A stretch of 64,000 nt of DNA from Micromonospora chalcea (GTDB lineage Bacteria > Actinomycetota > Actinomycetes > Mycobacteriales > Micromonosporaceae): the NCBI RefSeq assembly GCF_002926165.1, contig NZ_MAGP01000075.1, forward strand, positions 1 to 64,000, written 5' to 3'. The notes under the pieces were generated by a model. It was given only the letters and a program-made list of their open reading frames with translations, was not told the DNA's origin and made no database searches. The position numbers and the translations under genes were made by a program. This document shows, one piece after another, positions 1 through 64,000 of this stretch (its first letter is position 1; the number at the start of each line of letters is the position of its first letter).

Positions 1-1020
1 TCCCCGACCCGGACGCCTACCCCCACGCCCACGGCGTCGTCCAGCCCGACCACCCCGGGCGGGGACACCTGCGCGCTGCGGTCCCGGCCGACCGGCAAGG
101 TGCTGCATGGCTACTGGGAGAACTGGGACGGCGCCGCCAACGGCGTACACCCCGGCCTCGGCTGGATCCCGATCACCGACTCCCGGATCACCGGCCACGG
201 CTACAACGTGGTGACCGCCGCGTTCCCGGTCATCCGCGCCGACGGCACCGTGCTCTGGGAGGACGGCATGGACGCCGGCGTCAAGGTGCCCACCCCCGCC
301 CAGGTGTGCCAGGCCAAGGCCGCCGGACTCACCGTGCTGCTGTCCATCGGCGGCGCCACCGCCGGCATCGACCTCAGCTCCAGCGCCGTCGCCGACCGGT
401 TCGTCGCCACCGTCGTACCGATCCTCAAGCGGCACAACTTCGACGGCATCGACATCGACATCGAGACCGGCCTCACCGGCAGCGGGAACATCAACCAGCT
501 CTCCCCCTCGCAGGCCAACCTGATCCGGATCATCGACGGGGTGCTGGCCCAGATGCCCGCCGGGTTCGGGCTCACCATGGCGCCGGAGACCGCGTACGTC
601 ACCGGCGGCAGCGTCACCTACGGCTCGATCTGGGGCGCGTACCTGCCGATCGTCAAGAAGTACGCCGACAACGGGCGGCTCTGGTGGCTCAACATGCAGT
701 ACTACAACGGCTCGATGTACGGCTGCGCCGGTGACTCGTACCCGGCCGGCACCGTCGCCGGTTTCGTCGCGCAGACCAACTGCCTCGACGCCGGCCTGGT
801 CATCCAGGGCACCACCGTCCGCGTACCGCTGGACCGGCAGGTCCCCGGGCTGCCCGCGCAGGTCGGCGCCGGCGGCGGGTACATGAGCCCGGCTCTGGTG
901 GCGCAGGCGTGGAACACCTACCAGGGCCGGCTGAAGGGCCTGATGACCTGGTCGGTGAACTGGGACGGGTCGAAGGGCTGGACGTTCGGCGACAACGTCC
1001 GCTCCCTGCAGGGCCGCTGA
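1..1020 (+). CDS. Secreted GH18 chitinase, 5' end missing
   Basis: Family 18 glycoside hydrolase expected to cut beta-1,4 bonds of chitin outside the cell. The frame is open from base 1, so the start and any signal peptide or binding module lie outside the window. The first ~55 bases encode a Thr-Pro-rich linker, as commonly joins a carbohydrate-binding module to the catalytic domain in actinomycete chitinases. The catalytic domain then fills the rest. Two family motifs are intact: LLSIGG (about bases 337-354) and the strand-4 motif DGIDIDIE (bases 442-465), whose Glu at 463-465 is the catalytic acid. A late MTWSVNWD matches the Trp that closes the barrel. The domain is about 300 residues, as in Streptomyces ChiC-like enzymes. 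The gene is monocistronic and is followed by a strong hairpin. Confidence 0.9.
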   Translation, partial: SPTRTPTPTPTASSSPTTPGGDTCALRSRPTGKVLHGYWENWDGAANGVHPGLGWIPITDSRITGHGYNVVTAAFPVIRADGTVLWEDGMDAGVKVPTPAQVCQAKAAGLTVLLSIGGATAGIDLSSSAVADRFVATVVPILKRHNFDGIDIDIETGLTGSGNINQLSPSQANLIRIIDGVLAQMPAGFGLTMAPETAYVTGGSVTYGSIWGAYLPIVKKYADNGRLWWLNMQYYNGSMYGCAGDSYPAGTVAGFVAQTNCLDAGLVIQGTTVRVPLDRQVPGLPAQVGAGGGYMSPALVAQAWNTYQGRLKGLMTWSVNWDGSKGWTFGDNVRSLQGR

Positions 1021-1023
1021 CCC

Positions 1024-1063
1024 GGCAGGGCTCCGCGTTCCACCCCCGGCGCGGAGCCCTGCC
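1024..1063 (+). terminator. Perfect 14-bp stem hairpin after chitinase
   Basis: The arms GGCAGGGCTCCGCG (1024-1037) and CGCGGAGCCCTGCC (1050-1063) are exact reverse complements around a 12-base loop. The hairpin starts four bases after the chitinase stop. There is no U-tract, which is usual for actinomycete terminators. Confidence 0.85.
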
Positions 1064-1101
1064 GCTGGCGCGGGTTGCGAGACCCTGCGAGGCTGGCGCT
1101 C

Positions 1102-2505
1102 GTGTATGACTACGACCTGCTGGTGCTGGGCTCCGGACCGAGTGGACAGAAGGCGGCGATCGCCGCGGCCAAGCTGGGCCGCCGCGTCGCCATCGTCGAT
1201 CGCCGCGACATGCTCGGCGGAGTGTGCATCAACACCGGCACCGTGCCCTCGAAGACGCTGCGCGAGGCGGTCCTCTACCTGACCGGGCTGAGCCAGCGCG
1301 ACCTCTACGGCAGCAGCTACCGGGTCAAGGAGGACATCACCGTCGCCGACCTGGCCGCCCGCACCCAGCACGTGATCACCCGACAGACCGACGTGATCCG
1401 CGACCAGCTGGCCCGCAACAAGGTCGCGCTGATCACCGGCACCGGCCGGTTCGCCGACGCCCACTCCGTCTGGGTGGACGCCGGCTCCGGCCGGGAGACC
1501 CGGATCAGCTTCGACAAGGCGGTCGTCGCCGCCGGCACCCGCCCGGCCCGACCGGACAGCGTCGACTTCGACGACCGGACCATCGTCGACTCCGACGGCG
1601 TGATCAACCTGCAGGCCGTCCCGCGCAGCATGGTCGTGGTCGGCGCCGGGGTGATCGGCATGGAGTACGCCTCGCTGTTCGCCGCGCTCGGCACCAAGGT
1701 GACAGTGGTCGAGCGCCGCCCCCGGATGCTCGACTTCTGCGACGAGGAGATCGTCGAGTCGCTGAAGTACCACCTGCGGGACCTGTCGGTGACCTTCCGC
1801 TTCGGCGAGGAGGTGGCCGCCGTCGAGAAGCACCGCACCGCAGCGCTCTGCGTCCTGCGCAGCGGCAAGAAGATCGTCGCGGACACGGTGATGTACTCGG
1901 CCGGGCGGCAGGGACAGACCGACGACCTCGCGCTGGACGCGGCCGGGCTCACCGCGGATCACCGCGGCCGGATCGCGGTCGACGCGAACTACCGCACCGC
2001 CGTCGACAACATCTACGCGGTCGGCGACGTGATCGGCTTCCCCGCGCTGGCGTCCACGTCGATGGAGCAGGGCCGGCTGGCCGCCCAGCACGCCTGCGGC
2101 GAACCGGCCCGCGGCATGTCAGACCTGCAACCGATCGGTATCTACACCATCCCGGAGATCAGCTTCGTCGGGAAGACCGAGGAGGAGCTGACCGAGGCGT
2201 CAACTCCGTTCGAGGTGGGCATCGCCCGCTACCGGGAACTGGCCCGGGGGCAGATCGTCGGCGACTCGTACGGGATGCTGAAACTGCTCGTCTCACCCGA
2301 GGACGGGCGGCTGCTCGGGGTGCACGTGTTCGGCACCGGCGCCACCGAGATCGTCCACATCGGGCAGGCCGTGATGGGCTGCGGCGGCACCGTCGACTAC
2401 CTGCTCGACGCGGTGTTCAACTACCCGACCCTGGCCGAGGCGTACAAGGTGGCCGCCCTGGACGCCGCCAACAAGATCCGCAACATAACCCGAATCAACG
2501 ACTGA
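1102..2505 (+). CDS. sthA: Soluble (Si-specific) NAD(P)+ transhydrogenase SthA
   Basis: FAD flavoprotein of the pyridine nucleotide disulfide reductase family that passes hydride between NADPH and NAD+ in the cytosol. The N-terminal FAD motif is [10 protein letters not shown]. The redox site reads [13 protein letters not shown]: the second cysteine of the usual CxxxxC pair is Thr, which separates SthA from lipoamide or glutathione reductases. A second Rossmann motif, [13 protein letters not shown], binds NAD(P)H, and [12 protein letters not shown] is the C-terminal FAD motif. The protein closely follows what I remember of the mycobacterial SthA sequence. I chose the GTG at 1102 (467 residues) because GAGG at 1089-1092 sits 9 bases upstream and the protein then begins [11 protein letters not shown] like its relatives. 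An in-frame TTG at 1075 would only add nine atypical residues. Confidence 0.93.
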
Positions 2506-2531
2506 CCCCTGCTGCCCCGCCCTCGCCTCGT

Positions 2532-2600
2532 TGATCTTGCACTTGCCGCCCCGCGGGTGCCCGTTATGACCGGTGCATCCGGGCCGCAAGTGCAAGATCA
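2532..2600. terminator. 20-bp inverted repeat between convergent sthA and ggt
   Basis: The left arm TGATCTTGCACTTGCCGCCC (2532-2551) pairs with GGGCCGCAAGTGCAAGATCA (2581-2600) with one mismatch in 20 and a 29-base loop. It lies between two convergent genes and can act as terminator in both directions. The arms are much more AT-rich than their surroundings, so it could also be a dispersed intergenic palindromic repeat; copies elsewhere in the genome cannot be tested here. Confidence 0.75.
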
Positions 2601-2613
2601 GCGGGAAAGGGGG

Positions 2614-4401
2614 TCAGCGGCCGGTGGCGTAGCCCTGGGCGCCTCGGGGGTTCGCCGCCGCGGACAGGACTCCGGTGCGGGGGTCGCGGGTGACCGCGCA
2701 CATGCGGCCCAGGCTCCACGGGTCGGACAGGCGGACGGTGTGGCCCCTTGCGCGCAGGCCGGACAGCACCTCCGCGTCGATCCGGTCCTCCAGCACCAGC
2801 ACGCCGGGCTCGACGCCGCGCGGGTAGAACGACGCCGGGAAGCTCGTGGTGTGCCACGTGGGGGCGTCGATCGCCTCCTGCAGGTCCTGCCCGCCGGCCA
2901 GGTGCCGCAGCAGGAACAGCAGCTGCCACTGGTCCTGCTGGTCGCCACCGGGCGTCCCGCAGGCCATCACCGGCTCGCCGTCGCGCAGCACGAGCGTCGG
3001 GCTGAGCGTGGTACGCGGACGCCGCCCCGGCCGCAGCGTGGAGGCGAGCCCCTCCTCCAGCCAGCACATCTGCAACCGGCTGCCCAGCGGGAAGCCCAGC
3101 TCCGGGATGGTGGGTGAACTCTGCAGCCAGCCGCCGCTGGGCGTCGCGGAGATGATGTTGCCCCACCGGTCCACCACGTCGACGTGGCAGGTGTCGCCGC
3201 GGGTCACGCCGTCGGCCCGTACCGTCGGTTCGCCGGTGCTCGGGTCCTGCGGGACGGCCCGCCGGTCCGCGTCGGCCCGCAGGTGCGACGGCAGCCGGGG
3301 CGGGCTGCCCGCCGGGCTGCCGGGACGCAGCGTCGTGTCGGCGCGGTCGCCGACCAGCGCGGCCCGCGAACGGGCGTAGCCGGCCGACAGCAGCGCGGAG
3401 CCCGGCACGTCGGTGTCGCCGTACCACGCCTCCCGGTCGGCGAACGCGAGCTTCAGCGCCTCGGCCTGCGCGTGGATGCCGTCCAAGCTGGACGGATCGT
3501 AGACCGCCGGGTCGTCGAGCGCGTCCAGGACGGCCAGGGTCTGCAGCAGCACCGGGCCCTGCCCCCAGAAGCCGGTCTTGGCGATCGTGTGCCCGCGCCA
3601 GTCCAGCGTGACCGGCGCCTCCCAGGTGGCCGAGAACCCGGCCAGGTCGTCGCCGGTGACCAGCCCGGCGTGTGCGCGCCCGCTGGAGTCGCGGAACGGC
3701 AGCCGGCTGAAACGGTCGATCGCCTCGGCGACGAAACCCTCCCGCCAGGCGCGCCGGGCCGCCTCGATCTGCGCGTCCCGGTCCGCACCGGCGGCCCGTC
3801 CCGCGTGGACGAGGCGGCGCAGCGTGTCCGCGTACGCCGGGTTGGTGATCATCTCCCCCGGCGCGGGTGGGCGGCCGTCGCGCAGCCAGAGCCGCGCGGA
3901 CGTCGGCCAGTGGTCGGTGAACAGCGACCGGACCCGCGCGACTGTCTGCCCGGCGGCGCCGACCAGCGGGTGGCCGGCGGCGGCGTAGCCGATCGCCGGT
4001 TCCAGCACCTCGGCGAGCGTGCGGGTGCCGTGGTCGCGCAGCAACAGCAGCCACGCGTCGACAGCGCCGGGCACCACGGCGGCGAGCGGGCCGGCGCCGG
4101 GCACGAGGTCCAGGCCCAGCGACCGGAAGTGCGCGACGGTGGCGGCGGCCGGGGCCGGACCTTGGCCGCACAGCACCCGCGGCGCCGGATCGGCGGCGGT
4201 GGCGAGGATCGCCGGCACCTCGCCGGCCGGGCCGTTGAGGTGCGGCTCCACGACGTGCAGCACGAACCCGGCGGTCACGGCGGCGTCGAACGCGTTGCCG
4301 CCGCGCTCCAGCACGCCCATCGCGGACTGGCTGGCCAGCCAGTGCGTGGACGAGACCATGCCGAACGTGCCGCGCAACGTCGGCCGGGTGGTGAACGTCA
4401 T
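2614..4401 (-). CDS. ggt: Gamma-glutamyltransferase (GGT family)
   Basis: N-terminal nucleophile hydrolase that removes or transfers the gamma-glutamyl group of glutathione-like compounds. The precursor cleaves itself before a Thr that becomes the nucleophile; here the best candidate is Thr404 in GDTCHVDVVD. Other family signatures are the N-terminal GGNAFDAAV and ANLL-equivalent HLNGPAGE, and the C-terminal GTPGGDQQ, which shapes the oxyanion hole and substrate pocket. The length of 595 residues is normal. No clear signal peptide is seen (MTFTTRPTLRG), so this looks like the cytosolic YwrD-type GGT. The start is the ATG at 4401, 11 bases after the ATPase gene; the upstream open frame is only an antisense-like shadow. 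Its place at the end of a peptide importer operon suggests that it processes the imported peptide. Confidence 0.9.
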   Translation of the reverse strand: MTFTTRPTLRGTFGMVSSTHWLASQSAMGVLERGGNAFDAAVTAGFVLHVVEPHLNGPAGEVPAILATAADPAPRVLCGQGPAPAAATVAHFRSLGLDLVPGAGPLAAVVPGAVDAWLLLLRDHGTRTLAEVLEPAIGYAAAGHPLVGAAGQTVARVRSLFTDHWPTSARLWLRDGRPPAPGEMITNPAYADTLRRLVHAGRAAGADRDAQIEAARRAWREGFVAEAIDRFSRLPFRDSSGRAHAGLVTGDDLAGFSATWEAPVTLDWRGHTIAKTGFWGQGPVLLQTLAVLDALDDPAVYDPSSLDGIHAQAEALKLAFADREAWYGDTDVPGSALLSAGYARSRAALVGDRADTTLRPGSPAGSPPRLPSHLRADADRRAVPQDPSTGEPTVRADGVTRGDTCHVDVVDRWGNIISATPSGGWLQSSPTIPELGFPLGSRLQMCWLEEGLASTLRPGRRPRTTLSPTLVLRDGEPVMACGTPGGDQQDQWQLLFLLRHLAGGQDLQEAIDAPTWHTTSFPASFYPRGVEPGVLVLEDRIDAEVLSGLRARGHTVRLSDPWSLGRMCAVTRDPRTGVLSAAANPRGAQGYATGR

Positions 4402-4412
4402 CGGCGGTGAGC

Positions 4413-5453
4413 CTACGCCGTGCCGGCGATGTCGGCGCGGTCCGTCGCGCCGCCCTCCTCCCCCGGGCTGCCGTCGCGCTCGCCGTCTAGCGGGAACAGG
4501 CACGCGGCCTCGTGGCCCGGACCCACCTCGGCCAGCGCCGGATCGGTCTCGGCGCACGCGGGGCGGGCCTGGGGACATCGGGTACGGAAGCGGCAGCCGC
4601 TCGGCGGGTCCACCGGGCTGGGGATGTCGCCGGTGAGCACGATGCGGCGGCGCTGCCGTTCGACCCGGGGGTCGGCCACCGGCACCGCCGACAACAACGC
4701 CGCCGTGTAGGGGTGCGCCGGGCGCCGGTAGATCCGCTCCGGTGGGCCGGTCTCCACGATGCGACCCAGGTACATGACCGCGATCCGGTCGCTCATGTGC
4801 TCCACGGCGGCCAGGTCGTGCGCGATGAACAGGTAGGTCAGCCCGAGGTCGCGTTGCAGGCGCCGCAGCAGGTTCATGATCTGCGCCTGGACGCTCAGGT
4901 CCAGCGAGGCGATCGGCTCGTCCAGGACGATCAGGTCCGGCTCGCCGGCCAGCGCCCGGGCCACGCCGACGCGCTGGCGCTGGCCGCCGGACAGCTCGTG
5001 CGGATGCCGGCCGGCCGTGTCGGCGCGCAGGCCGACCAGGTCCAGCAGTTCGGCCACCCGCTCCCGCCGGGCGGTGCGGGACGTGGCGAGCCGGTGCACG
5101 ACAAGAGGTTCGGCGATACTGTCGCCGACGGTGCGGCGCGGGTCCAGCGACGCCTGCGGGTCCTGGAACACCATCGCCACGTGGCGGCGCGTCGCCCGCA
5201 GGCGGCGGCGGGACCAGCGGGTGACGTCCGCGCCCGCCACCCGGACCCGCCCGGCGCTCGGGTCGACCAGCCGCAGCAGCGCCAGCCCGGCGGTGGACTT
5301 GCCGCTGCCCGACTCGCCGACCAGCCCGAGCGTCTCGCCCCGGTGTACGGCGAGCGTGACGCCGTCGACGGCGCGGACCGTTCCGGCCGGGGTCGGGAAG
5401 TGCACCGCGAGGTCGTCCAGCTCGGCGATCACGTCGGGGGTGTCGTCGCTCAT
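4413..5453 (-). CDS. Peptide ABC importer ATPase, OppF/DppF type
   Basis: Second nucleotide-binding subunit of a dipeptide/oligopeptide importer, acting at the inner face of the membrane. Walker A is GESGSGKST, the signature is LSGGQRQR, and Walker B is LIVLDEPIASLD; an H-loop follows (FIAHDLAAVEHMSD). The C-terminal extension has the Cys-rich stretch CRFRTRCPQARPAC that marks the oligopeptide/dipeptide ATPase subfamily. The protein has 346 residues. Its ATG overlaps the stop of the preceding ATPase gene by four bases (ATGA), so the two are translationally coupled. It is the fifth gene of the transporter operon and is followed by ggt. Confidence 0.92.
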   Translation of the reverse strand: MSDDTPDVIAELDDLAVHFPTPAGTVRAVDGVTLAVHRGETLGLVGESGSGKSTAGLALLRLVDPSAGRVRVAGADVTRWSRRRLRATRRHVAMVFQDPQASLDPRRTVGDSIAEPLVVHRLATSRTARRERVAELLDLVGLRADTAGRHPHELSGGQRQRVGVARALAGEPDLIVLDEPIASLDLSVQAQIMNLLRRLQRDLGLTYLFIAHDLAAVEHMSDRIAVMYLGRIVETGPPERIYRRPAHPYTAALLSAVPVADPRVERQRRRIVLTGDIPSPVDPPSGCRFRTRCPQARPACAETDPALAEVGPGHEAACLFPLDGERDGSPGEEGGATDRADIAGTA

Positions 5454-6472
5454 CCGGCCTCTCCACGGTAGAAGGTGCGGACCGTGTGCCCGTCGCCGAC
5501 CGGGGTCAGCGGCGGCAGCTCGTGCTCGCAGCGCGGGTCCGCGCGGACCGGGCAGCGCGGCCAGAACGCGCAGCCGGGCGGCAGGTCCAGCGGGCTCGGC
5601 GGCGCGCCGGGGATGGCGACCAGGTCCTCGCCGCGCCGGGACGGGTCGGGCCGGGCCGCCAGCAGCGCCCGGGTGTACTGGTGGGTGGGCGTGTCGAACA
5701 CCCCGTCGACCGGGCCCTGCTCGACGATGCGTCCCCCGTACATGACCGCGACGGTGTCGGCGATGCCGGCGACCACGCCCAGGTCGTGGGTGACCCAGAC
5801 GACTGCGGTGCCCAGCCGCGCCTGCAGGTCGGCGACCAGCTCGATGATCTGCGCCTGGGTGGTGACGTCCAGCGCGGTGGTCGGCTCGTCGGCGATCAGC
5901 AGGTCCGGCTCGCACGCCAGCGCCATGGCGATGGCGACGCGCTGGCGCATGCCGCCGGAGAACTGGTGCGGGTACGCGTCGACGCGCCGCGCGGCCGACG
6001 GGATGCCGACCAGCTCCAGCAGCTCCACCGCCCGGTCGCGGGCGGCGCGGCGGGTCAGCCCGAGGTGCTCCTCGGCCGCCTCGGTGACCTGCCGGCCCAC
6101 CGGCAGCACCGGGTTGAGGGAGGTCATCGGGTCCTGGAAGACGAACCCGACGTGCCGGCCGCGCAGCCTGCGGCGGCGGTCGTCGGGCAGCGCGGTCAGC
6201 TCGTGGTCGAGCAGCCGCACCCGGCCGGTGACCGTCGCGGCGCGCGGGGCCAGACCGGTGGCGGCGAGCAGGGTCATGCTCTTGCCGCTGCCGGACTCGC
6301 CGACCAGCGCGAACGTCTCCCCCTGCCGTACCTGCCAGGACACGCCGGCCACGGCGCGGGCCGGACCACGGCGGGTGCCGATCGTGACGGTGAGGTCGTC
6401 CACGGACAGCACCGTCGAGTCGGTCCTGGGCCGCTGGCGCTGGCTCGGCATGCGTTCGGTGCGCTCGCTCAT
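5450..6472 (-). CDS. Peptide ABC importer ATPase, OppD/DppD type
   Basis: First nucleotide-binding subunit of the importer. Walker A is GESGSGKSM, the signature FSGGMRQR, and Walker [13 protein letters not shown], followed by the H-loop [12 protein letters not shown]. The C-terminal oligopeptide motif has the expected cysteines ([15 protein letters not shown]). The ATG at 6472 gives 340 residues and overlaps the stop of the DppC-type permease gene by four bases. A first ~20-residue polar stretch precedes the domain, so the in-frame ATG encoding MPSQRQ a few codons later is an alternative start. Confidence 0.92.
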
Positions 6473-7350
6473 GGGGTGCTCCGGCGGGCCTCGGCGAGGG
6501 TGAGCTGGCGCGGGTCGAGCACGTCCCGCAGCGCGTCGCCGACCAGGTTGAACGCCAGCACGGTGAGGAAGATCGCCGCGCCCGGGAACACGCCCAGCCA
6601 CCAGGCGTCGGTGACGAAGCCGCGCCCGTCGAACAGCATCCGGCCCCAGGCCGGCGCGGGCGGCTGGATGCCGAGGCCGAGGAAGGACAACGCGGCCTCG
6701 GAGAGGATCGCGAACGCCAGCGACAGCGACGTCTGCACGATCAGCGGCGCGGCGATGTTCGGCAGCACGTGCCGGCGCATGATGCGCAGGTCGGACGCGC
6801 CGATGGACACGGCGGCCCGGACGAACACCTGCTCGCGTACGGACAGCACGCCGGCGCGGGTGATCCGGGCGAAGATGGGCGTGTAGACCACGCCGATGGC
6901 GACCATGGCGGTGAGCAGGCCGGGGCCGAGCACCGCCACGATGGCCACCGCCAGCAGCAGCACCGGGAACGCGAACAGCACGTCCATGCAGCGCATGAGG
7001 ATGCTGTCCAGCCAGCCCCGGTAGTAGCCGGCGAACAGTCCGAGCGTCACCCCGGCGACCAGCGCGATGCCGACGCTGACCGCGCCGACCTGCAGTGACA
7101 CGCGGGCGGCGACGAGCACCCGGCTGAGCACGTCGCGGCCCAGCTCGTCGGTGCCGAACGGGTGCGCGCCGCTGGGCGGGCGCAGCATCTGGTCCACGTC
7201 GACGTCGTTGACGCCGGCCGGGGCCAGCCACGGGCCGGCCACGCCCACCACGACCAGCAGGACGAGCACGATGGTGCCGCCGACGGCGAGCGGGTCGCGG
7301 CGGAGCGCGTCCAGCACACGGCGCCCGGTGCTCTCGGTCGTGGCGCTCAC
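6469..7350 (-). CDS. Peptide ABC importer permease, DppC type
   Basis: Inner-membrane permease of the BPD/DppC family. The N-terminal segment [19 protein letters not shown] is TM1, followed by a periplasmic-side loop with the DppC hallmark [15 protein letters not shown], then about five more TM helices. The EAA coupling loop reads [15 protein letters not shown] and should contact the two ATPases. The end [10 protein letters not shown](V/L)LDP is typical; here it is [14 protein letters not shown]. The GTG at 7350 gives 293 residues and overlaps the DppB stop (GTGA). Confidence 0.92.
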
Positions 7351-8291
7351 TTGACCGTGATCCTCGGGTCGAGGCGGGCGTAGAGGATGTCCACCAGCAG
7401 GTTGACCAGCAGGAACAGTGCGGCCACCAGCAGCACCGCGCCCTGCAGGACGGGATAGTCGCGGGCCTGCACGGCGTCGAAGGTGAGCCGGCCGATGCCC
7501 GGCCAGGCGAACAGCACCTCGATGACGATGACGCCGCCGAGCAGGCTCGCCAGTTGCACGGCGACCACAGTCACCACCGGGATCAGCGCGTTGCGCAGCA
7601 CGTGCCGCACGATCACCACCCGGTTGCGCAGCCCTTTCGCCTCGGCGGTGCGCACGTAGTCGGCGGAGAGCACCTCCAGCACCGAGGAGCGGATGAACCG
7701 GGTGAGGATGGAGGCGGCGACCAGGCCGACGGTGACCGCCGGCAGCGCCACGTGGGTGGCCCACCGGCCGGGGTCCTCGGTCAGCGCCACGTAACCCGAC
7801 GGTGGCAGCCAGCCGAGCACCCCGGCGAACAGCAGGATGCCCATGATGCCCATCCAGAAGTCCGGCACCGAGACGCCGAACTGGCTGAACACGCGGGCGG
7901 CGTGGTCCACGGCGGAGCCGCTGCGTACCGCCGCGACGATGCCCAGCGGGAACGCCACCAGCAGCGCGAACAGCACCGCGGTGACGGCCAGGGACAGCGT
8001 GGCGGGCAGCCGTTCCAGCACGATCTGGCTCACCGGCTGGCCGGTGCGGAAGCTGACCCCCAGGTCACCGGTGAGCGCGTGCCCGAGGTAGCTGGCGTAC
8101 TGCACCGGCAGCGGCTGGTCGAGGCCGGCCCGTTCCCGCAACGCGTCGTACGTCTCCTGGTCGAACCGGGTGCCGAGCGCCACCCGGACCGGGTCGCCCG
8201 GCACGAGTTGCAGCAGCAGGAACACCACAAGGGTCACGCCGATCAGCACGACCGCCGACTGGAGTGCCCGCCGCAGGACGAAGCGGGCCAT
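7347..8291 (-). CDS. Peptide ABC importer permease, DppB type
   Basis: Inner-membrane permease partner of the DppC-type subunit. It starts with the family's usual FVLRRALQSAVVLIGVT first helix, then VFLLLQLVPGDPV, and has about six TM helices. The EAA loop is GLRNRVVIVRHVLRNALIP. The end has the expected VNLLVDILYARLDPRI. It has 314 residues. Its ATG shares one base with the stop of the binding-protein gene (TGATG), so translation is probably coupled. Confidence 0.93.
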   Translation of the reverse strand: MARFVLRRALQSAVVLIGVTLVVFLLLQLVPGDPVRVALGTRFDQETYDALRERAGLDQPLPVQYASYLGHALTGDLGVSFRTGQPVSQIVLERLPATLSLAVTAVLFALLVAFPLGIVAAVRSGSAVDHAARVFSQFGVSVPDFWMGIMGILLFAGVLGWLPPSGYVALTEDPGRWATHVALPAVTVGLVAASILTRFIRSSVLEVLSADYVRTAEAKGLRNRVVIVRHVLRNALIPVVTVVAVQLASLLGGVIVIEVLFAWPGIGRLTFDAVQARDYPVLQGAVLLVAALFLLVNLLVDILYARLDPRITVK

Positions 8292-9829
8292 CACTTGGCC
8301 AGGGCGACCGACCGGAACCGGATCGCCCGGTCGGTGCGCACCTCGTAGCCGGAGACCTTCTTCGACCAGCCCTGCACCACGTCCGGGTTGTAGAGGTAGA
8401 GGTAGCTGGCGTCGTCGACGATCTGCTTCGCCGCCTGCTCGTACGCCTGCTTGCGGGCGCCCTGGTCGGTCTGGGTGCGCGCGTCGTCCAGCAGCTTGTC
8501 CACCGCCGGGTTCTTGTACTTGTGGAAGTTGAACGTGCCGCCGCTGTGGTGCTGGGCGTAGTAGAACTCGTCCGGGTCGATGTTGCCGAGCCAGCCCAGC
8601 ATGAACCCGTCGAAGTTGCCCTTGGCCTGCTCGTCGAGCCACTGGGCGAAGTCCAGCGTACGGATCTTCACGGTGATGCCGACGTCCTTGAGCTGGGCGG
8701 CGATGACCTGGGCGGCGCTGACCGTCTCCGGGTACTCGCTGGTGACCATCAGGTCCATGGTCAGGTTGCTCACGCCCGCCTGGCCGAGCATCTGCTTGGC
8801 CTTGCCCGGGTCGTGGCTGTAGGGCGCGTAGTCGTAGTAGAACGCGCTGTCCTTCGGGATGGCGGTCTGGTTGACGGTGGCCAGGCCGAACTTCGCCGCC
8901 TTGGTGATCGCCTCCCGGTCCAGGGCGTACCCGATGGCGCGCCGCACCTCGGGATTGTCGAACGGCTTGCGGGCCTCGTTGAGCGCCACGTACCAGTAGT
9001 CGGTGGAGGCCGCCGACTTCACCACCGGGTCGTCGCCGTCCTGCAGCGACTTGACCTGCTGCGGCGGCAGGTTGTCGGTCCACTGCACCTGGCCGCTGCG
9101 CAGGTTCTGCAGCGCCACGGTGGGGTCCTTGACGAAGGTGAACGTGACGCCGTCGAGCTTCGGCTTCTCACCCCAGTAGGCGTCGTTGCGCACCAGCTTG
9201 ATGCTGTCGCCGGCGGTGTAGCCGGCCACCGTGAACGGGCCGCTGCCCACCGGCGCGGTCTTCACCTTGCCGGACTCCACGTTGGACTTCTCCACGATCG
9301 CGACGCCTTTGAACCCACCGAGGTTGGCGAGCAGGTTCGGCGTGGGCGCGCTGAGCGTCACCACCACCGTCGCGGGGTCGGGCCCGGTGACCGACTTGAC
9401 GGTGGCGAACTTGTACGCGTTGTTCAGCTTCTCCTTGATGATCCGCTCGAAGGAGTAGACGACGTCCTCGGAGGTCAGCGGCGACCCGTCGGAGAACTTC
9501 ACGCCCTCACGCAGCGTGAACGTCCAGGTCAGCTGGTCGTCGCTGGTGGTCCACTTGGTCGCCAGCGACGGCACCATCTTCAGGTCGGCGTCCGGCTCGA
9601 CGAGCGTGTCGTAGACGTTCTCCAGCACCTGGAAGCTGTAGTAGGCCGAGGTCTTGTGCGGGTCGAGCTGGTCGGGTTCGCCGCCGATCGCGGCGTTGAG
9701 GATTCCGCCTTCGCCGCCGGCGTTCCCCCCGCCGCCGACGTCGACCGCCTCGCCGCCGGTGCATCCGGACAGGACGCCGACGGTGAGGATGAGTGCGGCG
9801 CCGAACGCGCCGAGCTTGTTCCTGGACAC
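8291..9829 (-). CDS. Peptide-binding lipoprotein of ABC importer (SBP family 5)
   Basis: Extracytoplasmic solute-binding lipoprotein that captures the ligand for the DppBCDF-type importer. I chose the GTG at 9829, which has an AAGGGGGG Shine-Dalgarno upstream and gives a classic lipoprotein signal: SRNK, a hydrophobic helix, then the lipobox LSGC with Cys23 as the lipidated residue. A Gly-rich tether follows. Family 5 landmarks include EPDQLDPHK, the conserved WTFTLREGVKFSDG, and YALDREAI. It has 512 residues before processing. It is first in an operon of six genes ending with ggt, which suggests a peptide ligand, possibly a gamma-glutamyl peptide; the ligand cannot be read from sequence. Confidence 0.93.
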   Translation of the reverse strand: MSRNKLGAFGAALILTVGVLSGCTGGEAVDVGGGGNAGGEGGILNAAIGGEPDQLDPHKTSAYYSFQVLENVYDTLVEPDADLKMVPSLATKWTTSDDQLTWTFTLREGVKFSDGSPLTSEDVVYSFERIIKEKLNNAYKFATVKSVTGPDPATVVVTLSAPTPNLLANLGGFKGVAIVEKSNVESGKVKTAPVGSGPFTVAGYTAGDSIKLVRNDAYWGEKPKLDGVTFTFVKDPTVALQNLRSGQVQWTDNLPPQQVKSLQDGDDPVVKSAASTDYWYVALNEARKPFDNPEVRRAIGYALDREAITKAAKFGLATVNQTAIPKDSAFYYDYAPYSHDPGKAKQMLGQAGVSNLTMDLMVTSEYPETVSAAQVIAAQLKDVGITVKIRTLDFAQWLDEQAKGNFDGFMLGWLGNIDPDEFYYAQHHSGGTFNFHKYKNPAVDKLLDDARTQTDQGARKQAYEQAAKQIVDDASYLYLYNPDVVQGWSKKVSGYEVRTDRAIRFRSVALAK

Positions 9830-9871
9830 AGGCCCCCCTTGCCACTTCCCGGACAAAAGAAAGTTTCGGCG

Positions 9872-9900
9872 AGTCTTGTCTCCGAGCCGGATGATGTCAA
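9872..9900 (-). promoter_or_regulatory. Sigma-70-like promoter of the peptide importer operon
   Basis: On the minus strand TTGACA (9900-9895) is separated by 17 bases from AAGACT (9877-9872). The -35 is a perfect consensus; the -10 is one base from TAGACT. The predicted transcript start near 9865 leaves a leader of about 36 bases before the GTG at 9829. Confidence 0.55.
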
Positions 9901-10006
9901 ACGAATCCAGCCAAAATGACTGGTCGATCGGTGTTGCCGGTGCGGAGTGAACGGTGGTTCAATCCGGGCCCCGACCCGATCCGCCACCGCGCTGGGAGTT
10001 GCCGCC

Positions 10007-11635
10007 GTGACCACACACGAGGTCGTCAACCAGGTCCCCCCGATGGTCGGCCACGACACCGCCGACGACCCGGCGCTGCGCGACGGCGTGACCCGGGAGG
10101 GCGCCGAATGGGCGCTGCCCGGCCTGCAGGAGCTGGGCCGTCTCGCCGGTGGTGAGGAGGCAGCCGAACACGGGCGGCTCGCCAACGAGCACCCGCCGGT
10201 GCTGCGCACCCACGACCGGTACGGCAACCGGATCGACGAGGTGGAGTTCCACCCGTCCTGGCACGAGCTGATGCGTACCGCCGTCGGGCACGGCCTGCAC
10301 GCCGCGCCGTGGACCGACGACCGACCCGGCGCGCACGTGGCCCGGGCGGCCGGCTTCTACCTGTGGCGGCCCGACGCCGGGCACGGCTGCCCCGTCTCGA
10401 TGACCTACGCGGCGGTGCCCGCGCTGCGGCACAGCCCGGAGCTGGCCGACCGCTACGAGCCGCTGCTCACCACCCGCGAGTACGACTTCGGGCTGCGCCC
10501 GCCGCAGACCAAGCACGGGCTGCTCGCCGGCATGTCGATGACCGAGAAGCAGGGCGGCTCGGACGTACGCGCCAACACCACCACCGCCCACCCCGAGCCG
10601 GACGGCAGCTACCGGCTCGTCGGGCACAAGTGGTTCACCTCCGCGCCCATGTGCGACCTGTTCCTCACGCTCGCCCAGGCGCCCGGCGGCCTCACCTGCT
10701 TCCTGGTCCCCCGCGTGCTGCCCGACGGCGCCCGCAACCCGATGCGGCTGATGCGGCTCAAGGACAAGCTCGGCAACCGCTCCAACGCCTCCGCCGAGGT
10801 CGAGTACGAGCACGCGGTGGCGTGGCGCGTCGGCGACGAGGGCCGGGGCGTGCGCACCATCATCGACATGGTCAACCTGACCCGGCTCGACTGCGTGATC
10901 GGCGCGGCGGCCGGGATGCGTCACGGCGTGACCACCGCCGTGCACCACGCCACCCACCGGCGGGCGTTCGGCGACTACCTGGTTGACCAGCCGCTGATGC
11001 GCAACGTCCTGGCCGATCTCGCGGTGGAGTCCGAGGCCGCCACCGTGCTGATGGTCCGGCTGGCCGGCGCGACCGACCGGTCGGCGCGCGGCGACGACGG
11101 CGAGACCGCGTTCAAGCGCCTCGCCCTCGCAGTCGGCAAGTACTGGGTGTGCAAACGCTGGCCGGGGCACGCCGCCGAGGCGCTGGAGTGCCTGGGCGGC
11201 AACGGCTACGTGGAGGAGTCCGGCATGCCGCGGCTGTTCCGCGAGTCGCCGCTGAACTCGATCTGGGAGGGCTCCGGCAACGTCGCCGCGCTGGACGTGC
11301 TGCGCGCGCTCACCCGGGAGCCGCAGGTGCTCGCCGCGTACGAGGCGGAGGTGGCCGCCGCGGCCGGCGCGGACGCGCGCCTGGACGCCGCCGTACGCCG
11401 GGTGCGTGACGAACTGGCCGACCACACGGACCTGGAGCTGCGCGCCCGGCGGGTGGTGGAGCGGCTGGCGCTGGTGCTGCAGGGCGCGCTGCTGGTGCGC
11501 CACGGCCACCCCGCGGTCGCCGACGCGTTCTGCGCGTCCCGGCTCGACGGCGACCACGGTCAGGCGTACGGGACGCTACCCGGCGGACTGGACCTCGCAG
11601 CGATCATCGACCGCGCCACCCCGAAGATCGGCTGA
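10007..11635 (+). CDS. aidB: AidB-like acyl-CoA dehydrogenase family protein
   Basis: FAD-binding member of the acyl-CoA dehydrogenase superfamily in the AidB branch. In E. coli AidB is part of the adaptive response to alkylation damage and binds DNA; its enzyme activity is weak or unclear. Stretches nearly identical to E. coli AidB include MTEKQGGSDV, YRLVGHKWF, RLKDKLGNRSNAS, and NSIWEGSGN. The GTG at 10007 is preceded by GGGAG (9994-9998) and gives 542 residues, the AidB length. An earlier in-frame ATG at 9947 would add 20 residues without similarity. The downstream MOSC gene starts six bases after the stop, so they probably form a two-gene operon. The MOSC partner has no known link to AidB. 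Confidence 0.92.
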   Translation: MTTHEVVNQVPPMVGHDTADDPALRDGVTREGAEWALPGLQELGRLAGGEEAAEHGRLANEHPPVLRTHDRYGNRIDEVEFHPSWHELMRTAVGHGLHAAPWTDDRPGAHVARAAGFYLWRPDAGHGCPVSMTYAAVPALRHSPELADRYEPLLTTREYDFGLRPPQTKHGLLAGMSMTEKQGGSDVRANTTTAHPEPDGSYRLVGHKWFTSAPMCDLFLTLAQAPGGLTCFLVPRVLPDGARNPMRLMRLKDKLGNRSNASAEVEYEHAVAWRVGDEGRGVRTIIDMVNLTRLDCVIGAAAGMRHGVTTAVHHATHRRAFGDYLVDQPLMRNVLADLAVESEAATVLMVRLAGATDRSARGDDGETAFKRLALAVGKYWVCKRWPGHAAEALECLGGNGYVEESGMPRLFRESPLNSIWEGSGNVAALDVLRALTREPQVLAAYEAEVAAAAGADARLDAAVRRVRDELADHTDLELRARRVVERLALVLQGALLVRHGHPAVADAFCASRLDGDHGQAYGTLPGGLDLAAIIDRATPKIG

Positions 11636-11641
11636 GCGGCG

Positions 11642-12466
11642 ATGACGCGCCTGGTCTCGACGCACCTGTATCCGGTCAAGTCCCTCGGCGGCGTCGACGT
11701 CGACCGGGCCGAGGTCGAGCCGTGGGGGTTGCGTCACGACCGCCGCTGGGTGTTGCTGCGCCCCGACGGCGGCAAAGTGGGCTCGACCGCCATTCCGGCG
11801 CTGCTCGGCCTGACCGCCGCGCCCGGGCCCGGGTCGATCACGCTCACCGACCGCGACGGGTCGTCGCTGAGGGTCGCCGAGCCGGTGGACGGGCCGCTCG
11901 TCCCGACCGACGTGTCCCGGCTGGACACGGTCCGGCTCGCCGCCGACGAGGCCCACGACTGGCTCTCCGCGAGGCTGGACCGCCCGGTGCGGCTGGCCTG
12001 GCTGGACGACCCGCGCCGCCGCCCGATGTCGGCCGAGCACGGCGGCCGGCCCGGCGACCCGCTCAACCTCTCCGACGCCGGACCGCTGCTGGTGGCCACG
12101 GCGCCGTCGCTGCGGCGGCTGCGGGACTGGATCGTCGAGGGCGCGCTGGAACGCGGCGAACCGGCCCCGGTGCCGCTGGCGATGGCCCGGTTCCGGCCCA
12201 CTGTGGTGCTCGACGGGCCGTTCGAGCCGTTCGCCGAGGACGGCTGGACACGGGTGCGCATCGGCGCCGTCGACTTCCGGGTCTCCGAACGCTGCGACCG
12301 CTGCTCGGTGACGCTCATCGACCCGCAGACCCTCGCCAGCGGGAAGGAGCCCATCCGCACGCTGGCCCGGCACCGGCGCCACGACGGCAAGACCTGGTTC
12401 GGCGTCCGGCTGGTACCGGTGACCACCGGCGAGATCCGCGTCGGCGATCCCGTCACCGTCTCCTGA
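11642..12466 (+). CDS. MOSC domain protein with N-terminal beta barrel
   Basis: Predicted molybdenum-cofactor-binding protein of the MOSC family (relatives: YcbX, mARC), which handle N-hydroxylated compounds or sulfur carried on Moco. The N-terminal MOSC_N barrel starts with the usual YPVKSLGG and GLRHDRRWV. The C-terminal MOSC domain carries ARFRPTVVLDG and then SERCDRCSVTLIDP; Cys residues in this segment include the likely Moco ligand. The end GVRLVPVTTGEIRVGD is typical. It has 274 residues, a normal single-module length, with no ferredoxin domain fused. Confidence 0.88.
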   Translation: MTRLVSTHLYPVKSLGGVDVDRAEVEPWGLRHDRRWVLLRPDGGKVGSTAIPALLGLTAAPGPGSITLTDRDGSSLRVAEPVDGPLVPTDVSRLDTVRLAADEAHDWLSARLDRPVRLAWLDDPRRRPMSAEHGGRPGDPLNLSDAGPLLVATAPSLRRLRDWIVEGALERGEPAPVPLAMARFRPTVVLDGPFEPFAEDGWTRVRIGAVDFRVSERCDRCSVTLIDPQTLASGKEPIRTLARHRRHDGKTWFGVRLVPVTTGEIRVGDPVTVS

Positions 12467-12469
12467 TCC

Positions 12470-12484
12470 GGCCGCTCAGCGGCC
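12470..12484. terminator. Small perfect hairpin between convergent MOSC and GNAT genes
   Basis: GGCCGC (12470-12475) and GCGGCC (12479-12484) are exact complements around TCA, which is also the complement of the GNAT stop codon. The stem is only 6 bp, so a bidirectional terminator role is tentative. Confidence 0.4.
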
Positions 12485-13030
12485 ACGCCACTCGTCGGCC
12501 AGGATCGCGTGGACGAGCTGGTCGGCCCACCCGCCCCGGAACCGGTAGCTGCGCACGTGCCGCGCCTCCCGCCGCATCCCGAGCCGGGCCATCAGGCGCG
12601 CCGACGGCTCGTTGTCCGCGTGGCAGCGGGCCACCACCCGGTGCAGCCCGAACTCGCCGAAACCCCAGTCCAGCAGCGCCCCGGCCGCCTCCGTGGCCAG
12701 CCCCCGGCCGCCGTGGTCGGGGTGGAACACGTACCCCAGTTCGGCGGTGCGGTCCGCGGCGCTGCGCCACACCAGCTCGACCGCGCCGATCACCCGCCCG
12801 TCGCGCACCACGGCGAGCGTCAGGCAGTCGCCCTCCGCGCGCAGCGCGTCCTCGCCGGCCATCGCGGTCACCGACGCCAGGGACTCCGCCCGGGTACGCG
12901 GGGCGGCGCCCGCCATCCAGCGGACCACGTCCGGGCGGCGCTGCCAGGCGTGCACGTCGTCGAGGTCGTCGAGCGTCACCGGGCGCAGCAGCAGCCGGGT
13001 CGTGCGCAGCGGGTACGCCGGGTGGGCCAT
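12476..13030 (-). CDS. GNAT N-acetyltransferase (RimJ/RimL-like)
   Basis: Acetyl-CoA-dependent acetyltransferase of the Acetyltransf_3/RimJ-RimL type. The protein begins LRTTRLLLRPVTLDDLDDVHAW, the classic first strand of this group. The acetyl-CoA loop is HPDHGGRGLATEA, and strand beta-5/helix-4 reads LHRVVARCHADNEPSARLMARLGM, also diagnostic. It has 184 residues, as expected. The substrate is unknown; family members acetylate ribosomal protein N-termini, antibiotics or small amines. The ATG at 13030 lies 25 bases from the divergent aminotransferase gene, so promoters of both must overlap coding sequence. Confidence 0.88.
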   Translation of the reverse strand: MAHPAYPLRTTRLLLRPVTLDDLDDVHAWQRRPDVVRWMAGAAPRTRAESLASVTAMAGEDALRAEGDCLTLAVVRDGRVIGAVELVWRSAADRTAELGYVFHPDHGGRGLATEAAGALLDWGFGEFGLHRVVARCHADNEPSARLMARLGMRREARHVRSYRFRGGWADQLVHAILADEWRGR

Positions 13031-13055
13031 CGGGCGATGGTAGGAGGAACCTAGG

Positions 13056-14273
13056 GTGGGCCGCATGGTCGTTTCCGCCGACGACGGCAACCCGCTCACC
13101 CAGCTCACGCTCGACCAGCTCCGGCAGCGCACCAGCGTGAAGTGGCGGCTGTACCCGCCGGACGTGCTGCCGCTGTGGGTGGCCGAGCAGGACGTGCCGC
13201 TGGCGCCGCCGGTGGCCGAGGCGCTGCGCCGCGCGGTCGACCTGGGCGACACCGGATACGCGTACGGCACCGGGTACGCCGAGGCGGTCGGCGGGTTCGC
13301 CGCGCAGCGGTGGGGCTGGGCCGACTTCCCGGTCGGCCGGACCACGCTGGTGCCGGACGTCATGATGGGCACGGTCGAGGTGCTGCGCCTGGTCACCGGG
13401 CCGGGCGACGCGGTGGTGGTCACTCCCCCGGTCTACCCGCCGTTCTACGCGTTCGTCACGCACGCCGACCGGCAGGTGATCGAGGCGCCGCTCGGCGCGG
13501 ACCTGCGGCTCGACCCGGCCGCGCTGGAGGAGGCGTTCCGGCGCGCTCGTGCGATCGGCGAGCGGCCGGCGTTCCTGCTCTGCAACCCGCACAACCCGAC
13601 CGGCGTGGTGCACCGGCCCGACGAGCTGGCCACCGTCGCGGAGCTGGCCGCCCGGCACGGCGTCCGGGTGGTCTCCGACGAGATCCACTCTCCGCTGGCG
13701 CTACCAGGTGCGCGGTTCACCCCGTACCTGACGGTGCCCGGCGCCCAGAACGCGTTCGCGCTGCTGTCGGCGTCCAAGGCGTGGAACCTCGCCGGGCTCA
13801 AGGCGGCGCTGGCCGTCGCCGGGCCGGACGCCGCCGACGACCTGGCCCGGATGCCGGAGGAGGTGAGCCACGGCCCGAGCCACTTCGGCGTGCTCGCGCA
13901 CACCGCCGCGTTCCGGGCCGGCGGGCCGTGGCTGGACCGGCTGCTCGACGGCCTGGACGCCAACCGGGCACTGCTCGGGTCGCTGCTGGCCGAGCACCTG
14001 CCGGCCGTGTCGTGGCGGCCGCCGGAGGGCACGTACCTGGCCTGGCTGGACTGCCGCGCCCTCGGCGTGCCCACCGAGGCGGGCGACGGCCCGGGGGTGG
14101 CCAGCGATCTGGACGGGCCGGCGCGGATGTTCCTCGACCGGGCCCGGGTGGCGCTCAGCTCCGGGCACGTCTTCGGCGCCGGCGGCGCCGGATTCGTCCG
14201 GCTCAACTTCGCCACCTCCCCCGCCGTGCTCACCGAGGCGGTGACCCGGATGGGCCGCGCGGCGACCGGCTGA
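13056..14273 (+). CDS. PatB/MalY-type PLP-dependent C-S lyase (aminotransferase fold)
   Basis: Fold-type I PLP enzyme. The closest group is the cystathionine beta-lyase/PatB family, which releases thiols from cysteine S-conjugates. Motifs in order: LPLWVAEQD near the N-terminus, [16 protein letters not shown], the PLP-contact Asp in VVSDEIH, and the Schiff-base Lys in LLSASKAWN. The last is the MalY/PatB form and differs from plain aspartate aminotransferases. It has 405 residues. A perfect AGGAGG (13042-13047) lies 8 bases before the GTG at 13056 and 17 bases before the ATG at 13065, so the GTG is preferred. Substrate unknown; a role in cleaving imported or mycothiol-derived Cys conjugates is only a guess. 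Confidence 0.88.
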
Positions 14274-14286
14274 CGGCCGGACCGGC

Positions 14287-14308
14287 ACCGGCGCCCCGCG
14301 GCGCCGGT
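14287..14308. terminator. Bidirectional hairpin between PatB-like gene and dinB-like gene
   Basis: ACCGGCGCC (14287-14295) and GGCGCCGGT (14300-14308) are exact complements around CCGC. It lies between two convergent genes and can end transcription from both sides. Confidence 0.75.
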
Positions 14309-14320
14309 ACGCCGGCCGGC

Positions 14321-14905
14321 TCAGGTGGTGGTCTGCCCGTCGATGCTCTCGCGCAGGATGTCCGCGTGCCCGGCGTGCTGGGTGGTCTCGGCGATGACGT
14401 GGATCAGCACCCGCCGGATGCTGCGGACCGAGCCGGGCTCGTTCCACGGCGCGTCCGGCACCGGCCAGGTCGCCGACAGGTCCTCGACGCCGGCGACGAT
14501 CTCCTCGGTACGGGCGGCGATGCGGGCGTAGCGGTCCAGGATGGCCGGCAGCGTGTCCTCGGGCAGCATCTGGAAGTCCCGTCCCCGCTCGATCGCCCAC
14601 TGCGGCAGCTCGCGGGCCTGCCCGGACATGAAGTCCTCCCAGGTGACGCCCTCGGGCATGGCGAAGGACATCGCCGACGGGCCTTCGACCACGAACCGCA
14701 GCCACGCCTCCTCGGTGGACGCGACGTGCTTGATCAGGCCGCCCAGGCAGAGCGCGCTGACCGTCGGCTTCTGCCCGGCCTGCTCGTCGGTCAGGCCGCG
14801 TACCGTGTTGGTCAGCATGTTCCGGGCCTCGGCGAGCTCGGCCAGCAGGTCGGTCCGCTCGGCGTCGAGGGTGGTGGGGGTCGTGGTGGTGCCGGTCATC
14901 GTCAT
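14321..14905 (-). CDS. DinB superfamily (DUF664-type) protein
   Basis: Four-helix DinB-like protein. Actinobacterial members are metal-dependent enzymes, some using mycothiol. The usual three-His metal site can be recognised: LGGLIKHVASTE (first His), and IHVIAETTQHAGHADILRE, which carries the last two. It has 194 residues. Two ATGs compete: 14905, and 14899, which stands at the better distance (10 bases) from GGAAGGA (14910-14916); the difference is two residues. The gene faces a WYL regulator across ~90 bases, a pairing that suggests control by that regulator. Confidence 0.85.
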   Translation of the reverse strand: MTMTGTTTTPTTLDAERTDLLAELAEARNMLTNTVRGLTDEQAGQKPTVSALCLGGLIKHVASTEEAWLRFVVEGPSAMSFAMPEGVTWEDFMSGQARELPQWAIERGRDFQMLPEDTLPAILDRYARIAARTEEIVAGVEDLSATWPVPDAPWNEPGSVRSIRRVLIHVIAETTQHAGHADILRESIDGQTTT

Positions 14906-14994
14906 CGGTTCCTTCCGGTCCTGATCGGGTACGGGCCCACACTCGCAGGCGTAGCGGTCAGGATGTGTCCTCTTCTGCGGGGAGAATGCGAGTC

Positions 14995-15984
14995 GTGCCG
15001 ACGACTTCCGCGCGACTGCTCTCCCTGCTGTCCCTGCTTCAGGCCCGCCGGGACTGGCCGGGCGCGCTGCTCGCCGAACGGTTACGGGTCAGCGCGCGTA
15101 CCGTGCGCCGCGACGTCGACCGGCTGCGGGAGCTGGGCTATCCGATCGAGAGCACCAAGGGCCCGGAGGGCGGCTACCGTCTCGGCGCCGGCTCGGCGCT
15201 GCCGCCGCTGCTCTTCGACGACGAGCAGGCGGTCGCGCTCACCGTGGCGTTGCAGACCGCCGCCACCGGCGTGACCGGCATCGAGGAGGCCGCCGCGCGG
15301 GCGCTGACCACGGTGCGGCAGGTGATGCCGCCCCGGCTGCGCCACCGAGTCGACGCGCTGCGGGTGATCGCGGTGGAACGGGCCGGCACGCCCGCCGCGG
15401 CCCGCGTGGAGCCGGGACTGCTGATGACACTCAGCGCCGCCGTGCACGCCCGCGAGGAGCTGCGCTTCGACTACGACTCGGTGTCGGCGTCCGCTCCCGA
15501 CGCGCCGCCGCGCCGCGCGCAGCCGCACCACCTCGTCACCTGGGGCGGGCGCTGGTATCTCGTGGCCTGGGACCTGGACCGCGACGACTGGCGCACGTTC
15601 CGGGTCGACCGGATCAGCCCGCGTACGCCCACCGGCCCTCGGTTCACGCCGCGCGAGCTGCCCGGCGGGGACGTCGCGGCGTACATCGCCGGCCGGTTCA
15701 AGGGCGCCACCGGGCCGGGTGACTGGCCCTGCCGGGGTGAGGTGATCCTCGACCTGCCCGCCCGGACGGTCTCCGCGTGGACCCGCGACGGCATCGTCGA
15801 GGAGCTGGGGCCCGATCGCTGCCGTCTGACCCAGGGCGGCTGGTCGTGGACCGGGCTGGCCGCCCTGCTCGGCCGCTACGACGCCGACATCGAGGTGGTC
15901 GGGCCGCCCGAGTTGCGGGAGGCGTTCGCCCGCCTGGCCCGCCGCTACGCCGCAGCAGCGGAGGGCCCGAACCCGCCTCGGTAG
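14995..15984 (+). CDS. WYL-domain transcriptional regulator (YafY type)
   Basis: HTH-WYL regulator that senses a ligand, possibly a nucleic acid or nucleotide, through the C-terminal WYL domain. The N-terminal HTH_11 domain has LLAERLRVSARTVRRDVDRL; the WYL motif occurs as GGRWYLVAWDLDRDDWRTFRVDRI near residue 180-205. A C-terminal WCX-like domain ends the protein. I chose the GTG at 14995, giving the typical beginning PTTSARLLSLLSLLQARRDWPG and 329 residues. An ATG at 14986 and a GTG at 14965 are possible but have worse spacing to GGGGAG (about 14979-14984). It is divergent from the DinB gene and is its likely regulator. Confidence 0.87.
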   Translation: MPTTSARLLSLLSLLQARRDWPGALLAERLRVSARTVRRDVDRLRELGYPIESTKGPEGGYRLGAGSALPPLLFDDEQAVALTVALQTAATGVTGIEEAAARALTTVRQVMPPRLRHRVDALRVIAVERAGTPAAARVEPGLLMTLSAAVHAREELRFDYDSVSASAPDAPPRRAQPHHLVTWGGRWYLVAWDLDRDDWRTFRVDRISPRTPTGPRFTPRELPGGDVAAYIAGRFKGATGPGDWPCRGEVILDLPARTVSAWTRDGIVEELGPDRCRLTQGGWSWTGLAALLGRYDADIEVVGPPELREAFARLARRYAAAAEGPNPPR

Positions 15985-16001
15985 CCGGGCCGGCCGGGGT
16001 G

Positions 16002-16313
16002 TCAGTCGGTGGGCAGGAGCGGGCGCATGAACGTGCGCTCGTACCGCAGGACGCAGCCCGACTCGTCGCGGATCCGGTCGGCGGCGACGAACTCGGGGTC
16101 CACTCCGAACCGGGCCCGGTACTGCTCGTACGCCGCCAGGCTCTCAAAGCTGAACAGCGCCTCGGCCCGGTCGCTGGCGCCCTCGGCGGGCAGGAAGTAG
16201 CCGTGGTGCACGCCGCCGTGCCGTGCCACCAGCCGCATCCAGGTGCGGGCGAAGCGCTCGAACGCCTCGATCTGTGCGGGGTCGATCGTGTAGTGCACGA
16301 CGCAGGTGATCAC
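16002..16313 (-). CDS. NIPSNAP-family small protein
   Basis: A 103-residue protein with a ferredoxin-like dimeric alpha/beta-barrel fold. Features are the opening TCVVHYTIDP, the helix FERFARTWMRLVARHGGVHHGYF, and the segment ALFSFESLAAYEQYRARFG; the family name comes from human NIPSNAP proteins and the biochemical role is unknown. It starts with a GTG at 16313. A convergent WYL gene ends 17 bases away. Upstream lies the flavin reductase remnant, so a former two-gene unit is possible. Confidence 0.8.
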   Translation of the reverse strand: MITCVVHYTIDPAQIEAFERFARTWMRLVARHGGVHHGYFLPAEGASDRAEALFSFESLAAYEQYRARFGVDPEFVAADRIRDESGCVLRYERTFMRPLLPTD

Positions 16314-16336
16314 GCGGCCACGATAGCGACGGTCGG

Positions 16337-16701
16337 TCAGGCGGCGCAGCGGCGGTCGCCGGGGTCGGTCGTGTCGGCCAGGCCCGCGTACCGGCCCCGG
16401 TGGCAGAGCAGCGGCGAGCCGACGTCGGCGTGCCACAGCAGCTCCGGCTCGGCCAGCACGACGGCGTGGTCCCCGACGACGACCCGGTCCACCACCCGGC
16501 ACAGCAGCCAGGCCAGTGTGTCGTCGAGGACCGGCACCCCTTCCCGGGCCGGGCCGCCAGCGGGTCGGCTCGGCGAACCTGTCGATCCCGCTGGCGGCGA
16601 ACCTCCGGGCCACCTCGTGCTGGCCGTGCCCGAGCAGGTGCACCGCGACGTGCCGGGCCCGGGACACCACCGGCCAGCTCGACGAGCCCAGGTCCAGCCG
16701 G
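16337..16701 (-). pseudogene. Truncated and frameshifted flavin reductase remnant
   Basis: Two adjacent reading frames together spell the C-terminal two thirds of a flavin reductase-like (FMN-binding) domain. The first frame gives SSWPVVSRARHVAVHLLG and FAASGIDRFAEPTRW; after a one-base shift near 16545-16560 the second gives VPVLDDTLAWLLCRVVDRVV, VGDHAVVLAEPELL and PLLCHRGRYAGL up to the stop at 16337. The N-terminal ~60 residues that normally contain the FMN-binding strands are absent: upstream sequence is the 3' end of the YeiH gene, whose stop codon abuts the remnant. Both the missing 5' part and the frameshift argue against function. A single sequencing error could explain the shift but not the truncation. 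Confidence 0.65.
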
Positions 16702-17922
16702 TCAGACCGTGAAGCCGTGGAACAGCACCGAGGCCAGTCCGAGCGCGAGCACCAGGTTGAACACGGTGGCCGCGCCGAACACGGTGACCGGCCGCCAGCC
16801 GGCCTCGCGCAGCGACGACACGCGGACCTCCAGGCCGATGCTGACGAAGGCCAGGATGAGGAACCAGACCCGCAGGTCGGTGACGATCGCCATGGTGGCC
16901 TTGCCGTCCGCCCCGGCGGCGTCGAGGTACCAGGTGGCGATCACCGAGGCGGCGACGAACCCGAGGACGAACTTCGGGAACCGACGCCACAGCTCGCCGA
17001 GCCCAGGCCGCGGGGTGTCCGGACGGCGCTCCACGCGCAGCGCGAAGTACGCGGTGAGCGCCACCGCCACCACGCCCATCAGCGCGTTCTGGGTGACCTT
17101 GACGATGCTGGCGATCTGGAGCGCGTCCTCACCGGCGAGCGCGCCCGCCGCGGTGACGGCGGCGGTGGTGTCGATGTTGCCGCCGATCCAGGCACCGGCG
17201 ACCGCGTCGGAGAGGCCGAGCACGTCGGCCAGCCACGGCAGCAGGAAGATCGACGGCAACGCGAACGCGATGACCAGGCTGGCCGTGTACGCGAGCTGTT
17301 CCCGGCGTGCCCGGACCGCGCCGGCGGCGGCGATCGCGGCGCTCACCCCGCAGATCGACACGGCCGAGGCGAGCAGCGCCCGCAGTTTGTCGTCGAGGCC
17401 GAAGCGCCCGGCCAGCCACCAGGTGAACAGGAACACGCCGCTGATCAGCAGCAGCGCCTGGGCGATGGCGGGACCGGCGGCGCTCGCGATGACGGCGAGG
17501 TTGATCGAGGCGCCGAGCAGCACCAGGCCGGTCTTGATGAAGAACTCGGTCCGGAACGCGGCGGAGATCCGGTCGCGCAGGCCGGTCACGGTGACCACCA
17601 GGTTGCCGAGCAGGCCGAGCAGGATCGCGTAGACCGGGTACTCGATCGCGGTGGCCACCTCCTCGACCGCGCTGCCCTCGGCCCAGACCGGCACGTTCTG
17701 TTCCAGGTAGCGGGTGAGCGCGGCCAGCCCGAGCACCACCAGCAGACCCACGGCGGTCCAGGCCCAGAACGCGCCGGAGCGCAGGTCGGCCGGGGGCGGC
17801 GCGTCCGCGGGCGTACCGTCCGGTCGGTCCACTGAGGTCGCGGCGGCTGGGGTGTCCGCGGTGGAGGCCGCGGACGGCCCGGCGGCGGTGCTGCGAACGG
17901 CGGGCTCCGGTGCGGCGGCCAT
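16702..17922 (-). CDS. YeiH/YadS-type putative sulfate exporter (PSE family), integral membrane
   Basis: Integral membrane protein of the YeiH family (UPF0324, Cons_hypoth698), annotated as putative sulfate exporters; in some actinomycetes they go with taurine or sulfonate breakdown. About ten TM helices follow a ~45-residue Pro/Ala-rich cytosolic tail. Family segments: LLGLLGNLVVTVTG, KTGLVLLGASINLAVI, SAVSICGVSAAIAAAGAV, GAWIGGNIDTTAAVTAAGA and IASIVKVTQNALMG. It has 406 residues. I chose the ATG at 17922 because it shares one base with the stop of the small upstream gene (TGATG); a GTG one codon earlier (17925) is the alternative. No sulfur-metabolism gene is adjacent, so the substrate is open. 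Confidence 0.85.
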   Translation of the reverse strand: MAAAPEPAVRSTAAGPSAASTADTPAAATSVDRPDGTPADAPPPADLRSGAFWAWTAVGLLVVLGLAALTRYLEQNVPVWAEGSAVEEVATAIEYPVYAILLGLLGNLVVTVTGLRDRISAAFRTEFFIKTGLVLLGASINLAVIASAAGPAIAQALLLISGVFLFTWWLAGRFGLDDKLRALLASAVSICGVSAAIAAAGAVRARREQLAYTASLVIAFALPSIFLLPWLADVLGLSDAVAGAWIGGNIDTTAAVTAAGALAGEDALQIASIVKVTQNALMGVVAVALTAYFALRVERRPDTPRPGLGELWRRFPKFVLGFVAASVIATWYLDAAGADGKATMAIVTDLRVWFLILAFVSIGLEVRVSSLREAGWRPVTVFGAATVFNLVLALGLASVLFHGFTV

Positions 17923-18068
17923 CACGGCACCAGCCCGGCGGGGATGGCGCCGACCAGCACCAGGAGCAGCAGCGCGAGGCCGAGGACAGTGGCGGCCCAG
18001 TCCTCGCTGAAGGCGAGCCGGGACGTGCCTGCGGTGGGCGGTTCGGGTGGCGTGGGCGCGTTGCTCAT
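17922..18068 (-). CDS. 48-residue single-pass membrane protein coupled to YeiH
   Basis: Short gene reading MSNAPTPPEPPTAG, then a polar segment with SRLAFSEDWAATVLG, then one hydrophobic helix (LALLLLVLVGAIPAGLVP) up to the stop. Support is threefold: AGGAG lies seven bases before the ATG, the stop overlaps the YeiH start by one base, and the amino acid pattern (Pro-rich head, one helix) is that of a real small membrane protein. Nothing in another frame competes. I infer an accessory or stabilising subunit of the exporter. Confidence 0.75.
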   Translation of the reverse strand: MSNAPTPPEPPTAGTSRLAFSEDWAATVLGLALLLLVLVGAIPAGLVP

Positions 18069-18136
18069 GGAGGGCTCCTACGGGTACGCGCGGGCGAGGG
18101 AGGGCAGCCGAAGGCTCATCGACCCCACGGAGAGTT

Positions 18137-18155
18137 TCCTACTTAACTAGTAGGA
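18137..18155. promoter_or_regulatory. Palindromic operator candidate upstream of the YeiH operon
   Basis: TCCTACT (18137-18143) and AGTAGGA (18149-18155) form a perfect 7-bp inverted repeat around TAACT. It lies 69 bases before the small membrane protein's ATG and ends one base before the TetR gene's stop codon. Size and symmetry fit a TetR-type operator, so the adjacent TetR regulator is the natural candidate to bind it. Confidence 0.55.
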
Positions 18156-18947
18156 TTACAAGGTCTTCCCGCGCTCCGGCTCACCCGCGGCACGTTCGGC
18201 GACCACCACCGAGATGCCGTCGAGCACCCGCTGCAGACCGAACTCGAAGGCGTGGTCCGGCCCGTACGCCGCGCCGTGCGCCATGCCCGCGGCCGTGCCG
18301 ACCCGCGCGGCGAGCGGGAAACTGCCGACGGTCATGAACTTCTCCAGCCAGGGCCCGTGCGTCTGCCACCACTGGTCGTCGGTCATCCCGGTCTCACGTT
18401 CCAGCTCGGCCACGTCCAGCGCGACCCGCGCCGCGCTCTTGGCGTGCCCCAGCACGAGCGTGAGCACCGCGTCCATCTCCACGTCGTCGAGCCCGATGTC
18501 CGCGACGGCGCGCAGCTCGTAGTCGTACTTCGCGAGCACGTTCGGGCCGAGCACCGGCCGGGTCGTCTCGGCGCGCAGCAGCCACGGGTGGGACCGGTAG
18601 AGCGCCAGATTGTCCCGCGCGATCCGTTCCAGCCGGCCCCGCCAGCCACCCGGCACGTCGGCCGGGCGCGGGAGGTCACCGAGAACGGCGTCCACCATGA
18701 CGTCGAGCAGTTCCGCCTTTCCCGGCACGTACGTGTAGACGGACATGGTGCCCACGCCGAGCGCCTCGCTGACCCGGCGCATGGTGAGCGCGTCGATGCC
18801 CTCGGCGTCGGCGATCTCGATCGCGGCGCGCACGATCCGGTCGACGCTGAGACCGGGACCGGCGCCACGGCTGGCCGGCTCCCGGGTGCGCCAGAGAAGG
18901 GCCAGGCTGCGGGCGGGATCGGCCTTGCGCCGGCGCTCCTTCGACAT
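18156..18947 (-). CDS. TetR/AcrR-family regulator with TetR_C-type ligand domain
   Basis: Transcriptional repressor of 263 residues. The N-terminal HTH reads IVRAAIEIADAEGIDALTMR followed by VSEALGVGTMSVYTYVPGKAELLD; GTMSVYTYV is the recognition helix of the TetR subfamily that has the tetracycline-repressor C-terminal domain. A ~30-residue basic tail (SKERRRKADPARS) precedes the HTH, as in many actinomycete homologues. It lies directly upstream of and on the same strand as the YeiH unit, with a palindrome between them. The ligand is unknown. Confidence 0.88.
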   Translation of the reverse strand: MSKERRRKADPARSLALLWRTREPASRGAGPGLSVDRIVRAAIEIADAEGIDALTMRRVSEALGVGTMSVYTYVPGKAELLDVMVDAVLGDLPRPADVPGGWRGRLERIARDNLALYRSHPWLLRAETTRPVLGPNVLAKYDYELRAVADIGLDDVEMDAVLTLVLGHAKSAARVALDVAELERETGMTDDQWWQTHGPWLEKFMTVGSFPLAARVGTAAGMAHGAAYGPDHAFEFGLQRVLDGISVVVAERAAGEPERGKTL

Positions 18948-19034
18948 GGTGCCGTCATCCTACCGGCCACGCCGGTCGCGGCCCGTCGGCGGGACGCCGG
19001 GCAAAAACCACGAGAATTGTTCGGGCAAAAAGAA

Positions 19035-19052
19035 TGGCGGGTTCTCCCGCCA
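19035..19052 (+). other. Hairpin in the leader region of helR
   Basis: TGGCGGG (19035-19041) and CCCGCCA (19046-19052) are perfect complements around TTCT. It lies in a 222-base gap between the divergent TetR and helR genes, about 25 bases before the RAE-like palindrome. It could be a structured element or only base composition. Confidence 0.35.
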
Positions 19053-19074
19053 CTACCAACATATAGCGCACCCC

Positions 19075-19093
19075 CGGTCTTGCGGCAAGCCCC
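19075..19093 (+). promoter_or_regulatory. Rifamycin-associated element (RAE)-like motif upstream of helR
   Basis: The 19 bases CGGTCTTGCGGCAAGCCCC contain an exact CTTGCGGCAAG core. As I remember it, the published RAE consensus is GGGGCTTGCGGCAAGGCCC; 16 of 19 positions match. RAEs lie upstream of rifamycin-resistance genes in actinomycetes and mediate induction by rifamycins. This one is 77 bases before the helR start codon, the expected place. Confidence 0.75.
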
Positions 19094-19169
19094 GGGTGGT
19101 GGCGCAGAATTGCCGGCCGTAAACCATTGCCGAGGCATTCGAAAAGCCGCGAAGAGCGGAGGCTCGGCC

Positions 19170-21341
19170 GTGCCCGTGATCGGAGACGAGTTGAATCTGC
19201 CTGCCACCAGCGTTTTCGATCTTCCCGAGCGTCTGTCGGCCAAGGCCGACCCGGATCTGATCGCCACCGACGAGCGGCACTTCGCCGTCATCGCGGACAG
19301 CCTGCGCCGCTCGATCGCCGAGTTGACCGACCGGCTCGACGCGACGCGCCGGTCCGCCGGCGGCCGGGGCCGGCAGGCCGTCGACCGGGACCAGGAGGTC
19401 CGGCGGTTGAGCGCGCGCCTGCGTACGCTGCGCCGTTACGGCCTGGACCTGTGCCTGGGCCGGATGGTCGGCGCGGACGGCGCGGCCCCGGTGTACGTGG
19501 GCCGACTCGGCCTGACCGACGGCGCGGGCGGCCGGCTGCTGCTGGATTGGCGCTCCCCCGCCGCCGAGCCGTTCTTCGGCGCCACTCACGCCGACCCGAT
19601 GGGCCTGGTCAGCCGCCGCCGGTACCGGTGGAGCCGAGGGCGGATCACCGACTACTGGGACGAGGTGTTCACCGCCGACGCTCTGGCCGGGCACGCCGCG
19701 CTGGACGACCAGTCGGCGTTCATCGCCAGCCTGGGCGCGACCCGGTCGGCGCGGATGCGTGACGTGCTCGGCACCATCCAGGCCGACCAGGACGCGATCA
19801 TCCGGGCCGGTTCCCGGGGCGCGCTGGTGGTCGACGGCGGTCCCGGCACCGGCAAGACGGTGGTGGCGCTGCACCGCACCGCGTACCTGCTGCACGCCGA
19901 CCAGCGCCTCGGCGAGCGCCGCGGCGGGGTCCTCGTCGTCGGGCCGCACCAGCCGTACCTGAACTACGTCTCCGACGTGCTGCCCAGCCTGGGCGAGGAG
20001 GACGTGCAGATCTGCACCCTGGCCGACCTGGTGCCGGAGGGCGCGGCGGCGGCGCCGGAGACCGACCCGGAGGTGGCCCGGCTGAAGGCGTCGGCGGACG
20101 TCGTGCGGGCTGTCGACGCCGCGGTCCGGTTCTACGAGGAGCCGCCCGCGACCGGGATGACAGTCGGGGTCGGGGACGCCGAGCTGCGGCTGACCGCCGA
20201 CGACTGGGCGACGGCGTTCGAGGGCGCCGGCCCGGGCGTCGGGCACAACGAGGCCCGCGACGACGTGTGGGAGGAACTGGTCACGATCCTGGTGGAGAAG
20301 TACCGCGGGGACGAGCCGGAGGAGGCGGTCCGCCGGGCACTGGGACGCGACCGGGAACTGGTGACCGCGTTCGGCCGGGCGTGGCCGCTGCTCGACCCGC
20401 TCGACGTGGTGGCCGACCTGTGGTCGGTGCCGGCCTACCTGCGCCGGTGCGCGCCCTGGCTGAGCGTCGAGGAGATCCGTACGCTGCGGCGGGCCGACGC
20501 CCGGGCCTGGACGGTCGCGGACCTGCCGTGGCTGGACGCGGCCCGGCGGCGGGTCGGCGACCCGGAGGCGTCGCTGCGGCGGCGCCGCGACGAGGCGGTG
20601 CTGGCCGCGCAGCGCGCGGAGATGGACACGGTGGTCGACGCGCTGATCGCGTCGCACGCCTACGACGACGGCGAAGGTCTGATGACCATGCTGTACGGCG
20701 AGGACATGCGCACCAGCCTGGTCGACTCCAGCGCGTTGAGCGTGGCCGATCCGGACCTGCTGGCCGGGCCGTTCGCGCACGTGGTGGTGGACGAGGCGCA
20801 GGAGCTGACCGACGCGCAGTGGCAGATGCTGCTGGCGCGCTGCCCGTCGCGCAGCTTCACAGTGGTCGGCGACCGGGCGCAGGCGCGGCACGGGTTCACC
20901 GAGTCGTGGCCGCAGCGGCTGGCGCGGGCCGGGTTCGACCGGGTCGAGGTGGCGACGCTGACAGTCAACTACCGCACCCCGGCGCAGGTGATGGCGGCGG
21001 CCGAGCCGGTGATCCGGGCGGTGCTCCCGGACGCCAACGTGCCCACGTCCATCCGCGACGGCGCGCCCGTGCGGTACGGCGACCGCGCCGACCTGCGCGC
21101 GGTGGTGGACGGCTGGCTCGCCGCCCATCCCGAGGGCGTCGCGTGCGTCATCGGCGATCCCGGGTTCCCGGCGACCGACCGGGTCCGGTCGCTGACGCCG
21201 GAGCTGGCGAAGGGGCTGGAGTTCGACCTGGTGGTGCTGGTCGACCCGGAGTCCTTCGGCGACGGCATCTCCGGCGCGGTGGACCGGTACGTCGCGATGA
21301 CCCGGGCCACCGGCGAGCTGGTCGTGCTCACCGGGCCGTGA
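19170..21341 (+). CDS. helR: HelR-type RNA polymerase recycling motor ATPase (HelD family)
   Basis: Superfamily 1 helicase-like ATPase of the HelD group. HelR of Streptomyces venezuelae displaces rifamycin from RNA polymerase and gives rifamycin tolerance. The N-terminal ~110 residues form an antiparallel coiled coil that reaches into the RNAP secondary channel in homologues. Walker A GGPGTGKTV is at about residues 222-230, Walker B VVVDEAQEL near 540, the motif VVGDRAQARHG follows, and the C-terminal motifs TVNYRTPAQVM and VDRYVAMTRAT complete the motor. The GTG at 19170 has GGAGG seven bases upstream (19158-19162) and gives 723 residues, the length expected of HelR. The open frame continues upstream to 18252 but that stretch is antisense to the TetR gene. 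The RAE-like motif supports the HelR rather than general HelD assignment. Confidence 0.88.
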   Translation: MPVIGDELNLPATSVFDLPERLSAKADPDLIATDERHFAVIADSLRRSIAELTDRLDATRRSAGGRGRQAVDRDQEVRRLSARLRTLRRYGLDLCLGRMVGADGAAPVYVGRLGLTDGAGGRLLLDWRSPAAEPFFGATHADPMGLVSRRRYRWSRGRITDYWDEVFTADALAGHAALDDQSAFIASLGATRSARMRDVLGTIQADQDAIIRAGSRGALVVDGGPGTGKTVVALHRTAYLLHADQRLGERRGGVLVVGPHQPYLNYVSDVLPSLGEEDVQICTLADLVPEGAAAAPETDPEVARLKASADVVRAVDAAVRFYEEPPATGMTVGVGDAELRLTADDWATAFEGAGPGVGHNEARDDVWEELVTILVEKYRGDEPEEAVRRALGRDRELVTAFGRAWPLLDPLDVVADLWSVPAYLRRCAPWLSVEEIRTLRRADARAWTVADLPWLDAARRRVGDPEASLRRRRDEAVLAAQRAEMDTVVDALIASHAYDDGEGLMTMLYGEDMRTSLVDSSALSVADPDLLAGPFAHVVVDEAQELTDAQWQMLLARCPSRSFTVVGDRAQARHGFTESWPQRLARAGFDRVEVATLTVNYRTPAQVMAAAEPVIRAVLPDANVPTSIRDGAPVRYGDRADLRAVVDGWLAAHPEGVACVIGDPGFPATDRVRSLTPELAKGLEFDLVVLVDPESFGDGISGAVDRYVAMTRATGELVVLTGP

Positions 21342-21342
21342 C

Positions 21343-21379
21343 CCGTGCCCCGGGGGCGGCGCACGCCCCCGGGGCACGG
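21343..21379. terminator. 16-bp perfect hairpin shared by helR and the DrrB-like gene
   Basis: Bases 21343-21358 pair without mismatch with 21364-21379 around the loop GCGCA. It fits exactly into the 39-base gap between two convergent genes, so one element ends both transcripts. Confidence 0.88.
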
Positions 21380-21380
21380 C

Positions 21381-22190
21381 TCAGCGGCTGAGCGCCCGGT
21401 AGCGGCGCAGCGACAGCGGCAGGAACACGGCGATCAGCCCGAGCGGCCAGAGCACCGCCAGCAGCGGGTGGTGCGCGGCCACCCAGGAGTCGCCGCCCCA
21501 GCCGGGGTTGCCGAACAGCTCCCGGGTGGCCCCGACCGTGGCGGACAGCGGGTTCCATTCGGCGACCGCGCCCAGCCACGCGGGCATGGTGGACGGCGCC
21601 ACGAACGCGCTGGACAGGAAACCGAGCGGGAACTCCAGCGTCTGCACGGCGGTCACCGCGCTCTGCCCCTTGACGGTCAGGCCGAGGAAGACGCCCACCC
21701 AGACCAGCGCGAACCGCAGCAGCAGGATCAGCCCGAACGCGGTGAGCGTGTCACCGAGGTCGCCGCGCGCCCGCCACCCGACGGCCAGGCCGACGAGCAG
21801 CATGACGGCGAGCGTCACCACCGCGAACATCAGGTCGGCGACAGCGCGGCCGAGCAGCGGCGCCAGCCGCGACACCGGCATGGACCGCAGCCGGTCGGTG
21901 ACACCGCGGTCCAGATCCGCCGCGACCGCCATGGTGGTCATACTGATGCCGAAGACCATGGTCATGGCGAACATCCCGGGCATCAGGAACTCGCGGTAAC
22001 TGCCGCCGCCTGGTACCTGGAGCGCGCCGCCGAACAGGTACGCGAACATCAGCACCATCAGGATGTCGAAGCCCAGCGAGCCGATCAGCGGGCCGGGCTC
22101 GCGCCGCCAGTGCGCCAGCGCGCGCCCGGTCAACGTCAGGCCGTCACCGGCCAGCGACGCACGCCGGGCCGGGTTCACCGTCGCGGTCAC
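21381..22190 (-). CDS. DrrB-like ABC-2 transporter permease
   Basis: Membrane subunit of an ABC-2 type exporter of the daunorubicin-resistance (DrrB) group. Six TM helices are visible, beginning with IGSLGFDILMVLMFAYLFGGA. The ABC-2 signature region is FPLGFLSSAFVAPSTMPAWL, then WNPLSATVGATRELFGNPG, both typical of DrrB proteins. The GTG at 22190 overlaps the ATPase stop by four bases (GTGA), giving 269 residues. The substrate is unknown. It neighbours helR convergently, which places two antibiotic-tolerance type functions together. Confidence 0.9.
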   Translation of the reverse strand: MTATVNPARRASLAGDGLTLTGRALAHWRREPGPLIGSLGFDILMVLMFAYLFGGALQVPGGGSYREFLMPGMFAMTMVFGISMTTMAVAADLDRGVTDRLRSMPVSRLAPLLGRAVADLMFAVVTLAVMLLVGLAVGWRARGDLGDTLTAFGLILLLRFALVWVGVFLGLTVKGQSAVTAVQTLEFPLGFLSSAFVAPSTMPAWLGAVAEWNPLSATVGATRELFGNPGWGGDSWVAAHHPLLAVLWPLGLIAVFLPLSLRRYRALSR

Positions 22191-23155
22191 GCGGTCACCT
22201 CCACGCCGGTGCGGGCGGCGGAGGACGTGGCAGTGAGCTGGAGGAACACCTCGTCCAGTGTGGGCCGCCGCAGCGCCACGTCGGCCACGCCCACGCCGTC
22301 GGCGTCGAGTGCGCGCAGCACCTCGGTCAGCGCACCGGCCCGCTCGCCGACCTGGGCGCTGACCGCCCGCCGGTCCGGATCGACAGCCGGTTCGGAGCGG
22401 GCCACCGCGCGCAGCCGGCTCGCGGCGGCGGCGAGGTCGACGGCGTCGCGGACGACCAGTTCGATCCGGTCGCCGCCCAGGCGGGACTTGAGCGCGTCCG
22501 GGGTGCCCTCGGCGATCACCCGCCCGGCGTCGAGCACGCAGACGCGGTCGGCGAGCTGGTCGGCCTCGTCCAGGTACTGCGTGGTCAGCAGCACCGTGGT
22601 GCCGCCGCGCACCAGGTCGCGTACCGCCTCCCACACCTCGTTGCGCCCGCGCGGGTCCAGCGCCGTGGTCGGCTCGTCGAGGAACAGCACCGACGGCGCG
22701 AGGATCATCCCGGCGGCCAGGTCGAGGCGGCGGCGCATGCCACCGGAGTACGTGCGTACCGGCCGGTCGGCGGCGTCGGCGAGCCCGAACCGGTCGAGCA
22801 GTTCGGTCGCCCGCCGCCGCGCCCCGGCCCGGCCCAGGTGGAACAGGCGGCCGAAGATGACCAGGTTCTCCCGGCCGCTCAGCGCCTCGTCCACCGCCGG
22901 ATGCTGGCCGACCAGGCCGATGCGGTGGCGTACCCGGTCGGCCTGCCCGGCCACGTCGTAGCCGGCGACCTCGGCCCGCCCGGCGTCGAAGCGCAGCAGC
23001 GTGGCGAGGATGCGTACGGCTGTGGTCTTGCCCGCGCCGTTCGGGCCGAGCAGCCCGCACACGGTGCCCGGTGACACGCGCAGGTCGAATCCGTCCAGCG
23101 CCATGTTGTCCCCGTACCGCTTGCGCAGGCCCTCCGCGAGGATCGCGTGTTCCAC
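22187..23155 (-). CDS. DrrA-like ABC exporter ATPase
   Basis: Cytosolic ATPase of the DrrA family that powers drug export with the DrrB-like permease. Walker A is GPNGAGKTTAV, signature YSGGMRRRLDLA, Walker [19 protein letters not shown]-loop LLTTQYLDEADQLAD. The C-terminal tail includes the DrrA-specific LRRPTLDEVFLQLT. I chose the GTG at 23155, with GGAGG at 23165-23169 (complement), giving 322 residues and the start EHAILAEGLRKRYG. A longer reading from 23194 begins with an Arg-rich stretch and would run over the operator palindrome, so it is less likely. Confidence 0.9.
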   Translation of the reverse strand: MEHAILAEGLRKRYGDNMALDGFDLRVSPGTVCGLLGPNGAGKTTAVRILATLLRFDAGRAEVAGYDVAGQADRVRHRIGLVGQHPAVDEALSGRENLVIFGRLFHLGRAGARRRATELLDRFGLADAADRPVRTYSGGMRRRLDLAAGMILAPSVLFLDEPTTALDPRGRNEVWEAVRDLVRGGTTVLLTTQYLDEADQLADRVCVLDAGRVIAEGTPDALKSRLGGDRIELVVRDAVDLAAAASRLRAVARSEPAVDPDRRAVSAQVGERAGALTEVLRALDADGVGVADVALRRPTLDEVFLQLTATSSAARTGVEVTA

Positions 23156-23184
23156 GTCTGTCCCCCTCCGTCGACGACGGCCAC

Positions 23185-23203
23185 TACCGTACAACGTACG
23201 GTA
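23185..23203. promoter_or_regulatory. Perfect TetR-type operator palindrome upstream of the DrrAB-like pair
   Basis: TACCGTAC (23185-23192) and GTACGGTA (23196-23203) are exact inverted repeats around AAC. It sits 30-48 bases before the DrrA-like GTG, in the only gap (73 bases) in front of the exporter genes. No TetR gene is adjacent; the nearest is at 18156-18947. Confidence 0.65.
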
Positions 23204-23228
23204 AGCCGTCCGCCAGGGACTGCGGCGC

Positions 23229-24107
23229 CTAGCGCTTGAGCAGCACGCGCAGCGCCTCGGTGATCTCGCCCGGCGCCTCCTCGGCCATGAAGTGCCCGGC
23301 CGTGGTGGTGCGGTGCTCCAGGTCCGGCGCCCAGGCCCGCCACACCGCCGCCGCGTCGTAGCCGAGCGCGGCGCCCCAGTCCTGCTGGATGACGGTGACC
23401 GGCATGGTCAGCCGCCGCCCGGCGTCCCGGTCCGCCCGGTCGTGCGTCACGTCGATCCCGGCCGAGGCCCGGTAGTCGGCGACGATCGAGTCGACCGCCT
23501 CGCGGGAGGCCCGCAGGTACTCGGCGCGCACCTGCGCCGGCATGGCCGCCGGGTCACCGGCCCAGGCGTCCAGGAAGTGCCCGAAGAACGCGTCAGCGCT
23601 GGCCGCGATCATCTGCTCGGGCAGGCCGGGCGGCTGCGCCATCAGGTAGAGGTGGAACGCCACCGAGGCGGACGCGCCGTGCAGCACGTCCCACATGTCG
23701 AGGGTGGGCAGCACGTCGAGCGACGCCAGGTGGGTGACCGCGTCCGGGTGGGCGAGGCCGGCCCGGACCGCCACCAGGGCGCCCCGGTCGTGCCCGGCGA
23801 GCGCGAACCGCTCGTGTCCGAGCGCGCGGGCCGCCGCCACCACGTCGGCGGCCATGGTCCGCTTGCTGTACGTGTCCTCGCTGGCAGCGGCCGGCTTGTC
23901 GCTGGCGCCGTAGCCGCGCAGGTCCGGGCAGATCACCGTGTGCTCGCCCGCCAGGTCGGCGGCGACGTGCCGCCACATCAGGTGGGTCTGCGGGAAGCCG
24001 TGCAGCAGCACGACCGGGCTGCCGGAGCCGCCCACCGCCACGTTCAGCGTCACCCCCTCGGCGACCGGAACGCGCTGGTAGTCGAATCCCGCGATGGTGG
24101 TGCTCAT
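23229..24107 (-). CDS. Alpha/beta hydrolase, haloacetate dehalogenase-like
   Basis: Alpha/beta hydrolase of 292 residues. The oxyanion motif is LLHGFPQTHLMWR and the nucleophile elbow LAGHDRGALV, so the nucleophile is Asp, not Ser; this is the arrangement of haloalkane/fluoroacetate dehalogenases and epoxide hydrolases. CPDLRGYGASDKP follows the strand-4 pattern of the FAc-dehalogenase group. The catalytic His is in TTAGHFMAEEAP. The start ATG at 24107 has GAGGG upstream. The substrate cannot be told from sequence. It is divergent from an AfsR/SARP-type regulator, with an 11-bp-phased direct repeat between them. Confidence 0.85.
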   Translation of the reverse strand: MSTTIAGFDYQRVPVAEGVTLNVAVGGSGSPVVLLHGFPQTHLMWRHVAADLAGEHTVICPDLRGYGASDKPAAASEDTYSKRTMAADVVAAARALGHERFALAGHDRGALVAVRAGLAHPDAVTHLASLDVLPTLDMWDVLHGASASVAFHLYLMAQPPGLPEQMIAASADAFFGHFLDAWAGDPAAMPAQVRAEYLRASREAVDSIVADYRASAGIDVTHDRADRDAGRRLTMPVTVIQQDWGAALGYDAAAVWRAWAPDLEHRTTTAGHFMAEEAPGEITEALRVLLKR

Positions 24108-24153
24108 CTCGATCCCTCTTTCGTCTCGTCGTACCTGACCAGCGTGGCGGCGC

Positions 24154-24173
24154 CCGATGAGCAACCGATGAGC
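24154..24173. promoter_or_regulatory. Two direct repeats with 11-bp phase (SARP box candidate)
   Basis: CCGATGAGC occurs at 24154-24162 and again, identical, at 24165-24173, an offset of exactly 11 bases. SARP/AfsR proteins bind heptamer direct repeats at 11-bp spacing close to the -10 element. The pair lies in the 97-base gap between the hydrolase (start 24107) and the BTAD regulator (start 24205). Confidence 0.6.
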
Positions 24174-24204
24174 GCGATACGGTGACCGCTGTCGAGGAGG
24201 GTCG

Positions 24205-26157
24205 GTGCCTGTCGGTTTCGGTGTGCTGGGTCCGGTCACGGCCTGGGACGACGCGGGTGAGCCGGTCGACCTGAAGGGGCCCCGGCACCGGGCCGTGCTG
24301 GCCCGGCTGGTCGCCGCCCGGGGCCGGGTGGTGCCGGTCGGGCAGATCGTCGACGACCTGTGGGACGACCCGCCGGCCGGCGCGGTGGGCGCGGTCCGCA
24401 CGTTCGTCGCGGCGCTGCGCCGCCGCCTCGAGCCGCGCCGTCCGCCACGCGAGGCGGCCCGGCTGCTGGTCACCGAGGGACCGGGGTACGCGCTGCGCGC
24501 CGACCCGGGCGCCGTCGACGCCTGGCGGTTCGAGGACACGGTCAGCGCGGTAGCCGACGCGCTGCCCCGGGCCGCGCTCGACCGGCTCGACGAGGCGCTG
24601 GGCTGGTGGCGCGGACCCGCGTACGCCGACTTCGACCAGCCGTGGGCGCACGCCGAACGGTCCCGGCTCGACCAGATCCGGCTCACCGCCGTGGAGCGGC
24701 GGGCCGAGGCGCTGCTGGCGCTGGACCGGGCCGCCGACGCCGTACCCGATCTCGACGCGCACGTCGCCTCGTACCCGTGGCGGGAGGACGGGTGGGCGCT
24801 GCTGGCGTCGGCGCTCTACCGGGCCGGGCGGCAGGCCGACGCGCTCGCCGTGCTGCGCCGCGCCCGGGAGCTGCTGCGCGACCAGCTCGGGCTGGACCCC
24901 GGACCCCGGCTGCGGCGGCTGGAGACCGACCTGCTGCGCCAGGCCGAACCCGAACCGACCGGCGCGGCGCGCGTCTGGGCCGAGACCGCAGCGGCGTACG
25001 AGCGCAGTGTGGTGCCCGGCGCGCGGGCCCGGCTGGAATCGACAGTCGGGCTGTTGCGCAGCCTCGCGGTGACCGGGCCGGGCGGACTGGAGGCGGCCCG
25101 GGACCAGCGCGAAGCCGCCATCACCGCCGCCGAGCAGCTGGGCGACCCGGAGTTCACCGCGCGCGTGATCGGCGGGTACGACGTACCCGCGATCTGGACC
25201 CGCTCGGACGACCCGGCGCAGGCGGCCCGGGTCGTCGCGGCGGCGCAGCGGGCGCTCGCCGGGCTGGGCCCGGACGCGCCGGAGGCGACCCGCGCCCGGC
25301 TGCTGGCCACCGTCGCGATCGAGTCCCGCGGTACGGCGTCACCCGGCCCGGCGCAGGCCGCCCGGGAGGCGGAGGCGATCGCCCGGCGGATGGCCGACCC
25401 GGCGCTGCTGGCCCAGGCGCTCAACGGCGTCTACATGCAGACGTTCCAGCGGGCCGGGCTCGCCCCGCAGCGGGACGCGGTCGGCGTCGAGCTGGTCGCG
25501 CTCGCCGCCCGGCACGGCCTGGCCACGGTGGAGATCCTCGGGCACCTGATCCGCGTGCAGGCGCGCAGCGCGCTCGCCGACTTCACCGCCGCCGACGCGC
25601 ACGCCGAGGCGGCGGACCGGCTCGCCGCCCGGCACGAGAGCCCCCTCGTCGGCGTGTTCACCGGCGGCTACCGGGCCATGCGGACCGCCGCCACCGGCGC
25701 GTACCCGGATGCGGAGGCGGCGTACCGGTCGTGGGCGACCGGGCTGGCCGGCTGCGGGATGCCCGGCGTGGAGCGCGGCCTGCTGCCGCTGGCGCTGCTG
25801 TGCCTGCGGGTGTGGCACGACCGGCCCGCCGACTTCCCCGCCGACACCGACTGGGGCCCGTACGCGCCCTGGGCCCGCCCGCTGCTCCTGCTCGCCGACG
25901 GGCGGCGCGACGAGGCCGCAAGGGCGTTGCGTCGCACCCCGGCGCCGCCGCCTGACCTGCTCATGGAGGCGCTGTGGTGCCTCACCGGCCGCGCCGCTGT
26001 GGCGCTCGGGGACCGGGACGCGACGCTCCGGGCGCGCGACGCGCTCGTCCCGGCGGCGGGCGAGGTGGCCGGGGCGGGCAGCGGTCTGCTCACCGTCGGG
26101 CCGGTGGCCGCACACCTGGATCGGCTCGACGCAGCACTCGGGGTGACCGGCGGCTAG
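24205..26157 (+). CDS. AfsR/SARP-type regulator (BTAD domain) with TPR-like C-terminus
   Basis: Transcriptional regulator of 650 residues. Residues 1-95 form an OmpR-like winged HTH (FGVLGPVTAWDDAGEPVDLKG at the start; RTFVAALRRRLEP in the recognition region; GPGYALRADP at the wing). Residues ~105-250 are the bacterial transcriptional activation domain, ending GRQADALAVLRRARELL and GLDPGPRLRRLETDLL. The remaining ~390 residues are helical repeats, as in large SARP relatives without an NB-ARC domain. The GTG at 24205 follows GAGGAGG (24194-24200) by four bases, a little tight. Divergent orientation and the 11-bp repeats suggest it controls the hydrolase gene and itself. Confidence 0.9.
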   Translation: MPVGFGVLGPVTAWDDAGEPVDLKGPRHRAVLARLVAARGRVVPVGQIVDDLWDDPPAGAVGAVRTFVAALRRRLEPRRPPREAARLLVTEGPGYALRADPGAVDAWRFEDTVSAVADALPRAALDRLDEALGWWRGPAYADFDQPWAHAERSRLDQIRLTAVERRAEALLALDRAADAVPDLDAHVASYPWREDGWALLASALYRAGRQADALAVLRRARELLRDQLGLDPGPRLRRLETDLLRQAEPEPTGAARVWAETAAAYERSVVPGARARLESTVGLLRSLAVTGPGGLEAARDQREAAITAAEQLGDPEFTARVIGGYDVPAIWTRSDDPAQAARVVAAAQRALAGLGPDAPEATRARLLATVAIESRGTASPGPAQAAREAEAIARRMADPALLAQALNGVYMQTFQRAGLAPQRDAVGVELVALAARHGLATVEILGHLIRVQARSALADFTAADAHAEAADRLAARHESPLVGVFTGGYRAMRTAATGAYPDAEAAYRSWATGLAGCGMPGVERGLLPLALLCLRVWHDRPADFPADTDWGPYAPWARPLLLLADGRRDEAARALRRTPAPPPDLLMEALWCLTGRAAVALGDRDATLRARDALVPAAGEVAGAGSGLLTVGPVAAHLDRLDAALGVTGG

Positions 26158-26197
26158 GGCCCTCCCGGGACACCCGGCCTGCGGCTAAGGTGCGGCG

Positions 26198-27565
26198 ATG
26201 GACGAGCTGAGGCACCTGTTCCGGCGCGCCGCCGACCACGCGGCCGACTACCGGCGGTCTCTGCCGGGCCGGCCGGTCGGCGTACCCGTGGATCAGGCCA
26301 CGCTGACCGAGGCGTTCGCCGGTCCACTGCCGGACGCGCCCACCCCGGCCGAGCAGGTCCTCGCCGACCTGGTGGCCGCCGCCGAACCCGGCCTGGTCGC
26401 CACCGCCGGCCCCCGCTACTTCGGCTTCGTCGTCGGCGGCGCCTCGCCCGCCGCAACCGCCGCCGACATGCTGGCCGTCGGCTGGGACCAGATCGCGTTC
26501 AACGCGGTCACCTCCCCCGCCGCCGTGGCCGCCGAGACGGCCGCCGGCGGCTGGCTGAAGGACCTGCTGGGCATCCCGGCGACCGCGTCGGTCGGCTTCG
26601 TCACCGGCGCACAGGCGGCGAACACCGCCGGGCTCGCCGCCGCCCGCCACCAGGTGCTCGCCGACGCCGGCTGGGACGTGGAGCGGCGCGGCCTGTCCGG
26701 CGCGCCGGCGGTACGCGTGTTCGCCGGGGCTGAGCGGCACGCCACCATCGACAGGTCGCTGCGCCTGCTCGGCCTCGGCACCGACGCGCTGCACGCGGTG
26801 CCGACCGGCCCGCAGGGCGCGATCGACCCGGACGCCCTGGAAGCGGCGCTGCGCGACGCCGGTCCCGGCCCGACCATCGTCTGCCTCCAAGCGGGCAACG
26901 TGAACACCGGCGCGTGCGACGACCTGCGCTGGGCCTGCGACCTGGTCCACCGGTACGGCGGCTGGGCGCACGTGGACGGCGCCTTCGGGCTGTGGGCGGC
27001 TGCCAGCCCGTCGACCCGGCACCTGGTCGACGGGCTGGAGAACGCCGACTCGTGGGCCTGCGACGGCCACAAGTGGCTGAACCTGCCGTACGACAGCGCG
27101 TTCGTGTTCTGCGCCCGGCCCGACGCGCACGCGGCGGCCATGTCGCTCGCGGCCGCGTACCTCGTGGGTTCCGGTGGTGTGCCGGCGGGCGCGGACCTGA
27201 CCGCGGAGTCCTCCCGCCGCGCCCGGGGTTTCGCGGTCTGGGCGGGCCTGCGGGAGCTGGGCCGCGACGGCGTGGCCGCGCTGGTCGAGCGGTGCTGCGC
27301 GCTGGCGCGCCGGTTCGCCGACGGGCTCGCCGCCGCCGGGTTCGAGGTGGTGAACGACGTGGTGCTCAACCAGGTGCTCGTCGGGTTCGGCGACGACGCG
27401 CGCACCGACCGGGTGGTGGCCGCAGTCCAGGCTGACGGGACGTGCTGGGTGGGCGGGACGACGTGGCGGGGGCGGCGGCTGATGCGGATCTCGGTGTCGA
27501 ACGCGATCACGACGGAGGCGGACGTGGACCGGTCGGTGGCGGCCCTCATCCGGGTGGCCAACTGA
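26198..27565 (+). CDS. Group II PLP-dependent decarboxylase (aromatic-amino-acid decarboxylase family)
   Basis: Fold-type I PLP enzyme of the pyridoxal-dependent decarboxylase family. Recognisable segments: HPRYFGF-like PRYFGFVVGGASPAA, the VTSPAAVAAETA stretch, GFVTGAQAANTAGLAAAR, the PLP-contact AHVDGAFGLWA, and the Schiff-base Lys in SWACDGHKWLNLPYDS. The 455-residue length is normal. Many relatives are annotated only as aspartate aminotransferase family proteins, and the substrate amino acid is not predictable. It starts with the ATG at 26198, 40 bases after the BTAD gene; co-transcription with it is possible. It ends 26 bases from the convergent CHAT gene. Confidence 0.88.
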   Translation: MDELRHLFRRAADHAADYRRSLPGRPVGVPVDQATLTEAFAGPLPDAPTPAEQVLADLVAAAEPGLVATAGPRYFGFVVGGASPAATAADMLAVGWDQIAFNAVTSPAAVAAETAAGGWLKDLLGIPATASVGFVTGAQAANTAGLAAARHQVLADAGWDVERRGLSGAPAVRVFAGAERHATIDRSLRLLGLGTDALHAVPTGPQGAIDPDALEAALRDAGPGPTIVCLQAGNVNTGACDDLRWACDLVHRYGGWAHVDGAFGLWAAASPSTRHLVDGLENADSWACDGHKWLNLPYDSAFVFCARPDAHAAAMSLAAAYLVGSGGVPAGADLTAESSRRARGFAVWAGLRELGRDGVAALVERCCALARRFADGLAAAGFEVVNDVVLNQVLVGFGDDARTDRVVAAVQADGTCWVGGTTWRGRRLMRISVSNAITTEADVDRSVAALIRVAN

Positions 27566-27591
27566 CGGATCCACCGACCGAAGGCAGTCGT

Positions 27592-30500
27592 TCACCGTCC
27601 GAGGTGGATGAACGCCGCCCAGGCCAGCGGCTGGGCGAGGTCGGCCCGAGAGCATTGGGACGCCAGCTCGACGGGCATCTCGGGCGGTGGCACCCGATCC
27701 GCGTCCAGCATCCACAGCTGTGCACGGTGCAGCGCCTCGGCCGGCTGGCACCCATCGACATGGAGGTGATGGTGCACCAGGTACATCAGCAGCGAGGTAC
27801 CGACGTCGGGTACCGACCACAGCGCCCCGAAGACAGTCCGGGCACCCGCCGCCAGGAATGCGGTGGCCAGGCTGAACGCCTCGTCGTGAAGACCGCCGAT
27901 CAGGCTCGTGGTGCAGGCCGCCAGGAAGACCTGCCCCAGTTCGAGTGCCGCGCGCCGCGACGCGTCGAGCAGGTGCCGAGCGGGTAGCTCGCCCCCGGCG
28001 AGCACCAGGGAGGAGTCCGCCGGGCGCGCGGGATCGACGCGGCCGTGGCAGGCCAGGTGCAGGACGGCCGGGCCGGAGGCGGTACGCATCCACGCCAGCA
28101 CCTCGTCGGGTCGGGCGAGACTGTCCGGGCCCTCAGACGGACCGCCCAGGTAGCGCCCCTGCGGATGGAACCGGTGGTGGACTGCTCGCGCTTCGGCGCC
28201 GGCGAAAGGCAGGTCGCCGAGGGGATCCCCGACCACGAGTGCCGACCGGGTGGACGTCGGTGGCTTGGTGGAGGAGGCGCAGAGCAGGCGCGCTGACGGA
28301 GTGTAGGAGACGACCACATCCTGTACGGCGTACCGCCGTACAGACGAGGTCTCCCGGTAGGCGGCGTGCCACGGCACGAGGCCGAGGATGCCCATCGGAA
28401 CCATGACCAAACGGGCCGGCCCTGCGGCACGCAGGTCCCGGCCGATCGTGACGACCTCCGCCATGGCGGCACGCCAGGCCCATCGGCACAGGTCATCCAG
28501 CGGTGAGCCGGACATGACCGACCCGGTCGAGCCCACAGGTCCCGCATCTCGAAGGGGTCCGGCCGCCGCGGGACCCAGCCCCGCAGTCAGCAACCGCCGC
28601 AGCGGTGACCCGGGGGTGACGAGTAGCTGGGGCAACTCGACCAGGAACGTCGCAGATCGGGCCGGTACGACGGCCGCGAATCCGGGCACGGCACCGGCTG
28701 CGGGGACCAGGTACACGATCGCGTCCGCGCCGACGTCGATAAGTGCGGCGCGAAGGTTCTCGACTCGAACCTGCGCCACCGGATCGTGGCCGGCGGCGTC
28801 CAGGACCCGCAGCACCCGCGTACGCAGGTCGTCGGGGACCTCATCGGCGGCCGCCACGGCGTCGAGCGGCCGACCGGTGACCTGGTCGCGTCCCAGTCCT
28901 TCTGTGCGCCGCCACTCGTCGGCCAGGTCGGACCGTCCGACCTCGTCGAGCACATCCGCCACCGTCCGGGACTCGGTCGCGGCGTGCAGTACGAGTCCCC
29001 GTCCCGCGTCCAAGGCGACGATGGCGTCGTCATCGGCCTGGTCCTGCAGGCACCAGCGGAGCACGGTGGCCGCGTCCACCGTGGCCTCCCGGGCCGCCTC
29101 CAGGGCATGGTCGGTGCCCGCCTGGAGAAGGACTCGCCGCGCATGGCCCGCGAGCGCGGCGAGCCCGAGTCGGCGAGTGCGCTCACGGTCGGTACCGCCG
29201 GCCAGCCGCAGCGCCCGAGCGTGGTCACGCGTCAAGTCGGTCCACAGCGGGTTCTCCGGCCCGCCGCACTCCGCCACCGCCACACCAAGGTGATCGGCGG
29301 CACGGGCGGCCGCGCCCCGGCTCCCCAGACCCAGCTCGGCCTGTGCCGCCAGCTTCCAGCTCACCGTCCGCGCCACGTGCCCGCGTGGCAGCCGTTCCGC
29401 CAGATCGCTGAGGTGGTCGGCCCACAGCCGCAGCATCCGCCCGTCGCCATGCAGCGCGGCGACACTCACCTGGGGGATGGCAGTGATGATCGCGTCGGCC
29501 ACCGACTGGTAGGGCAGCTCTCCAGGTGGCAGCGGACGCGGCGGCAGGGCGGCCGCCGGCCGATCGCCCGAAGCGAGCGCCGCGGCCGTCCGCAAGGCGC
29601 GGACCATCGGCTCCAGCGTCCGATCGGGGACGTACGCGTTGATCCGCCCGATCGTCTCCCGCATACCGTCGAGGTCACCGCCCGCGCCTCGCCCGGCCGC
29701 CCCCATGAGCATTGCCGCCGCGGGGAGGCCGACGCCGGGTTCGCCCTCGTCGGGGAGTACGTCGGCAGATCGTTCCGCCAGATCCATAGCGGCACCGAAC
29801 GCGCGCAGATCACCCGTGGTGGCCGCTCTGGTGTACAAGGCGTGGTACAGCAGCACTCGCAGCCGCGCCCCCTCGGTCCGCGCGAGTCTGGCGTCACGCC
29901 CGGCGCGTACCACCGCCTCGACTCCCGCGCCCGCCTCCGGCTCGACGCCAGTGGCGTGAAGGTACTGGTCGAGCAGTCCGGCTGCCGCGTCTAGTGCGCC
30001 CGCGATCCCTTCGGGCGGGGGGCCGGTCGACCGGCCCAGTGCGAGCAGCCGGCGCAGCTTCGCCACGTCGATCTCGGCCTGTGTCTCGCCGAAGTAGGCG
30101 AACTCGCCGTACAGCACAATGGCGGCGAGGGCCACGCGTCGTTCGGCGTCGGCGCCCACCCGATCGGTCAACGCCTCGTCGGCGTCGTTGAGCGCCGTAC
30201 GCAGGTAAACGGCGCCGGCTTGCGGATCATGGTAGGTGAGCAGCTCGTACCCGACCACGACCCGGAGGATGTGTGCCGCCAACAGGTCGTCGTCCGCCCG
30301 GCCGAGAGCCGCGACCGCGTCATCGGCGCACCCGATGGCGTTCCGGAGCGCCTCCGGCGCGCGGGCGAGCTGCCAGCACAGCAGGTGTGTCTCCCCGAGT
30401 GCCCGCCACACCGGCCCGCGGTCATCTGTCGACGACAACGCCTCGGCCAACACGGCACCGGCTTCCGTCAGCCCCTTGAGGTCACCGGTCGCGACCGCCT

Positions 30501-31437
30501 CCTGTCGCAGCAGGTCGGCCAGGCGGACGGCGACGGCGGGGTCGGGGTCGGCCTCCTGAACCGTCCGCCAACCCGAGATGGCCACACCCAGGTCAGCCGC
30601 GTTCCCGTCCAGTTCCCAGAGGGCTTCGTGCGCGGCGGCGAGAGCGCGGTGCAGTGAGATCCAGCCCGGCGTTCCGGGATCGCACGGCCCGAGTGCGCGC
30701 CGCGCAGCGGACGCGGCGATCTCGACGTGGGCCCGGTCCCGCTGGAGACCGGCTAGTTCCAGGTGGCCGCAGGCCAGATCCGCGGCGGCGATGGCGTAGC
30801 GGGACTCGATGGCGACGGGGAGCGCATCCAGTGCGGCCGTGAGCTCGGCGACGCCTCGGGTGAGGTCCTCCGTACACCTACCGGCATGGTCGTATCGCGC
30901 GAGCAGCGCCATTCCCCGTACCACCGCCAAGTGCGCCGCGTGATCCGAGGACGTGGAGACCAGGTGGATGTCTCGCAGCGTGCCGAGCGCCTCGTCCGCG
31001 TCCGCCGCGGCGGTCTCGGGCGGGAGTACGCTGTCCGCCCTCCGGGCGAGGAATCGATCCCAGACCGCCTCCCCCAGGTCCATTGCCACGTCATCCCGGT
31101 CCGTGTCGTCGGTCGGCCATCGCCGGTACGCGACCGTGAGATGGGAGACGGCGCCGTCATGATCCTTCGAGCCGTGGCCGAGCTTCGCCCGTGCCGCGAG
31201 CGCCAAGCCGAGCTGCCAGTGCCATAGCGCCGCATCCGGGTGGGCCTCGGCGGTGGTCACCGCCCGCTCCAGAGCATCGACGGCGGTGTCGAGGTCGGCC
31301 GGTTCGCCACCGATGTCGTACCGCTTCAGATGCGCGAGTCCAAGCATGCCGGACAGCCCGGGGAGGTCGGCACACGGTGGCGGCGCGGTGACGAGCGCAG
31401 CCAGCCGCGCGATCCACTCGTCCTCCTCGCTCACCAT
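27592..31437 (-). CDS. TPR-repeat protein with C-terminal CHAT (caspase-like) protease domain
   Basis: 1281-residue protein. Residues ~1-930 are helical repeats of TPR type, for example GMLGLAHLKRYDIGGEPADL and many AxxxxGxAL-like pairs. The C-terminal ~300 residues are a CHAT domain, a clan CD cysteine protease fold shared with caspases and separase. The domain holds MVPMGILGLVPWHAA, the catalytic His1131 in VLHLACHGRVD, and Cys1175 in VFLAACTTSL; both residues of the dyad are present. The end HRAQLWML, then QPLAWAAFIHLGR, is the usual CHAT terminus. The ATG at 31437 lies inside the last codons of the caspase gene (7-base overlap). CHAT proteases with TPR regions act as executioners in some defence systems; that role is inferred. 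Confidence 0.93.
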   Translation of the reverse strand: MVSEEDEWIARLAALVTAPPPCADLPGLSGMLGLAHLKRYDIGGEPADLDTAVDALERAVTTAEAHPDAALWHWQLGLALAARAKLGHGSKDHDGAVSHLTVAYRRWPTDDTDRDDVAMDLGEAVWDRFLARRADSVLPPETAAADADEALGTLRDIHLVSTSSDHAAHLAVVRGMALLARYDHAGRCTEDLTRGVAELTAALDALPVAIESRYAIAAADLACGHLELAGLQRDRAHVEIAASAARRALGPCDPGTPGWISLHRALAAAHEALWELDGNAADLGVAISGWRTVQEADPDPAVAVRLADLLRQEAVATGDLKGLTEAGAVLAEALSSTDDRGPVWRALGETHLLCWQLARAPEALRNAIGCADDAVAALGRADDDLLAAHILRVVVGYELLTYHDPQAGAVYLRTALNDADEALTDRVGADAERRVALAAIVLYGEFAYFGETQAEIDVAKLRRLLALGRSTGPPPEGIAGALDAAAGLLDQYLHATGVEPEAGAGVEAVVRAGRDARLARTEGARLRVLLYHALYTRAATTGDLRAFGAAMDLAERSADVLPDEGEPGVGLPAAAMLMGAAGRGAGGDLDGMRETIGRINAYVPDRTLEPMVRALRTAAALASGDRPAAALPPRPLPPGELPYQSVADAIITAIPQVSVAALHGDGRMLRLWADHLSDLAERLPRGHVARTVSWKLAAQAELGLGSRGAAARAADHLGVAVAECGGPENPLWTDLTRDHARALRLAGGTDRERTRRLGLAALAGHARRVLLQAGTDHALEAAREATVDAATVLRWCLQDQADDDAIVALDAGRGLVLHAATESRTVADVLDEVGRSDLADEWRRTEGLGRDQVTGRPLDAVAAADEVPDDLRTRVLRVLDAAGHDPVAQVRVENLRAALIDVGADAIVYLVPAAGAVPGFAAVVPARSATFLVELPQLLVTPGSPLRRLLTAGLGPAAAGPLRDAGPVGSTGSVMSGSPLDDLCRWAWRAAMAEVVTIGRDLRAAGPARLVMVPMGILGLVPWHAAYRETSSVRRYAVQDVVVSYTPSARLLCASSTKPPTSTRSALVVGDPLGDLPFAGAEARAVHHRFHPQGRYLGGPSEGPDSLARPDEVLAWMRTASGPAVLHLACHGRVDPARPADSSLVLAGGELPARHLLDASRRAALELGQVFLAACTTSLIGGLHDEAFSLATAFLAAGARTVFGALWSVPDVGTSLLMYLVHHHLHVDGCQPAEALHRAQLWMLDADRVPPPEMPVELASQCSRADLAQPLAWAAFIHLGR

Positions 31438-33377
31438 TCGGCCTCGACCGAGCCCGGCACCTCCGTCACCACCGGCACGACCGCTGTCGTCCAGTCACAC
31501 GCGCTCCCCTCCATCGTGCCGGCGTCACGATGGACCGCAGCCAGCCCGAGCCGACCGAGTAGACCGGAGACCACCAGCGGCGCCCTCGTTCGACCCGGCC
31601 ACGCCTCGTCCAGCGGCGGCAGCTCGAACGGTGACGAGCTGAACTCCTCTTCGGCCGCGAGGAGCACCAGCCAGTCCCGCGTCGTGGCGCCGGGCTCCAC
31701 CACGGATCCAGCGGGTAGCCGCAGCTCCACCGGCCGTCCGTAGAGCGCCGCGCCCACGTGCTTCGGCGCGACGTACGCCCCGGGGAAGAGGCCGGCGTGC
31801 ACGCGATGCCGCTCGGTGATGTCGAGCAGGACGCAGTGCAACCGACGGTCGCCGGCATTGCGGATCCGGACGAACACCGTCGGCGGAACCCACAGGTCGG
31901 CTTCCCTGCGGTACTGCAGGCGCAGCACGCCGTCGGCGCCCGGAAGCAACGGTGGGCGTTCCGCGGGCGCGGCCACCTCACCGGGCCTGGCCTCTACGAC
32001 CTCCAGCGTGACCACGTCAGCCAGGGCTGAGACGGGATTGGTGAGGGCTTTCACGCGCTTCACCCGGGCGATGTGCTCGAGCACGGCGGTCACCCGCCGA
32101 CCGCCGTCGCGGGCCACACCGGTCAGGTCATCGCAGAGCGGGAAGTCCTCAGCGTCACTGACGCGGACCCGGTCGGGCTCGGGCACGTCCAGGCGCAGTT
32201 CGGGCGTCCGCTCCTCGTCCGGACCGAGTATCCGCACGTGCGGCGACGGGCCACCGGCAGGCCCGGCCGTCTCGAGGGCCGCCAGCACGAGGTCCAAAGT
32301 TGGCTGGTGTGCCGCGTCCACCCCGACGGTGATCGCCGGAGTCGGCACCCGGCTGAGCACCACCGGGTACTGCAGATCGTCATCGGGCTCCCAGCCAAGG
32401 GGACGGACCACGCTGCGCTCGGGAAGAATCCGGACGACACGCGCCTCCCGAACTTCTGGCCCGGGTACGGCCACCCGTATGTCGTCGTACCCGTCCGCCA
32501 GGAGGCCGTGGCAGCTGCCAACGTCGATCTCCCAGTCACGCCGCACGCGGCGCATTCGCATACCGCCGGCCGACGGCGTCACCTCACCACCCAGGAACGG
32601 CTGGTCGGCGATACCCGGACTGGCGGGCGCCAGCTGCGGGACCTGCGCGGACACGTACCGTTCGACCTCGCACCGAGCAGCCGTCAGCAAGTCACGATAC
32701 GTCGCCGCCGATCCAAGGCGTCGCATGGCGCTGATCAGGGACCAACTGAACAGTCCGTGGTACCGACCGTCCACCCACGTCTCGACGGCCGTCTCGGAGG
32801 AGCGGCAGGCGGCCAGTTCCACGTACTGCGCGGGTGGCCTGGAGGCAGCGGCCAGCAGATCCGGCAGCAACGCCTCGATCAAGGGTATGTCGGTCACCGG
32901 TGGAAGCGCCCGGCTCAGGTTGCGGGTGCCGCTCTGCGAGTGGCAGCTGTCCAGGACGACCACCAGGTGGACGCCACGCGCGGCGATCTCGCCGAGCAGC
33001 AGCGAGAGGTGCTTGTCGGAGAGTTCGGGGACACCATCGGAGCGGCTGTCGTGGCAGACGAGCGTCTGCATCTCGGCGCTCGGCTCCAGATGCCAGAGTT
33101 CGGCGGGGACCGCCATCCGCGAGCCGTGCCCGCTGAACCAGAAGATGGCCGTGTCCCCCGGTCCGGCTCGTCCGAGGTGGTCTCGAAGGCCGACGATGAT
33201 CGCCGTCCGCGTGGCCTCCTGGTCACGCAGCACGCGGATCGACGACGGGTCCTGCTCCGGGCAACGTGTCTTCAGAAACTGCTCGGCCAGTGTCACGTCG
33301 TTGACGGTTCCGCGCAGTCCCGGTGCCGCGCGGTAGTGGTCGATCCCGACCAGCAACGCGAGGACTTTGCGGCTCAT
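31431..33377 (-). CDS. Caspase-family (peptidase C14) protein with long C-terminal extension
   Basis: 648-residue protein. Residues 1-250 are a caspase-type p20/p10 domain: LALLVGIDHYRAAPGLRGTV at the start, catalytic His84 in WFSGHGSRM, and catalytic Cys145 in VVVLDSCHSQSG. Both dyad residues are intact. A further ELAACRSSETAVE corresponds to the p10 strand. Residues ~250-648 form a second module of beta-rich appearance, with the segment LRLQYRREADLWVPPTVFVRIRN and then LRLPAGSVVEPGATTRDWLVLL; related C14 proteins in actinomycetes use such regions as adaptors. The ATG overlaps the stop of the cyclase-like gene by four bases, and its own stop overlaps the CHAT gene, so the three proteins are made together. 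Confidence 0.92.
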   Translation of the reverse strand: MSRKVLALLVGIDHYRAAPGLRGTVNDVTLAEQFLKTRCPEQDPSSIRVLRDQEATRTAIIVGLRDHLGRAGPGDTAIFWFSGHGSRMAVPAELWHLEPSAEMQTLVCHDSRSDGVPELSDKHLSLLLGEIAARGVHLVVVLDSCHSQSGTRNLSRALPPVTDIPLIEALLPDLLAAASRPPAQYVELAACRSSETAVETWVDGRYHGLFSWSLISAMRRLGSAATYRDLLTAARCEVERYVSAQVPQLAPASPGIADQPFLGGEVTPSAGGMRMRRVRRDWEIDVGSCHGLLADGYDDIRVAVPGPEVREARVVRILPERSVVRPLGWEPDDDLQYPVVLSRVPTPAITVGVDAAHQPTLDLVLAALETAGPAGGPSPHVRILGPDEERTPELRLDVPEPDRVRVSDAEDFPLCDDLTGVARDGGRRVTAVLEHIARVKRVKALTNPVSALADVVTLEVVEARPGEVAAPAERPPLLPGADGVLRLQYRREADLWVPPTVFVRIRNAGDRRLHCVLLDITERHRVHAGLFPGAYVAPKHVGAALYGRPVELRLPAGSVVEPGATTRDWLVLLAAEEEFSSSPFELPPLDEAWPGRTRAPLVVSGLLGRLGLAAVHRDAGTMEGSACDWTTAVVPVVTEVPGSVEAEW

Positions 33378-34681
33378 CCGCGTCGTCCTGGGGGCACATG
33401 GATCCAGGCATGCTCGACGAACTGCTTCTCCGGCAGCTCGACGGTGGCCTCCTCGAACTGGTCTGGCAGTGGCGGCTCGACGGAGTGCTGGATGACATCG
33501 CGGTAGAGCAGGTCCGGAACGCCGAGGACGTAGTCGGCATGCGGGTTGTCCCGCAGCGCAGCCCGCAATGGCGGACTGTCGAGGATCCGGTGTACGGCAA
33601 TCGCCGCGGTGCCCACCCATCCGCTGTCCGCTGGCTTCATCAGTCCACGGTGGAGGGCCACCCGGAGCCGGACCCGCTCGGCCGCGGAAAGAAGCCGGTT
33701 CGTCCGCGACAACGCCTCGGCCAGACCGCCCACCAGGCGTGGGATCACCACCGACTCGTCGATGCCGACCGGCAGTACGGCGAACTGACCGTCGCCCTGT
33801 GGCTGCAGGGCGATCGCAGTCTCGTCCAGACCGGCGGCGCGTCGCGCGTCGGACAACACCTGGACCAGCCAGGACTGGGTCCGCTCGGCGAGGTCGTTCG
33901 ATCGGCGGCTGTAGCTCGCGACGTCCGTTGCCATGCACAGCCGTACCGCCGCCGAGCTCGGTTCCGCCGGCCCGGGCAGAGCTTCCTCGAATCTGACAGA
34001 GTCCCGGACGGTGGCCTGGTGTCGGACCATCCGGCCTCGGCCGGGCACGGCCATCTCGACACGGAGTCCAACGCGTCCGGACACCGTCGTGGCAGCTGCT
34101 GGAAGCTCCACGAGCGCGTGCATTCCATAGGTCAGGGGCAACAGGCTCTGACCGGTCGGATCCGGAAAAGTCCAGCCGAACTGGCGCCGCCCGGTTCCGA
34201 AGGACCAGGCACGCGGCCGGCCCGTGCGAGGTGCCAGCCGGAGCAGCCAGCCGGGGCGGGCGGCCCCGACTGCCCGCTCGGCGGCGGGAGTCAGCGGGCG
34301 CGGTGAATCGAACCCGTAGTTCAGTCCGAGAGCACCTCCGTCAGCGTCGACGCGAATCGCGGCCGCTTGTTCGTCATCTAGGGCAACCTCGAAGCGAGCC
34401 AGCGTGTAACGCCGGCTTCCCCCCGACGGATCCAGGTCGAACGCGATGATCATGCCGTAGTAGCGCCGCCCGCCGACGTCGGCACGCCGTCGCAGCGGAG
34501 CCGGCAGTTCCTCGGCCGGGATGGGAAAGAGCAGGGGGCGTCCGATACTCACGGTCGCCGGGTCTGCCGGGTAGTTCGGGTCCTCCGGATCCCTGGGCCG
34601 ATCAGTCGACAACGCCGTGTGGGCAAGTACGTCGTCCGGCCGCAGCAGTTCCTCGCCGGTTACCACGTCGTCGCGGGTCAA
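33374..34681 (-). CDS. Class III nucleotidyl cyclase-like protein, degenerate, in protease operon
   Basis: 435 residues. The N-terminal ~230 residues look beta-rich and have no match I recognise. Residues ~245-400 resemble the class III cyclase catalytic core: MATDVASYSRR with Asp253, LQPQGDGQFAVLP with Asp297, VRLRVALHRG, and GWVGTAAIAVHRILDS. The two Asp are 44 residues apart, as the metal ligands are in mammalian adenylyl cyclase (D396/D440). The base-selecting Lys and the transition-state Asn are not visible, so activity is uncertain; it may be a nucleotide sensor. The TTG start at 34681 is supported by GGAGG five bases away (complement of 34687-34691). It is first in the caspase-CHAT operon. 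Confidence 0.7.
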   Translation of the reverse strand: MTRDDVVTGEELLRPDDVLAHTALSTDRPRDPEDPNYPADPATVSIGRPLLFPIPAEELPAPLRRRADVGGRRYYGMIIAFDLDPSGGSRRYTLARFEVALDDEQAAAIRVDADGGALGLNYGFDSPRPLTPAAERAVGAARPGWLLRLAPRTGRPRAWSFGTGRRQFGWTFPDPTGQSLLPLTYGMHALVELPAAATTVSGRVGLRVEMAVPGRGRMVRHQATVRDSVRFEEALPGPAEPSSAAVRLCMATDVASYSRRSNDLAERTQSWLVQVLSDARRAAGLDETAIALQPQGDGQFAVLPVGIDESVVIPRLVGGLAEALSRTNRLLSAAERVRLRVALHRGLMKPADSGWVGTAAIAVHRILDSPPLRAALRDNPHADYVLGVPDLLYRDVIQHSVEPPLPDQFEEATVELPEKQFVEHAWIHVPPGRRG

Positions 34682-35154
34682 ACTGCCCTCCAGTTCGTCG
34701 CCCGATGGTCGATTGCAGCTATCGGCACGCCCCGAAAAGGCAATCGACCCAGGCTCTTATGTCACGCGCGCGTTACACCATTGGTTGACGTATTGGACGC
34801 CTGCGAGTAACAGATCCTTGCCATACCTCGGCGAGGAGCAATACCGAGTGTCAACCAACCGACAACAGCACGACACGGTTGGACGAGGCGTCATCCGCCG
34901 CCCCGCGCGACTCTCACCGTTCCGGACCGCGCCCGTGAAGATCCCGCAGAAATACGGAGTCCTGCGAATCCCGCCATGCCAGGCTGCGGCGGACCTGGAT
35001 ACGGAGGAGCGACGTGGACATACGATCACCCCGATCGCCGATAAGGCCGATCGCCTCAACCTGCACCGCGAGGCGGCGCGGCGTTGCGGGCAGCCGCCGG
35101 ATGTCGCACACTTGCTGGATCACCAGCGGACCACACTCGCACGACGGGGTCGAC
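34682..35154. promoter_or_regulatory. Divergent control region between protease operon and Crp/Fnr gene
   Basis: A 473-base gap without a convincing gene; it is less GC-rich than its flanks. On the plus strand TTGACG (34785-34790) stands 17 bases from TAACAG (34808-34813), a plausible promoter toward the Crp/Fnr gene. On the minus strand a TTGACA is at 34854-34849. TTGGTTGAC (34781-34789) and GTCAACCAA (34850-34858) form a 9-bp inverted repeat 60 bases apart that contains both -35 boxes, suggestive of paired operator sites. A short open stretch starting at ATG 34977 has no support. Confidence 0.5.
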
Positions 35155-35853
35155 GTGGACGGTGCCGACCGGCTCCCGGGTGAGCGTGCCACCGGATTCC
35201 TGGGCCGTCTCCCCCCGACGACGCGCCAGGAGGTGCTCGACCACGGTCGGCCCCGACGGTACGAGCCGGGTGACCGGATCCTTCGGGAAGGCGACCGCGA
35301 CCGCCACGTGATCCTGCTGACCAGCGGATTCGTCAAGGTGACCACCCACATCGAGGGGATCGAGGCGCTCGTCGCCATCCGGGGTGCCGGAGACATCGTG
35401 GGTGAGGCCGCCGCCCTCTCCGACCAGCCCCGAATGGCCAGCGTGATCGCGTGCGGCACAGTCACCGCGCGGCTGGTCACCGCAGAGGCGTTCGGCACGG
35501 TGCTGATCCGGTATCCCGATGTCGCACGGCTCGTGACCATCACGCTGGCCGAGCGGCTGCGCTGGGCCAATGACCGGCGGGCCGACTTCGTGGCCTTCCC
35601 GGTCGAGGTGCGTCTCGCCCGCGTACTCGTCGAGATATCCGTACGGTTCGGGCGGCGGGCCGCTCACGAAGCTGTCGCCATCGACGTTCCGCTGAGCCAA
35701 CGCGAACTCGCCACCATGGTCGGAGCCTCGGAGGACACCGTCCAGAAAGCCCTACGGGCACTACGGCGGGCGGGACTGATCCACTCCACCTACCGCCGAC
35801 TCACCGTCCTGGATCCGGCCGGCCTGCGGCGGATGTCACGCCACGTCCGGTGA
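35155..35853 (+). CDS. Crp/Fnr-family transcriptional regulator
   Basis: Regulator of 232 residues. The N-terminal cyclic-nucleotide-binding fold contains RRYEPGDRILREGD, ILLTSGFVKVTT and the phosphate-binding-cassette-like GDIVGEAAALSDQPRMASV, in which the Glu and Arg that hold cAMP in Crp are both present. A long dimerisation helix (VTITLAERLRWANDRRADFV) precedes the winged HTH, VPLSQRELATMVGASEDTVQKALRALRRAGLI. The start is uncertain: I prefer GTG 35155, which gives normal family length; ATG 35101 would add 18 unusual residues. It stands between the divergent protease operon and the AAA operon and is the obvious candidate to control both. With a cyclase-like gene next door, cyclic nucleotide sensing is an attractive inference. 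Confidence 0.88.
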   Translation: MDGADRLPGERATGFLGRLPPTTRQEVLDHGRPRRYEPGDRILREGDRDRHVILLTSGFVKVTTHIEGIEALVAIRGAGDIVGEAAALSDQPRMASVIACGTVTARLVTAEAFGTVLIRYPDVARLVTITLAERLRWANDRRADFVAFPVEVRLARVLVEISVRFGRRAAHEAVAIDVPLSQRELATMVGASEDTVQKALRALRRAGLIHSTYRRLTVLDPAGLRRMSRHVR

Positions 35854-36119
35854 GCCCGCATCGGCCGAGCCGCTTGGCCGGCCGCCGAACGGACCTGTAG
35901 TCCGCTGGCCATTCGGTCGCCCCTTTGACCTCTTCGGTCGACGCGAAACAAAGGTCGTCGCCGCAAATATTCAGCAAATGATTCAACTTGGCTAATCCCG
36001 TGAGGGGGACCTCCACATCGTGCCGCGCGAGACTGCCGACTAGACCAACCGCCGATTTTCAGCTGCCCATTCCCCTTCGGCGACCCATCGCCCGTCTTCT
36101 CTGACCCCACCGGAGAATC
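35854..36119 (+). promoter_or_regulatory. AT-rich upstream region of the AAA operon with tandem repeat
   Basis: The 266-base gap contains an unusually AT-rich stretch (about 35947-35997). Inside it GCAAATATTCA (35963-35973) is followed directly by GCAAATGATTCA (35974-35985), a tandem repeat with one inserted base. This is a good candidate for a regulator site or promoter for the five-gene operon that starts at 36120. I cannot assign clear -35 and -10 boxes. Confidence 0.45.
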
Positions 36120-37892
36120 ATGTCCGACGTCAACCAGCTCCGCGGCCAGCTCCGCAGCATCGAAAATCAGATCTTCAACCTGAGGCAGAACATCCTCAAG
36201 GTGGACGACACGGTCGGCGCAATCGAGCAGCAGCAACAGGCCACCCGAAACGACCTCGTTGAGCTGCGCCTGGCCTTCGCCCGCTTCGCGCAGCAGGCCG
36301 AACGCACCGCGAACGTCCACCGTGCCGAGACCGCAATCGGCGCCCTCAAGAACGACATCGAGCACCAGTTCGGCCACCACAAGGTGGTACGCCGAACCGC
36401 CGTCGGAATGCTGCAGTCCTTCGACGTCGGACTGGTCAGCGAGGACACGGTCCAGGCGGTCGGTGAGCAGTTGATGATCCAGACCCCGCGCTATTGGCTT
36501 GCGCCGGTCCTCGTCGCGCTTGCCGCCTGGGTTGGCGACGATCCCGACCTGTGCGTCCGGGCGGTCGAGGAGGCGTACCGACGGTCCCCGGAGCGCACCT
36601 CCCTGCTGATGACACTGATCTTGCGTCGGCAAGGGCGACGGGCGAGTGCAGTCCGATGGCTGAGGCACTACCTTGATGCCCAGGACCCGGCGGCGCTCAA
36701 CCGTGAATTCGCGTTGATTCTGGAGGCGATTGCGCACGGCGCCTTCGGTCCCGATGCGTTGACGCTCACCCGGGAACGACTCGAGTCGTGGCGCCGCACC
36801 CTGCTCGCCGACGAAGCATCCACGCACGCCCAACTCAACCGGTGGCGGCGCGAGATGGAAACGTTCGTCCGGCCCGAAGGCCTTCGAGAGGATTTCCCTC
36901 GACTCGGCGCGTCCTCGCCGCAGTGGCCGCAGCTGGAACGCGCGCTCGCCGGAGCTGAGGCACACCAGTCCATCATCGATCGGTACGTCGCCGTGCTGAA
37001 CACCCCGCCGTCGCCCACCGACCGGATCGAGGATGCCATCGACGACCTCCTCGACATGTTGGTCGAGGAGTACGACCCCGAAGAACTTCCGCTACGGCGC
37101 GAACTGGCGGCGAAGGAGGCGATCGTGGCGGCCGACGGGGATCTTGAGGAGGCAGCCCGTTCGACACCGTTCCAACTGGCCGCACTGAAGGACGTGAGGG
37201 ACTACCTGACCATCCAGACCGACTCTGCCCTCGATCCCGACGGCATTGGGGTGTCGCCACAGACCCAACGGCTCGCCCTGGCGTTCTGCCACGACTGGCT
37301 CAGTGACGCCCACAGCGCGTTCACCCGGGACTACCGCCTGGGATTGCCCTCCACGGTCACGGTGACCCTCGACCTGCGCGAACGCGCCGACGTGACGGGC
37401 TTCAAGCCACCCCCGTGGACCGGCTCCTTCGAGCGCCCGCTGGACGCGCTGGAGCGCTCTCTGACCTCGCACTGGACACGGCACACCGAGCCGTTCCTCG
37501 CGGGTCTCGCCTTCGACTGGCGCAAGCGAATCATCGCGCCGATCGTGGTACTGCTCCTCGTCGCCGTGTTCGGATCTGCCGTCGCCGGCCTCGCAGTGGG
37601 CCTTGTGATTACCGTCGGGGGTGGTGTGGCCTGGGGCCTCCTGCTCCGCGCCCAGGCCGACTCCGCAGCCGAGAAGCAGAACGCCGCCCGTGCTCGGCTC
37701 GCGGCAGCCCGGAAGCGGTCACTGGTCGAACTGCGAGCTGCCGGCGCCGAACTGACCGACTGGACCACCCGGTTCACAGACGCTGACAGCAGGGAGTCGA
37801 ACGTACGGGCTCTGATTGCCGACCTTGCCACCGCGGGGGCGCCGGGAAGCCCGCACGAACGCCGTGTCCCCGGTCGAGCAGAGGAGGCGTGA
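36120..37892 (+). CDS. Coiled-coil membrane protein, first gene of AAA operon
   Basis: 590 residues, family not recognised. Residues 1-75 are a strong N-terminal coiled coil (QLRSIENQIFNLRQNILKVD, many Gln and Leu at heptad positions). A long helical body follows, including WLAPVLVALAAWVGDDPDLCVRA, which resembles helical-repeat proteins. Around residues 465-500 there are two adjacent hydrophobic helices (IIAPIVVLLLVAVFGSAVAG and LAVGLVITVGGGVAWGLLL), then a basic, Ala-rich coiled coil (AEKQNAARARLAAARKR) to the end. So most of the protein is probably cytosolic with a hairpin anchor in the membrane. The ATG follows GGAG by five bases. The next gene begins one base after the stop. Confidence 0.8.
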   Translation: MSDVNQLRGQLRSIENQIFNLRQNILKVDDTVGAIEQQQQATRNDLVELRLAFARFAQQAERTANVHRAETAIGALKNDIEHQFGHHKVVRRTAVGMLQSFDVGLVSEDTVQAVGEQLMIQTPRYWLAPVLVALAAWVGDDPDLCVRAVEEAYRRSPERTSLLMTLILRRQGRRASAVRWLRHYLDAQDPAALNREFALILEAIAHGAFGPDALTLTRERLESWRRTLLADEASTHAQLNRWRREMETFVRPEGLREDFPRLGASSPQWPQLERALAGAEAHQSIIDRYVAVLNTPPSPTDRIEDAIDDLLDMLVEEYDPEELPLRRELAAKEAIVAADGDLEEAARSTPFQLAALKDVRDYLTIQTDSALDPDGIGVSPQTQRLALAFCHDWLSDAHSAFTRDYRLGLPSTVTVTLDLRERADVTGFKPPPWTGSFERPLDALERSLTSHWTRHTEPFLAGLAFDWRKRIIAPIVVLLLVAVFGSAVAGLAVGLVITVGGGVAWGLLLRAQADSAAEKQNAARARLAAARKRSLVELRAAGAELTDWTTRFTDADSRESNVRALIADLATAGAPGSPHERRVPGRAEEA

Positions 37893-37893
37893 C

Positions 37894-38082
37894 ATGGAGA
37901 TGCCCGAACCGGCCACGGATCTCGTGGCCGATGCGCCGGCCTCCGGCGTTCCGTGGGCCCGGCAACCGATCGCCGCGGCGAAGCGCAGCACCAGCCGGGC
38001 CCGGAGGATGGTGGAGAACCTTCCCGACTGGGAGCCGATGCCACCAGGGGAACTCGTCGTCCGCCGCCCGCGCCGGTACTGA
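37894..38082 (+). CDS. 62-residue small protein in AAA operon
   Basis: Small hydrophilic protein starting MEMPEPATDLVADAP. The middle holds a basic helix (AAAKRSTSRARRMVENLPDW), the end is Pro-Arg-rich (RRPRRY). GAGGAGG (37881-37887) precedes the ATG by six bases, and the ATG follows the previous stop by one base. The next gene's ATG also follows one base after this stop (TGACATG at both junctions). I do not recognise a family; the conserved operon packing supports a real product, probably an adaptor. Confidence 0.65.
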   Translation: MEMPEPATDLVADAPASGVPWARQPIAAAKRSTSRARRMVENLPDWEPMPPGELVVRRPRRY

Positions 38083-38083
38083 C

Positions 38084-38662
38084 ATGTCCAGCGCCGACAA
38101 CGGATATCAGCGATGGGCGAAGTTCCTGGAACTGTGGCGGTCTGGTGAGGACGCCGATTCGAGGTATCTCCCGCCCCTGGCCGAGGACGACTATCCGGCC
38201 GACGTCTGGGTCAGGCTCGTGCGCCGCATCGTCGAGGCGATGGCGACTCGGCTGAATGCGTGGGAACGAGGTCTCCTACAGGCCCTCCTCGCCGCGCAGG
38301 ACGAGTTCGAGGTGGCACGCGCACTCACCCAGTCCCGAGGGAGCCTCACCCCCATCCGCGCGTTGACCGGCCATCCCGGCCTGCCCGCAGACCTGTCCCG
38401 ACAGCTGCGCGCCGAGGTCGACAGGCAGATCCGCTCGGTCCAGCGTGCGCTCGAGGAGACCGTCGAATCCGCGCACCGCGTCGGAGCCAACGACCGGCTC
38501 GTCCAGGCGCGACTGCGTACGTTCCGTGAGAACGCGGTCACCGAGGTGCTGATGCAGGCGCCGGACCGCCGGGGCGGCTGGGACGGCTGGGCCACCGAGC
38601 CGGCGGACCGACCACGTCGGCGGTTGATCGTTCGTCGTCACCCCGACAGACCCGAGGAGTAG
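38084..38662 (+). CDS. 192-residue helical protein in AAA operon
   Basis: Hydrophilic, mostly alpha-helical protein; family not recognised. It begins YQRWAKFLELWRSG, continues with LVRRIVEAMATRLNAWERGLLQ, and carries the acidic/basic helix LRAEVDRQIRSVQRALEETV, which may pair as coiled coil. No catalytic motif or membrane segment is visible. The start is fixed by the TGACATG junction with the preceding gene. The AAA ATPase gene follows two bases after GAGGAG-containing end codons, so co-translation is likely. By position it could be a partner or substrate adaptor of the ATPase. Confidence 0.75.
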   Translation: MSSADNGYQRWAKFLELWRSGEDADSRYLPPLAEDDYPADVWVRLVRRIVEAMATRLNAWERGLLQALLAAQDEFEVARALTQSRGSLTPIRALTGHPGLPADLSRQLRAEVDRQIRSVQRALEETVESAHRVGANDRLVQARLRTFRENAVTEVLMQAPDRRGGWDGWATEPADRPRRRLIVRRHPDRPEE

Positions 38663-38663
38663 C

Positions 38664-40226
38664 GTGTCCCACTACGACGAGGCCCGCCGCGACCTCGACA
38701 GCTACATCGCGGCCCGGGTGCCGCTGATCGGCATTCGCAGTGCCGAGCAGACCCGTGCCATCCGGCTGATCCGGGAGGTCGCTGGCAGTAGCCAGCGCGT
38801 CAACCTGCCGTTCTGGATTTATACCCGGGCGACCGGGCTTAGGGACCTACGCACCAGAAATGCGGTGCAGGAGGATCGATCCCTGGTCGCGGCCATGGAT
38901 TTCGCCGCGGCCCAGATGTCCCGGCGCGCCCAGGCGACCATGGTCTTCGTCGAACCGGACGACCTGAGTGTCGATTCGCCGGTCACCCGTCACATCGCCG
39001 AACTCGCCCGGCTCGCCGACGACCAGTCCGGCAGTGTCGTGCTGATCACGGACACACCGATCTGGAGCGGCCTGCAACGCCTCGGGATGAGTGTCTCGTT
39101 GGAGCTGCCCAACGCGGCCGAGATGTACGAGGTCGTGGTCGACTTCCTTAAGGATCAACAGGGTTCGGTGACCATCGACTGGATCGAGGCGGACGCCCGC
39201 CAGGTGGCGGACTTCCTGGTCGGCGTACCGGAAGGCACCGCCATCAACATCCTGGCCACGATCGCCGCGAGCGGCCGCCTCCGCCGCGAGGACGTCGACC
39301 GTCTCGCCGAGGTCAAGGACAAACACTTCTCGGATCTCGCCGGCCTCGTCCGCGTACCGCTGGACCGCTCCGCGCACGAGATCGGTGGGCTGGCCACCCT
39401 GCGGCACTGGTTGCACCGGCGCCATCAGGTCATGTGCGCTGACCTGCGGAACACCGGGCTCCGGCCGCCTCGGGGCGTTCTGCTCGTCGGGGTGCCCGGG
39501 TGCGGCAAGTCTCTGTCCGCAAAGGCGGTAGCTGCCCAGTGGCGGCTGCCGCTGTACCGGCTCGACTTCGCGGCCATCCTCGGAATGTACGTGGGGCAGT
39601 CCGAGGCACGGCTACGGGAAGCCCTGGAGATGGCAGACCGTACCGCCCCATGCGTGCTGTGGATCGACGAGATCGAGAAAGGGCTCGCCGGCCAGCACGA
39701 CAGCACCGGCGTGGGCAGGCGGCTGGTCGGACAGTTCCTGTTCTGGCTCCAGGAATCCCGGTCGCGGGTGTTCGTCGTGGCGACGTCCAACGACGTCCGC
39801 TCACTCCCGCCGGAACTGCTCCGGAAGGGCCGTTTCGACGAACTCTTCTTCGTCGACCTGCCCGACGACACCGAACGCGCCGAGATCATCCGGCTCTACC
39901 ACCGCAAGTATGTCGGCTCCGAGCCTGCCCCGGATCTGCTCGACCGCCTCGTCTCCCTCTCTGAGGGTTTTGCCGGCTCCGACATGGAAGCCGCTCTCAA
40001 GGAGGCTGGATTCGAGGTGCTGGTCAACGGTCATGCCGGTCTGAGCAGTGACTTCATCATCGACACGTTCATGGACACGATCCCGCTCAGCCGCAGCCAT
40101 CCCGAGGAGATTGCCGAGATACGCGCGTGGGGCCGGGACCGCGCTGTCCCGGCCGGTGCGGCGAGCCTTCCCGACTCATCCGAATCCGGGGCACGCCGAC
40201 GACTGATCGTCGCCGGTGAGGCGTGA
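38664..40226 (+). CDS. AAA ATPase of Ycf46 type
   Basis: 520 residues. The N-terminal ~235 residues match the pattern of Ycf46-like proteins (RVPLIGIRSAEQTRAI, LPFWIYTRATGLRD, and a degenerate P-loop-fold half, ATMVFVEPDD). The C-terminal AAA module has Walker A GVPGCGKSLSAKA at about residues 275-285, pore-loop region ILGMYVGQSEARLREAL, Walker B CVLWIDEIEKGL near 330, sensor 1 VFVVATSND near 370, and the arginine finger segment LLRKGRFDELFFVDLP. There is no HEXXH, so it is not an FtsH protease. It should be a hexameric motor that remodels a protein partner. The GTG at 38664 follows GAGGAG. Ycf46 proteins are known from plastids, cyanobacteria and scattered bacteria and have poorly known roles. 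Confidence 0.87.
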   Translation: MSHYDEARRDLDSYIAARVPLIGIRSAEQTRAIRLIREVAGSSQRVNLPFWIYTRATGLRDLRTRNAVQEDRSLVAAMDFAAAQMSRRAQATMVFVEPDDLSVDSPVTRHIAELARLADDQSGSVVLITDTPIWSGLQRLGMSVSLELPNAAEMYEVVVDFLKDQQGSVTIDWIEADARQVADFLVGVPEGTAINILATIAASGRLRREDVDRLAEVKDKHFSDLAGLVRVPLDRSAHEIGGLATLRHWLHRRHQVMCADLRNTGLRPPRGVLLVGVPGCGKSLSAKAVAAQWRLPLYRLDFAAILGMYVGQSEARLREALEMADRTAPCVLWIDEIEKGLAGQHDSTGVGRRLVGQFLFWLQESRSRVFVVATSNDVRSLPPELLRKGRFDELFFVDLPDDTERAEIIRLYHRKYVGSEPAPDLLDRLVSLSEGFAGSDMEAALKEAGFEVLVNGHAGLSSDFIIDTFMDTIPLSRSHPEEIAEIRAWGRDRAVPAGAASLPDSSESGARRRLIVAGEA

Positions 40227-40239
40227 CGAGAGGAGTGAA

Positions 40240-41178
40240 ATGAGCGACGACCGAAAGCCCGACAGCGGACCGATCTGGAACGTACGGTCCCTCGTCGGCG
40301 ACCTCGCCGACGATCTGCCGAAGGCCGCACCGGCACCTCCGATGAGAGTGCCCGCGGCGCCCCCGGCCACGCTGTCCACTCCCGCTCGGCGGGTGCTGGA
40401 GAGACCCGACGATTCAAACGAAACGCCGCCCGGCCCGATCAGCGACGACGCGCTGGAAACCGCGGAGTCTCCTGACCCCCAGCCGCGCGGCGGCTGGATC
40501 AGCGAGGGCGAGACGCCCCGGCCGAGCAGCGGTGATTCGATGCGGCTGTTCACCCTGTTGCTCGGCATCGCGGTCGTGGCGTCGGTCCTGATTCTCATCG
40601 TCGTCGGCCTGGTTGCCGGTCGGGACGAAGACCTGTCCGGAGCCGTACCTCCACCGATCCCGGTGACTTCGACGGAAGATCTGCGGGACGCCGAGACGCC
40701 CAGCGAGGTCGTATCGCACCAGGAGGAGCAGGCTCTCCCCGCCGCCGTCGCGGATCCGGAGGAGGAAGCGCTTGCCCGCCTGGAAGAACTTCATCGGCAG
40801 GACCTGCACACAGTGCCCCTCGACGGCCAGTACGCCGCCCAGCTCGCATCGAAGACGGTGGGGATCGTCGACACCAACCAGGTCGCTGCCAACGGCTCAC
40901 ACACCTTCTACGCCCGTGACATCCTCGAGGAGCACGCCAGCCTGAGGCAGCGGTTCGGTGGCGAGGCTCGGATCGTGCTGCTGTTGAGCACCGACTACGG
41001 GCGAAAGCAGCAGTTGGACGGGCAGCCGCTCTGGGTAACCTTCGCACTCCTGCCTAATCTGAAAAAAGAGGCTGTCACGGGGTGGTGTGCGCGGCAGTTC
41101 CCACAGATGCGCGGCGCCGCGCTGGAGAACCGCTGCATACCGCGCCGGTTGAATCCACCCGGCACGTCCACCGGCTGA
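40240..41178 (+). CDS. Single-pass membrane protein, last gene of AAA operon
   Basis: 312 residues, family not recognised. Residues 1-100 are a Pro-rich, disordered-looking cytosolic part; one TM helix (LFTLLLGIAVVASVLILIVVGLVAG) spans about 103-127; then a linker and a compact extracytoplasmic domain of ~130 residues (LASKTVGIVDTNQVAANGS, ARIVLLLSTDYGRKQQ, LPNLKKEAVTGWCARQFP) that contains two cysteines which could pair. Type II-like topology puts this domain outside, where it could sense the envelope. The ATG has AGAGGAG five bases upstream. It ends the operon. Confidence 0.78.
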   Translation: MSDDRKPDSGPIWNVRSLVGDLADDLPKAAPAPPMRVPAAPPATLSTPARRVLERPDDSNETPPGPISDDALETAESPDPQPRGGWISEGETPRPSSGDSMRLFTLLLGIAVVASVLILIVVGLVAGRDEDLSGAVPPPIPVTSTEDLRDAETPSEVVSHQEEQALPAAVADPEEEALARLEELHRQDLHTVPLDGQYAAQLASKTVGIVDTNQVAANGSHTFYARDILEEHASLRQRFGGEARIVLLLSTDYGRKQQLDGQPLWVTFALLPNLKKEAVTGWCARQFPQMRGAALENRCIPRRLNPPGTSTG

Positions 41179-41252
41179 GGACCGTCCAGCGTCCGGCGGC
41201 CGGGGTCTCCGGGACGCCCGAGGTCGGCAAACCTGCTGCGCAAGACCGGTGA

Positions 41253-41405
41253 CGACTGGCGGCGCGGGAGGCGGTCGCCGTGGTGCTGCGCCATACCGCG
41301 TCGCACGGTGCGCTCGCCGCAGCGGCCGCGCAACTGGCCAGCCGCACCGAGACGGTACCGGCGGCCGACGGCGGCCGGAACGGATGGGGCAGCACGCAGC
41401 GCTAA
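41253..41405 (+). pseudogene. Possible C-terminal scrap of a glycosyltransferase
   Basis: In the 273-base gap after the AAA operon one frame reads REAVAVVLRHTASHGALAAAAAQLASRTETVP up to a stop at 41403-41405. In my reading the pattern resembles the last helix region of UDP-glycosyltransferases, where an AVxxVL helix is followed by AAxxLA. A stop codon in the same frame stands immediately upstream (41250-41252) and there is no start or ribosome site. This is weak evidence; the segment may be plain intergenic DNA. The rest of 41179-41451 shows nothing else. Confidence 0.2.
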
Positions 41406-41451
41406 CAGTAGGTAGCTTGGCGCTCACTGCTGTCCTCTGGGGAGGGTCGAC

Positions 41452-41853
41452 ATGTGGGCGGACGAGGCCGCGCTGGACGCGGCGGCACGCCGGCTCGACG
41501 AATGGGAGTCGTCCCTGGCCGACCGGGCGGCACGGGCCCGCGACCTGTCCGCCCGCACCCAGGCGCTGACCGGCACCGCGCGCAGCGCCGACGGACTGGT
41601 CGAGGTCACCGTCGACTCGTCCGGGCTGCTCACCGACCTGCGGCTGGACGAACGCGTCCGGCAGCACTCCGCCGCACACACCGCCCGGCAGATTCTCGCC
41701 GTCAGCCGGGACGCCCGCGCCGACCTGCTGCGACGGCTCACCGAGGCCACCACCGCGGCACTCGGCGCGGACGACCCGGCCGGGCAGGCGATCGTCGAGT
41801 CCCACCAGCGGCGGTTCGGCCCCGACCCGGGCACGTCGGATGCCGCCCGGTGA
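41452..41853 (+). CDS. YbaB/EbfC-family protein of a type VII secretion toxin locus
   Basis: 133-residue protein of the YbaB/EbfC DNA-binding family in the variant found in actinomycete ESX-substrate loci. An N-terminal helix (LDAAARRLDEWESSLADRAA) leads to the diagnostic beta region SADGLVEVTVDSSGLLTDLRLD, followed by a C-terminal helical part (TARQILAVSRDARADLLRRL). GGGAGGG precedes the ATG by six bases. It overlaps the next gene by 14 bases. The family usually binds nucleoid DNA, but in these loci the protein may act as a chaperone-like partner. Confidence 0.8.
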   Translation: MWADEAALDAAARRLDEWESSLADRAARARDLSARTQALTGTARSADGLVEVTVDSSGLLTDLRLDERVRQHSAAHTARQILAVSRDARADLLRRLTEATTAALGADDPAGQAIVESHQRRFGPDPGTSDAAR

Positions 41854-42160
41854 CGGCCTCCAGGTCGACCCGGACGACCTGACCGCGCACGCCGCACACC
41901 TCGGCCGCTGCGCCGACAGCATCGACACCGCCCGGCAGGCCGGCCAGCACGTCAGGCTGGGCGCCGACGCGTACGGGCAGCTCTGCGCGATCATGCCGGC
42001 CCTGCTCGACGGTCTCCAGCGGATGCTCACAGACGGCATCGGCACCGCCGCCACGTCGGTCCGGGACACCGCCGGGAAGCTGCGGTCGAGCGCCGAGCGC
42101 TACCGCGCCTCCGACGCGCACGCCGCCGACCTGCTCGACCGGGTACGGCAGCGGCGGTGA
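41840..42160 (+). CDS. EspC/WXG100-like type VII secretion-associated protein
   Basis: 106 residues, two long helices in an ESX-type hairpin: VDPDDLTAHAAHLGRCADSID forms the first, VRDTAGKLRSSAERYRASDAHAADLLDRV the second. The pattern fits the EspC-like family (type VII secretion target). Such small proteins pair with the larger substrate encoded next to them and are secreted together. The start at 41840 overlaps the YbaB gene, and its stop overlaps the toxin gene by four bases (GTGA). Confidence 0.78.
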   Translation: MPPGDGLQVDPDDLTAHAAHLGRCADSIDTARQAGQHVRLGADAYGQLCAIMPALLDGLQRMLTDGIGTAATSVRDTAGKLRSSAERYRASDAHAADLLDRVRQRR

Positions 42161-43455
42161 CCACGAACCCACTGGTCGCCGCCGCGGCGGACTCCGGTCC
42201 GAGTCCCTGGGCCGGCGTGTGGATCTGCGAGGACATCGAACTCATCGCCCAGGGCGTCCGCACCGGCAGCTGGATCGACGGCAGCCTCGGCGTGGTCAGC
42301 GCCGGCCTCGACGCGCTCGCGCTCGTGTCCGACCCGGCCGGGGTCCTCCTCCAGTACGGCATCGCCTGGCTCATCGAACACGTCAAGCCGCTCAGCGAAG
42401 CCCTCGACTGGCTCGCCGGCGACCCCGCCGAGATCACCGCGCACGCGCAGACCTGGCGCAACGTCGCCGCGTCCCTGCGCGAGGACGCCGCCGAGCTGGC
42501 CCACGCCGTACGCACCGAGGTCGCCGGCTGGACCGGCGCCGCCGCCACCGGCTACCGCCGCTGGGCGAGCGAACAGCAGCAGGCCATCACCGGGCTCGCG
42601 CAGGGCGCCGAGGCGATGGCCGCGATCACCGAAGGCGCCGCCGGCCTGGTCGCGGCAGTGCGGCTGCTGGTCCGCGACGCCATCGCCGCCTGCGTGTCCC
42701 GCCTGATCGTGTACGCGGCCGAACTGGTCGCCACGGCGGGGCTGGCGACGCCGCTGGTGGTGGAGCAGGTGACGACGACAGTGGCGTCGTGGGCGGCGCG
42801 GATCGGGCGGTTGTTGCGGGGGTTGCTGGCAAGTCTGCGGCGGCTGATTCCGGAGATGCGGCGGCTGGGTGAGCTGATCGGCAAGCTGAAGGAGGCGCTG
42901 CGCCGCCTCTCGTCCGCCGGACCGGAGAAGACTCCTGGCAGCGGTGGCCCCGGGCGCCATAACGGTCACCCGACGAGGCCCCCGGACTTCGACCCGGGCA
43001 AGCAGCATGGTCCCCTCGGCGCCGACTTCCGGCCCGAGGTGAATGACCCTCGCGGCTTGTTCGACGACAAGGAAAGAGCGGTCGGTGACCGCCTCGCCGA
43101 GGAAGGGGACATGGTCCATCCACGGGAACGTGACGACAGCCTGTACAAGCTCAAGAATCCGGACTCGATGGTGCGGTCCGGTCCAGACGATCCCGGCGTG
43201 GTGACCGAATTCAAGACCCTCGACCGCTCCAGCAGCGAAGCCGTACGCCGTAACATCATGGCCGCCGGTAAGCAGGTCGACCAGACCGGCGGCGGCAACG
43301 CGGTCATCGACGGACGCCCGGTAAACCTGAGCGAGGAGGAGGCCCGGCGGGGTTTCGCACGAGCGCTGGGTCAGCACAGACAGCACGGCAGCGCCATGCC
43401 CGGCCAGGTCCGAATCATCCTCGGCGACAACCGAATAATCACGCTTCCCGACTAG
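42157..43455 (+). CDS. Type VII-secreted polymorphic toxin with CdiA-C-like nuclease domain
   Basis: 432 residues. Residues ~1-250 are helical and Ala-rich, with the ESX-like stretch AHAVRTEVAGWTGAAATGYRRW, whose W-x-G matches the turn of WXG-type secreted proteins. A Gly/Pro-rich linker (~255-285) leads to the C-terminal ~150 residues: FDDKERAVGDRLAEEGDMV, then a PDSMV and VVTEFKTLDRSSSEAVRRNI, and finally QVRIILGDNRIITLPD. The E...D...EFK pattern is that of the CdiA-C tRNA nuclease group with a PD-(D/E)xK fold. An immunity candidate starts five bases after the stop. I infer an antibacterial toxin delivered by a type VII system encoded elsewhere. Confidence 0.8.
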   Translation: MTTNPLVAAAADSGPSPWAGVWICEDIELIAQGVRTGSWIDGSLGVVSAGLDALALVSDPAGVLLQYGIAWLIEHVKPLSEALDWLAGDPAEITAHAQTWRNVAASLREDAAELAHAVRTEVAGWTGAAATGYRRWASEQQQAITGLAQGAEAMAAITEGAAGLVAAVRLLVRDAIAACVSRLIVYAAELVATAGLATPLVVEQVTTTVASWAARIGRLLRGLLASLRRLIPEMRRLGELIGKLKEALRRLSSAGPEKTPGSGGPGRHNGHPTRPPDFDPGKQHGPLGADFRPEVNDPRGLFDDKERAVGDRLAEEGDMVHPRERDDSLYKLKNPDSMVRSGPDDPGVVTEFKTLDRSSSEAVRRNIMAAGKQVDQTGGGNAVIDGRPVNLSEEEARRGFARALGQHRQHGSAMPGQVRIILGDNRIITLPD

Positions 43456-43459
43456 TCTG

Positions 43460-43942
43460 GTGTCGCACATGTCGACTTTGGAACACATTTTTCTCCACGC
43501 TGCGGAGGAGCCGAAAGCGGTGGCCGACAGGATTGCTTCGGCGATCGGGTTGCGAGCTTCGATCAGTCCTGAGGGAGGCATTTATTTGAGCCGTCCCGCG
43601 CAGTGCGGCCCAGGCGGGGAGGTCGGCGGCGAGGTTGCCCGCAACTATCTCGCCTATCCCTCCAACGTCCCGGAGGAGCAGTCGCTCCTGGACGCCTATG
43701 AGATCCTCTGGGATTTCGGGTACACGGGCAGAGACCGGGATGTCCAACTGCGTGAAGCCCGCCGCGTCTTCGAGCAGCTCTCCGCGGCGCGGCTGTGGCC
43801 GGCTGTGCTGGTGGCGGGTCTCGACACGCTGATCGCCGCCTGGGATCCGGATCTCGGGTCCACCTGGTTTCCCTCGGGGACGTCACCGGACGCGGTCGAT
43901 CGGGACGCCTGGCAGGAGTATCTCGCCCGTCTCCGCCACTGA
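43460..43942 (+). CDS. Immunity protein candidate for the CdiA-C-like toxin
   Basis: 160-residue hydrophilic protein, family not recognised. It starts from GTG 43460 or ATG 43469 (MSTLEHIFLHAAEEPKAVAD), five to fourteen bases after the toxin stop. The segment EEQSLLDAYEILWDFGYTGR and a Trp-rich C-terminus (LGSTWFPSG) are typical of small acidic immunity proteins but not diagnostic. The GC content visibly drops compared with the toxin's N-terminal part, as expected for an exchangeable toxin tip plus immunity cassette. Function is assigned by position only. Confidence 0.65.
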   Translation: MSHMSTLEHIFLHAAEEPKAVADRIASAIGLRASISPEGGIYLSRPAQCGPGGEVGGEVARNYLAYPSNVPEEQSLLDAYEILWDFGYTGRDRDVQLREARRVFEQLSAARLWPAVLVAGLDTLIAAWDPDLGSTWFPSGTSPDAVDRDAWQEYLARLRH

Positions 43943-43944
43943 TC

Positions 43945-44169
43945 GTGGACCCGTACGAGCTGGTAGAACTCAGGGATGCCGTGCCTGAGGAGAATCTCCC
44001 CGCCGGAGCGGTCGGTGCCATCGTGCGCGTGTTCCACCGCCCCGACCTCGCCTATGAGGTGGAGTTCGCCGATCAGGACGGCCGGCCCCTCAGTGCTGTG
44101 GCCCTGACGCCGGACAAGATCCAGAAGGTCGACACCACGGGTGGCGACGGACAGTCGGCAGCACAGTAG
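43945..44169 (+). CDS. DUF4926 domain protein
   Basis: 74-residue protein starting at GTG 43945, two bases after the previous stop. It reads YELVELRDAVPEENLPAGAVGAIVRV and then YEVEFADQDGRPLSAVAL, the pattern of DUF4926, a small beta-rich SH3-like domain frequent next to polymorphic toxin genes. Function unknown; many such genes are thought to be immunity or accessory proteins. Confidence 0.78.
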   Translation: MDPYELVELRDAVPEENLPAGAVGAIVRVFHRPDLAYEVEFADQDGRPLSAVALTPDKIQKVDTTGGDGQSAAQ

Positions 44170-44489
44170 TGGCCGGCCTCGTCGTTCTGCGGCCCGGGGT
44201 CGACCGGACAGCGACCGGAGGGTTATTCGACTGGACCGTGGGGTTCCTGATCGCTCGGCTCACTGACAGAGACGCCGCAGCGCATCTTCAAGAGATCGTC
44301 GACAACAACCTCGGTTCATTCCGGCTGGATGACCTGTCGCCGGAAGCCCAGCGCGAGGTCGTCGCCCATTTGCGCGAGGGTCTTGTCGCGGCGGGTGAAC
44401 AGCATCTGCCGGAGACAGCCCAGAAATCTGTTGTGGTGGCACATCTCCGAGAACTCGTCGCCGCGACTCACAGCTTGCCGGTGGAGTAA
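44169..44489 (+). CDS. 106-residue hypothetical protein in toxin-immunity array
   Basis: Starts with a GTG that shares one base with the preceding stop (TAGTG), so it is probably translated by coupling. Helical, with GLFDWTVGFLIARLTDRDA and HLREGLVAAGEQHLPETAQ; no recognised family or catalytic motif. It follows the DUF4926 gene in an array of small genes behind the toxin, which suggests an immunity or accessory role. Confidence 0.6.
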   Translation: MAGLVVLRPGVDRTATGGLFDWTVGFLIARLTDRDAAAHLQEIVDNNLGSFRLDDLSPEAQREVVAHLREGLVAAGEQHLPETAQKSVVVAHLRELVAATHSLPVE

Positions 44490-44510
44490 GGATGTTCGGA
44501 AAGGGGCGAC

Positions 44511-44741
44511 ATGGGAATGATGGTGGCCGCCCGTCGGATCGAGGCTCCGGCGGACGAGGTGCGGTATGCGTTTGGTTTTGAGGACAGGTTCGATCGCATC
44601 CTCGTCATCGACCCGCAGACGTTGCAGGCACGAGTCGAGGACGACGACTTCAACGCCGCTGCCAGCGCCATCACCGCCAAGATCGTCAATGCCTGGCGCG
44701 ACCGGGGCGAGTTCCCGGAACGCATGCTCGTCGCGAGTTAG
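44511..44741 (+). CDS. 76-residue hypothetical protein in toxin-immunity array
   Basis: Small acidic protein beginning MGMMVAARRIEAPADEVR and containing FEDRFDRILVIDPQTLQ; an ATG with AAAGGGG upstream. No family recognised. It continues the run of small genes on the plus strand after the toxin and may be another immunity-type protein. Confidence 0.6.
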   Translation: MGMMVAARRIEAPADEVRYAFGFEDRFDRILVIDPQTLQARVEDDDFNAAASAITAKIVNAWRDRGEFPERMLVAS

Positions 44742-44778
44742 CTGAGAAACCAACCACTCAGACCGGAGGAACCCCCTG

Positions 44779-45063
44779 GTGGCTTCATTCGACGAGTGGC
44801 TGGACGTCTACGAGGTCGTCTACCGCGCCCTGCCCGCCGAGTCCGACCACCAGTGCCCGAACTGCGGTCACCGAACCCTCCGGATGGTGTTCACCGGGCC
44901 CCCAGGGGCCGGCTACGGCTACGCCTCCTTCTGGTGCGACACCTGCCTCGAGGGCATCCACGTCTCGCGGGCTCCGGTTCCCGCCGGAGGGAGGGCCCTG
45001 TCCACTGCCGCGCCGATCGAGGAACGCACCAGGGGCATCCCCAACTACCGCCTGGTGACATAG
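44779..45063 (+). CDS. Small zinc-ribbon protein
   Basis: 94 residues from GTG 44779, preceded by GGAGGA at a good distance. Two CxxC pairs (CPNCGH and CDTC) about 30 residues apart form a likely zinc ribbon around a Gly-rich turn (GPPGAGYGYASFWC). No catalytic motif. It is the last gene of the array behind the toxin, 37 bases after the previous gene, and ends before a convergent methyltransferase gene. Role unknown. Confidence 0.7.
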   Translation: MASFDEWLDVYEVVYRALPAESDHQCPNCGHRTLRMVFTGPPGAGYGYASFWCDTCLEGIHVSRAPVPAGGRALSTAAPIEERTRGIPNYRLVT

Positions 45064-45080
45064 CTGAATCGCGTCGGGAA

Positions 45081-45095
45081 TCGGCTATGAGCCGA
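45081..45095. terminator. Short hairpin between convergent zinc-ribbon and methyltransferase genes
   Basis: TCGGCT (45081-45086) and AGCCGA (45090-45095) pair around ATG; GGGA and TCCC just outside extend the symmetry with a bulge. It overlaps the methyltransferase stop codon. Weak terminator candidate. Confidence 0.35.
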
Positions 45096-45876
45096 GGATC
45101 CCGCACTGCAGCCGGACGGTGACGCGCTCGGTCACCACGTCCACCCCGCCGAGAGCGTCGCGTACGTCGGCGGCGAACTCCGCGCGTTGATGCAAAGTAG
45201 GCAGACGTTCAGCGGACATGGCGGAGAAGACACCGCCGACCATGTCGTCGACGGTGAGCGGCGCGTCGTACCGCACCGACGTCTCCTCGTACCGATATCC
45301 GGCCCCCACGAGCGCCTCCCGGTTGCGGCGACGCCCGTCCTCGTCGGTCTGGCATCTCCCGGTGACCGGGTGGCCGACCATCCGCTCCAGGCATCCGCGC
45401 AGCGCGATCGACCACTCGGTGTCCTGCATCCACAAGGGTTCGCCGTTGGTGACGACCGCGATTCCACCGCCTGAGCGCAACAACGGCCGTGCCGCCTCGA
45501 ACAGGGCGTCGCGGTCCATGAAGTGAATGGCGACGGCGACGGTCAGCGCACCGACACTCCCCTCGCCGAGCAGCCGGGACAACGCGGGCACATCACCGTC
45601 GCTGCCGAGCATCCACGTGGCGTTGGCGGTCCCCCGGTCCAGGGCGGCACGCCGGGCGATGGCCAGCATGTCCGGTTCCGGGTCCATGCCGACGACAGCG
45701 CCCACCCGGTCGGCGAGCGGGATGCTCAACTGACCGGTGCCGCAGCCGAGGTCGACGACGGTGTCGTCAGGACCGAGACCGAAGACTGCCGCCAGCGCGT
45801 CGACCGCCTCGGGTGGATAGCCGCGCCGATGCCGTGCGTAGTAGGTCGCCACCTCACCGCCGAAGCCCGTCGCCAT
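45085..45876 (-). CDS. Class I SAM-dependent methyltransferase
   Basis: 263 residues. Motif I is VVDLGCGTGQLSIPLA, motif II VVGMDPEPDM, and motif III VNG-like ALTVAVAIHFMDRDAL followed by LLRSGGGIAVV. The beginning GGEVATYYARHRRGYPPEAVD is typical of the UbiE/COQ5-like Methyltransf_11 group in actinomycetes. The substrate is unknown. The start ATG at 45876 faces the CPBP gene across a 203-base gap. No operon partner is seen. Confidence 0.88.
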   Translation of the reverse strand: MATGFGGEVATYYARHRRGYPPEAVDALAAVFGLGPDDTVVDLGCGTGQLSIPLADRVGAVVGMDPEPDMLAIARRAALDRGTANATWMLGSDGDVPALSRLLGEGSVGALTVAVAIHFMDRDALFEAARPLLRSGGGIAVVTNGEPLWMQDTEWSIALRGCLERMVGHPVTGRCQTDEDGRRRNREALVGAGYRYEETSVRYDAPLTVDDMVGGVFSAMSAERLPTLHQRAEFAADVRDALGGVDVVTERVTVRLQCGILGS

Positions 45877-46079
45877 GCCGGCAGCCTGCCCGCCGCGACC
45901 GTCGCGAGGCCAGCCGTTCTGCTCAGGGCACGCCCTCGAAACGCCGCGACCGCCGAGCCTGTCCCCCGTGCGAGCTACCCGCAAGTGTCCACCGCACGGT
46001 GACGTTTCCCGGCCTGCGAATCCATAGCGTTCCAGGTGAACCGTGGCGCTCCGGCCGCGGACCTCTCGAAGGAAACGTC

Positions 46080-46916
46080 ATGCGTGTGGTGAAGCAGTTC
46101 CTGGCCGTCGTCGCGGTCAGTCTCGTCGGCAGCCTTGCGGTCGTCGCGGCACAGGACAACGCCGTGCTCAGCCTGATCCTCGGCGCCGCGACCGCCGCAG
46201 CCGCGATCATCGTGTACGGGTGGGTGGTGCGCCGTACCGAGCGTCGCGACGTCACCGAGCTGGCCCGGAACGGCGCGGCCGCCCGGCTCAACCGCGGGGT
46301 GCTGATCGGGTTCGCCATGTTCGCTGCGGTCATCGTCAACATCGCCCTCATGGGCGGCTACCACGTACACGGCATCGGCTCGGTGTCCGGCGCGGTGGGC
46401 ATGGTCGGGTTCATGGCCGCCGCGGCGGTGACCGAGGAGCTGATGTTCCGCGGGCTGCTGTTCCGCCTGGTCGAGGAACGGCTCGGTACGTGGCTCTCGC
46501 TGCTGCTGACGGGCGTACTGTTCGGCCTGATGCACCTGCTGAACCCGGACGCCAGCCTGTGGGGTGCCACCGCCATCGCGATCGAGGCCGGGTTCATGCT
46601 GGCGGCCTGCTATGCCGCGACCCGCAACCTGTGGGTACCCATCGGCCTGCACTTCGGCTGGAACTTCGCCGCCGGCGGCATCTTCGGCGTCGTCGTCTCC
46701 GGCAACGGCGAGTCGGCGGGTCTGCTGGACGCCACCACGTCGGGTTCGACGCTGCTCAGCGGCGGCGACTTCGGGCCGGAGGGCAGCCTCTACACGGTGG
46801 CTGCCGGGGCGGCGCTGACAGTGGTCTTCCTCTGGCTGGCGCACCGCCGTGGTCACATTGTGACGCGGCGCCGCCGCGCGGCCGAGGCCCCGGCGGAGAG
46901 CGTTACGGTCTCCTGA
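46080..46916 (+). CDS. CPBP intramembrane metalloprotease (CAAX protease family)
   Basis: 278-residue membrane protein with about seven TM helices. The CPBP motifs are intact: EE in VTEELMFRGLLF (motif 1), FGLMHLLNPD (motif 2, His), and LHFGWNFAAG (motif 3, His and Asn). In bacteria these proteases can process bacteriocins or signal proteins. I chose the ATG at 46080, with AAGGA upstream. Its stop shares one base with the start of the sensor kinase gene (TGATG), so it is co-translated with the two-component system and may act in its signal path. Confidence 0.9.
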   Translation: MRVVKQFLAVVAVSLVGSLAVVAAQDNAVLSLILGAATAAAAIIVYGWVVRRTERRDVTELARNGAAARLNRGVLIGFAMFAAVIVNIALMGGYHVHGIGSVSGAVGMVGFMAAAAVTEELMFRGLLFRLVEERLGTWLSLLLTGVLFGLMHLLNPDASLWGATAIAIEAGFMLAACYAATRNLWVPIGLHFGWNFAAGGIFGVVVSGNGESAGLLDATTSGSTLLSGGDFGPEGSLYTVAAGAALTVVFLWLAHRRGHIVTRRRRAAEAPAESVTVS

Positions 46917-48070
46917 TGATCACCCGACGGATGCTCCAGGACTCGTGGCGGCACTGGCCCGTCACGGTCCGGGATCTCCCGCTGGCGCTGGTGATCGCGC
47001 TCGCAGCAGTGACCCCACCGCTGCGCGGCATCGGTACGCAGCTCGGCGATCTGCCCGCCCGGCCGTTCGACGCGCTGACAGTCGTGGTGATCGCCCTGGA
47101 GTGCCTTCCGCTGGCGCTGCGCCGCAGCCGCCCGGCGCTGTCCCTCGCCCTGGTGTCACTCGGCTTCGCGCTCGACCAGGTGCGCGCGTACCACACCTTC
47201 GCGGGCGCCGCGCTCGCCGTCGCGCTGGTGAGCGCGGGCGCCCACCTGGACCGAGGCCGCCGTACGACGGTGCTCGCCGGCTCCCTCGCGTACATCGGTC
47301 TGGCAGTCGTGCTGGATCGACAGGGGTCGACCGAGGGCGTGGTCGGGTTCACCACGTTCTACCTGCTGCTGGCGCTCGCCTGGGGCACCGGGTCGTGGCT
47401 GCGGCAGGACCGCCTCGCCGAGGCCGAACGCCGCCGGCACGTCGCCGACACCGCCCGCGCCGCCGAACGCGCCCGCATCGCCGGTGAACTCCACGACGTG
47501 GTCACCCACCACGTGACGGCGATGGTGGTACAGGCCGAGGCGGCCCGCTACCTGACCGCCGCGCCCGACCGCCTCGACACCACCCTGACCGCCATCACCG
47601 ACACCGGCCGCCGTGCCATCGGCGACCTGCGGCTGCTGCTCGACGTGCTCAACCCCGACCACGGTACGGAGCCACGCGCCCCATCGGTCGGCGAGCTGCA
47701 CACCCTGGTGGAGCAGACCCGGCAGGCCGGGCAGCCGGTGGAGTTCACGCAGCAGGGCACCCCGGCGGAGGTGACCGGCGGCGCGGAGATGGCCGCGTAC
47801 CGGGTGGTGCAGGAGGCGCTGACGAACGCCCTCAAACACGCGCACGGCCGCCCCACCGCTGTGCACGTACACCATGGAGACCGGGAGATCACGGTGGAGA
47901 TCAGCACGGACGGCCCGGGCCCGCGCGCCGCGGGTCCGGGCGGAAGCGGACGCGGCCTGGCCGGGCTGCGCGAGCGCGTGTCGGTGCTCGGCGGCGAGTT
48001 CGACGCCAGGCGCGGGGCGGGCGACGGCTTCGTCGTCCGCGCGCGCATCCCCACCGGGAGCGCGTCGTGA
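46916..48070 (+). CDS. Sensor histidine kinase (NarL/DesK type)
   Basis: 384 residues. Four to five TM helices occupy ~25-165 (LPLALVIALAAVTPPL; LALALVSLG-like ALSLALVSLGFALDQV; FYLLLALAWGTGSWL). A cytosolic HisKA_3 domain follows with the phosphorylated His in ERARIAGELHDVVTHHVTAM. The ATP domain has the N-box AYRVVQEALTNALKHAHG and G-box GRGLAGLRERV. No clear external sensory domain, so it probably senses within the membrane. The gene overlaps the CPBP gene by one base and the response regulator by four. Confidence 0.92.
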   Translation: MITRRMLQDSWRHWPVTVRDLPLALVIALAAVTPPLRGIGTQLGDLPARPFDALTVVVIALECLPLALRRSRPALSLALVSLGFALDQVRAYHTFAGAALAVALVSAGAHLDRGRRTTVLAGSLAYIGLAVVLDRQGSTEGVVGFTTFYLLLALAWGTGSWLRQDRLAEAERRRHVADTARAAERARIAGELHDVVTHHVTAMVVQAEAARYLTAAPDRLDTTLTAITDTGRRAIGDLRLLLDVLNPDHGTEPRAPSVGELHTLVEQTRQAGQPVEFTQQGTPAEVTGGAEMAAYRVVQEALTNALKHAHGRPTAVHVHHGDREITVEISTDGPGPRAAGPGGSGRGLAGLRERVSVLGGEFDARRGAGDGFVVRARIPTGSAS

Positions 48071-48726
48071 CCAGGCCGATCCGGGTGCTGGTCTGCGACG
48101 ACCAGGCGCTGATCCGTACCGGGTTCACCACCATCATCGACGCGCAGCCGGACATGGCCGCGGTGGGCGAGTGCGGCGACGGCCGCGCCGCGGTCGACCT
48201 CGCCGGCCGCCTGCGGCCCGACGTGGTGGTGATGGACGTACGCATGCCGGTGCTCGACGGCATCAAGGCCACCCGCCTGCTGGCCGGCGCGGGCGTCGCC
48301 CACCCGGTCAAGGTGCTGGTGGTGACGACGTTCAACCTCGACGAGTACGTCTACGAGGCGCTGCGCGCCGGCGCGAGCGGGTTCCTGCTCAAGGACGCCC
48401 CACCGGCGCAGCTGCTGCACGGCATCCGCACCGTCGCCTCCGGCGCAGCGCTGCTGGCGCCCGAGGTGACGCGGCAGCTCGTCGGCCGGTACGCGGCGCG
48501 GATCCGCCCGGCCGAGGGCGCACCTGCGGACGTGGGGCTGACGCCGCGTGAGCTGGAGGTGCTGCGGCTGATCGCCGACGGGTTGTCGAACAGCGAGATC
48601 GCGGCGCGGTTGGTGATCAGTCAGGAGACGGTGAAGACGTACGTGTCGCGGATTCTCACGAAGCTGGACGTGCGGGACCGGGTGCAGGCGGTGGTGTACG
48701 CGTACCGCACCGGCCTGGTCACCTGA
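48067..48726 (+). CDS. LuxR/NarL-family response regulator
   Basis: 219 residues. The receiver domain has the acidic pair in VLVCDDQALIR, phospho-acceptor Asp in VVVMDVRMPVLDG, Thr in LVVTTF and Lys in FLLKDA. The C-terminal LuxR HTH reads LTPRELEVLRLIADGLSNSEIAARL followed by SQETVKTYVSRIL. The GTG start overlaps the kinase stop (GTGA). It is the cognate partner of the preceding kinase; targets are unknown, autoregulation is common. Its stop is one base from that of the convergent neighbour. Confidence 0.94.
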   Translation: MTRPIRVLVCDDQALIRTGFTTIIDAQPDMAAVGECGDGRAAVDLAGRLRPDVVVMDVRMPVLDGIKATRLLAGAGVAHPVKVLVVTTFNLDEYVYEALRAGASGFLLKDAPPAQLLHGIRTVASGAALLAPEVTRQLVGRYAARIRPAEGAPADVGLTPRELEVLRLIADGLSNSEIAARLVISQETVKTYVSRILTKLDVRDRVQAVVYAYRTGLVT

Positions 48727-48727
48727 T

Positions 48728-49339
48728 CTACCCGCCAGGAACCGACACACCATCGTCGTCGAGAGGTGAGCCGTCCAGGGCGCGATCGGTCTCCGCGGCG
48801 GTCAGACGCACGATCACGTCGCCGTCGGAGGTCGGAAAGCGGGTGAAACGCAACAGGACGAACCCCGAACGGTTGCTGCCCCGCACGCCGTTGCCGAGGG
48901 GCATCGTGTGCACACCCTCGACGAGCCATTGATAGACCGGCTGCGCGTCCGCGTCACGCCAGCCCTTCAAGCCGGCGTGGTGAACCGCCAGGGTCAGCTT
49001 CTCCGCCAGGTACTCGGGGTCGCAGACGCTGGTGATCGTCAGGTCGAGTTCCGCGAACCGGTGTGCCGGCCCGAAGTGCCACAGTGCCCGCACCTCGCGG
49101 ACCCCCGGGGTCAGCGGCCGTCCGACGAACAACCAGTCGTACGCGTCCAGGAAGGGTGCGTGGCGCTTGAGCCAGCTCTCCCTGTCCTGTTCCCGCAGGA
49201 TCCAGGGCAGAGGGATCTCGTTGAACTCGTCGGTCCACACGACTTCGGGAATCTCCCAGGCGTCGAGCCAGGTTCTGACGCGCTCGCGGTTGGCCAGGAA
49301 CGCGGCTCGCAGTTCATCGCGCTGGCGGCGTCCGGTCAT
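48728..49339 (-). CDS. Hypothetical protein downstream of WD40 kinase
   Basis: 203 residues from the ATG at 49339, four bases after the kinase gene's stop, hence the same operon. The sequence (WLDAWEIPEVVWTDEFNEIP; WHFGPAHRFAELDLTITSV; RGSNRSGFVLLRFTRFPTSDG) looks like a compact globular protein with alternating strands. No family or catalytic motif recognised. Coupling to a kinase-WD40 protein and the small upstream gene suggests that it is a partner or substrate. Confidence 0.7.
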   Translation of the reverse strand: MTGRRQRDELRAAFLANRERVRTWLDAWEIPEVVWTDEFNEIPLPWILREQDRESWLKRHAPFLDAYDWLFVGRPLTPGVREVRALWHFGPAHRFAELDLTITSVCDPEYLAEKLTLAVHHAGLKGWRDADAQPVYQWLVEGVHTMPLGNGVRGSNRSGFVLLRFTRFPTSDGDVIVRLTAAETDRALDGSPLDDDGVSVPGG

Positions 49340-49343
49340 CGGA

Positions 49344-52300
49344 TCACTCTCCGTAGTCCCAATCGAGGCCCCAGATGCGGACATTGCCCTGGTGGTCGCC
49401 GGTGACGACGGTGCCGAACGCGTCGTCGGCGCGTATCGCTGTGACCTGGGCGTGGTGACCGTGCAGTGAGCGGATCCGGCGTCCGGCGCGCAGGTCCCAG
49501 ACGTCGACGGTCTGCTCTCCCGGGTCTCCGGCCACCGCGAACCTCCCGTCGGGCGAGACCACCACCTCCTCGACCCCGGAGAGGCGTCCAGCCGGGTCGT
49601 CGAGAGCCCTCCCGTCGAACACCGGCTCTCCGCTCGCGGCGTCCCATACGACGAAGCCGGTCAGCCCGGCGATGACGGCGAGCCGGCGGGAGTCCGTGAA
49701 GGCCAACGCCGCCGACGAGCTGTGCTTGACCCGGTCGAGCTGGTACGACGGGCGCCTGTCACCCGGTCGCCACGCGGTCAGGCGGGTCATCCCGGCCAGC
49801 AGCAGCATCCCGGAGGCGAACCGGATCTCCGTGTGCGGGTCGACGTCCGCAAAGGTCTTCACGGGCTTTCCGGTGTCCATCGACCGGACCTCCACGGCGG
49901 CCGTGTCGTGGGTTCGCAGCTGCACGGCGATCGAGCGGGACGCCTCGTCGGCCGTGACGCCGACGATCGTGCCGGGTCCGGTGCGGACCGTCGCGACGCA
50001 GGCAGCCGCCTCCAGCGACCACACCGTCGCCAATCCGTGGCCGAAGCCGACCGCCAACAGGTCGCCCGTGATGTCGAGCGTGGTGTTGCCGTCGTCGCGA
50101 GGCAGTGCGCCGGCCACCTTGAAGCGGGGCTGGAACGTCTCGGTGTCGTGGCAGGCGACCGATCCGTCCGAGTAGCTGATGATCATGTCCCGGCCGCCCC
50201 TGGCGAAGGACAGGCTGGTGGCGGGGTTCCGCCGCTTGGTGACCCCGCCTGCCTTCTCCAGCGTCTCCAGGTCGAAGATCTCGACCTCGTCGACATTGGC
50301 CGGGAAGGCGAACAACCGGCCGGAGGCGCCGATGTCGAAGGTGCCACGGGTGAGCATGACATCGGACAGCTCCTGCTCCAGCCAGATGCCGGTCAATCCG
50401 GTGCGCCGCAGGTTCCGGCCCAGGGCCCTGGAGGCCCGGCGTAGCCGCGGATGACGTTCGTGGCCGGGAACGGCACGCGCCTCGCGGATCGCGTCCGCTG
50501 CGCGCCGATCCTCTCCGGCCGCGATCATCGCCTCGACGCGCTCCATGACCTGGTCGAACGCCCGCTCGTCGCGCGCGAGGGCACCGACCGGGCGGGGCGG
50601 CGCGTACGACCGCGGAGCGAGGTGTCCGCTGAGTGGCATGGGAAGTCGGGAGAGCGAGGTCTGGCCACTGTAGCCGTGCGATTCGGCGATGACGGCGTAG
50701 CCGCAGTCCCCGCTGAACGCCGTCGCGTCGCGGCGTGAGCCCCGCGCCCAGTCCTTCGGGAAGGTGCGGACGCATCGGCGGATGGCGAGTTCGAGGACCT
50801 GAAGGTCTCCGGTCCCGGGGTCGAGCAGAGCCCAGCCGGCCCGGCCGGAGACGCCGAGCATGCGGTATCCGGTCAGCCAGGGGATCTCCCACCGTCGCGG
50901 TTCGTCCCAGACCCGCATGTCCACCACTGTCAGGGACTGGTAGCCGGTTCTCAGGACGGTCGACCCGTCCGGCGCCAGGGCGACCTTCTGGCCGTCGCCG
51001 TCCATCTCGTCGGTGGGTATGTGCAGGCCCCGCATCCTCGTGTCCCGCAGGGGCCACCACTGCTCCACACGGTGGTCGACGGCGGAGCCGGGACGACCCA
51101 GTGAGGCGGAGACGCAGACCTCGGCGTCCGGGCCGAGGATCACCCGGGTGACAGTGCCGTCGTGGGGGCGGATGCCGGCGACCGGCTTCCACGCGTCGGT
51201 GCGGAAGACGAGGACGCGGCCGTCGCCCGTACCCACAGCCGCGAAGCCACCCTCGGGGCTGAGCGCCACGGCTGTTCCTCCGTCCAGCCGGCCTTCGAGG
51301 TAGGCCGTGCCGCCGGCGAGCAGCCACCGTTCGACGCGGGAGTCCTGGTAGCAGACGAGGATCCGCGCTCCGGCGTGGTCGATCGCGACGTCGACGGGAG
51401 CCGGGCCGGAGGCGGCGAGTTCCGCGACCACCCGGCCCGCGAAGGCGTCCCAGACCCGCACCCGCCCTGACCTCTCGGCCACCACCACGTGTGTCGCGTC
51501 GTGATCGCAGGCCATCGCGACGACCTGGCCGGACAGCTGCCCGAACACCTCGAGCGTGCCCCTCGGCTCCAGTCGGGCACAGCGCTCCCGCGCGGCCGCG
51601 ATCTCCGGCGATCCCGGATGCTTGCGGTCCGCCTCAGCCAGGTGCCGGGCCGCGAGGACGCCGTCACCGCGTTCCATGTGCACCATCGCGGCCAGGTAGT
51701 CCGCCTCCCAGGAGTCGCCCGTGGCGCGCAGTTCCGACAGGAGGATCTCGTCGGTGACCAGGCCGTCGGCCCATTTGAGGAGCCCGTGGTTGTAGACCGC
51801 GCGGACGTTGTGCGGGTCGATCGCCTTGGCCCGCTCGAACATCTCGATCGCGCGGCGTTGGTCGCCGAGGTCCCACAGGGACAGCGCCTTGTTGGACAAG
51901 CCGTCGGCCTGGAGAGACGGCGACACCTCGTCGGGGCGCGGGTAGGGACCAGATGCGCAGTCCGCGTAGACGCTGAGCAGGACGGCCTCCGCCTCGGCGA
52001 TGTCGCCGATCCTCGACCGGGGGTCGCGCACCAGGCAGCCGGACAGGAGGTCGCGCAGCGGCCGCGGGAGATCGCCGCGTAGCGACGCCAGCGCATCCGC
52101 ACCGTCGTGTCCCCACTTCCAGAGCCGGCGCCCGTGCAGCAGCTCGATCACCGTCAGCGCCCAGGACCACATGTCGCTGGCCCGGCCGATCCGGCCCTCC
52201 GGATCGACCTGTTCCGGCGAGCAGTACTGCGGTGTGAAGCCGCCGAGCGTCGCGTACGAGGTCTCGACGCCACCCGCTGTCCTGTGCGACACGAACGCTT

Positions 52301-52799
52301 TCGCCTTGGCCGTTCCGAAGTCGGTCACCCGTGCGGTCTCACCGTCGTACATGACGTTGGAGGGCTTGATGTCCTGATGCACCAGACCTGCCGCGTGCGC
52401 GTGGCCGATGCCGCGCAGCATCTGGATCGCCACGTCCAGGGCCCGCGGGAGATCGCGGCACCGCCCGTCCCGCACCGCCGCCGTCAGGTCACCGCCCGCG
52501 ACCCATTCCGCGAAGACCACCGGGTACGCCCCGACGCGCTGCACGTAGTTGCAGCCGACGACGTTCGGGTGCGGGTCGAGATCGGTCCAGGCCTGCGCTT
52601 CCTGCGCGAGCAGGTCGAGGATCCCGGGCGCCGCTGCAAGGTCGGGGCGCGGCGTCTTCACCGCCAGGTCGACGCCCCAGGCGAGGTGATGGGCGCGGTA
52701 GACGAATCCCATCCCGCCCGTCTCGACGACCTCCTCGATGCGGAACGTGTCGAGGACGGTCTCCCCCGGCCGCCACCGGATGACCTGCCCCGCGTCCAC
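49344..52799 (-). CDS. Serine/threonine kinase fused to TPR and WD40-type repeats
   Basis: 1151 residues. The kinase domain (~18-275) has the Gly loop TGGMGFVYR, Lys48 in LAVKTP, the catalytic loop VHQDIKPSN (Asp143) and DFG at 160-162. The loop has Gln where most kinases have the Arg of HRD, so activation may not need activation-loop phosphorylation. Residues ~300-420 hold TPR-like repeats (NKALSLWDLGDQRRAIEMFE; GLLKWADGLVTDEI). From ~430 to the end WD40-type beta-propeller repeats appear (RVRVWDAFAG; VDVWDLRAGRRIRSLHGHHA; VRIWGLDWD), enough for one or two propellers. The GTG at 52799 lies nine bases after the upstream gene. It is a signalling scaffold; targets unknown. Confidence 0.9.
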   Translation of the reverse strand: MDAGQVIRWRPGETVLDTFRIEEVVETGGMGFVYRAHHLAWGVDLAVKTPRPDLAAAPGILDLLAQEAQAWTDLDPHPNVVGCNYVQRVGAYPVVFAEWVAGGDLTAAVRDGRCRDLPRALDVAIQMLRGIGHAHAAGLVHQDIKPSNVMYDGETARVTDFGTAKAKAFVSHRTAGGVETSYATLGGFTPQYCSPEQVDPEGRIGRASDMWSWALTVIELLHGRRLWKWGHDGADALASLRGDLPRPLRDLLSGCLVRDPRSRIGDIAEAEAVLLSVYADCASGPYPRPDEVSPSLQADGLSNKALSLWDLGDQRRAIEMFERAKAIDPHNVRAVYNHGLLKWADGLVTDEILLSELRATGDSWEADYLAAMVHMERGDGVLAARHLAEADRKHPGSPEIAAARERCARLEPRGTLEVFGQLSGQVVAMACDHDATHVVVAERSGRVRVWDAFAGRVVAELAASGPAPVDVAIDHAGARILVCYQDSRVERWLLAGGTAYLEGRLDGGTAVALSPEGGFAAVGTGDGRVLVFRTDAWKPVAGIRPHDGTVTRVILGPDAEVCVSASLGRPGSAVDHRVEQWWPLRDTRMRGLHIPTDEMDGDGQKVALAPDGSTVLRTGYQSLTVVDMRVWDEPRRWEIPWLTGYRMLGVSGRAGWALLDPGTGDLQVLELAIRRCVRTFPKDWARGSRRDATAFSGDCGYAVIAESHGYSGQTSLSRLPMPLSGHLAPRSYAPPRPVGALARDERAFDQVMERVEAMIAAGEDRRAADAIREARAVPGHERHPRLRRASRALGRNLRRTGLTGIWLEQELSDVMLTRGTFDIGASGRLFAFPANVDEVEIFDLETLEKAGGVTKRRNPATSLSFARGGRDMIISYSDGSVACHDTETFQPRFKVAGALPRDDGNTTLDITGDLLAVGFGHGLATVWSLEAAACVATVRTGPGTIVGVTADEASRSIAVQLRTHDTAAVEVRSMDTGKPVKTFADVDPHTEIRFASGMLLLAGMTRLTAWRPGDRRPSYQLDRVKHSSSAALAFTDSRRLAVIAGLTGFVVWDAASGEPVFDGRALDDPAGRLSGVEEVVVSPDGRFAVAGDPGEQTVDVWDLRAGRRIRSLHGHHAQVTAIRADDAFGTVVTGDHQGNVRIWGLDWDYGE

Positions 52800-52808
52800 G
52801 CCGAGGCC

Positions 52809-53399
52809 CTAGTCGACGAGCGCCACGTAGATCGGGCTACCCAGCAGCGTGCCGTCCGGGCCTGGCTTCTCGGCCAGTCGCTTCGCGACGAACTCGACCC
52901 GTTGCGCCGGCCCCGGGAGCGCGGCCCCGATCTGCGCCAGCGACTCGTGGAAGCGCTCGTCGTCGAACTCGCCCGGGTCGGCTCGCAGTTCCTGGAGCTT
53001 GCGGAACAGGTACGGCGGGACCGATCCGACCGGTTCGGCATCACCGCCACCGACCACGTGCGACGCCGAGCCGCCGAGGACGATGACCTGGTCGTCGAGC
53101 GTCCCCGCGAAGACCACGATGCCGGTGGTCGGGAAGACCTGCCAGCGCATCTCCAGGCAGGCCTGGACGTAGGGGCGCTCCTCGTCCGCGGCGCCGACCT
53201 GGTCGGCGTCCTGCAGGTGCCGGATGACCTTCTCCAGCTTGTCGAGGTCGTGGCGCTCGGGCAGAACCGCCTTGCGGCTGTAGCGGACGACCTTCAGGTC
53301 GACGGCGAGCTCGGTCTCGTGCTGCGCGGAGGAGGCGACCTGTGCGGCCAGGAGCCCGATCTTGAGATGCGACAGGTAGAGGTAGTACTTGAGGCTCAA
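52809..53399 (-). CDS. DUF7019/SAVMC3_10250-like protein, first gene of WD40-kinase operon
   Basis: 196 residues. The start LKYYLYLSHLKIGLLAAQV matches my memory of the actinomycete SAVMC3_10250-type family, whose members begin with YYLYIS-like strands; function unknown. A later segment GIVVFAGTLDDQVIVLGGSASHVVG suggests a substrate-binding beta region. The start is a TTG at 53399 with GGAG six bases upstream. The stop is nine bases before the WD40-kinase GTG, so the two are probably coupled, and the family's frequent neighbourhood with kinases or caspases in actinomycetes would fit a signalling role. Confidence 0.65.
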   Translation of the reverse strand: MSLKYYLYLSHLKIGLLAAQVASSAQHETELAVDLKVVRYSRKAVLPERHDLDKLEKVIRHLQDADQVGAADEERPYVQACLEMRWQVFPTTGIVVFAGTLDDQVIVLGGSASHVVGGGDAEPVGSVPPYLFRKLQELRADPGEFDDERFHESLAQIGAALPGPAQRVEFVAKRLAEKPGPDGTLLGSPIYVALVD

Positions 53400-53536
53400 G
53401 ATGCACTCCGGTTACGGGGAGACGTCCGAAGCCCACCCTACGTTGCGCACGCTCGCGATGCTGACCCTCGATCGAGGATGATCGGTGTCCGCGCGGGCCC
53501 CTCGCACCAACGCGACCACCTCCCGTGCTGAGCGCG

Positions 53537-53788
53537 TCAGCGATGGACGCGGCGGGAGCAGGGGCCGTCGTGATCGGCGCGGAGCAGGCACCGCCGGCCG
53601 CCGGGCATGAGCAGGTCGCAGAAGACCCGATGGCGTACGTTCTGGTCGTCCTCGGCCGACACGGTCGTCTCACCCGGGTCGGCGTGCGGCAGCACCCCGG
53701 TCCACCGTGCCACGACGCGGGCCAGGCGCTGCGCGGCGGGCAGGTCGGCAGCGGTCACCGGCAGGTGGATGACCCAGCGCCCGGTCAC
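53537..53788 (-). CDS. 83-residue hypothetical protein coupled to DivIVA-like gene
   Basis: Small protein starting TGRWVIHLPVTAADLPAAQRL. It ends with HRVFCDLLMPGGRRCLLRAD and DGPCSRRVHR; three cysteines and several His could bind metal. The GTG at 53788 overlaps the stop of the DivIVA-like gene by four bases. Not recognised; in actinomycetes such genes often accompany XRE/DUF397 regulators. Between this gene and 53399 there are 137 bases with no visible feature. Confidence 0.7.
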   Translation of the reverse strand: MTGRWVIHLPVTAADLPAAQRLARVVARWTGVLPHADPGETTVSAEDDQNVRHRVFCDLLMPGGRRCLLRADHDGPCSRRVHR

Positions 53789-54066
53789 CGGCGCTCGCCG
53801 TTCCCCTGCCGCGCCTGCTCGGACTGCCAGCGGCGGAGCGCCACCTTGATCCGCAGGGTCTCCTGGCGGTGCCTGGTGATCTCGGCGTGGAGCGAGGCCA
53901 TGTCGCCGGGGACCCGGCCGAGGTAGGCGTACACCGCATCGGGGTCGAGCGCGCGGCGCCCGAGCCGGGCGGGCGGGAAGCGGCGCTCGCGCACCTGCCA
54001 CGGCAGCAGTGAGGGGTACGCGGTCGCCCCGCTGCCCCGCCCCGGCCCATCGTTACGGACGCTCAT
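53785..54066 (-). CDS. DivIVA-like domain small protein
   Basis: 93 residues. After a Gly/Pro-rich head, the core FPPARLGRRALDPDAVYAYL matches the start of DivIVA/Wag31 domains, followed by a coiled coil (MASLHAEITRHRQETLRIKVALRR). Wag31 proper is much longer, so this is a short paralogue and may be an adaptor in polar growth or a partner of the next gene. It has a good GGAGGA upstream of the ATG at 54066. Divergent from the XRE regulator. Confidence 0.75.
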   Translation of the reverse strand: MSVRNDGPGRGSGATAYPSLLPWQVRERRFPPARLGRRALDPDAVYAYLGRVPGDMASLHAEITRHRQETLRIKVALRRWQSEQARQGNGERR

Positions 54067-54388
54067 CAGCCTGTCCTCCTTGTCGTGGAAGGGGTGGGCC
54101 CGCCTGCCCGTCCCGCGCCGGCGGGCCCACCCCGCCCTGACACCGCAGCTCCGTTCAGCGGTACGGCACCAGGGCTGCTCAACGGATCACCGATCGACAG
54201 GCACAGCGGCCGGGTTGTAGAGATCGCGAGGCCGTCGTGCCGGTAGTCATCCTGTGACAGTGCGCAGTGGACGCGCAACGTTCCAAAGGCGCATTTCTGG
54301 ATTGTGCATTGACTTATTTCGTGGGAACGAGTAGACGTTGCAGAGCTACGTCACTCGTTGTTGCCGGATGGAACCAGGGAGTGCCCGG
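54067..54388. promoter_or_regulatory. Divergent control region between DivIVA-like and XRE genes
   Basis: 322 bases without a gene. The clearest element is TTGACT (54309-54314), 17 bases, TAGACG (54332-54337) on the plus strand, a fair sigma-70-type promoter that would start transcription about 45 bases before the XRE ATG at 54389. The part next to 54067 has a Pro/Gly-codon-like GC-rich stretch but no open frame of note. Confidence 0.5.
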
Positions 54389-55273
54389 ATGGCGGAAGAC
54401 ATCGGTTCGACCGTGCCACGCCGACAGCTCGGCCGGCTGCTACGCCAGTTCCGCAACGAGGCCGGCGTGACCCTCGACGCCGCCGCCGAGGCGCTGGAGT
54501 ACAGCCGGCAGAAGATCTGGCGCATCGAGTGCGGCCTCGGGCCGGTGCGGGTGCTGGACGTCAAGGCGATGTGCGAGCTGTACGGCGTGTCCGCGGAGAT
54601 GACCGACGCAATGCGGGGATTGGCGGCCGAGACGAAGTCGAAGGGGTGGTGGCACGCGTACGGGGACGCGGTGCCGAGCTGGTTCGAGCTGTACGTGGGG
54701 TTGGAGTCCGCCGCTGCCCACCTCCGGGAATACGGCGACAATCTGATCCCCGGCTTGCTTCAGACTCGCGCCTATGCTCTGGGCCTCTACCAGCCCGGCA
54801 GCCGACTTAGTGTTGACGAACGCGAGCGCGCGGTCGAGGTGCGACTCCAGCGGCAGAGTCTCCTAACCCGCAGGCTGCCGCAGCCCCCACGCTTGGACAC
54901 AGTGTTGTCCGAGGCGGTACTCCGGAAGACCGTTCATGGACCAGGGGTCATGACCGGCCAGCTCACCCGTTTGCTCGAAGTCTCCGAACTTCCGAACGTT
55001 TCCCTGCGCGTCGTGCCCTTCGCGGCTGGTCCTCACCCGGGGTCAGTCGCCGGCTCGTTCGTCATTCTCGACTTCCCCACCAGCAAGGGAGGTCGAGCCG
55101 CCGAGCCGTCCGTCGTCTACAGCGAGTCCCTCACCGGAGCGCTCTACCTGGACAAGCCAGACGAATTGCGCGCCTATGAGAACGCCTGGACCGGGCTGGA
55201 TGCGCTGGCGTTGAGTGAGGCAGAATCGAGAGACGTGATCAAGAGGGTCATCGGAGAGATACGCCATGACTGA
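54389..55273 (+). CDS. XRE-family regulator with DUF5753 (Scr1-like) domain
   Basis: 294 residues. N-terminal HTH_31/XRE domain: RQLGRLLRQFRNEAGVTLDAAAEAL and SRQKIWRIECGLGPV. The C-terminal DUF5753 starts with GLESAAAHLREYGDNLIPGLLQTRAYA and includes LPNVSLRVVPFAAGPHPG. This class (WhiJ/AbaA-like) partners small DUF397 proteins and governs development or antibiotic production in streptomycetes. The ATG at 54389 has GGGAG at eight bases; ATG 54368 is an alternative. It overlaps the DUF397 gene by eight bases. Confidence 0.92.
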   Translation: MAEDIGSTVPRRQLGRLLRQFRNEAGVTLDAAAEALEYSRQKIWRIECGLGPVRVLDVKAMCELYGVSAEMTDAMRGLAAETKSKGWWHAYGDAVPSWFELYVGLESAAAHLREYGDNLIPGLLQTRAYALGLYQPGSRLSVDERERAVEVRLQRQSLLTRRLPQPPRLDTVLSEAVLRKTVHGPGVMTGQLTRLLEVSELPNVSLRVVPFAAGPHPGSVAGSFVILDFPTSKGGRAAEPSVVYSESLTGALYLDKPDELRAYENAWTGLDALALSEAESRDVIKRVIGEIRHD

Positions 55274-55466
55274 CCTGACCGGCGCCGCCTGGCGCAAGAG
55301 CACCCGCAGCGGCGACAACGGCGGCAACTGCGTCGAGGTCGCCACCAACCTCGCCGGCATGGTCGCGGTACGGGATTCCAAAGACCCCGGCGGCCCGCTA
55401 TTGAGCTTCGAGCCGGCTGCCTGGACCGCATTCGTGGCCACGATGAGAAGCGACAGGTCGGTCTGA
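55266..55466 (+). CDS. DUF397 small protein
   Basis: 66 residues with the DUF397 hallmarks: AAWRKSTRSGDNGGNCVEVA at the start, VAVRDSKDPGGPLLSF in the middle and AWTAFVATMR at the end. Such proteins bind and restrain the XRE/DUF5753 regulator, rather like an antitoxin pair. The start overlaps the regulator gene by eight bases. The last 43 bases to the convergent gene at 55510 hold no clear terminator. Confidence 0.93.
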   Translation: MTDLTGAAWRKSTRSGDNGGNCVEVATNLAGMVAVRDSKDPGGPLLSFEPAAWTAFVATMRSDRSV

Positions 55467-55509
55467 GGCGGGCGTCCGGGTGTAGTCATCAGATTCGGGC
55501 ACAAGCGCG

Positions 55510-56202
55510 CTACCGGCTCTGGCCGACATCTTGCGGCCCCAGACCAGGGCATCGGTATGCCGTGTGCTCGCTTCGGTGCCGCATCCAGAACACCACGTCG
55601 AGGGTGCGCAGGCGCGATACCTCCTGCGGCAACCTCGCCTGAGCCTGCAGTTCCGCGAGGCGCCCAACGAGCATGCCACTGTCCTCGCGAAGACGGCCGT
55701 GCAGCCAGCGCCAGAATTTCCTGCGGGTCCCGAACGCGCAGGAGACGATTTCGTCGTAAACGGGCACCAGCGCGGGTCGCTTTCGCGCCAGCAGCTTTCC
55801 TGCAATCACCCAGCCGATACCGTCGGCCCTTTTGACAAGACGCCATGCTCGGTCGGCGTGGCTTCCATCGTCAACGAAGGCAAGGGCGCCTTCATCGCTC
55901 AGGTCAACCTCGGTCGGGATCCCGGCCAGGTGAGCCGACAACTCCCGACCAAGCCGCCCCTGCAGCAGGTCGAGGGCCGTCCGAGGGGGTACCCGCACGC
56001 TGAGCAACTCGATCGCGATCAGGTCGTCTGCGGTGATGACGTTACAAGAATCCGGGCGGTCCCCACCGCCACCGAGCCGCTCGAACTGGCTACCGGTACA
56101 AGGCGTCGCACCTCCGAGCCCGAAGTACGCTTGAAGCTCAGGTATCGAGCGAGGGCTGTCCAAGACCGCAAGGACTTCTACGAGAGACAGTGGACGTCTC
56201 AT
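55510..56202 (-). CDS. DUF6308-like protein, last gene of defence operon
   Basis: 230 residues. It contains ADDLIAIELLSVRVPPRTAL, a middle segment KRADGIGWVIAGKLLARKRPALVPVYDEIV, and FGTRRKFWRWLHGRL. These match what I remember of DUF6308, a helical family frequent in actinomycetes without a known function. The ATG overlaps the preceding nuclease-like gene by four bases (ATGA), so it belongs to the operon that begins with AIPR. No catalytic motif recognised. Confidence 0.75.
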   Translation of the reverse strand: MRRPLSLVEVLAVLDSPRSIPELQAYFGLGGATPCTGSQFERLGGGGDRPDSCNVITADDLIAIELLSVRVPPRTALDLLQGRLGRELSAHLAGIPTEVDLSDEGALAFVDDGSHADRAWRLVKRADGIGWVIAGKLLARKRPALVPVYDEIVSCAFGTRRKFWRWLHGRLREDSGMLVGRLAELQAQARLPQEVSRLRTLDVVFWMRHRSEHTAYRCPGLGPQDVGQSR

Positions 56203-57359
56203 GCCTCACTTCCGATCGCCACGCGCCGCCGAATCTCCTTGAGCGCCACCACATCACCGACTCGTGCATCCTCGGCGGACCAGAAGTCCAGTCCATCGGT
56301 TGCCCTACGTGTGGCACTGATCTCTGGTCCGTACACATCGATCTTCACCGCCTCGCCGGCGGCGCTGGGGGACGCATATGTCCGGTTGCCGTACCGGATG
56401 GTGCCATCGGCAAGCAGCTCGGCAACGTACTGTTTGCCAAGGTATTTCGCATACAGCTTGGTACCGGGACGAAGTCGGCCAGCCCTGATCAGGTCGACAA
56501 GCTTGATCGCGCGCTCCGCCTCCGAAACCGGTCGCTTGACGGTACGACGGGTCACGGACCCAGGTGGTTGCGATCGAGGAGGCCGCGGGGTCGGCAATAC
56601 AGGTGGCGCGGCTGCTGGCGGCATTGCCGCACGGGCCACCACCGCCGGACCGGTGCCAATGCCGGTGGCAGACGCGACGGACGAAGGGAAATCGAAGCTA
56701 GCGCGCACTCTGACGAGGCTGGATCGCACCTCGTCCCGCGTCAGCCGGCCGAGCCGGCGATCGAGCATCGCCACCATCTCGGGTGCAGGCTCTCCCGCCG
56801 CGAACAGTTTACGCAGCTCCGCATGTACCAGCCGGTCGACGAAGTAGCCCTTCCACAACTCTTCGATGCGGTTGTCGCGCATGTTCTCTTTGCTGAGCAA
56901 GGAGAGCAGCTCAACAGCGCCCTCGAAGTCCTCCTCGAGCCGCACCGCGCGAAAGAGCTTGTGCTCGATGGGAACCGGAGCGTGGGCGTTGTAGACGCGC
57001 CATTCCGCCCCGTCCGTCAGGGCAACCCACTCCACGCCCGCGACGGCGGCATAACTGATGGTCTGGTTGGCCCAGCGCGGATCGTCGAGGTTCTCGCCGA
57101 GCCCTTTGGCCTCGATGAACAAGCGTGGGGTGCGCAGCAGCAGGAGGGCGTAGTCCACGGGGTTGTCGGCACCGCGGCGCCGGTACTCGCGGTGCACCTC
57201 GTCGACGTCGAAGAGATCCCAGCCCAGTGCTCCGATGATCGGCTCGATGAGTCCGGCCTTGGTGTTCTGCTCGCCGATGCGCTGGTGTTGGCGCCGGAAG
57301 CGCACCAACCGGTCAAGGCATTGCTTGACGGCGTCTTCCAGTTCGAACATGCTCCTCAT
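56199..57359 (-). CDS. PD-(D/E)xK nuclease-like protein with C-terminal RAMA-type domain
   Basis: 386 residues. The N-terminal ~210 residues resemble the HsdR_N type: EQNTKAGLIEPIIGALGWD and a core with VDYALLLLRTPRLFIEAKG, giving the D...ExK nuclease pattern. A Pro-rich linker (~245-275) leads to a C-terminal domain with LIRAGRLRPGTKLYAKYLGKQ, the DG-I-G core LLADGTIRYGNRTYASPSAA, and DGLDFWSAED. The latter fits the RAMA domain found with restriction and methylase proteins and presumed to read modified DNA. The ATG overlaps the kinase stop by four bases. I infer recognition of modified or unmodified DNA plus cleavage. Confidence 0.75.
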   Translation of the reverse strand: MRSMFELEDAVKQCLDRLVRFRRQHQRIGEQNTKAGLIEPIIGALGWDLFDVDEVHREYRRRGADNPVDYALLLLRTPRLFIEAKGLGENLDDPRWANQTISYAAVAGVEWVALTDGAEWRVYNAHAPVPIEHKLFRAVRLEEDFEGAVELLSLLSKENMRDNRIEELWKGYFVDRLVHAELRKLFAAGEPAPEMVAMLDRRLGRLTRDEVRSSLVRVRASFDFPSSVASATGIGTGPAVVARAAMPPAAAPPVLPTPRPPRSQPPGSVTRRTVKRPVSEAERAIKLVDLIRAGRLRPGTKLYAKYLGKQYVAELLADGTIRYGNRTYASPSAAGEAVKIDVYGPEISATRRATDGLDFWSAEDARVGDVVALKEIRRRVAIGSEA

Positions 57360-58978
57360 CCTTCGCGCGGTGCGGCACTGAACGAACTCGGCCCAGCGGA
57401 CCCGGGCGCTTCCTCCCTCAACCGATGCAGGTGGCTCAGCAGCGCTTCGATCTCAGCCGCCGGCGCGGACCCTGAGCCGTGCAGCGCGCTGATGTCACGC
57501 CGTAGTCCCTCCAGTTGGCGCCGCGCCTCGGGCACGTCGCCCAATCCGGCGACGAGCATGGCGATCTGTTGCCGCAAGGGAAAGAGTTCCGGCGAGTCCG
57601 ACCGCATCACCTGCTGTTCCTCGGCGAGAAGCGCGCGCAGTTCTCTCAACGCCTCGGTCGCCTCGCCCAGCTCCGCCTGGCAGCTCGCTGCCTGCTGCCG
57701 ACACTGCCAGATCAGTTCCTCGTCGGGCACGGGACGCTTGGCGAGATCGACGATGAGCCGCTGGAACTCCGGAAGCGCCTGCCGGAACGCGCCGGCCAGG
57801 ACGTACAGGTTGGCCAGGTTGAGCCTCAGCTCCAGGATCCGCGGCTGCCTTGCCGCGTGCCCGCCGCTGATCGGCTGCAGCACCGATTCGAGCAGCTCGG
57901 CGGCCTGGGTGAACCGCTCTTCCTCGGCAAGCTCCCAGGCCCGCTCCTCCACCTCGGCGAGCTGGTCGAGCGACGGCGGCTCGACAATCTCTGCCGCTGC
58001 TCGTGGACGGACGATGTCGACGCGCGTCGGCGGCAGCGGCGAGCGGGGCGGCAGCGGCCCGAACGGATACCGGTACGGCATTGTCGGGTCGACCCGCTGC
58101 CCGTCCGCCACCGTCGGGGCGGCGTCGGCTGCCTTCTCGGCATCGACCGCTCCGAACGGCGCCAGCATCTCGTAGACCTCGACCGCCGACTCGGGCCGGT
58201 GTTGCGGGTCCTTGGCGAGCAGCCGTACGAGGAGGTGCACCAGGACGTCCGGCACACCCGCGCGGTGCTCCGAGACCGACGGGACGGGGTCGTTCAAGTG
58301 CCGGTGCAGCATGCCGAGCGGGTTGTCGGCCCGGTACGGCGGCTTGCCGGTGAGCAGCTCGAACAACACGCAGCCGAGTGCGTATAGGTCGGTGCGCGGG
58401 CCCACGGCACTGTTCAGCGCCTGCTCGGGAGCCATGTATGTGGGCGTGCCCAGTGTGTGGCCGGTGGCGGTCAGCCGGGGCACGTCCGGTCCGAGCAGGG
58501 CGGCCACCCCGAAGTCCAGGACCTTGACGGCGCCGCTGGGGGTCACCATGACGTTCTGCGGCTTCAGGTCACGGTGCACGAGTGAGGCGGCATGCGCCAC
58601 CGCCAGTACCGAGCAGATCTGGGTGCCGATGGCAGCCGCCCACGGAACGGCGAGCCAACCACGCTCGGCGATCAGGTCGGACAGGAGCACACCCGGAACG
58701 AGCTGCATGACGATGTAGAGGTCGTCGCCGTGGTGGCCGACGTCGTGCACGCTCGGCACTCCGGGGTGGTCCAGGCGTGCGGTCACCCGGGCCTCGCGGA
58801 TGAACCGGTCGACGGCGGTGTCGCGGTCGCCGTCGGGCACGGCGAGCTTGCGCAGGAACTTGATGGCGACGGGCCGGTCCAGCTTCTCGTCGAAGCCCGC
58901 CCACACCTCCCCCATGCCGCCGTGACCGATCGGATACGTCAGCTCGTATCGATCCGCTACTCGTTCCTGCGCGTGCAT
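57356..58978 (-). CDS. Serine/threonine protein kinase with TPR-like C-terminus, in defence operon
   Basis: 540 residues. The kinase domain (~11-270) has the Gly loop IGHGGMGEVWAG, Lys40 in VAIKFLRK, catalytic loop VHRDLKPQN, DFG in VLDFGVAALL and the activation-segment GTPTYMAPEQALN; all key residues are present. No TM helix or PASTA repeat, so it is cytosolic. Residues ~345-520 form helical repeats (WELAEEERFTQAAELLESVL; LRLNLANLYVLAGAFRQALPEF). The ATG at 58978 begins MHAQERVADRY. It overlaps the nuclease gene downstream and follows the two-TM gene by 46 bases, placing a kinase within a restriction operon. Confidence 0.92.
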   Translation of the reverse strand: MHAQERVADRYELTYPIGHGGMGEVWAGFDEKLDRPVAIKFLRKLAVPDGDRDTAVDRFIREARVTARLDHPGVPSVHDVGHHGDDLYIVMQLVPGVLLSDLIAERGWLAVPWAAAIGTQICSVLAVAHAASLVHRDLKPQNVMVTPSGAVKVLDFGVAALLGPDVPRLTATGHTLGTPTYMAPEQALNSAVGPRTDLYALGCVLFELLTGKPPYRADNPLGMLHRHLNDPVPSVSEHRAGVPDVLVHLLVRLLAKDPQHRPESAVEVYEMLAPFGAVDAEKAADAAPTVADGQRVDPTMPYRYPFGPLPPRSPLPPTRVDIVRPRAAAEIVEPPSLDQLAEVEERAWELAEEERFTQAAELLESVLQPISGGHAARQPRILELRLNLANLYVLAGAFRQALPEFQRLIVDLAKRPVPDEELIWQCRQQAASCQAELGEATEALRELRALLAEEQQVMRSDSPELFPLRQQIAMLVAGLGDVPEARRQLEGLRRDISALHGSGSAPAAEIEALLSHLHRLREEAPGSAGPSSFSAAPREG

Positions 58979-59024
58979 CCGTCTCCCCCGGCAGCCCTGT
59001 CGGATGACACCGACGACTCGTCGG

Positions 59025-59807
59025 CTAGTACCGCTCGCCATAGATGTCGAGCAGTTCCTGGTAAGCCTCCCGGACCGCATCGTTCGCACCGGGATCGTGC
59101 GCCGCGTTCTCGGCAGCCACGGCAGCGAGTTCGAGCGCGTTACGCACCCGGGTCAGTTCCGCCTCCGTCTCGTCCCACAGCGTTGTCACGCGCTGCCGCT
59201 GTTCGGTCAGCGCCTTCCCCACGCTGCTCGTCGAATCCCCCGCCGGGCCGGACTGCCGGCGCCCCATCTGAGTACGCAACTGCTGCCGGCGGCTGAGCAC
59301 ATCGCTCGCCTCCCAGAGCGCCTGCGCCAGGATCTGCCCGCCCTCCGCAGCGTCCATCACACGGTCCACGTCGGGCAGCGCCCGTCCGGCCCGCTCCGCC
59401 AACTTCACCAGGTCGAGGAAGTCTTCCCGGTCCTCGGCCTCGGTCAGGGTGTGGTGCAAGGCGGGAAAGGCCGCCTGGTCGGGCGCCTCGATCTGAGGTG
59501 GCGGCTTCGTCGCCGTGATGCCGGCAAGCCCGAGGCCCAGCAGGAGCGCGACAAGAAACAGAATGACCAGCAGTGGCGCACCTGAGAAGCAGAGCACCGC
59601 GGAGACGAGCACCGCGATAGTGCAGAGCACGACGACGCCGGGAACCTTGGACGGCTCCGGGGCGGTCGGGACCGCCCGCAGGTCGGTGATGCTGCCCCAC
59701 TTGTGTCGACGTGGCGAGCGGGTCACTTTCAGCGGGGTGAGCGCGGTCATGACCCGGGACTCGTCCACGGCGATCCAGAGGTGGAAGGTGGGCTCGGACG
59801 GGGACAA
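59025..59807 (-). CDS. Two-TM membrane protein in defence operon
   Basis: 260 residues, family not recognised. Residues ~57-96 form two closely spaced TM helices (VPGVVVLCTIAVLVSAVLCF and LLVILFLVALLLGLGLAGI). A cytosolic helical region follows with acidic stretches (TLTEAEDREDFLDLVKLAERA) and a coiled coil near the end (TEAELTRVRNALELAAVAAE). A TTG at 59807 is the best start, because GAGGAGG stands four to five bases upstream on the minus strand. HsdR ends 29 bases before. It could anchor the system at the membrane or act as a toxin-like effector; only position supports this. Confidence 0.75.
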   Translation of the reverse strand: MSPSEPTFHLWIAVDESRVMTALTPLKVTRSPRRHKWGSITDLRAVPTAPEPSKVPGVVVLCTIAVLVSAVLCFSGAPLLVILFLVALLLGLGLAGITATKPPPQIEAPDQAAFPALHHTLTEAEDREDFLDLVKLAERAGRALPDVDRVMDAAEGGQILAQALWEASDVLSRRQQLRTQMGRRQSGPAGDSTSSVGKALTEQRQRVTTLWDETEAELTRVRNALELAAVAAENAAHDPGANDAVREAYQELLDIYGERY

Positions 59808-59836
59808 CCGTCCTCCTCTCGGCGAGGTGCGAAGGC

Positions 59837-62800
59837 TCAGGCGATGCCCTTGCGGCGGCGGATCATCTGGTACGCCTGCCGGCGTGCGAACTGGTTGAGC
59901 TGCGACCGCAGGCTCTCGTCGTCGAGGTAGCGCTGCATCAGCTTGCCGTTGTCGTCGTGGCGGGACAGGATCACGTCCTCGATCCGCTTGTCGCAGACGA
60001 CGCCGAAGTTGCTCTCGTCGTTGACGAGCGCTGCGGCTTCCAGCGTGCCGTCTTCGGCCAGCGCGACGATCTGCTGCTCGACCCAGACCTTGTCCGCCTC
60101 GCCCAGGCCGATACCGAACCGGTCGTTGAACACGTCGATCAGATCCGAGAGCGCGACCTTCTCCGGGTCGTGTTGCGAGCCGACACCACCGCCGACGAAA
60201 CCGGGCAGCATCTGTTCCCCCTCGGGAGACAGCGAGGCGTCATGCTCACCGGTCTTACTGACCCGCAGGTGGGTCAACTGCACCTCACCGATGTCAACGG
60301 ACGGGTCCTGCCGGCGCGGGAGCCGGTTGAGCAGCGCGCGCCCGTACAGGTAGAGCCGCTCCAACTCCTCGTCGTGGTAGGGCACTACCTGGCTGAGGAA
60401 CGCGTACATCCGGGTGTAGTCGCGCAGTGCAGACCGGAAGTCGTCCGCAGCCTCCGGGTCGTCGGCGGCCAGGGCGTTGAAGCGCTGGACGGCCGGCTCG
60501 GTGAAGCGGTAGAGGGCGGCGTGGGCCCGCTGGAGACCGGTCTCCGTGGTCGCCTTCCGCTCCGCCTCCAGCAGCGCTTCGGCGTACGCCTGCAATTCCG
60601 AGTCGACGAGGACCGGGTAGCCCGTGACGGCGTTCTGCGCGGTGTAGAGCAGGTTCGGGTCGGTGGGCGTGGTGGCGGCGGTTTCGAAGTACGGCTTGAA
60701 CTGCTCGGCGATGTCGCCGGCCTCGTTGACGAAGTCGAGAACGAACACGTCACCCTGCGTCTTGAGCGGGTGGGTGCGGTTGAGCCGGGACAGGGTCTGC
60801 ACGGCGGCGACGTTCTTGAGCAGCTTGTCGACGTACATGGTGGTGAGCAGCGGCTGGTCGAAGCCGGTCTGGTACTTCTCGGCGACGACCAGGATCTTGT
60901 ACTCGGTGTCCTGCTTGGCCTTCGGCGTGCCGGCGTACTTGTCGTCGGCGGCGGTGTAGCCGAACTTTTCGGGTAGCTCACCCTCGCCGAACCCGTTGAT
61001 TCGTGCCTCGGTGTGCTCGACGCCGTCGACCTCCAGGTCACCGGAGAACGCCACGAGGGAGTCGCAGCCCACGTAGCCCTGCATCTCGACGTACTTCTTG
61101 ATGGCGGTGTGCAGACGCACGGCGGCCTCGCGGGAGCCGGTGACCACCATGGCCTTGGCACGCCCGCCGAGGCGCGGCGCGGTGTGCTTGCGGAAGTGCT
61201 CGACGATGATCTCCGCCTTCTGGGCCTGCATGGTGGGGTGCAGGCTGGCGAAGCGGGCGAGCTGGGCGCCGGCCTTCTTCGGGTCGACCTCCGGGTCGTC
61301 GGGGTTGGCGTTGGCCAGCTTCCAGTACGACTTGTAGGTCAGGTAGTTGCGCAGCACGTCGAGGATGAACCCCTCGTCGATGGCCTGCCGCATCGAGTAC
61401 GTGTGGAACGGCTGCGGATTGCCGGTGACCGGGTGCGGCGTGCCGAACAGTTCGAGCGTCTTCGGCTTCGGGGTGGCGGTGAACGCGAAGTACGACAGCG
61501 TCTCGTGCCGGCCTCGGGCCAGCGCCGAGGCCGTGAGCAGGTCACCCGACTCGTCGACGTCGTCGCTGCCGAGCTTGAGCAGCACCTTCTTCAGCGCGGC
61601 GGCCGAGTCGCCGGACTGCGACGAATGCGCCTCGTCGACGACGACTGCGAACCGCTTGCCCTTGAGCCCCTGCACCTGGTTGAGCACGTAGGGGAACTTC
61701 TGCATCGTGGTGATGACGACCTTTGCCGTCTCCCCCTGAAGCGCGGCGGCCAGCTGGGCGGAGTCCTTGTCGATCCGCTGCACCACGCCGGGCACGTGCT
61801 CGAACTGGAACACAGTGTCCTGCAACTGCCGGTCGAGGACGACCCGGTCGGTGATGATGATGACCTTGTCGAAGACCGGCTCGTTGGGGCGCAGCCCGTC
61901 CTTGGCGACGTTCGGCGCGGTGTGCAGGCTGGACAGCCGGTGCGCCAGCCACGCGATGGTGTTCGACTTGCCCGACCCGGCCGAGTGCATGACCAGGTAG
62001 TTGTGGCCCGAGCCGTGCCGGGCCGCGTGGTCGGTGAGCTGGGTGACCGCGTGCCACTGGTGGTAACGCGGGAAGATCAGCGCCTTGGATTCCTTGTCGT
62101 AGTGCAGGAACCGCCGCACCAGGTCCATGAACACGTCCGGGTGCCAGATCTGCACCCAGAGGTAGGAGCTGCGGTAACCCTTGTCAGTGGCCGGCGGGTT
62201 GCCCGCCCCACCGGACACGCCGGGCCCGTTCGATCCGGTGTTGAACGGCAGGAACCGGGTCTTCTCCCCCGCGAGCTTCGTCGTGACGAAGACCAGGTCG
62301 GGGTCGACCGCGAAGTGCACGAGGGTACGCCGGGCGAAGATCAGTTCTTTCGGGTCGCGGGTCTTGCGGTACTGCTCCTTGGCGTCCTCGACGGTCTGGC
62401 CGGTGAGCGGGTTCTTCAGCTCGGCGGTGGCGAGGGGGATGCCGTTGACGAAGAGAACCAGGTCGAGGGTGTTGTTGTTGCTGATCGAGTACGCGAGCTG
62501 GCGGGTTACGGTGAGGCGGTTGGCGCGGTAGAGCTTGAGCGCGTCGTCGGTGATGGCGTGGGCGGGCTTGAAGTACGCGAGGCGGATCAGAATGCCCTTG
62601 TCCTTGACACCTCGACGGAGGACATCGAGGGGCCCGCGCTCATCGATCTGCTTGGCGAGATGCTGGGCGAAGCTCCGCTGCGCCACGTCCGGGTCGTTCC
62701 CGTGATACGCCAGCAGCTTCGTCCACTCCTCCGGCTGGGTCTCACCGATGAAGGTGAACAATTCGGCTGTATCGAGGCCAGACTCCGTTCGGAAGTTGCC

Positions 62801-62887
62801 GGTCAAACCCCTCTTCCAGCCCGCTGCTCGCAAATCTCCCTCTATGCGGCCCTCGAACCGCCTCTCTACTTGAGAGGACACACTCAC
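59837..62887 (-). CDS. hsdR: Type I restriction enzyme R subunit (HsdR)
   Basis: 1016 residues. N-terminal nuclease domain with the PD-(D/E)xK pattern LDLVLFVNGIPLATAELKN. Superfamily 2 motor domains follow: Walker A MHSAGSGKSNTIAWL, motif II AVVVDEAHSSQSG, and motif III SYFAFTATPKPKTL. Motif VI is in TLSRLNRTHP. A C-terminal helical domain completes the subunit. The enzyme would translocate DNA with M and S subunits and cut at a distance. No hsdM or hsdS is in this window. The GTG at 62887 overlaps the AIPR stop by four bases (GTGA), a tight coupling not usual in classical R-M loci. A helicase-nuclease acting without M/S in another defence setting is the alternative. Confidence 0.93.
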   Translation of the reverse strand: MSVSSQVERRFEGRIEGDLRAAGWKRGLTGNFRTESGLDTAELFTFIGETQPEEWTKLLAYHGNDPDVAQRSFAQHLAKQIDERGPLDVLRRGVKDKGILIRLAYFKPAHAITDDALKLYRANRLTVTRQLAYSISNNNTLDLVLFVNGIPLATAELKNPLTGQTVEDAKEQYRKTRDPKELIFARRTLVHFAVDPDLVFVTTKLAGEKTRFLPFNTGSNGPGVSGGAGNPPATDKGYRSSYLWVQIWHPDVFMDLVRRFLHYDKESKALIFPRYHQWHAVTQLTDHAARHGSGHNYLVMHSAGSGKSNTIAWLAHRLSSLHTAPNVAKDGLRPNEPVFDKVIIITDRVVLDRQLQDTVFQFEHVPGVVQRIDKDSAQLAAALQGETAKVVITTMQKFPYVLNQVQGLKGKRFAVVVDEAHSSQSGDSAAALKKVLLKLGSDDVDESGDLLTASALARGRHETLSYFAFTATPKPKTLELFGTPHPVTGNPQPFHTYSMRQAIDEGFILDVLRNYLTYKSYWKLANANPDDPEVDPKKAGAQLARFASLHPTMQAQKAEIIVEHFRKHTAPRLGGRAKAMVVTGSREAAVRLHTAIKKYVEMQGYVGCDSLVAFSGDLEVDGVEHTEARINGFGEGELPEKFGYTAADDKYAGTPKAKQDTEYKILVVAEKYQTGFDQPLLTTMYVDKLLKNVAAVQTLSRLNRTHPLKTQGDVFVLDFVNEAGDIAEQFKPYFETAATTPTDPNLLYTAQNAVTGYPVLVDSELQAYAEALLEAERKATTETGLQRAHAALYRFTEPAVQRFNALAADDPEAADDFRSALRDYTRMYAFLSQVVPYHDEELERLYLYGRALLNRLPRRQDPSVDIGEVQLTHLRVSKTGEHDASLSPEGEQMLPGFVGGGVGSQHDPEKVALSDLIDVFNDRFGIGLGEADKVWVEQQIVALAEDGTLEAAALVNDESNFGVVCDKRIEDVILSRHDDNGKLMQRYLDDESLRSQLNQFARRQAYQMIRRRKGIA

Positions 62888-64000
62888 TCGACACTCTCCT
62901 CGTCGGAGTCCTCGACCTCTCGCACAACCGACCTCGCCAGCGACACCAGCGATCCCTCACTGCCGAGGAACCATCGGCGCGGGCCCTGCACAGCCACCGG
63001 TGCCCCATTCCACTCGGCGAGCGCATACATACGCATGACAAGGCCACTCGGCGTGTACCGCTTACCGTCCGCGGCCCACACCAATGGTCGAGACCGGCTG
63101 TTCACCCAAGTCGCCGCACCCCGACGACTGTCTTCCGATAGCCAGGAGGCCAAAGCTCGCCGTTCGGGTTCCGTTACCGCACGGAAGCTAAGGCGGCTGC
63201 CTTCCTTGATTCGAGCAGCATCGACCAAGATGTGTACGGAGTTACGACGTCGGGTGGTTCGCTGCCGCGGCACAGGCACATAGTCCGGCCGCAAATCGGG
63301 TGCAGGTGTGCCCGTCTCAAGCGCCGTAAGCACGGACCGCACTAGTGGTCGAATCCGGTCGGCAGAAGCGAGCGTCGGCCCGATGAATGAACTCTGACCA
63401 AACTGTTCGTCGATCTGAGTTACTAGCCAGCGAACGGTCTTGCCAACAAGAAGAGGAACCTGGTCAAGCACAGCTTCCCAATTATAGTCGGAATCATCAA
63501 TGCCATCCCGACCCAAATCTTGAAATACGATATGCGCGACGATCAGGCTGCCCTGCTCGGCGACGGCGGCCGCACGGCCCTCCAACCCAGGCTGCATGGC
63601 ATGAAGCGAGTCACGAACCCGACGCAGCAACTGAACAGAGCGCCAGATCTGCACGGCGGGAGGCCGCTCGCCGAAAATCCTCACATATGCACCCTCCGGA
63701 CCCTCCTCCCACAAGAGGTCCTCGTTATTTCGAACACGTTGCGCCAGCCTTGGATCGGCATGTGCACAGGCCAGAGCTATTGCAGCCTCCCGGACAGTGC
63801 AACCGCTCTCCGGCGACGGCTCGAACTCGCTTCGCCTGATCGTGTAGGTCAGACCGAGCGCCAACGAGAACTCTTCTCGGATCGCCAACTGCACCTCATC
63901 AAGCGCCACAAAGTCGCGCCGCTCGATGTGGTTCTGGGTGTTCGTAGCCTTCGTTATCTCTGCGCTGGTCGCTTCGTCTGTACTTGCAATGACCCGGATG
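62884..64000 (-). CDS. AIPR family (abortive infection phage resistance) protein, 5' end missing
   Basis: The C-terminal 371 residues of an AIPR-type protein; the frame stays open to base 64000, so the start lies outside. The first visible residues, RVIASTDEATSAEITKATNT followed by QNHIERRDFVALDEVQ, fit the core AIPR pattern of strand, ST, AT-NxQN, DF. The rest is helical, ends with a Glu/Asp-rich tail (EVEDSDEESVE) and contains many aromatic residues. AIPR proteins were defined from lactococcal abortive infection systems and are frequent in defence islands. The GTG at 63909 is only an internal codon. Its stop overlaps hsdR, so both are made from one transcript. Confidence 0.85.
   Translation of the reverse strand, partial: IRVIASTDEATSAEITKATNTQNHIERRDFVALDEVQLAIREEFSLALGLTYTIRRSEFEPSPESGCTVREAAIALACAHADPRLAQRVRNNEDLLWEEGPEGAYVRIFGERPPAVQIWRSVQLLRRVRDSLHAMQPGLEGRAAAVAEQGSLIVAHIVFQDLGRDGIDDSDYNWEAVLDQVPLLVGKTVRWLVTQIDEQFGQSSFIGPTLASADRIRPLVRSVLTALETGTPAPDLRPDYVPVPRQRTTRRRNSVHILVDAARIKEGSRLSFRAVTEPERRALASWLSEDSRRGAATWVNSRSRPLVWAADGKRYTPSGLVMRMYALAEWNGAPVAVQGPRRWFLGSEGSLVSLARSVVREVEDSDEESVE

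Follow-up and report, generated by a model that had tools for sequence, protein, structure and literature searches.

An AAA ATPase module encoded beside two predicted caspase-clan proteases in Micromonospora and Streptomyces

In the window, the whole 64,000-nucleotide stretch of Micromonospora chalcea DNA analysed here, a minus-strand protease arm faces a plus-strand Crp/Fnr gene followed by a compact operon of five genes (27592-41178). The locus raises the question of whether its two arms belong to one system, as an earlier note on this DNA had proposed, or only lie side by side.

Predicted proteins of the two arms

The earlier note had described three overlapping minus-strand genes opposite a Crp/Fnr gene and a five-gene operon, and this was borne out by the reading frames, the junctions and the Pfam families. 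Because the arrangement recurs in other species, it is not due to chance. CHAT (27592-31437, minus strand, 1281 aa) carries a C-terminal CHAT protease domain at residues 983-1280 (Pfam PF12770, E 1.7e-45), and its sequence relatives in the PDB are Csx29/TPR-CHAT. The TPR half of the proposed TPR-CHAT name has no profile support, as Pfam found no TPR at E<=1 in the 1281-aa protein. CHAT overlaps by 7 bp with CASP (31431-33377, minus strand, 648 aa), a metacaspase-like protein (PF00656, E 3.3e-17) whose closest PDB chain by sequence is metacaspase-1 (7qp0, E 1.6e-9) and whose C-terminal region has no Pfam family. CASP in turn overlaps by 4 bp with CYC (33374-34681, minus strand, 435 aa).

The catalytic dyads claimed for the two proteases, His84/Cys145 in CASP (FSGHG, LDSCH) and His1131/Cys1175 in CHAT (LACHG, LAACT), were both confirmed, and they were intact in 31/31 CASP and 33/33 CHAT domains of the loci with the AAA arm, three of the latter coming from the flanks of L043, L056 and L074, each of which has a second CHAT gene. 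Among eight CHAT domains of CYC loci, His was kept in six and Cys in seven. Hand-selected unlinked matches served as controls, 40 for CHAT (from the higher-scoring ones) and 20 for caspase, and 38 and 15 of them, respectively, remained after filtering by profile and length; His was kept in 37 and Cys in all 38 of the control CHAT domains, one row of which (L116) is not independent, being the same gene as the CYC-locus CHAT of L048. With domain and dyad present, CASP is a predicted protease of the peptidase C14 (caspase/metacaspase) type and the CHAT protein a predicted CHAT peptidase.

On the plus strand, CC (36120-37892, 590 aa) was modelled with an N-terminal coiled coil and a helical solenoid (mean pLDDT 82.3), and hydropathy revealed two adjacent hydrophobic segments (467-485 and 486-504), which perhaps form a hairpin. 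The membrane-anchored coiled-coil protein of the earlier note thus kept its coiled coil and its hydrophobic part, and was refined to a coiled coil and solenoid with two segments. We make no fold claim for CC, since a fold search of the PDB gave no match at E<=0.001 (best E 0.028, with TPR-like solenoids on top). CC is followed by S1 (37894-38082, plus strand, 62 aa), a reading frame with a conserved LPDWEPxPPGE motif, and by S2 (38084-38662, plus strand, 192 aa), which ends in an RRRLIV-containing tail. AAA (38664-40226, plus strand) combines an N-terminal part of ~240 aa with a classical AAA domain (PF00004, E 5.9e-31), and Pfam gave no match to a peptidase domain in it. It had been called a Ycf46-type AAA ATPase; the ATPase stands, but the Ycf46 label was not shown, the domain being only classical and Cdc48/PAN-like. 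Walker A, Walker B and the arginine finger (RKGRFD) were found in 32/32 AAA proteins including that of the window. An aromatic-hydrophobic-Gly pore loop (MYVG in the window) was read by eye in all 32 rows, while a first pattern matched 10/32. The last gene, TM (40216-41178, plus strand), starts at GTG 40216 or at ATG 40240 after AGGAG, and encodes a single-pass protein with a hydrophobic segment at 107-125 and a conserved C-terminal part; it was found in 6/37 loci including the window, all of them Micromonosporaceae.

Relatives of this arm were collected as a set of 37 CC loci including the window, from Micromonosporaceae, Streptomyces (27 loci) and two MAGs. CC-S1-S2-AAA recurs as a block across these loci (S1 in 32/37 and S2 in 35/37, both including the window), and relatives carry an additional core gene, c5, which is absent from the window. 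CC, S1, S2 and c5 are recurrent families without a Pfam match over the cut-off. A common tail pattern, RR followed by hydrophobic residues, was found at the C-terminus of AAA (40191-40223, plus strand) and of S2 (38612-38659, plus strand), in 31/31 AAA tails and 32/34 S2 tails versus 7/291 other proteins.

Linkage of the AAA arm to the proteases

CASP and CHAT were both present in the flanks of 29/37 CC loci, and at least one of them in 33/37. For comparison, 15 family genomes (~125 Mb), hand-chosen to comprise the genomes with CC or CYC and four others from the same genus, contained 93 CHAT and 45 caspase matches, corresponding to ~0.016 and ~0.008 per 22 kb; in the Streptomyces genus group, four genomes held 12 CHAT and eight caspase matches. 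A search with an AAA profile matched 7/296 class genomes, and the four close matches, three of which were already in the CC set (G681 being new), all came with CC, CASP and CHAT. The 37 CC loci are not independent, because 27 of them are from Streptomyces, most with one synteny. The distribution of CC is patchy, with 5/150 family genomes and 4/396 phylum genomes, two of the latter four being divergent.

The linkage is one-sided. Full-length CYC (at least 45% identity) was found in 8/150 family genomes, with CASP or CHAT nearby in 8/8 and both in 5/8, and only two of these eight genomes had the AAA arm. Four diverged CYC copies (L048-L051, 29-37% identity) had no AAA arm, and CHAT was present at L048 only. 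Of the proposal that the two arms form one system, the association of the AAA arm with proteases therefore held, but the reverse association did not. The check that the earlier note had suggested, for independent occurrence in relatives, gave a correspondingly mixed answer: the protease arm often occurs without the AAA arm (6/8), and the AAA arm without either protease in 4/37 loci. One of these four is a 6-kb contig (L072); in the flanks of the others (L046, L079 and L080) the profiles found no CHAT or CASP, nor did Pfam find a protease in 15 neighbour genes (6, 8 and 1, respectively). Judging by these four loci, other partners are possible for the AAA arm; at L079, a TIR-domain gene lies 2 kb downstream of the TM-like gene.

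The pairing takes several layouts. The CHAT-CASP-CYC operon is divergent from CC in five loci, and in most Streptomyces loci CASP is divergent from and CHAT convergent to the CC operon. CHAT is convergent to AAA with the caspase upstream in L045 and L047, and a large CHAT stands alone downstream in L075 and L082. A RES-domain gene lies beside CHAT in 20/37 loci. On the CHAT tree, the label of having an AAA arm needs eight changes, at least five of them forced by starred branches, a count inflated by the three second CHAT genes; on the CASP tree it needs five changes, at least three of them forced.

These observations bear on the possibility that the two arms are separate systems in one defence island, associated by island clustering and not by common function. 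In its favour, genes for a type I restriction-like protein and for a kinase are found elsewhere in the window (57356-62887), CHAT and caspase genes occur together without the AAA arm (L040, L042, L044), and six of the eight full-length CYC genomes lack this arm. However, CASP is divergent beside the c5/CC operon in 24/27 Streptomyces loci, the pairing persists in several layouts, and at least one protease is kept in all but four of the 37 loci. It seems unlikely that island clustering by itself would hold one partner in place to this extent. We regard the island explanation as unlikely.

We are more doubtful that the AAA arm is a type VII-like secretion or envelope machine, with an FtsK/SpoIIIE motor, an EccA-like AAA protein and a membrane coiled coil, which the proteases would mature or quality-control. 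YbaB-, EspC- and WXG100-like genes come after TM in the window, but the genes of this WXG100 cluster belong to no neighbour family common to at least three loci. Just upstream in both MAG loci (L079, L080) lie an FtsK/SpoIIIE-like gene (on a Pfam basis for L079 only) and a gene for a small protein whose end is hydrophobic, yet no further type VII component was found among the Pfam-scanned neighbour genes, which are part of all neighbours. A distant CC relative in L088 lies beside genes read, from inspection and not from a profile, as SPFH and zinc-ribbon; the distant CC relatives are ~26-30% identical.

Cyclase, regulator and comparison with known systems

CYC has no Pfam family and no relative in the PDB by sequence search. 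Its structure model has an N-terminal beta-rich part and, at residues 241-433, a class III nucleotidyl cyclase fold similar to 7r65, so that the label "cyclase-like" was upheld by the fold. Asp253 and Asp297, which we take from class III cyclase motifs to be the metal ligands, are invariant in 37 aligned rows. By this modelled fold and the two likely metal-binding Asp residues, CYC qualifies as a putative class III nucleotidyl cyclase. Its activity is uncertain, because the place expected for the transition-state Asn reads Ile in the window (by eye, against the class III motif). CRP (35014-35853, plus strand, start codon uncertain) is a Crp/Fnr-type regulator with a cNMP-binding domain (cNMP_binding, E 4.4e-17) and a Crp HTH (HTH_Crp_2, E 1.6e-17). 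A Crp/Fnr gene adjoins or is near CYC in the window, L038, L041, L044 and L052. In the divergent region between CYC and CRP, an inverted repeat (TGTCAC-N6-GTTACA, 34760-34777) is a candidate Crp/Fnr operator, the sole window match to TGTNACN6GTNACA at <=1 mismatch, where 0.80 is expected. Since searches of relatives did not recover this palindrome, control by CRP is no more than a lead. Only five of the 37 CC loci have CYC and only two have Crp/Fnr, which marks both as optional add-ons.

Least probable to us is a developmental death or differentiation programme, in which CYC would make a cyclic nucleotide, Crp/Fnr would read it and the proteases would be turned on in mycelial ageing or sporulation: the cyclase fold with its invariant Asp pair, the neighbouring Crp/Fnr genes and the palindrome speak for it, but the absence of CYC from all 27 Streptomyces loci, the scarcity of CRP, the patchiness of CC, the lack of the palindrome in relatives and the Ile at the catalytic Asn position speak against it.

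No paper describing this composition was recognised in the literature searched, which left out most subscription papers. IetAS consists of the AAA ATPase IetA and the subtilisin-like IetS, and resembles the present system in that a stand-alone AAA ATPase is encoded with separate protease(s). AAA matched IetA in PADLOC (E 4.8e-25) through its AAA domain only, and reached 73 bits against the NCBIfam cut-off of 510. The systems differ in that no S8/IetS (subtilisin-type) match appeared among our system's proteins (nine scanned with PADLOC; seven plus S1 and S2 with Pfam), and that CC, S1, S2 and c5 are extra here. Pycsar pairs the cyclase PycC with a cNMP-binding effector; CYC, with its 7r65-like fold and invariant likely metal Asp residues, gave no PycC profile match in PADLOC, and CRP carries a Crp HTH without a TIR or hydrophobic segment. 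Caspase ternary systems with CATRA are reportedly the subject of a J. Bacteriol. paper, and no Pfam match of that name was found among the scanned system proteins and neighbour genes. A PCaspase cascade is said to have been described by Steens in 2024.

A CHAT protease also serves as the immune effector in SAVED-CHAT and in Craspase Csx29, and immunity by a proteolytic cascade is described for the former in type III CRISPR (PMC11229360). Here, none of the proteins scanned matched SAVED, gRAMP or another CRISPR effector, the Csx29 model of type III-E Craspase scored 64.2 bits against a cut-off of 300, and the only CRISPR-type PADLOC matches were weak ones of the CRP HTH to CasR, Csa3 and CARF regulators. 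The Canu defence likewise encodes a caspase-family protease, reported as a specific endopeptidase, with partners including a caspase-activated nuclease (PMC12799240); no nuclease family was found among our system's proteins, which instead include CHAT as a second protease and the AAA module. A further similar case is given by Kaur et al. (2020), whose multi-peptidase and EACC1-caspase conflict systems are described as NTPase-thresholded or membrane-linked, with caspase/cyclase modules, and as enriched in multicellular prokaryotes; the words CHAT and Ycf46 are absent from the main text of that paper (PMC7159879). CASP scored 31.1 bits against the NCBIfam cut-off of 140 for the two-gene EACC1-caspase system, and no MoxR or vWA family, as in MoxR-vWA (VMAP) ternary systems, was over the cut-off among the system's proteins. 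New here are the extra core gene c5, the common RR-hydrophobic tail on AAA and S2, and the RES-domain gene beside CHAT.

A proposed protease switch and its meaning

We give about an even chance to the reading that the AAA module, predicted to be membrane-anchored, and the two predicted clan CD proteases constitute a gated two-protease switch, which cleaves cell proteins when the membrane or ATPase complex is disturbed. CC would hold the complex at the membrane, and AAA and S2 may dock on a common partner via their shared tail. The AAA ring could then thread or remodel the complex and so hold back or release CHAT, which may act in series with CASP and, by analogy only, before it. The end result would be growth arrest or death, limiting a phage or other intruder. 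In Micromonospora, the cyclase and sometimes Crp/Fnr might set the expression or threshold of the protease operon via a cyclic nucleotide, and in Streptomyces the product of the RES-domain gene beside CHAT might be an extra effector. RES toxins consume NAD.

Prokaryotic caspase homologues are described as having Arg/Lys specificity (PMC6426788). A second role of the Arg-rich tails may be as cleavage sites, at which an Arg/Lys-cutting caspase would dismantle its own gate and make firing irreversible. We do not take this as the main reading of the tails, since AAA proteins of caspase-free loci (L046, L075, L079, L080 and L082) have the tail as well.

More tentatively, the loci could represent a bacterial immune or death machine of a new class, in which a membrane-tethered AAA unfoldase complex, whose AAA, S2 and (where present) c5 are joined by the repeated tail, gates two different caspase-clan proteases that act one after the other, and takes on exchangeable add-ons (cyclase and Crp/Fnr, or a RES toxin).

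In animal apoptosis, an ATPase platform stands over caspases that act one after another. The loci described here place the genes of a bacterial ATPase module next to those of two caspase-clan proteases, in two large families of antibiotic producers, and four recurrent protein families (CC, S1, S2 and c5) can now be named. Since named loci lie in culture-collection strains (e.g. L052, L053, L057), it can be tested directly how the AAA machine and the order of the proteases relate to phage resistance or death. For soil actinomycetes, Micromonospora and Streptomyces among them, a protease switch serving cell death or defence against viruses is the likely role of the AAA module and the two proteases together.

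Gene content and surroundings of the system

The earlier note proposed that a protease operon and an AAA operon facing it at 27592-41178 form one system, and its gene map proved correct in gene calls and junctions. On the minus strand, the genes for a cyclase-fold protein (CYC), a metacaspase-like caspase (CASP) and a CHAT protease (CHAT) overlap by 4 bp (CYC/CASP) and 7 bp (CASP/CHAT). On the plus strand, a Crp/Fnr gene (CRP) lies 266 bp before the gene for a coiled-coil/solenoid membrane protein (CC), followed at 1-bp gaps by genes for two small proteins (S1 and S2) and a classical AAA ATPase (AAA), and then for a single-pass protein (TM), whose start either overlaps AAA or lies 13 bp past its end. 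Pfam families were found for CHAT, CASP (Peptidase_C14), CRP (cNMP_binding and HTH_Crp_2) and AAA, while CC, CYC, TM, S1 and S2 matched no Pfam family above its cut-off.

Third-position GC was 0.76-0.84 in the called genes of 27592-41178, versus at least 0.92 in 15 of the 21 called genes leftward, a composition that would fit a horizontally acquired island. The window holds a single tRNA gene (tRNA-Ser, position 11455), 16 kb from the system. Directly downstream of TM, 41452-43455 carries YbaB-like, EspC-like and WXG100-like genes, perhaps a type VII substrate cluster, and 49344-52799 encodes a Ser/Thr kinase of 1151 aa that also has matches to WD40 beta-propellers. A second defence cluster is probable at 57356-62887, 16 kb from the system, where a Ser/Thr kinase gene matched by the PADLOC model PD-T4-6 (E 1.1e-96) and a gene resembling HsdR of type I restriction (SWI2/SNF2, HSDR_N) were observed with their neighbours.

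Linkage of the two arms

CC was present in 5 of 150 Micromonosporaceae genomes, and a CC-profile scan of named genomes gave 31 loci. After dereplication (L068 = L045 and L161 = L078 were dropped) there were 37 CC loci, which are non-independent because 27 come from Streptomyces. In these we counted c5, an additional core gene of the AAA arm (34), S1 (32), S2 (35), AAA (32), TM (6), CASP (31), CHAT (31), both proteases (29), CYC (5), CRP (2) and a RES-domain gene (20), and these counts are too low because five contigs (L054, L059, L064, L065 and L072) stop within the locus. The proposed co-occurrence thus held from the side of CC, with CASP or CHAT beside it in 33 of 37 loci, but it did not hold throughout: G114 has the AAA operon with neither protease, and full-length CYC (at least 45% identity) was found in 8 of 150 family genomes (G000, G018, G031, G047, G058, G067, G068 and G098), with CASP or CHAT nearby in all eight, both in five and the AAA arm in only two. 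Four diverged CYC copies (L048-L051) had no AAA arm, and CHAT only in L048. G067 (locus L043) carries the full set, CHAT-CASP-CYC opposite CC-S1-S2-AAA-TM, without CRP; in G019 and G125 the CHAT found with the AAA operon is a different one, and the caspase is more distant.

A second entry, by AAA profile, matched 7 of 296 class genomes. The four strong matches all had CC, CASP and CHAT, three of them (G000, G482 and G721, the last identical with L078) being already in the CC set and G681 being new; around the three weak matches (E about 1e-76), no CC, CASP or CHAT match appeared among the surrounding genes. Chance proximity would be rare at the background found in 15 family genomes (about 125 Mb; 93 PF12770 and 45 PF00656 matches), about 0.016 CHAT and 0.008 caspase matches per 22 kb, which is if anything overestimated because these hand-picked genomes contain the CC and CYC genomes; some genes were also counted by two matches. 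Four genomes of genus group g50, assigned to Streptomyces through the identity of G721 with L078, gave 12 PF12770 and 8 PF00656 matches, and the only two CHAT matches in G067 both lie within L043.

The CHAT tree comprised 79 domains (33 AAA-arm, 8 CYC-locus and 38 control), on which the AAA-arm label required 8 changes, with starred branches forcing 5 or more of them. The total of 8 is inflated, since three of the AAA-arm domains come from second CHAT genes flanking L043, L056 and L074. The caspase tree of 52 sequences (31 AAA-arm, 6 CYC-locus and 15 control) required 5 changes, at least 3 of them forced. Gains and losses are not distinguishable in either tree. Since gene layouts also vary among groups, we read these label changes as suggesting that the AAA arm and the CHAT/caspase genes were brought together more than once.

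Conserved features of the proteins and add-ons

The two arms are genetically linked, and the catalytic residues are conserved. The noted residues His84/Cys145 (CASP) and His1131/Cys1175 (CHAT) are present in the window, and the dyad is retained in 31/31 CASP and 33/33 CHAT domains of AAA-arm loci; among eight CHAT domains of CYC-only loci, His is retained in six and Cys in seven. The nearest PDB sequence relatives are metacaspase-1 for CASP (E 1.6e-9) and Csx29/TPR-CHAT for CHAT (E about 3e-8). Walker A, Walker B and an RKGRFD finger occur in 32/32 AAA proteins, as does, by eye, a pore loop (Y/F)(V/L/W)G; Pfam found no peptidase domain in AAA, and its nearest solved relatives by sequence are Cdc48/VCP-like. 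CC is predicted to form a long N-terminal coiled coil and a helical solenoid, has two adjacent hydrophobic segments, and gave no significant match in a PDB search. Immediately upstream of CC, c5 is found in 34/37 loci, being missing from the window, L052 and L053. A distant CC relative (about 30% identity; L088:6362-11298), from a genome of 2.2 Mb in the same phylum, adjoins genes read as SPFH and zinc-ribbon and a 63-aa protein with an S1-like end (FPDWDLHPP). In Allorhizocola, a regulator of LuxR type that matches AAA_16 and TPR is encoded between the AAA operon and the caspase (L045:2835-5786).

AAA and S2 share RR-hydrophobic tails. The pattern RR[RIVLMT][IVLMTFH], chosen after the tails had been seen and scored in the last 20 residues, occurred in AAA (31/31) and S2 (32/34), and in CHAT (0/30), CASP (0/30), TM (0/6), S1 (0/31), CC (3/36) and other proteins called in these loci with a length of 100 aa or more (7/291). 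It also stood near the N-terminus of c5 in 30/33, a weaker result given 42/260 in the 70-residue-stretch control. SPxERRV or SPFEGRTV is a frequent ending of CC, as VRRP or VQR is of S1, and none of these fits the pattern. Prokaryotic caspase homologues cleave after positively charged residues, according to PMC6426788. A protease cleavage site is a possible reading of the tails; a docking motif is the simpler one because the tails are retained in loci without caspase. RR-hydrophobic sequences resembling these tails were also observed at the N-termini of FtsK/SpoIIIE-like proteins that two MAGs of actinobacteria encode upstream of their AAA arm (L079:5917-8931, the protein scanned by Pfam, and L080:749-3709).

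RES toxins degrade NAD. A RES match was seen in 20/37 loci: in 18 it shares the strand of CHAT and sits at the start of CHAT or shortly upstream, and in 2 it is divergent from CHAT. Pfam confirmed RES in both loci scanned (L062 and L087). Micromonospora has CYC, sometimes CRP, in place of RES, and a gene with a TIR domain lies downstream in L079. The gate looks constant and its outputs variable. Upstream of CHAT, L087:714-3400 holds a run of weakly macro-like (E 0.004, below cut-off), unknown and RES-domain genes, possibly an NAD/ADP-ribose toxin cassette.

A possible protease switch

We recognised no paper describing this composition in the literature searched. Kaur et al. 2020 (PMC7159879) describe related multi-peptidase systems, and the terms CHAT and Ycf46 were not found in the main text searched. 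The components are of known kinds, and their combination is new to us. We infer a switch in which an AAA complex held at the membrane would keep CHAT off, and CASP through CHAT, or would instead deliver both. Phage or membrane damage may disturb this complex and set off two-step proteolysis, which would lead to arrest or death of the cell.
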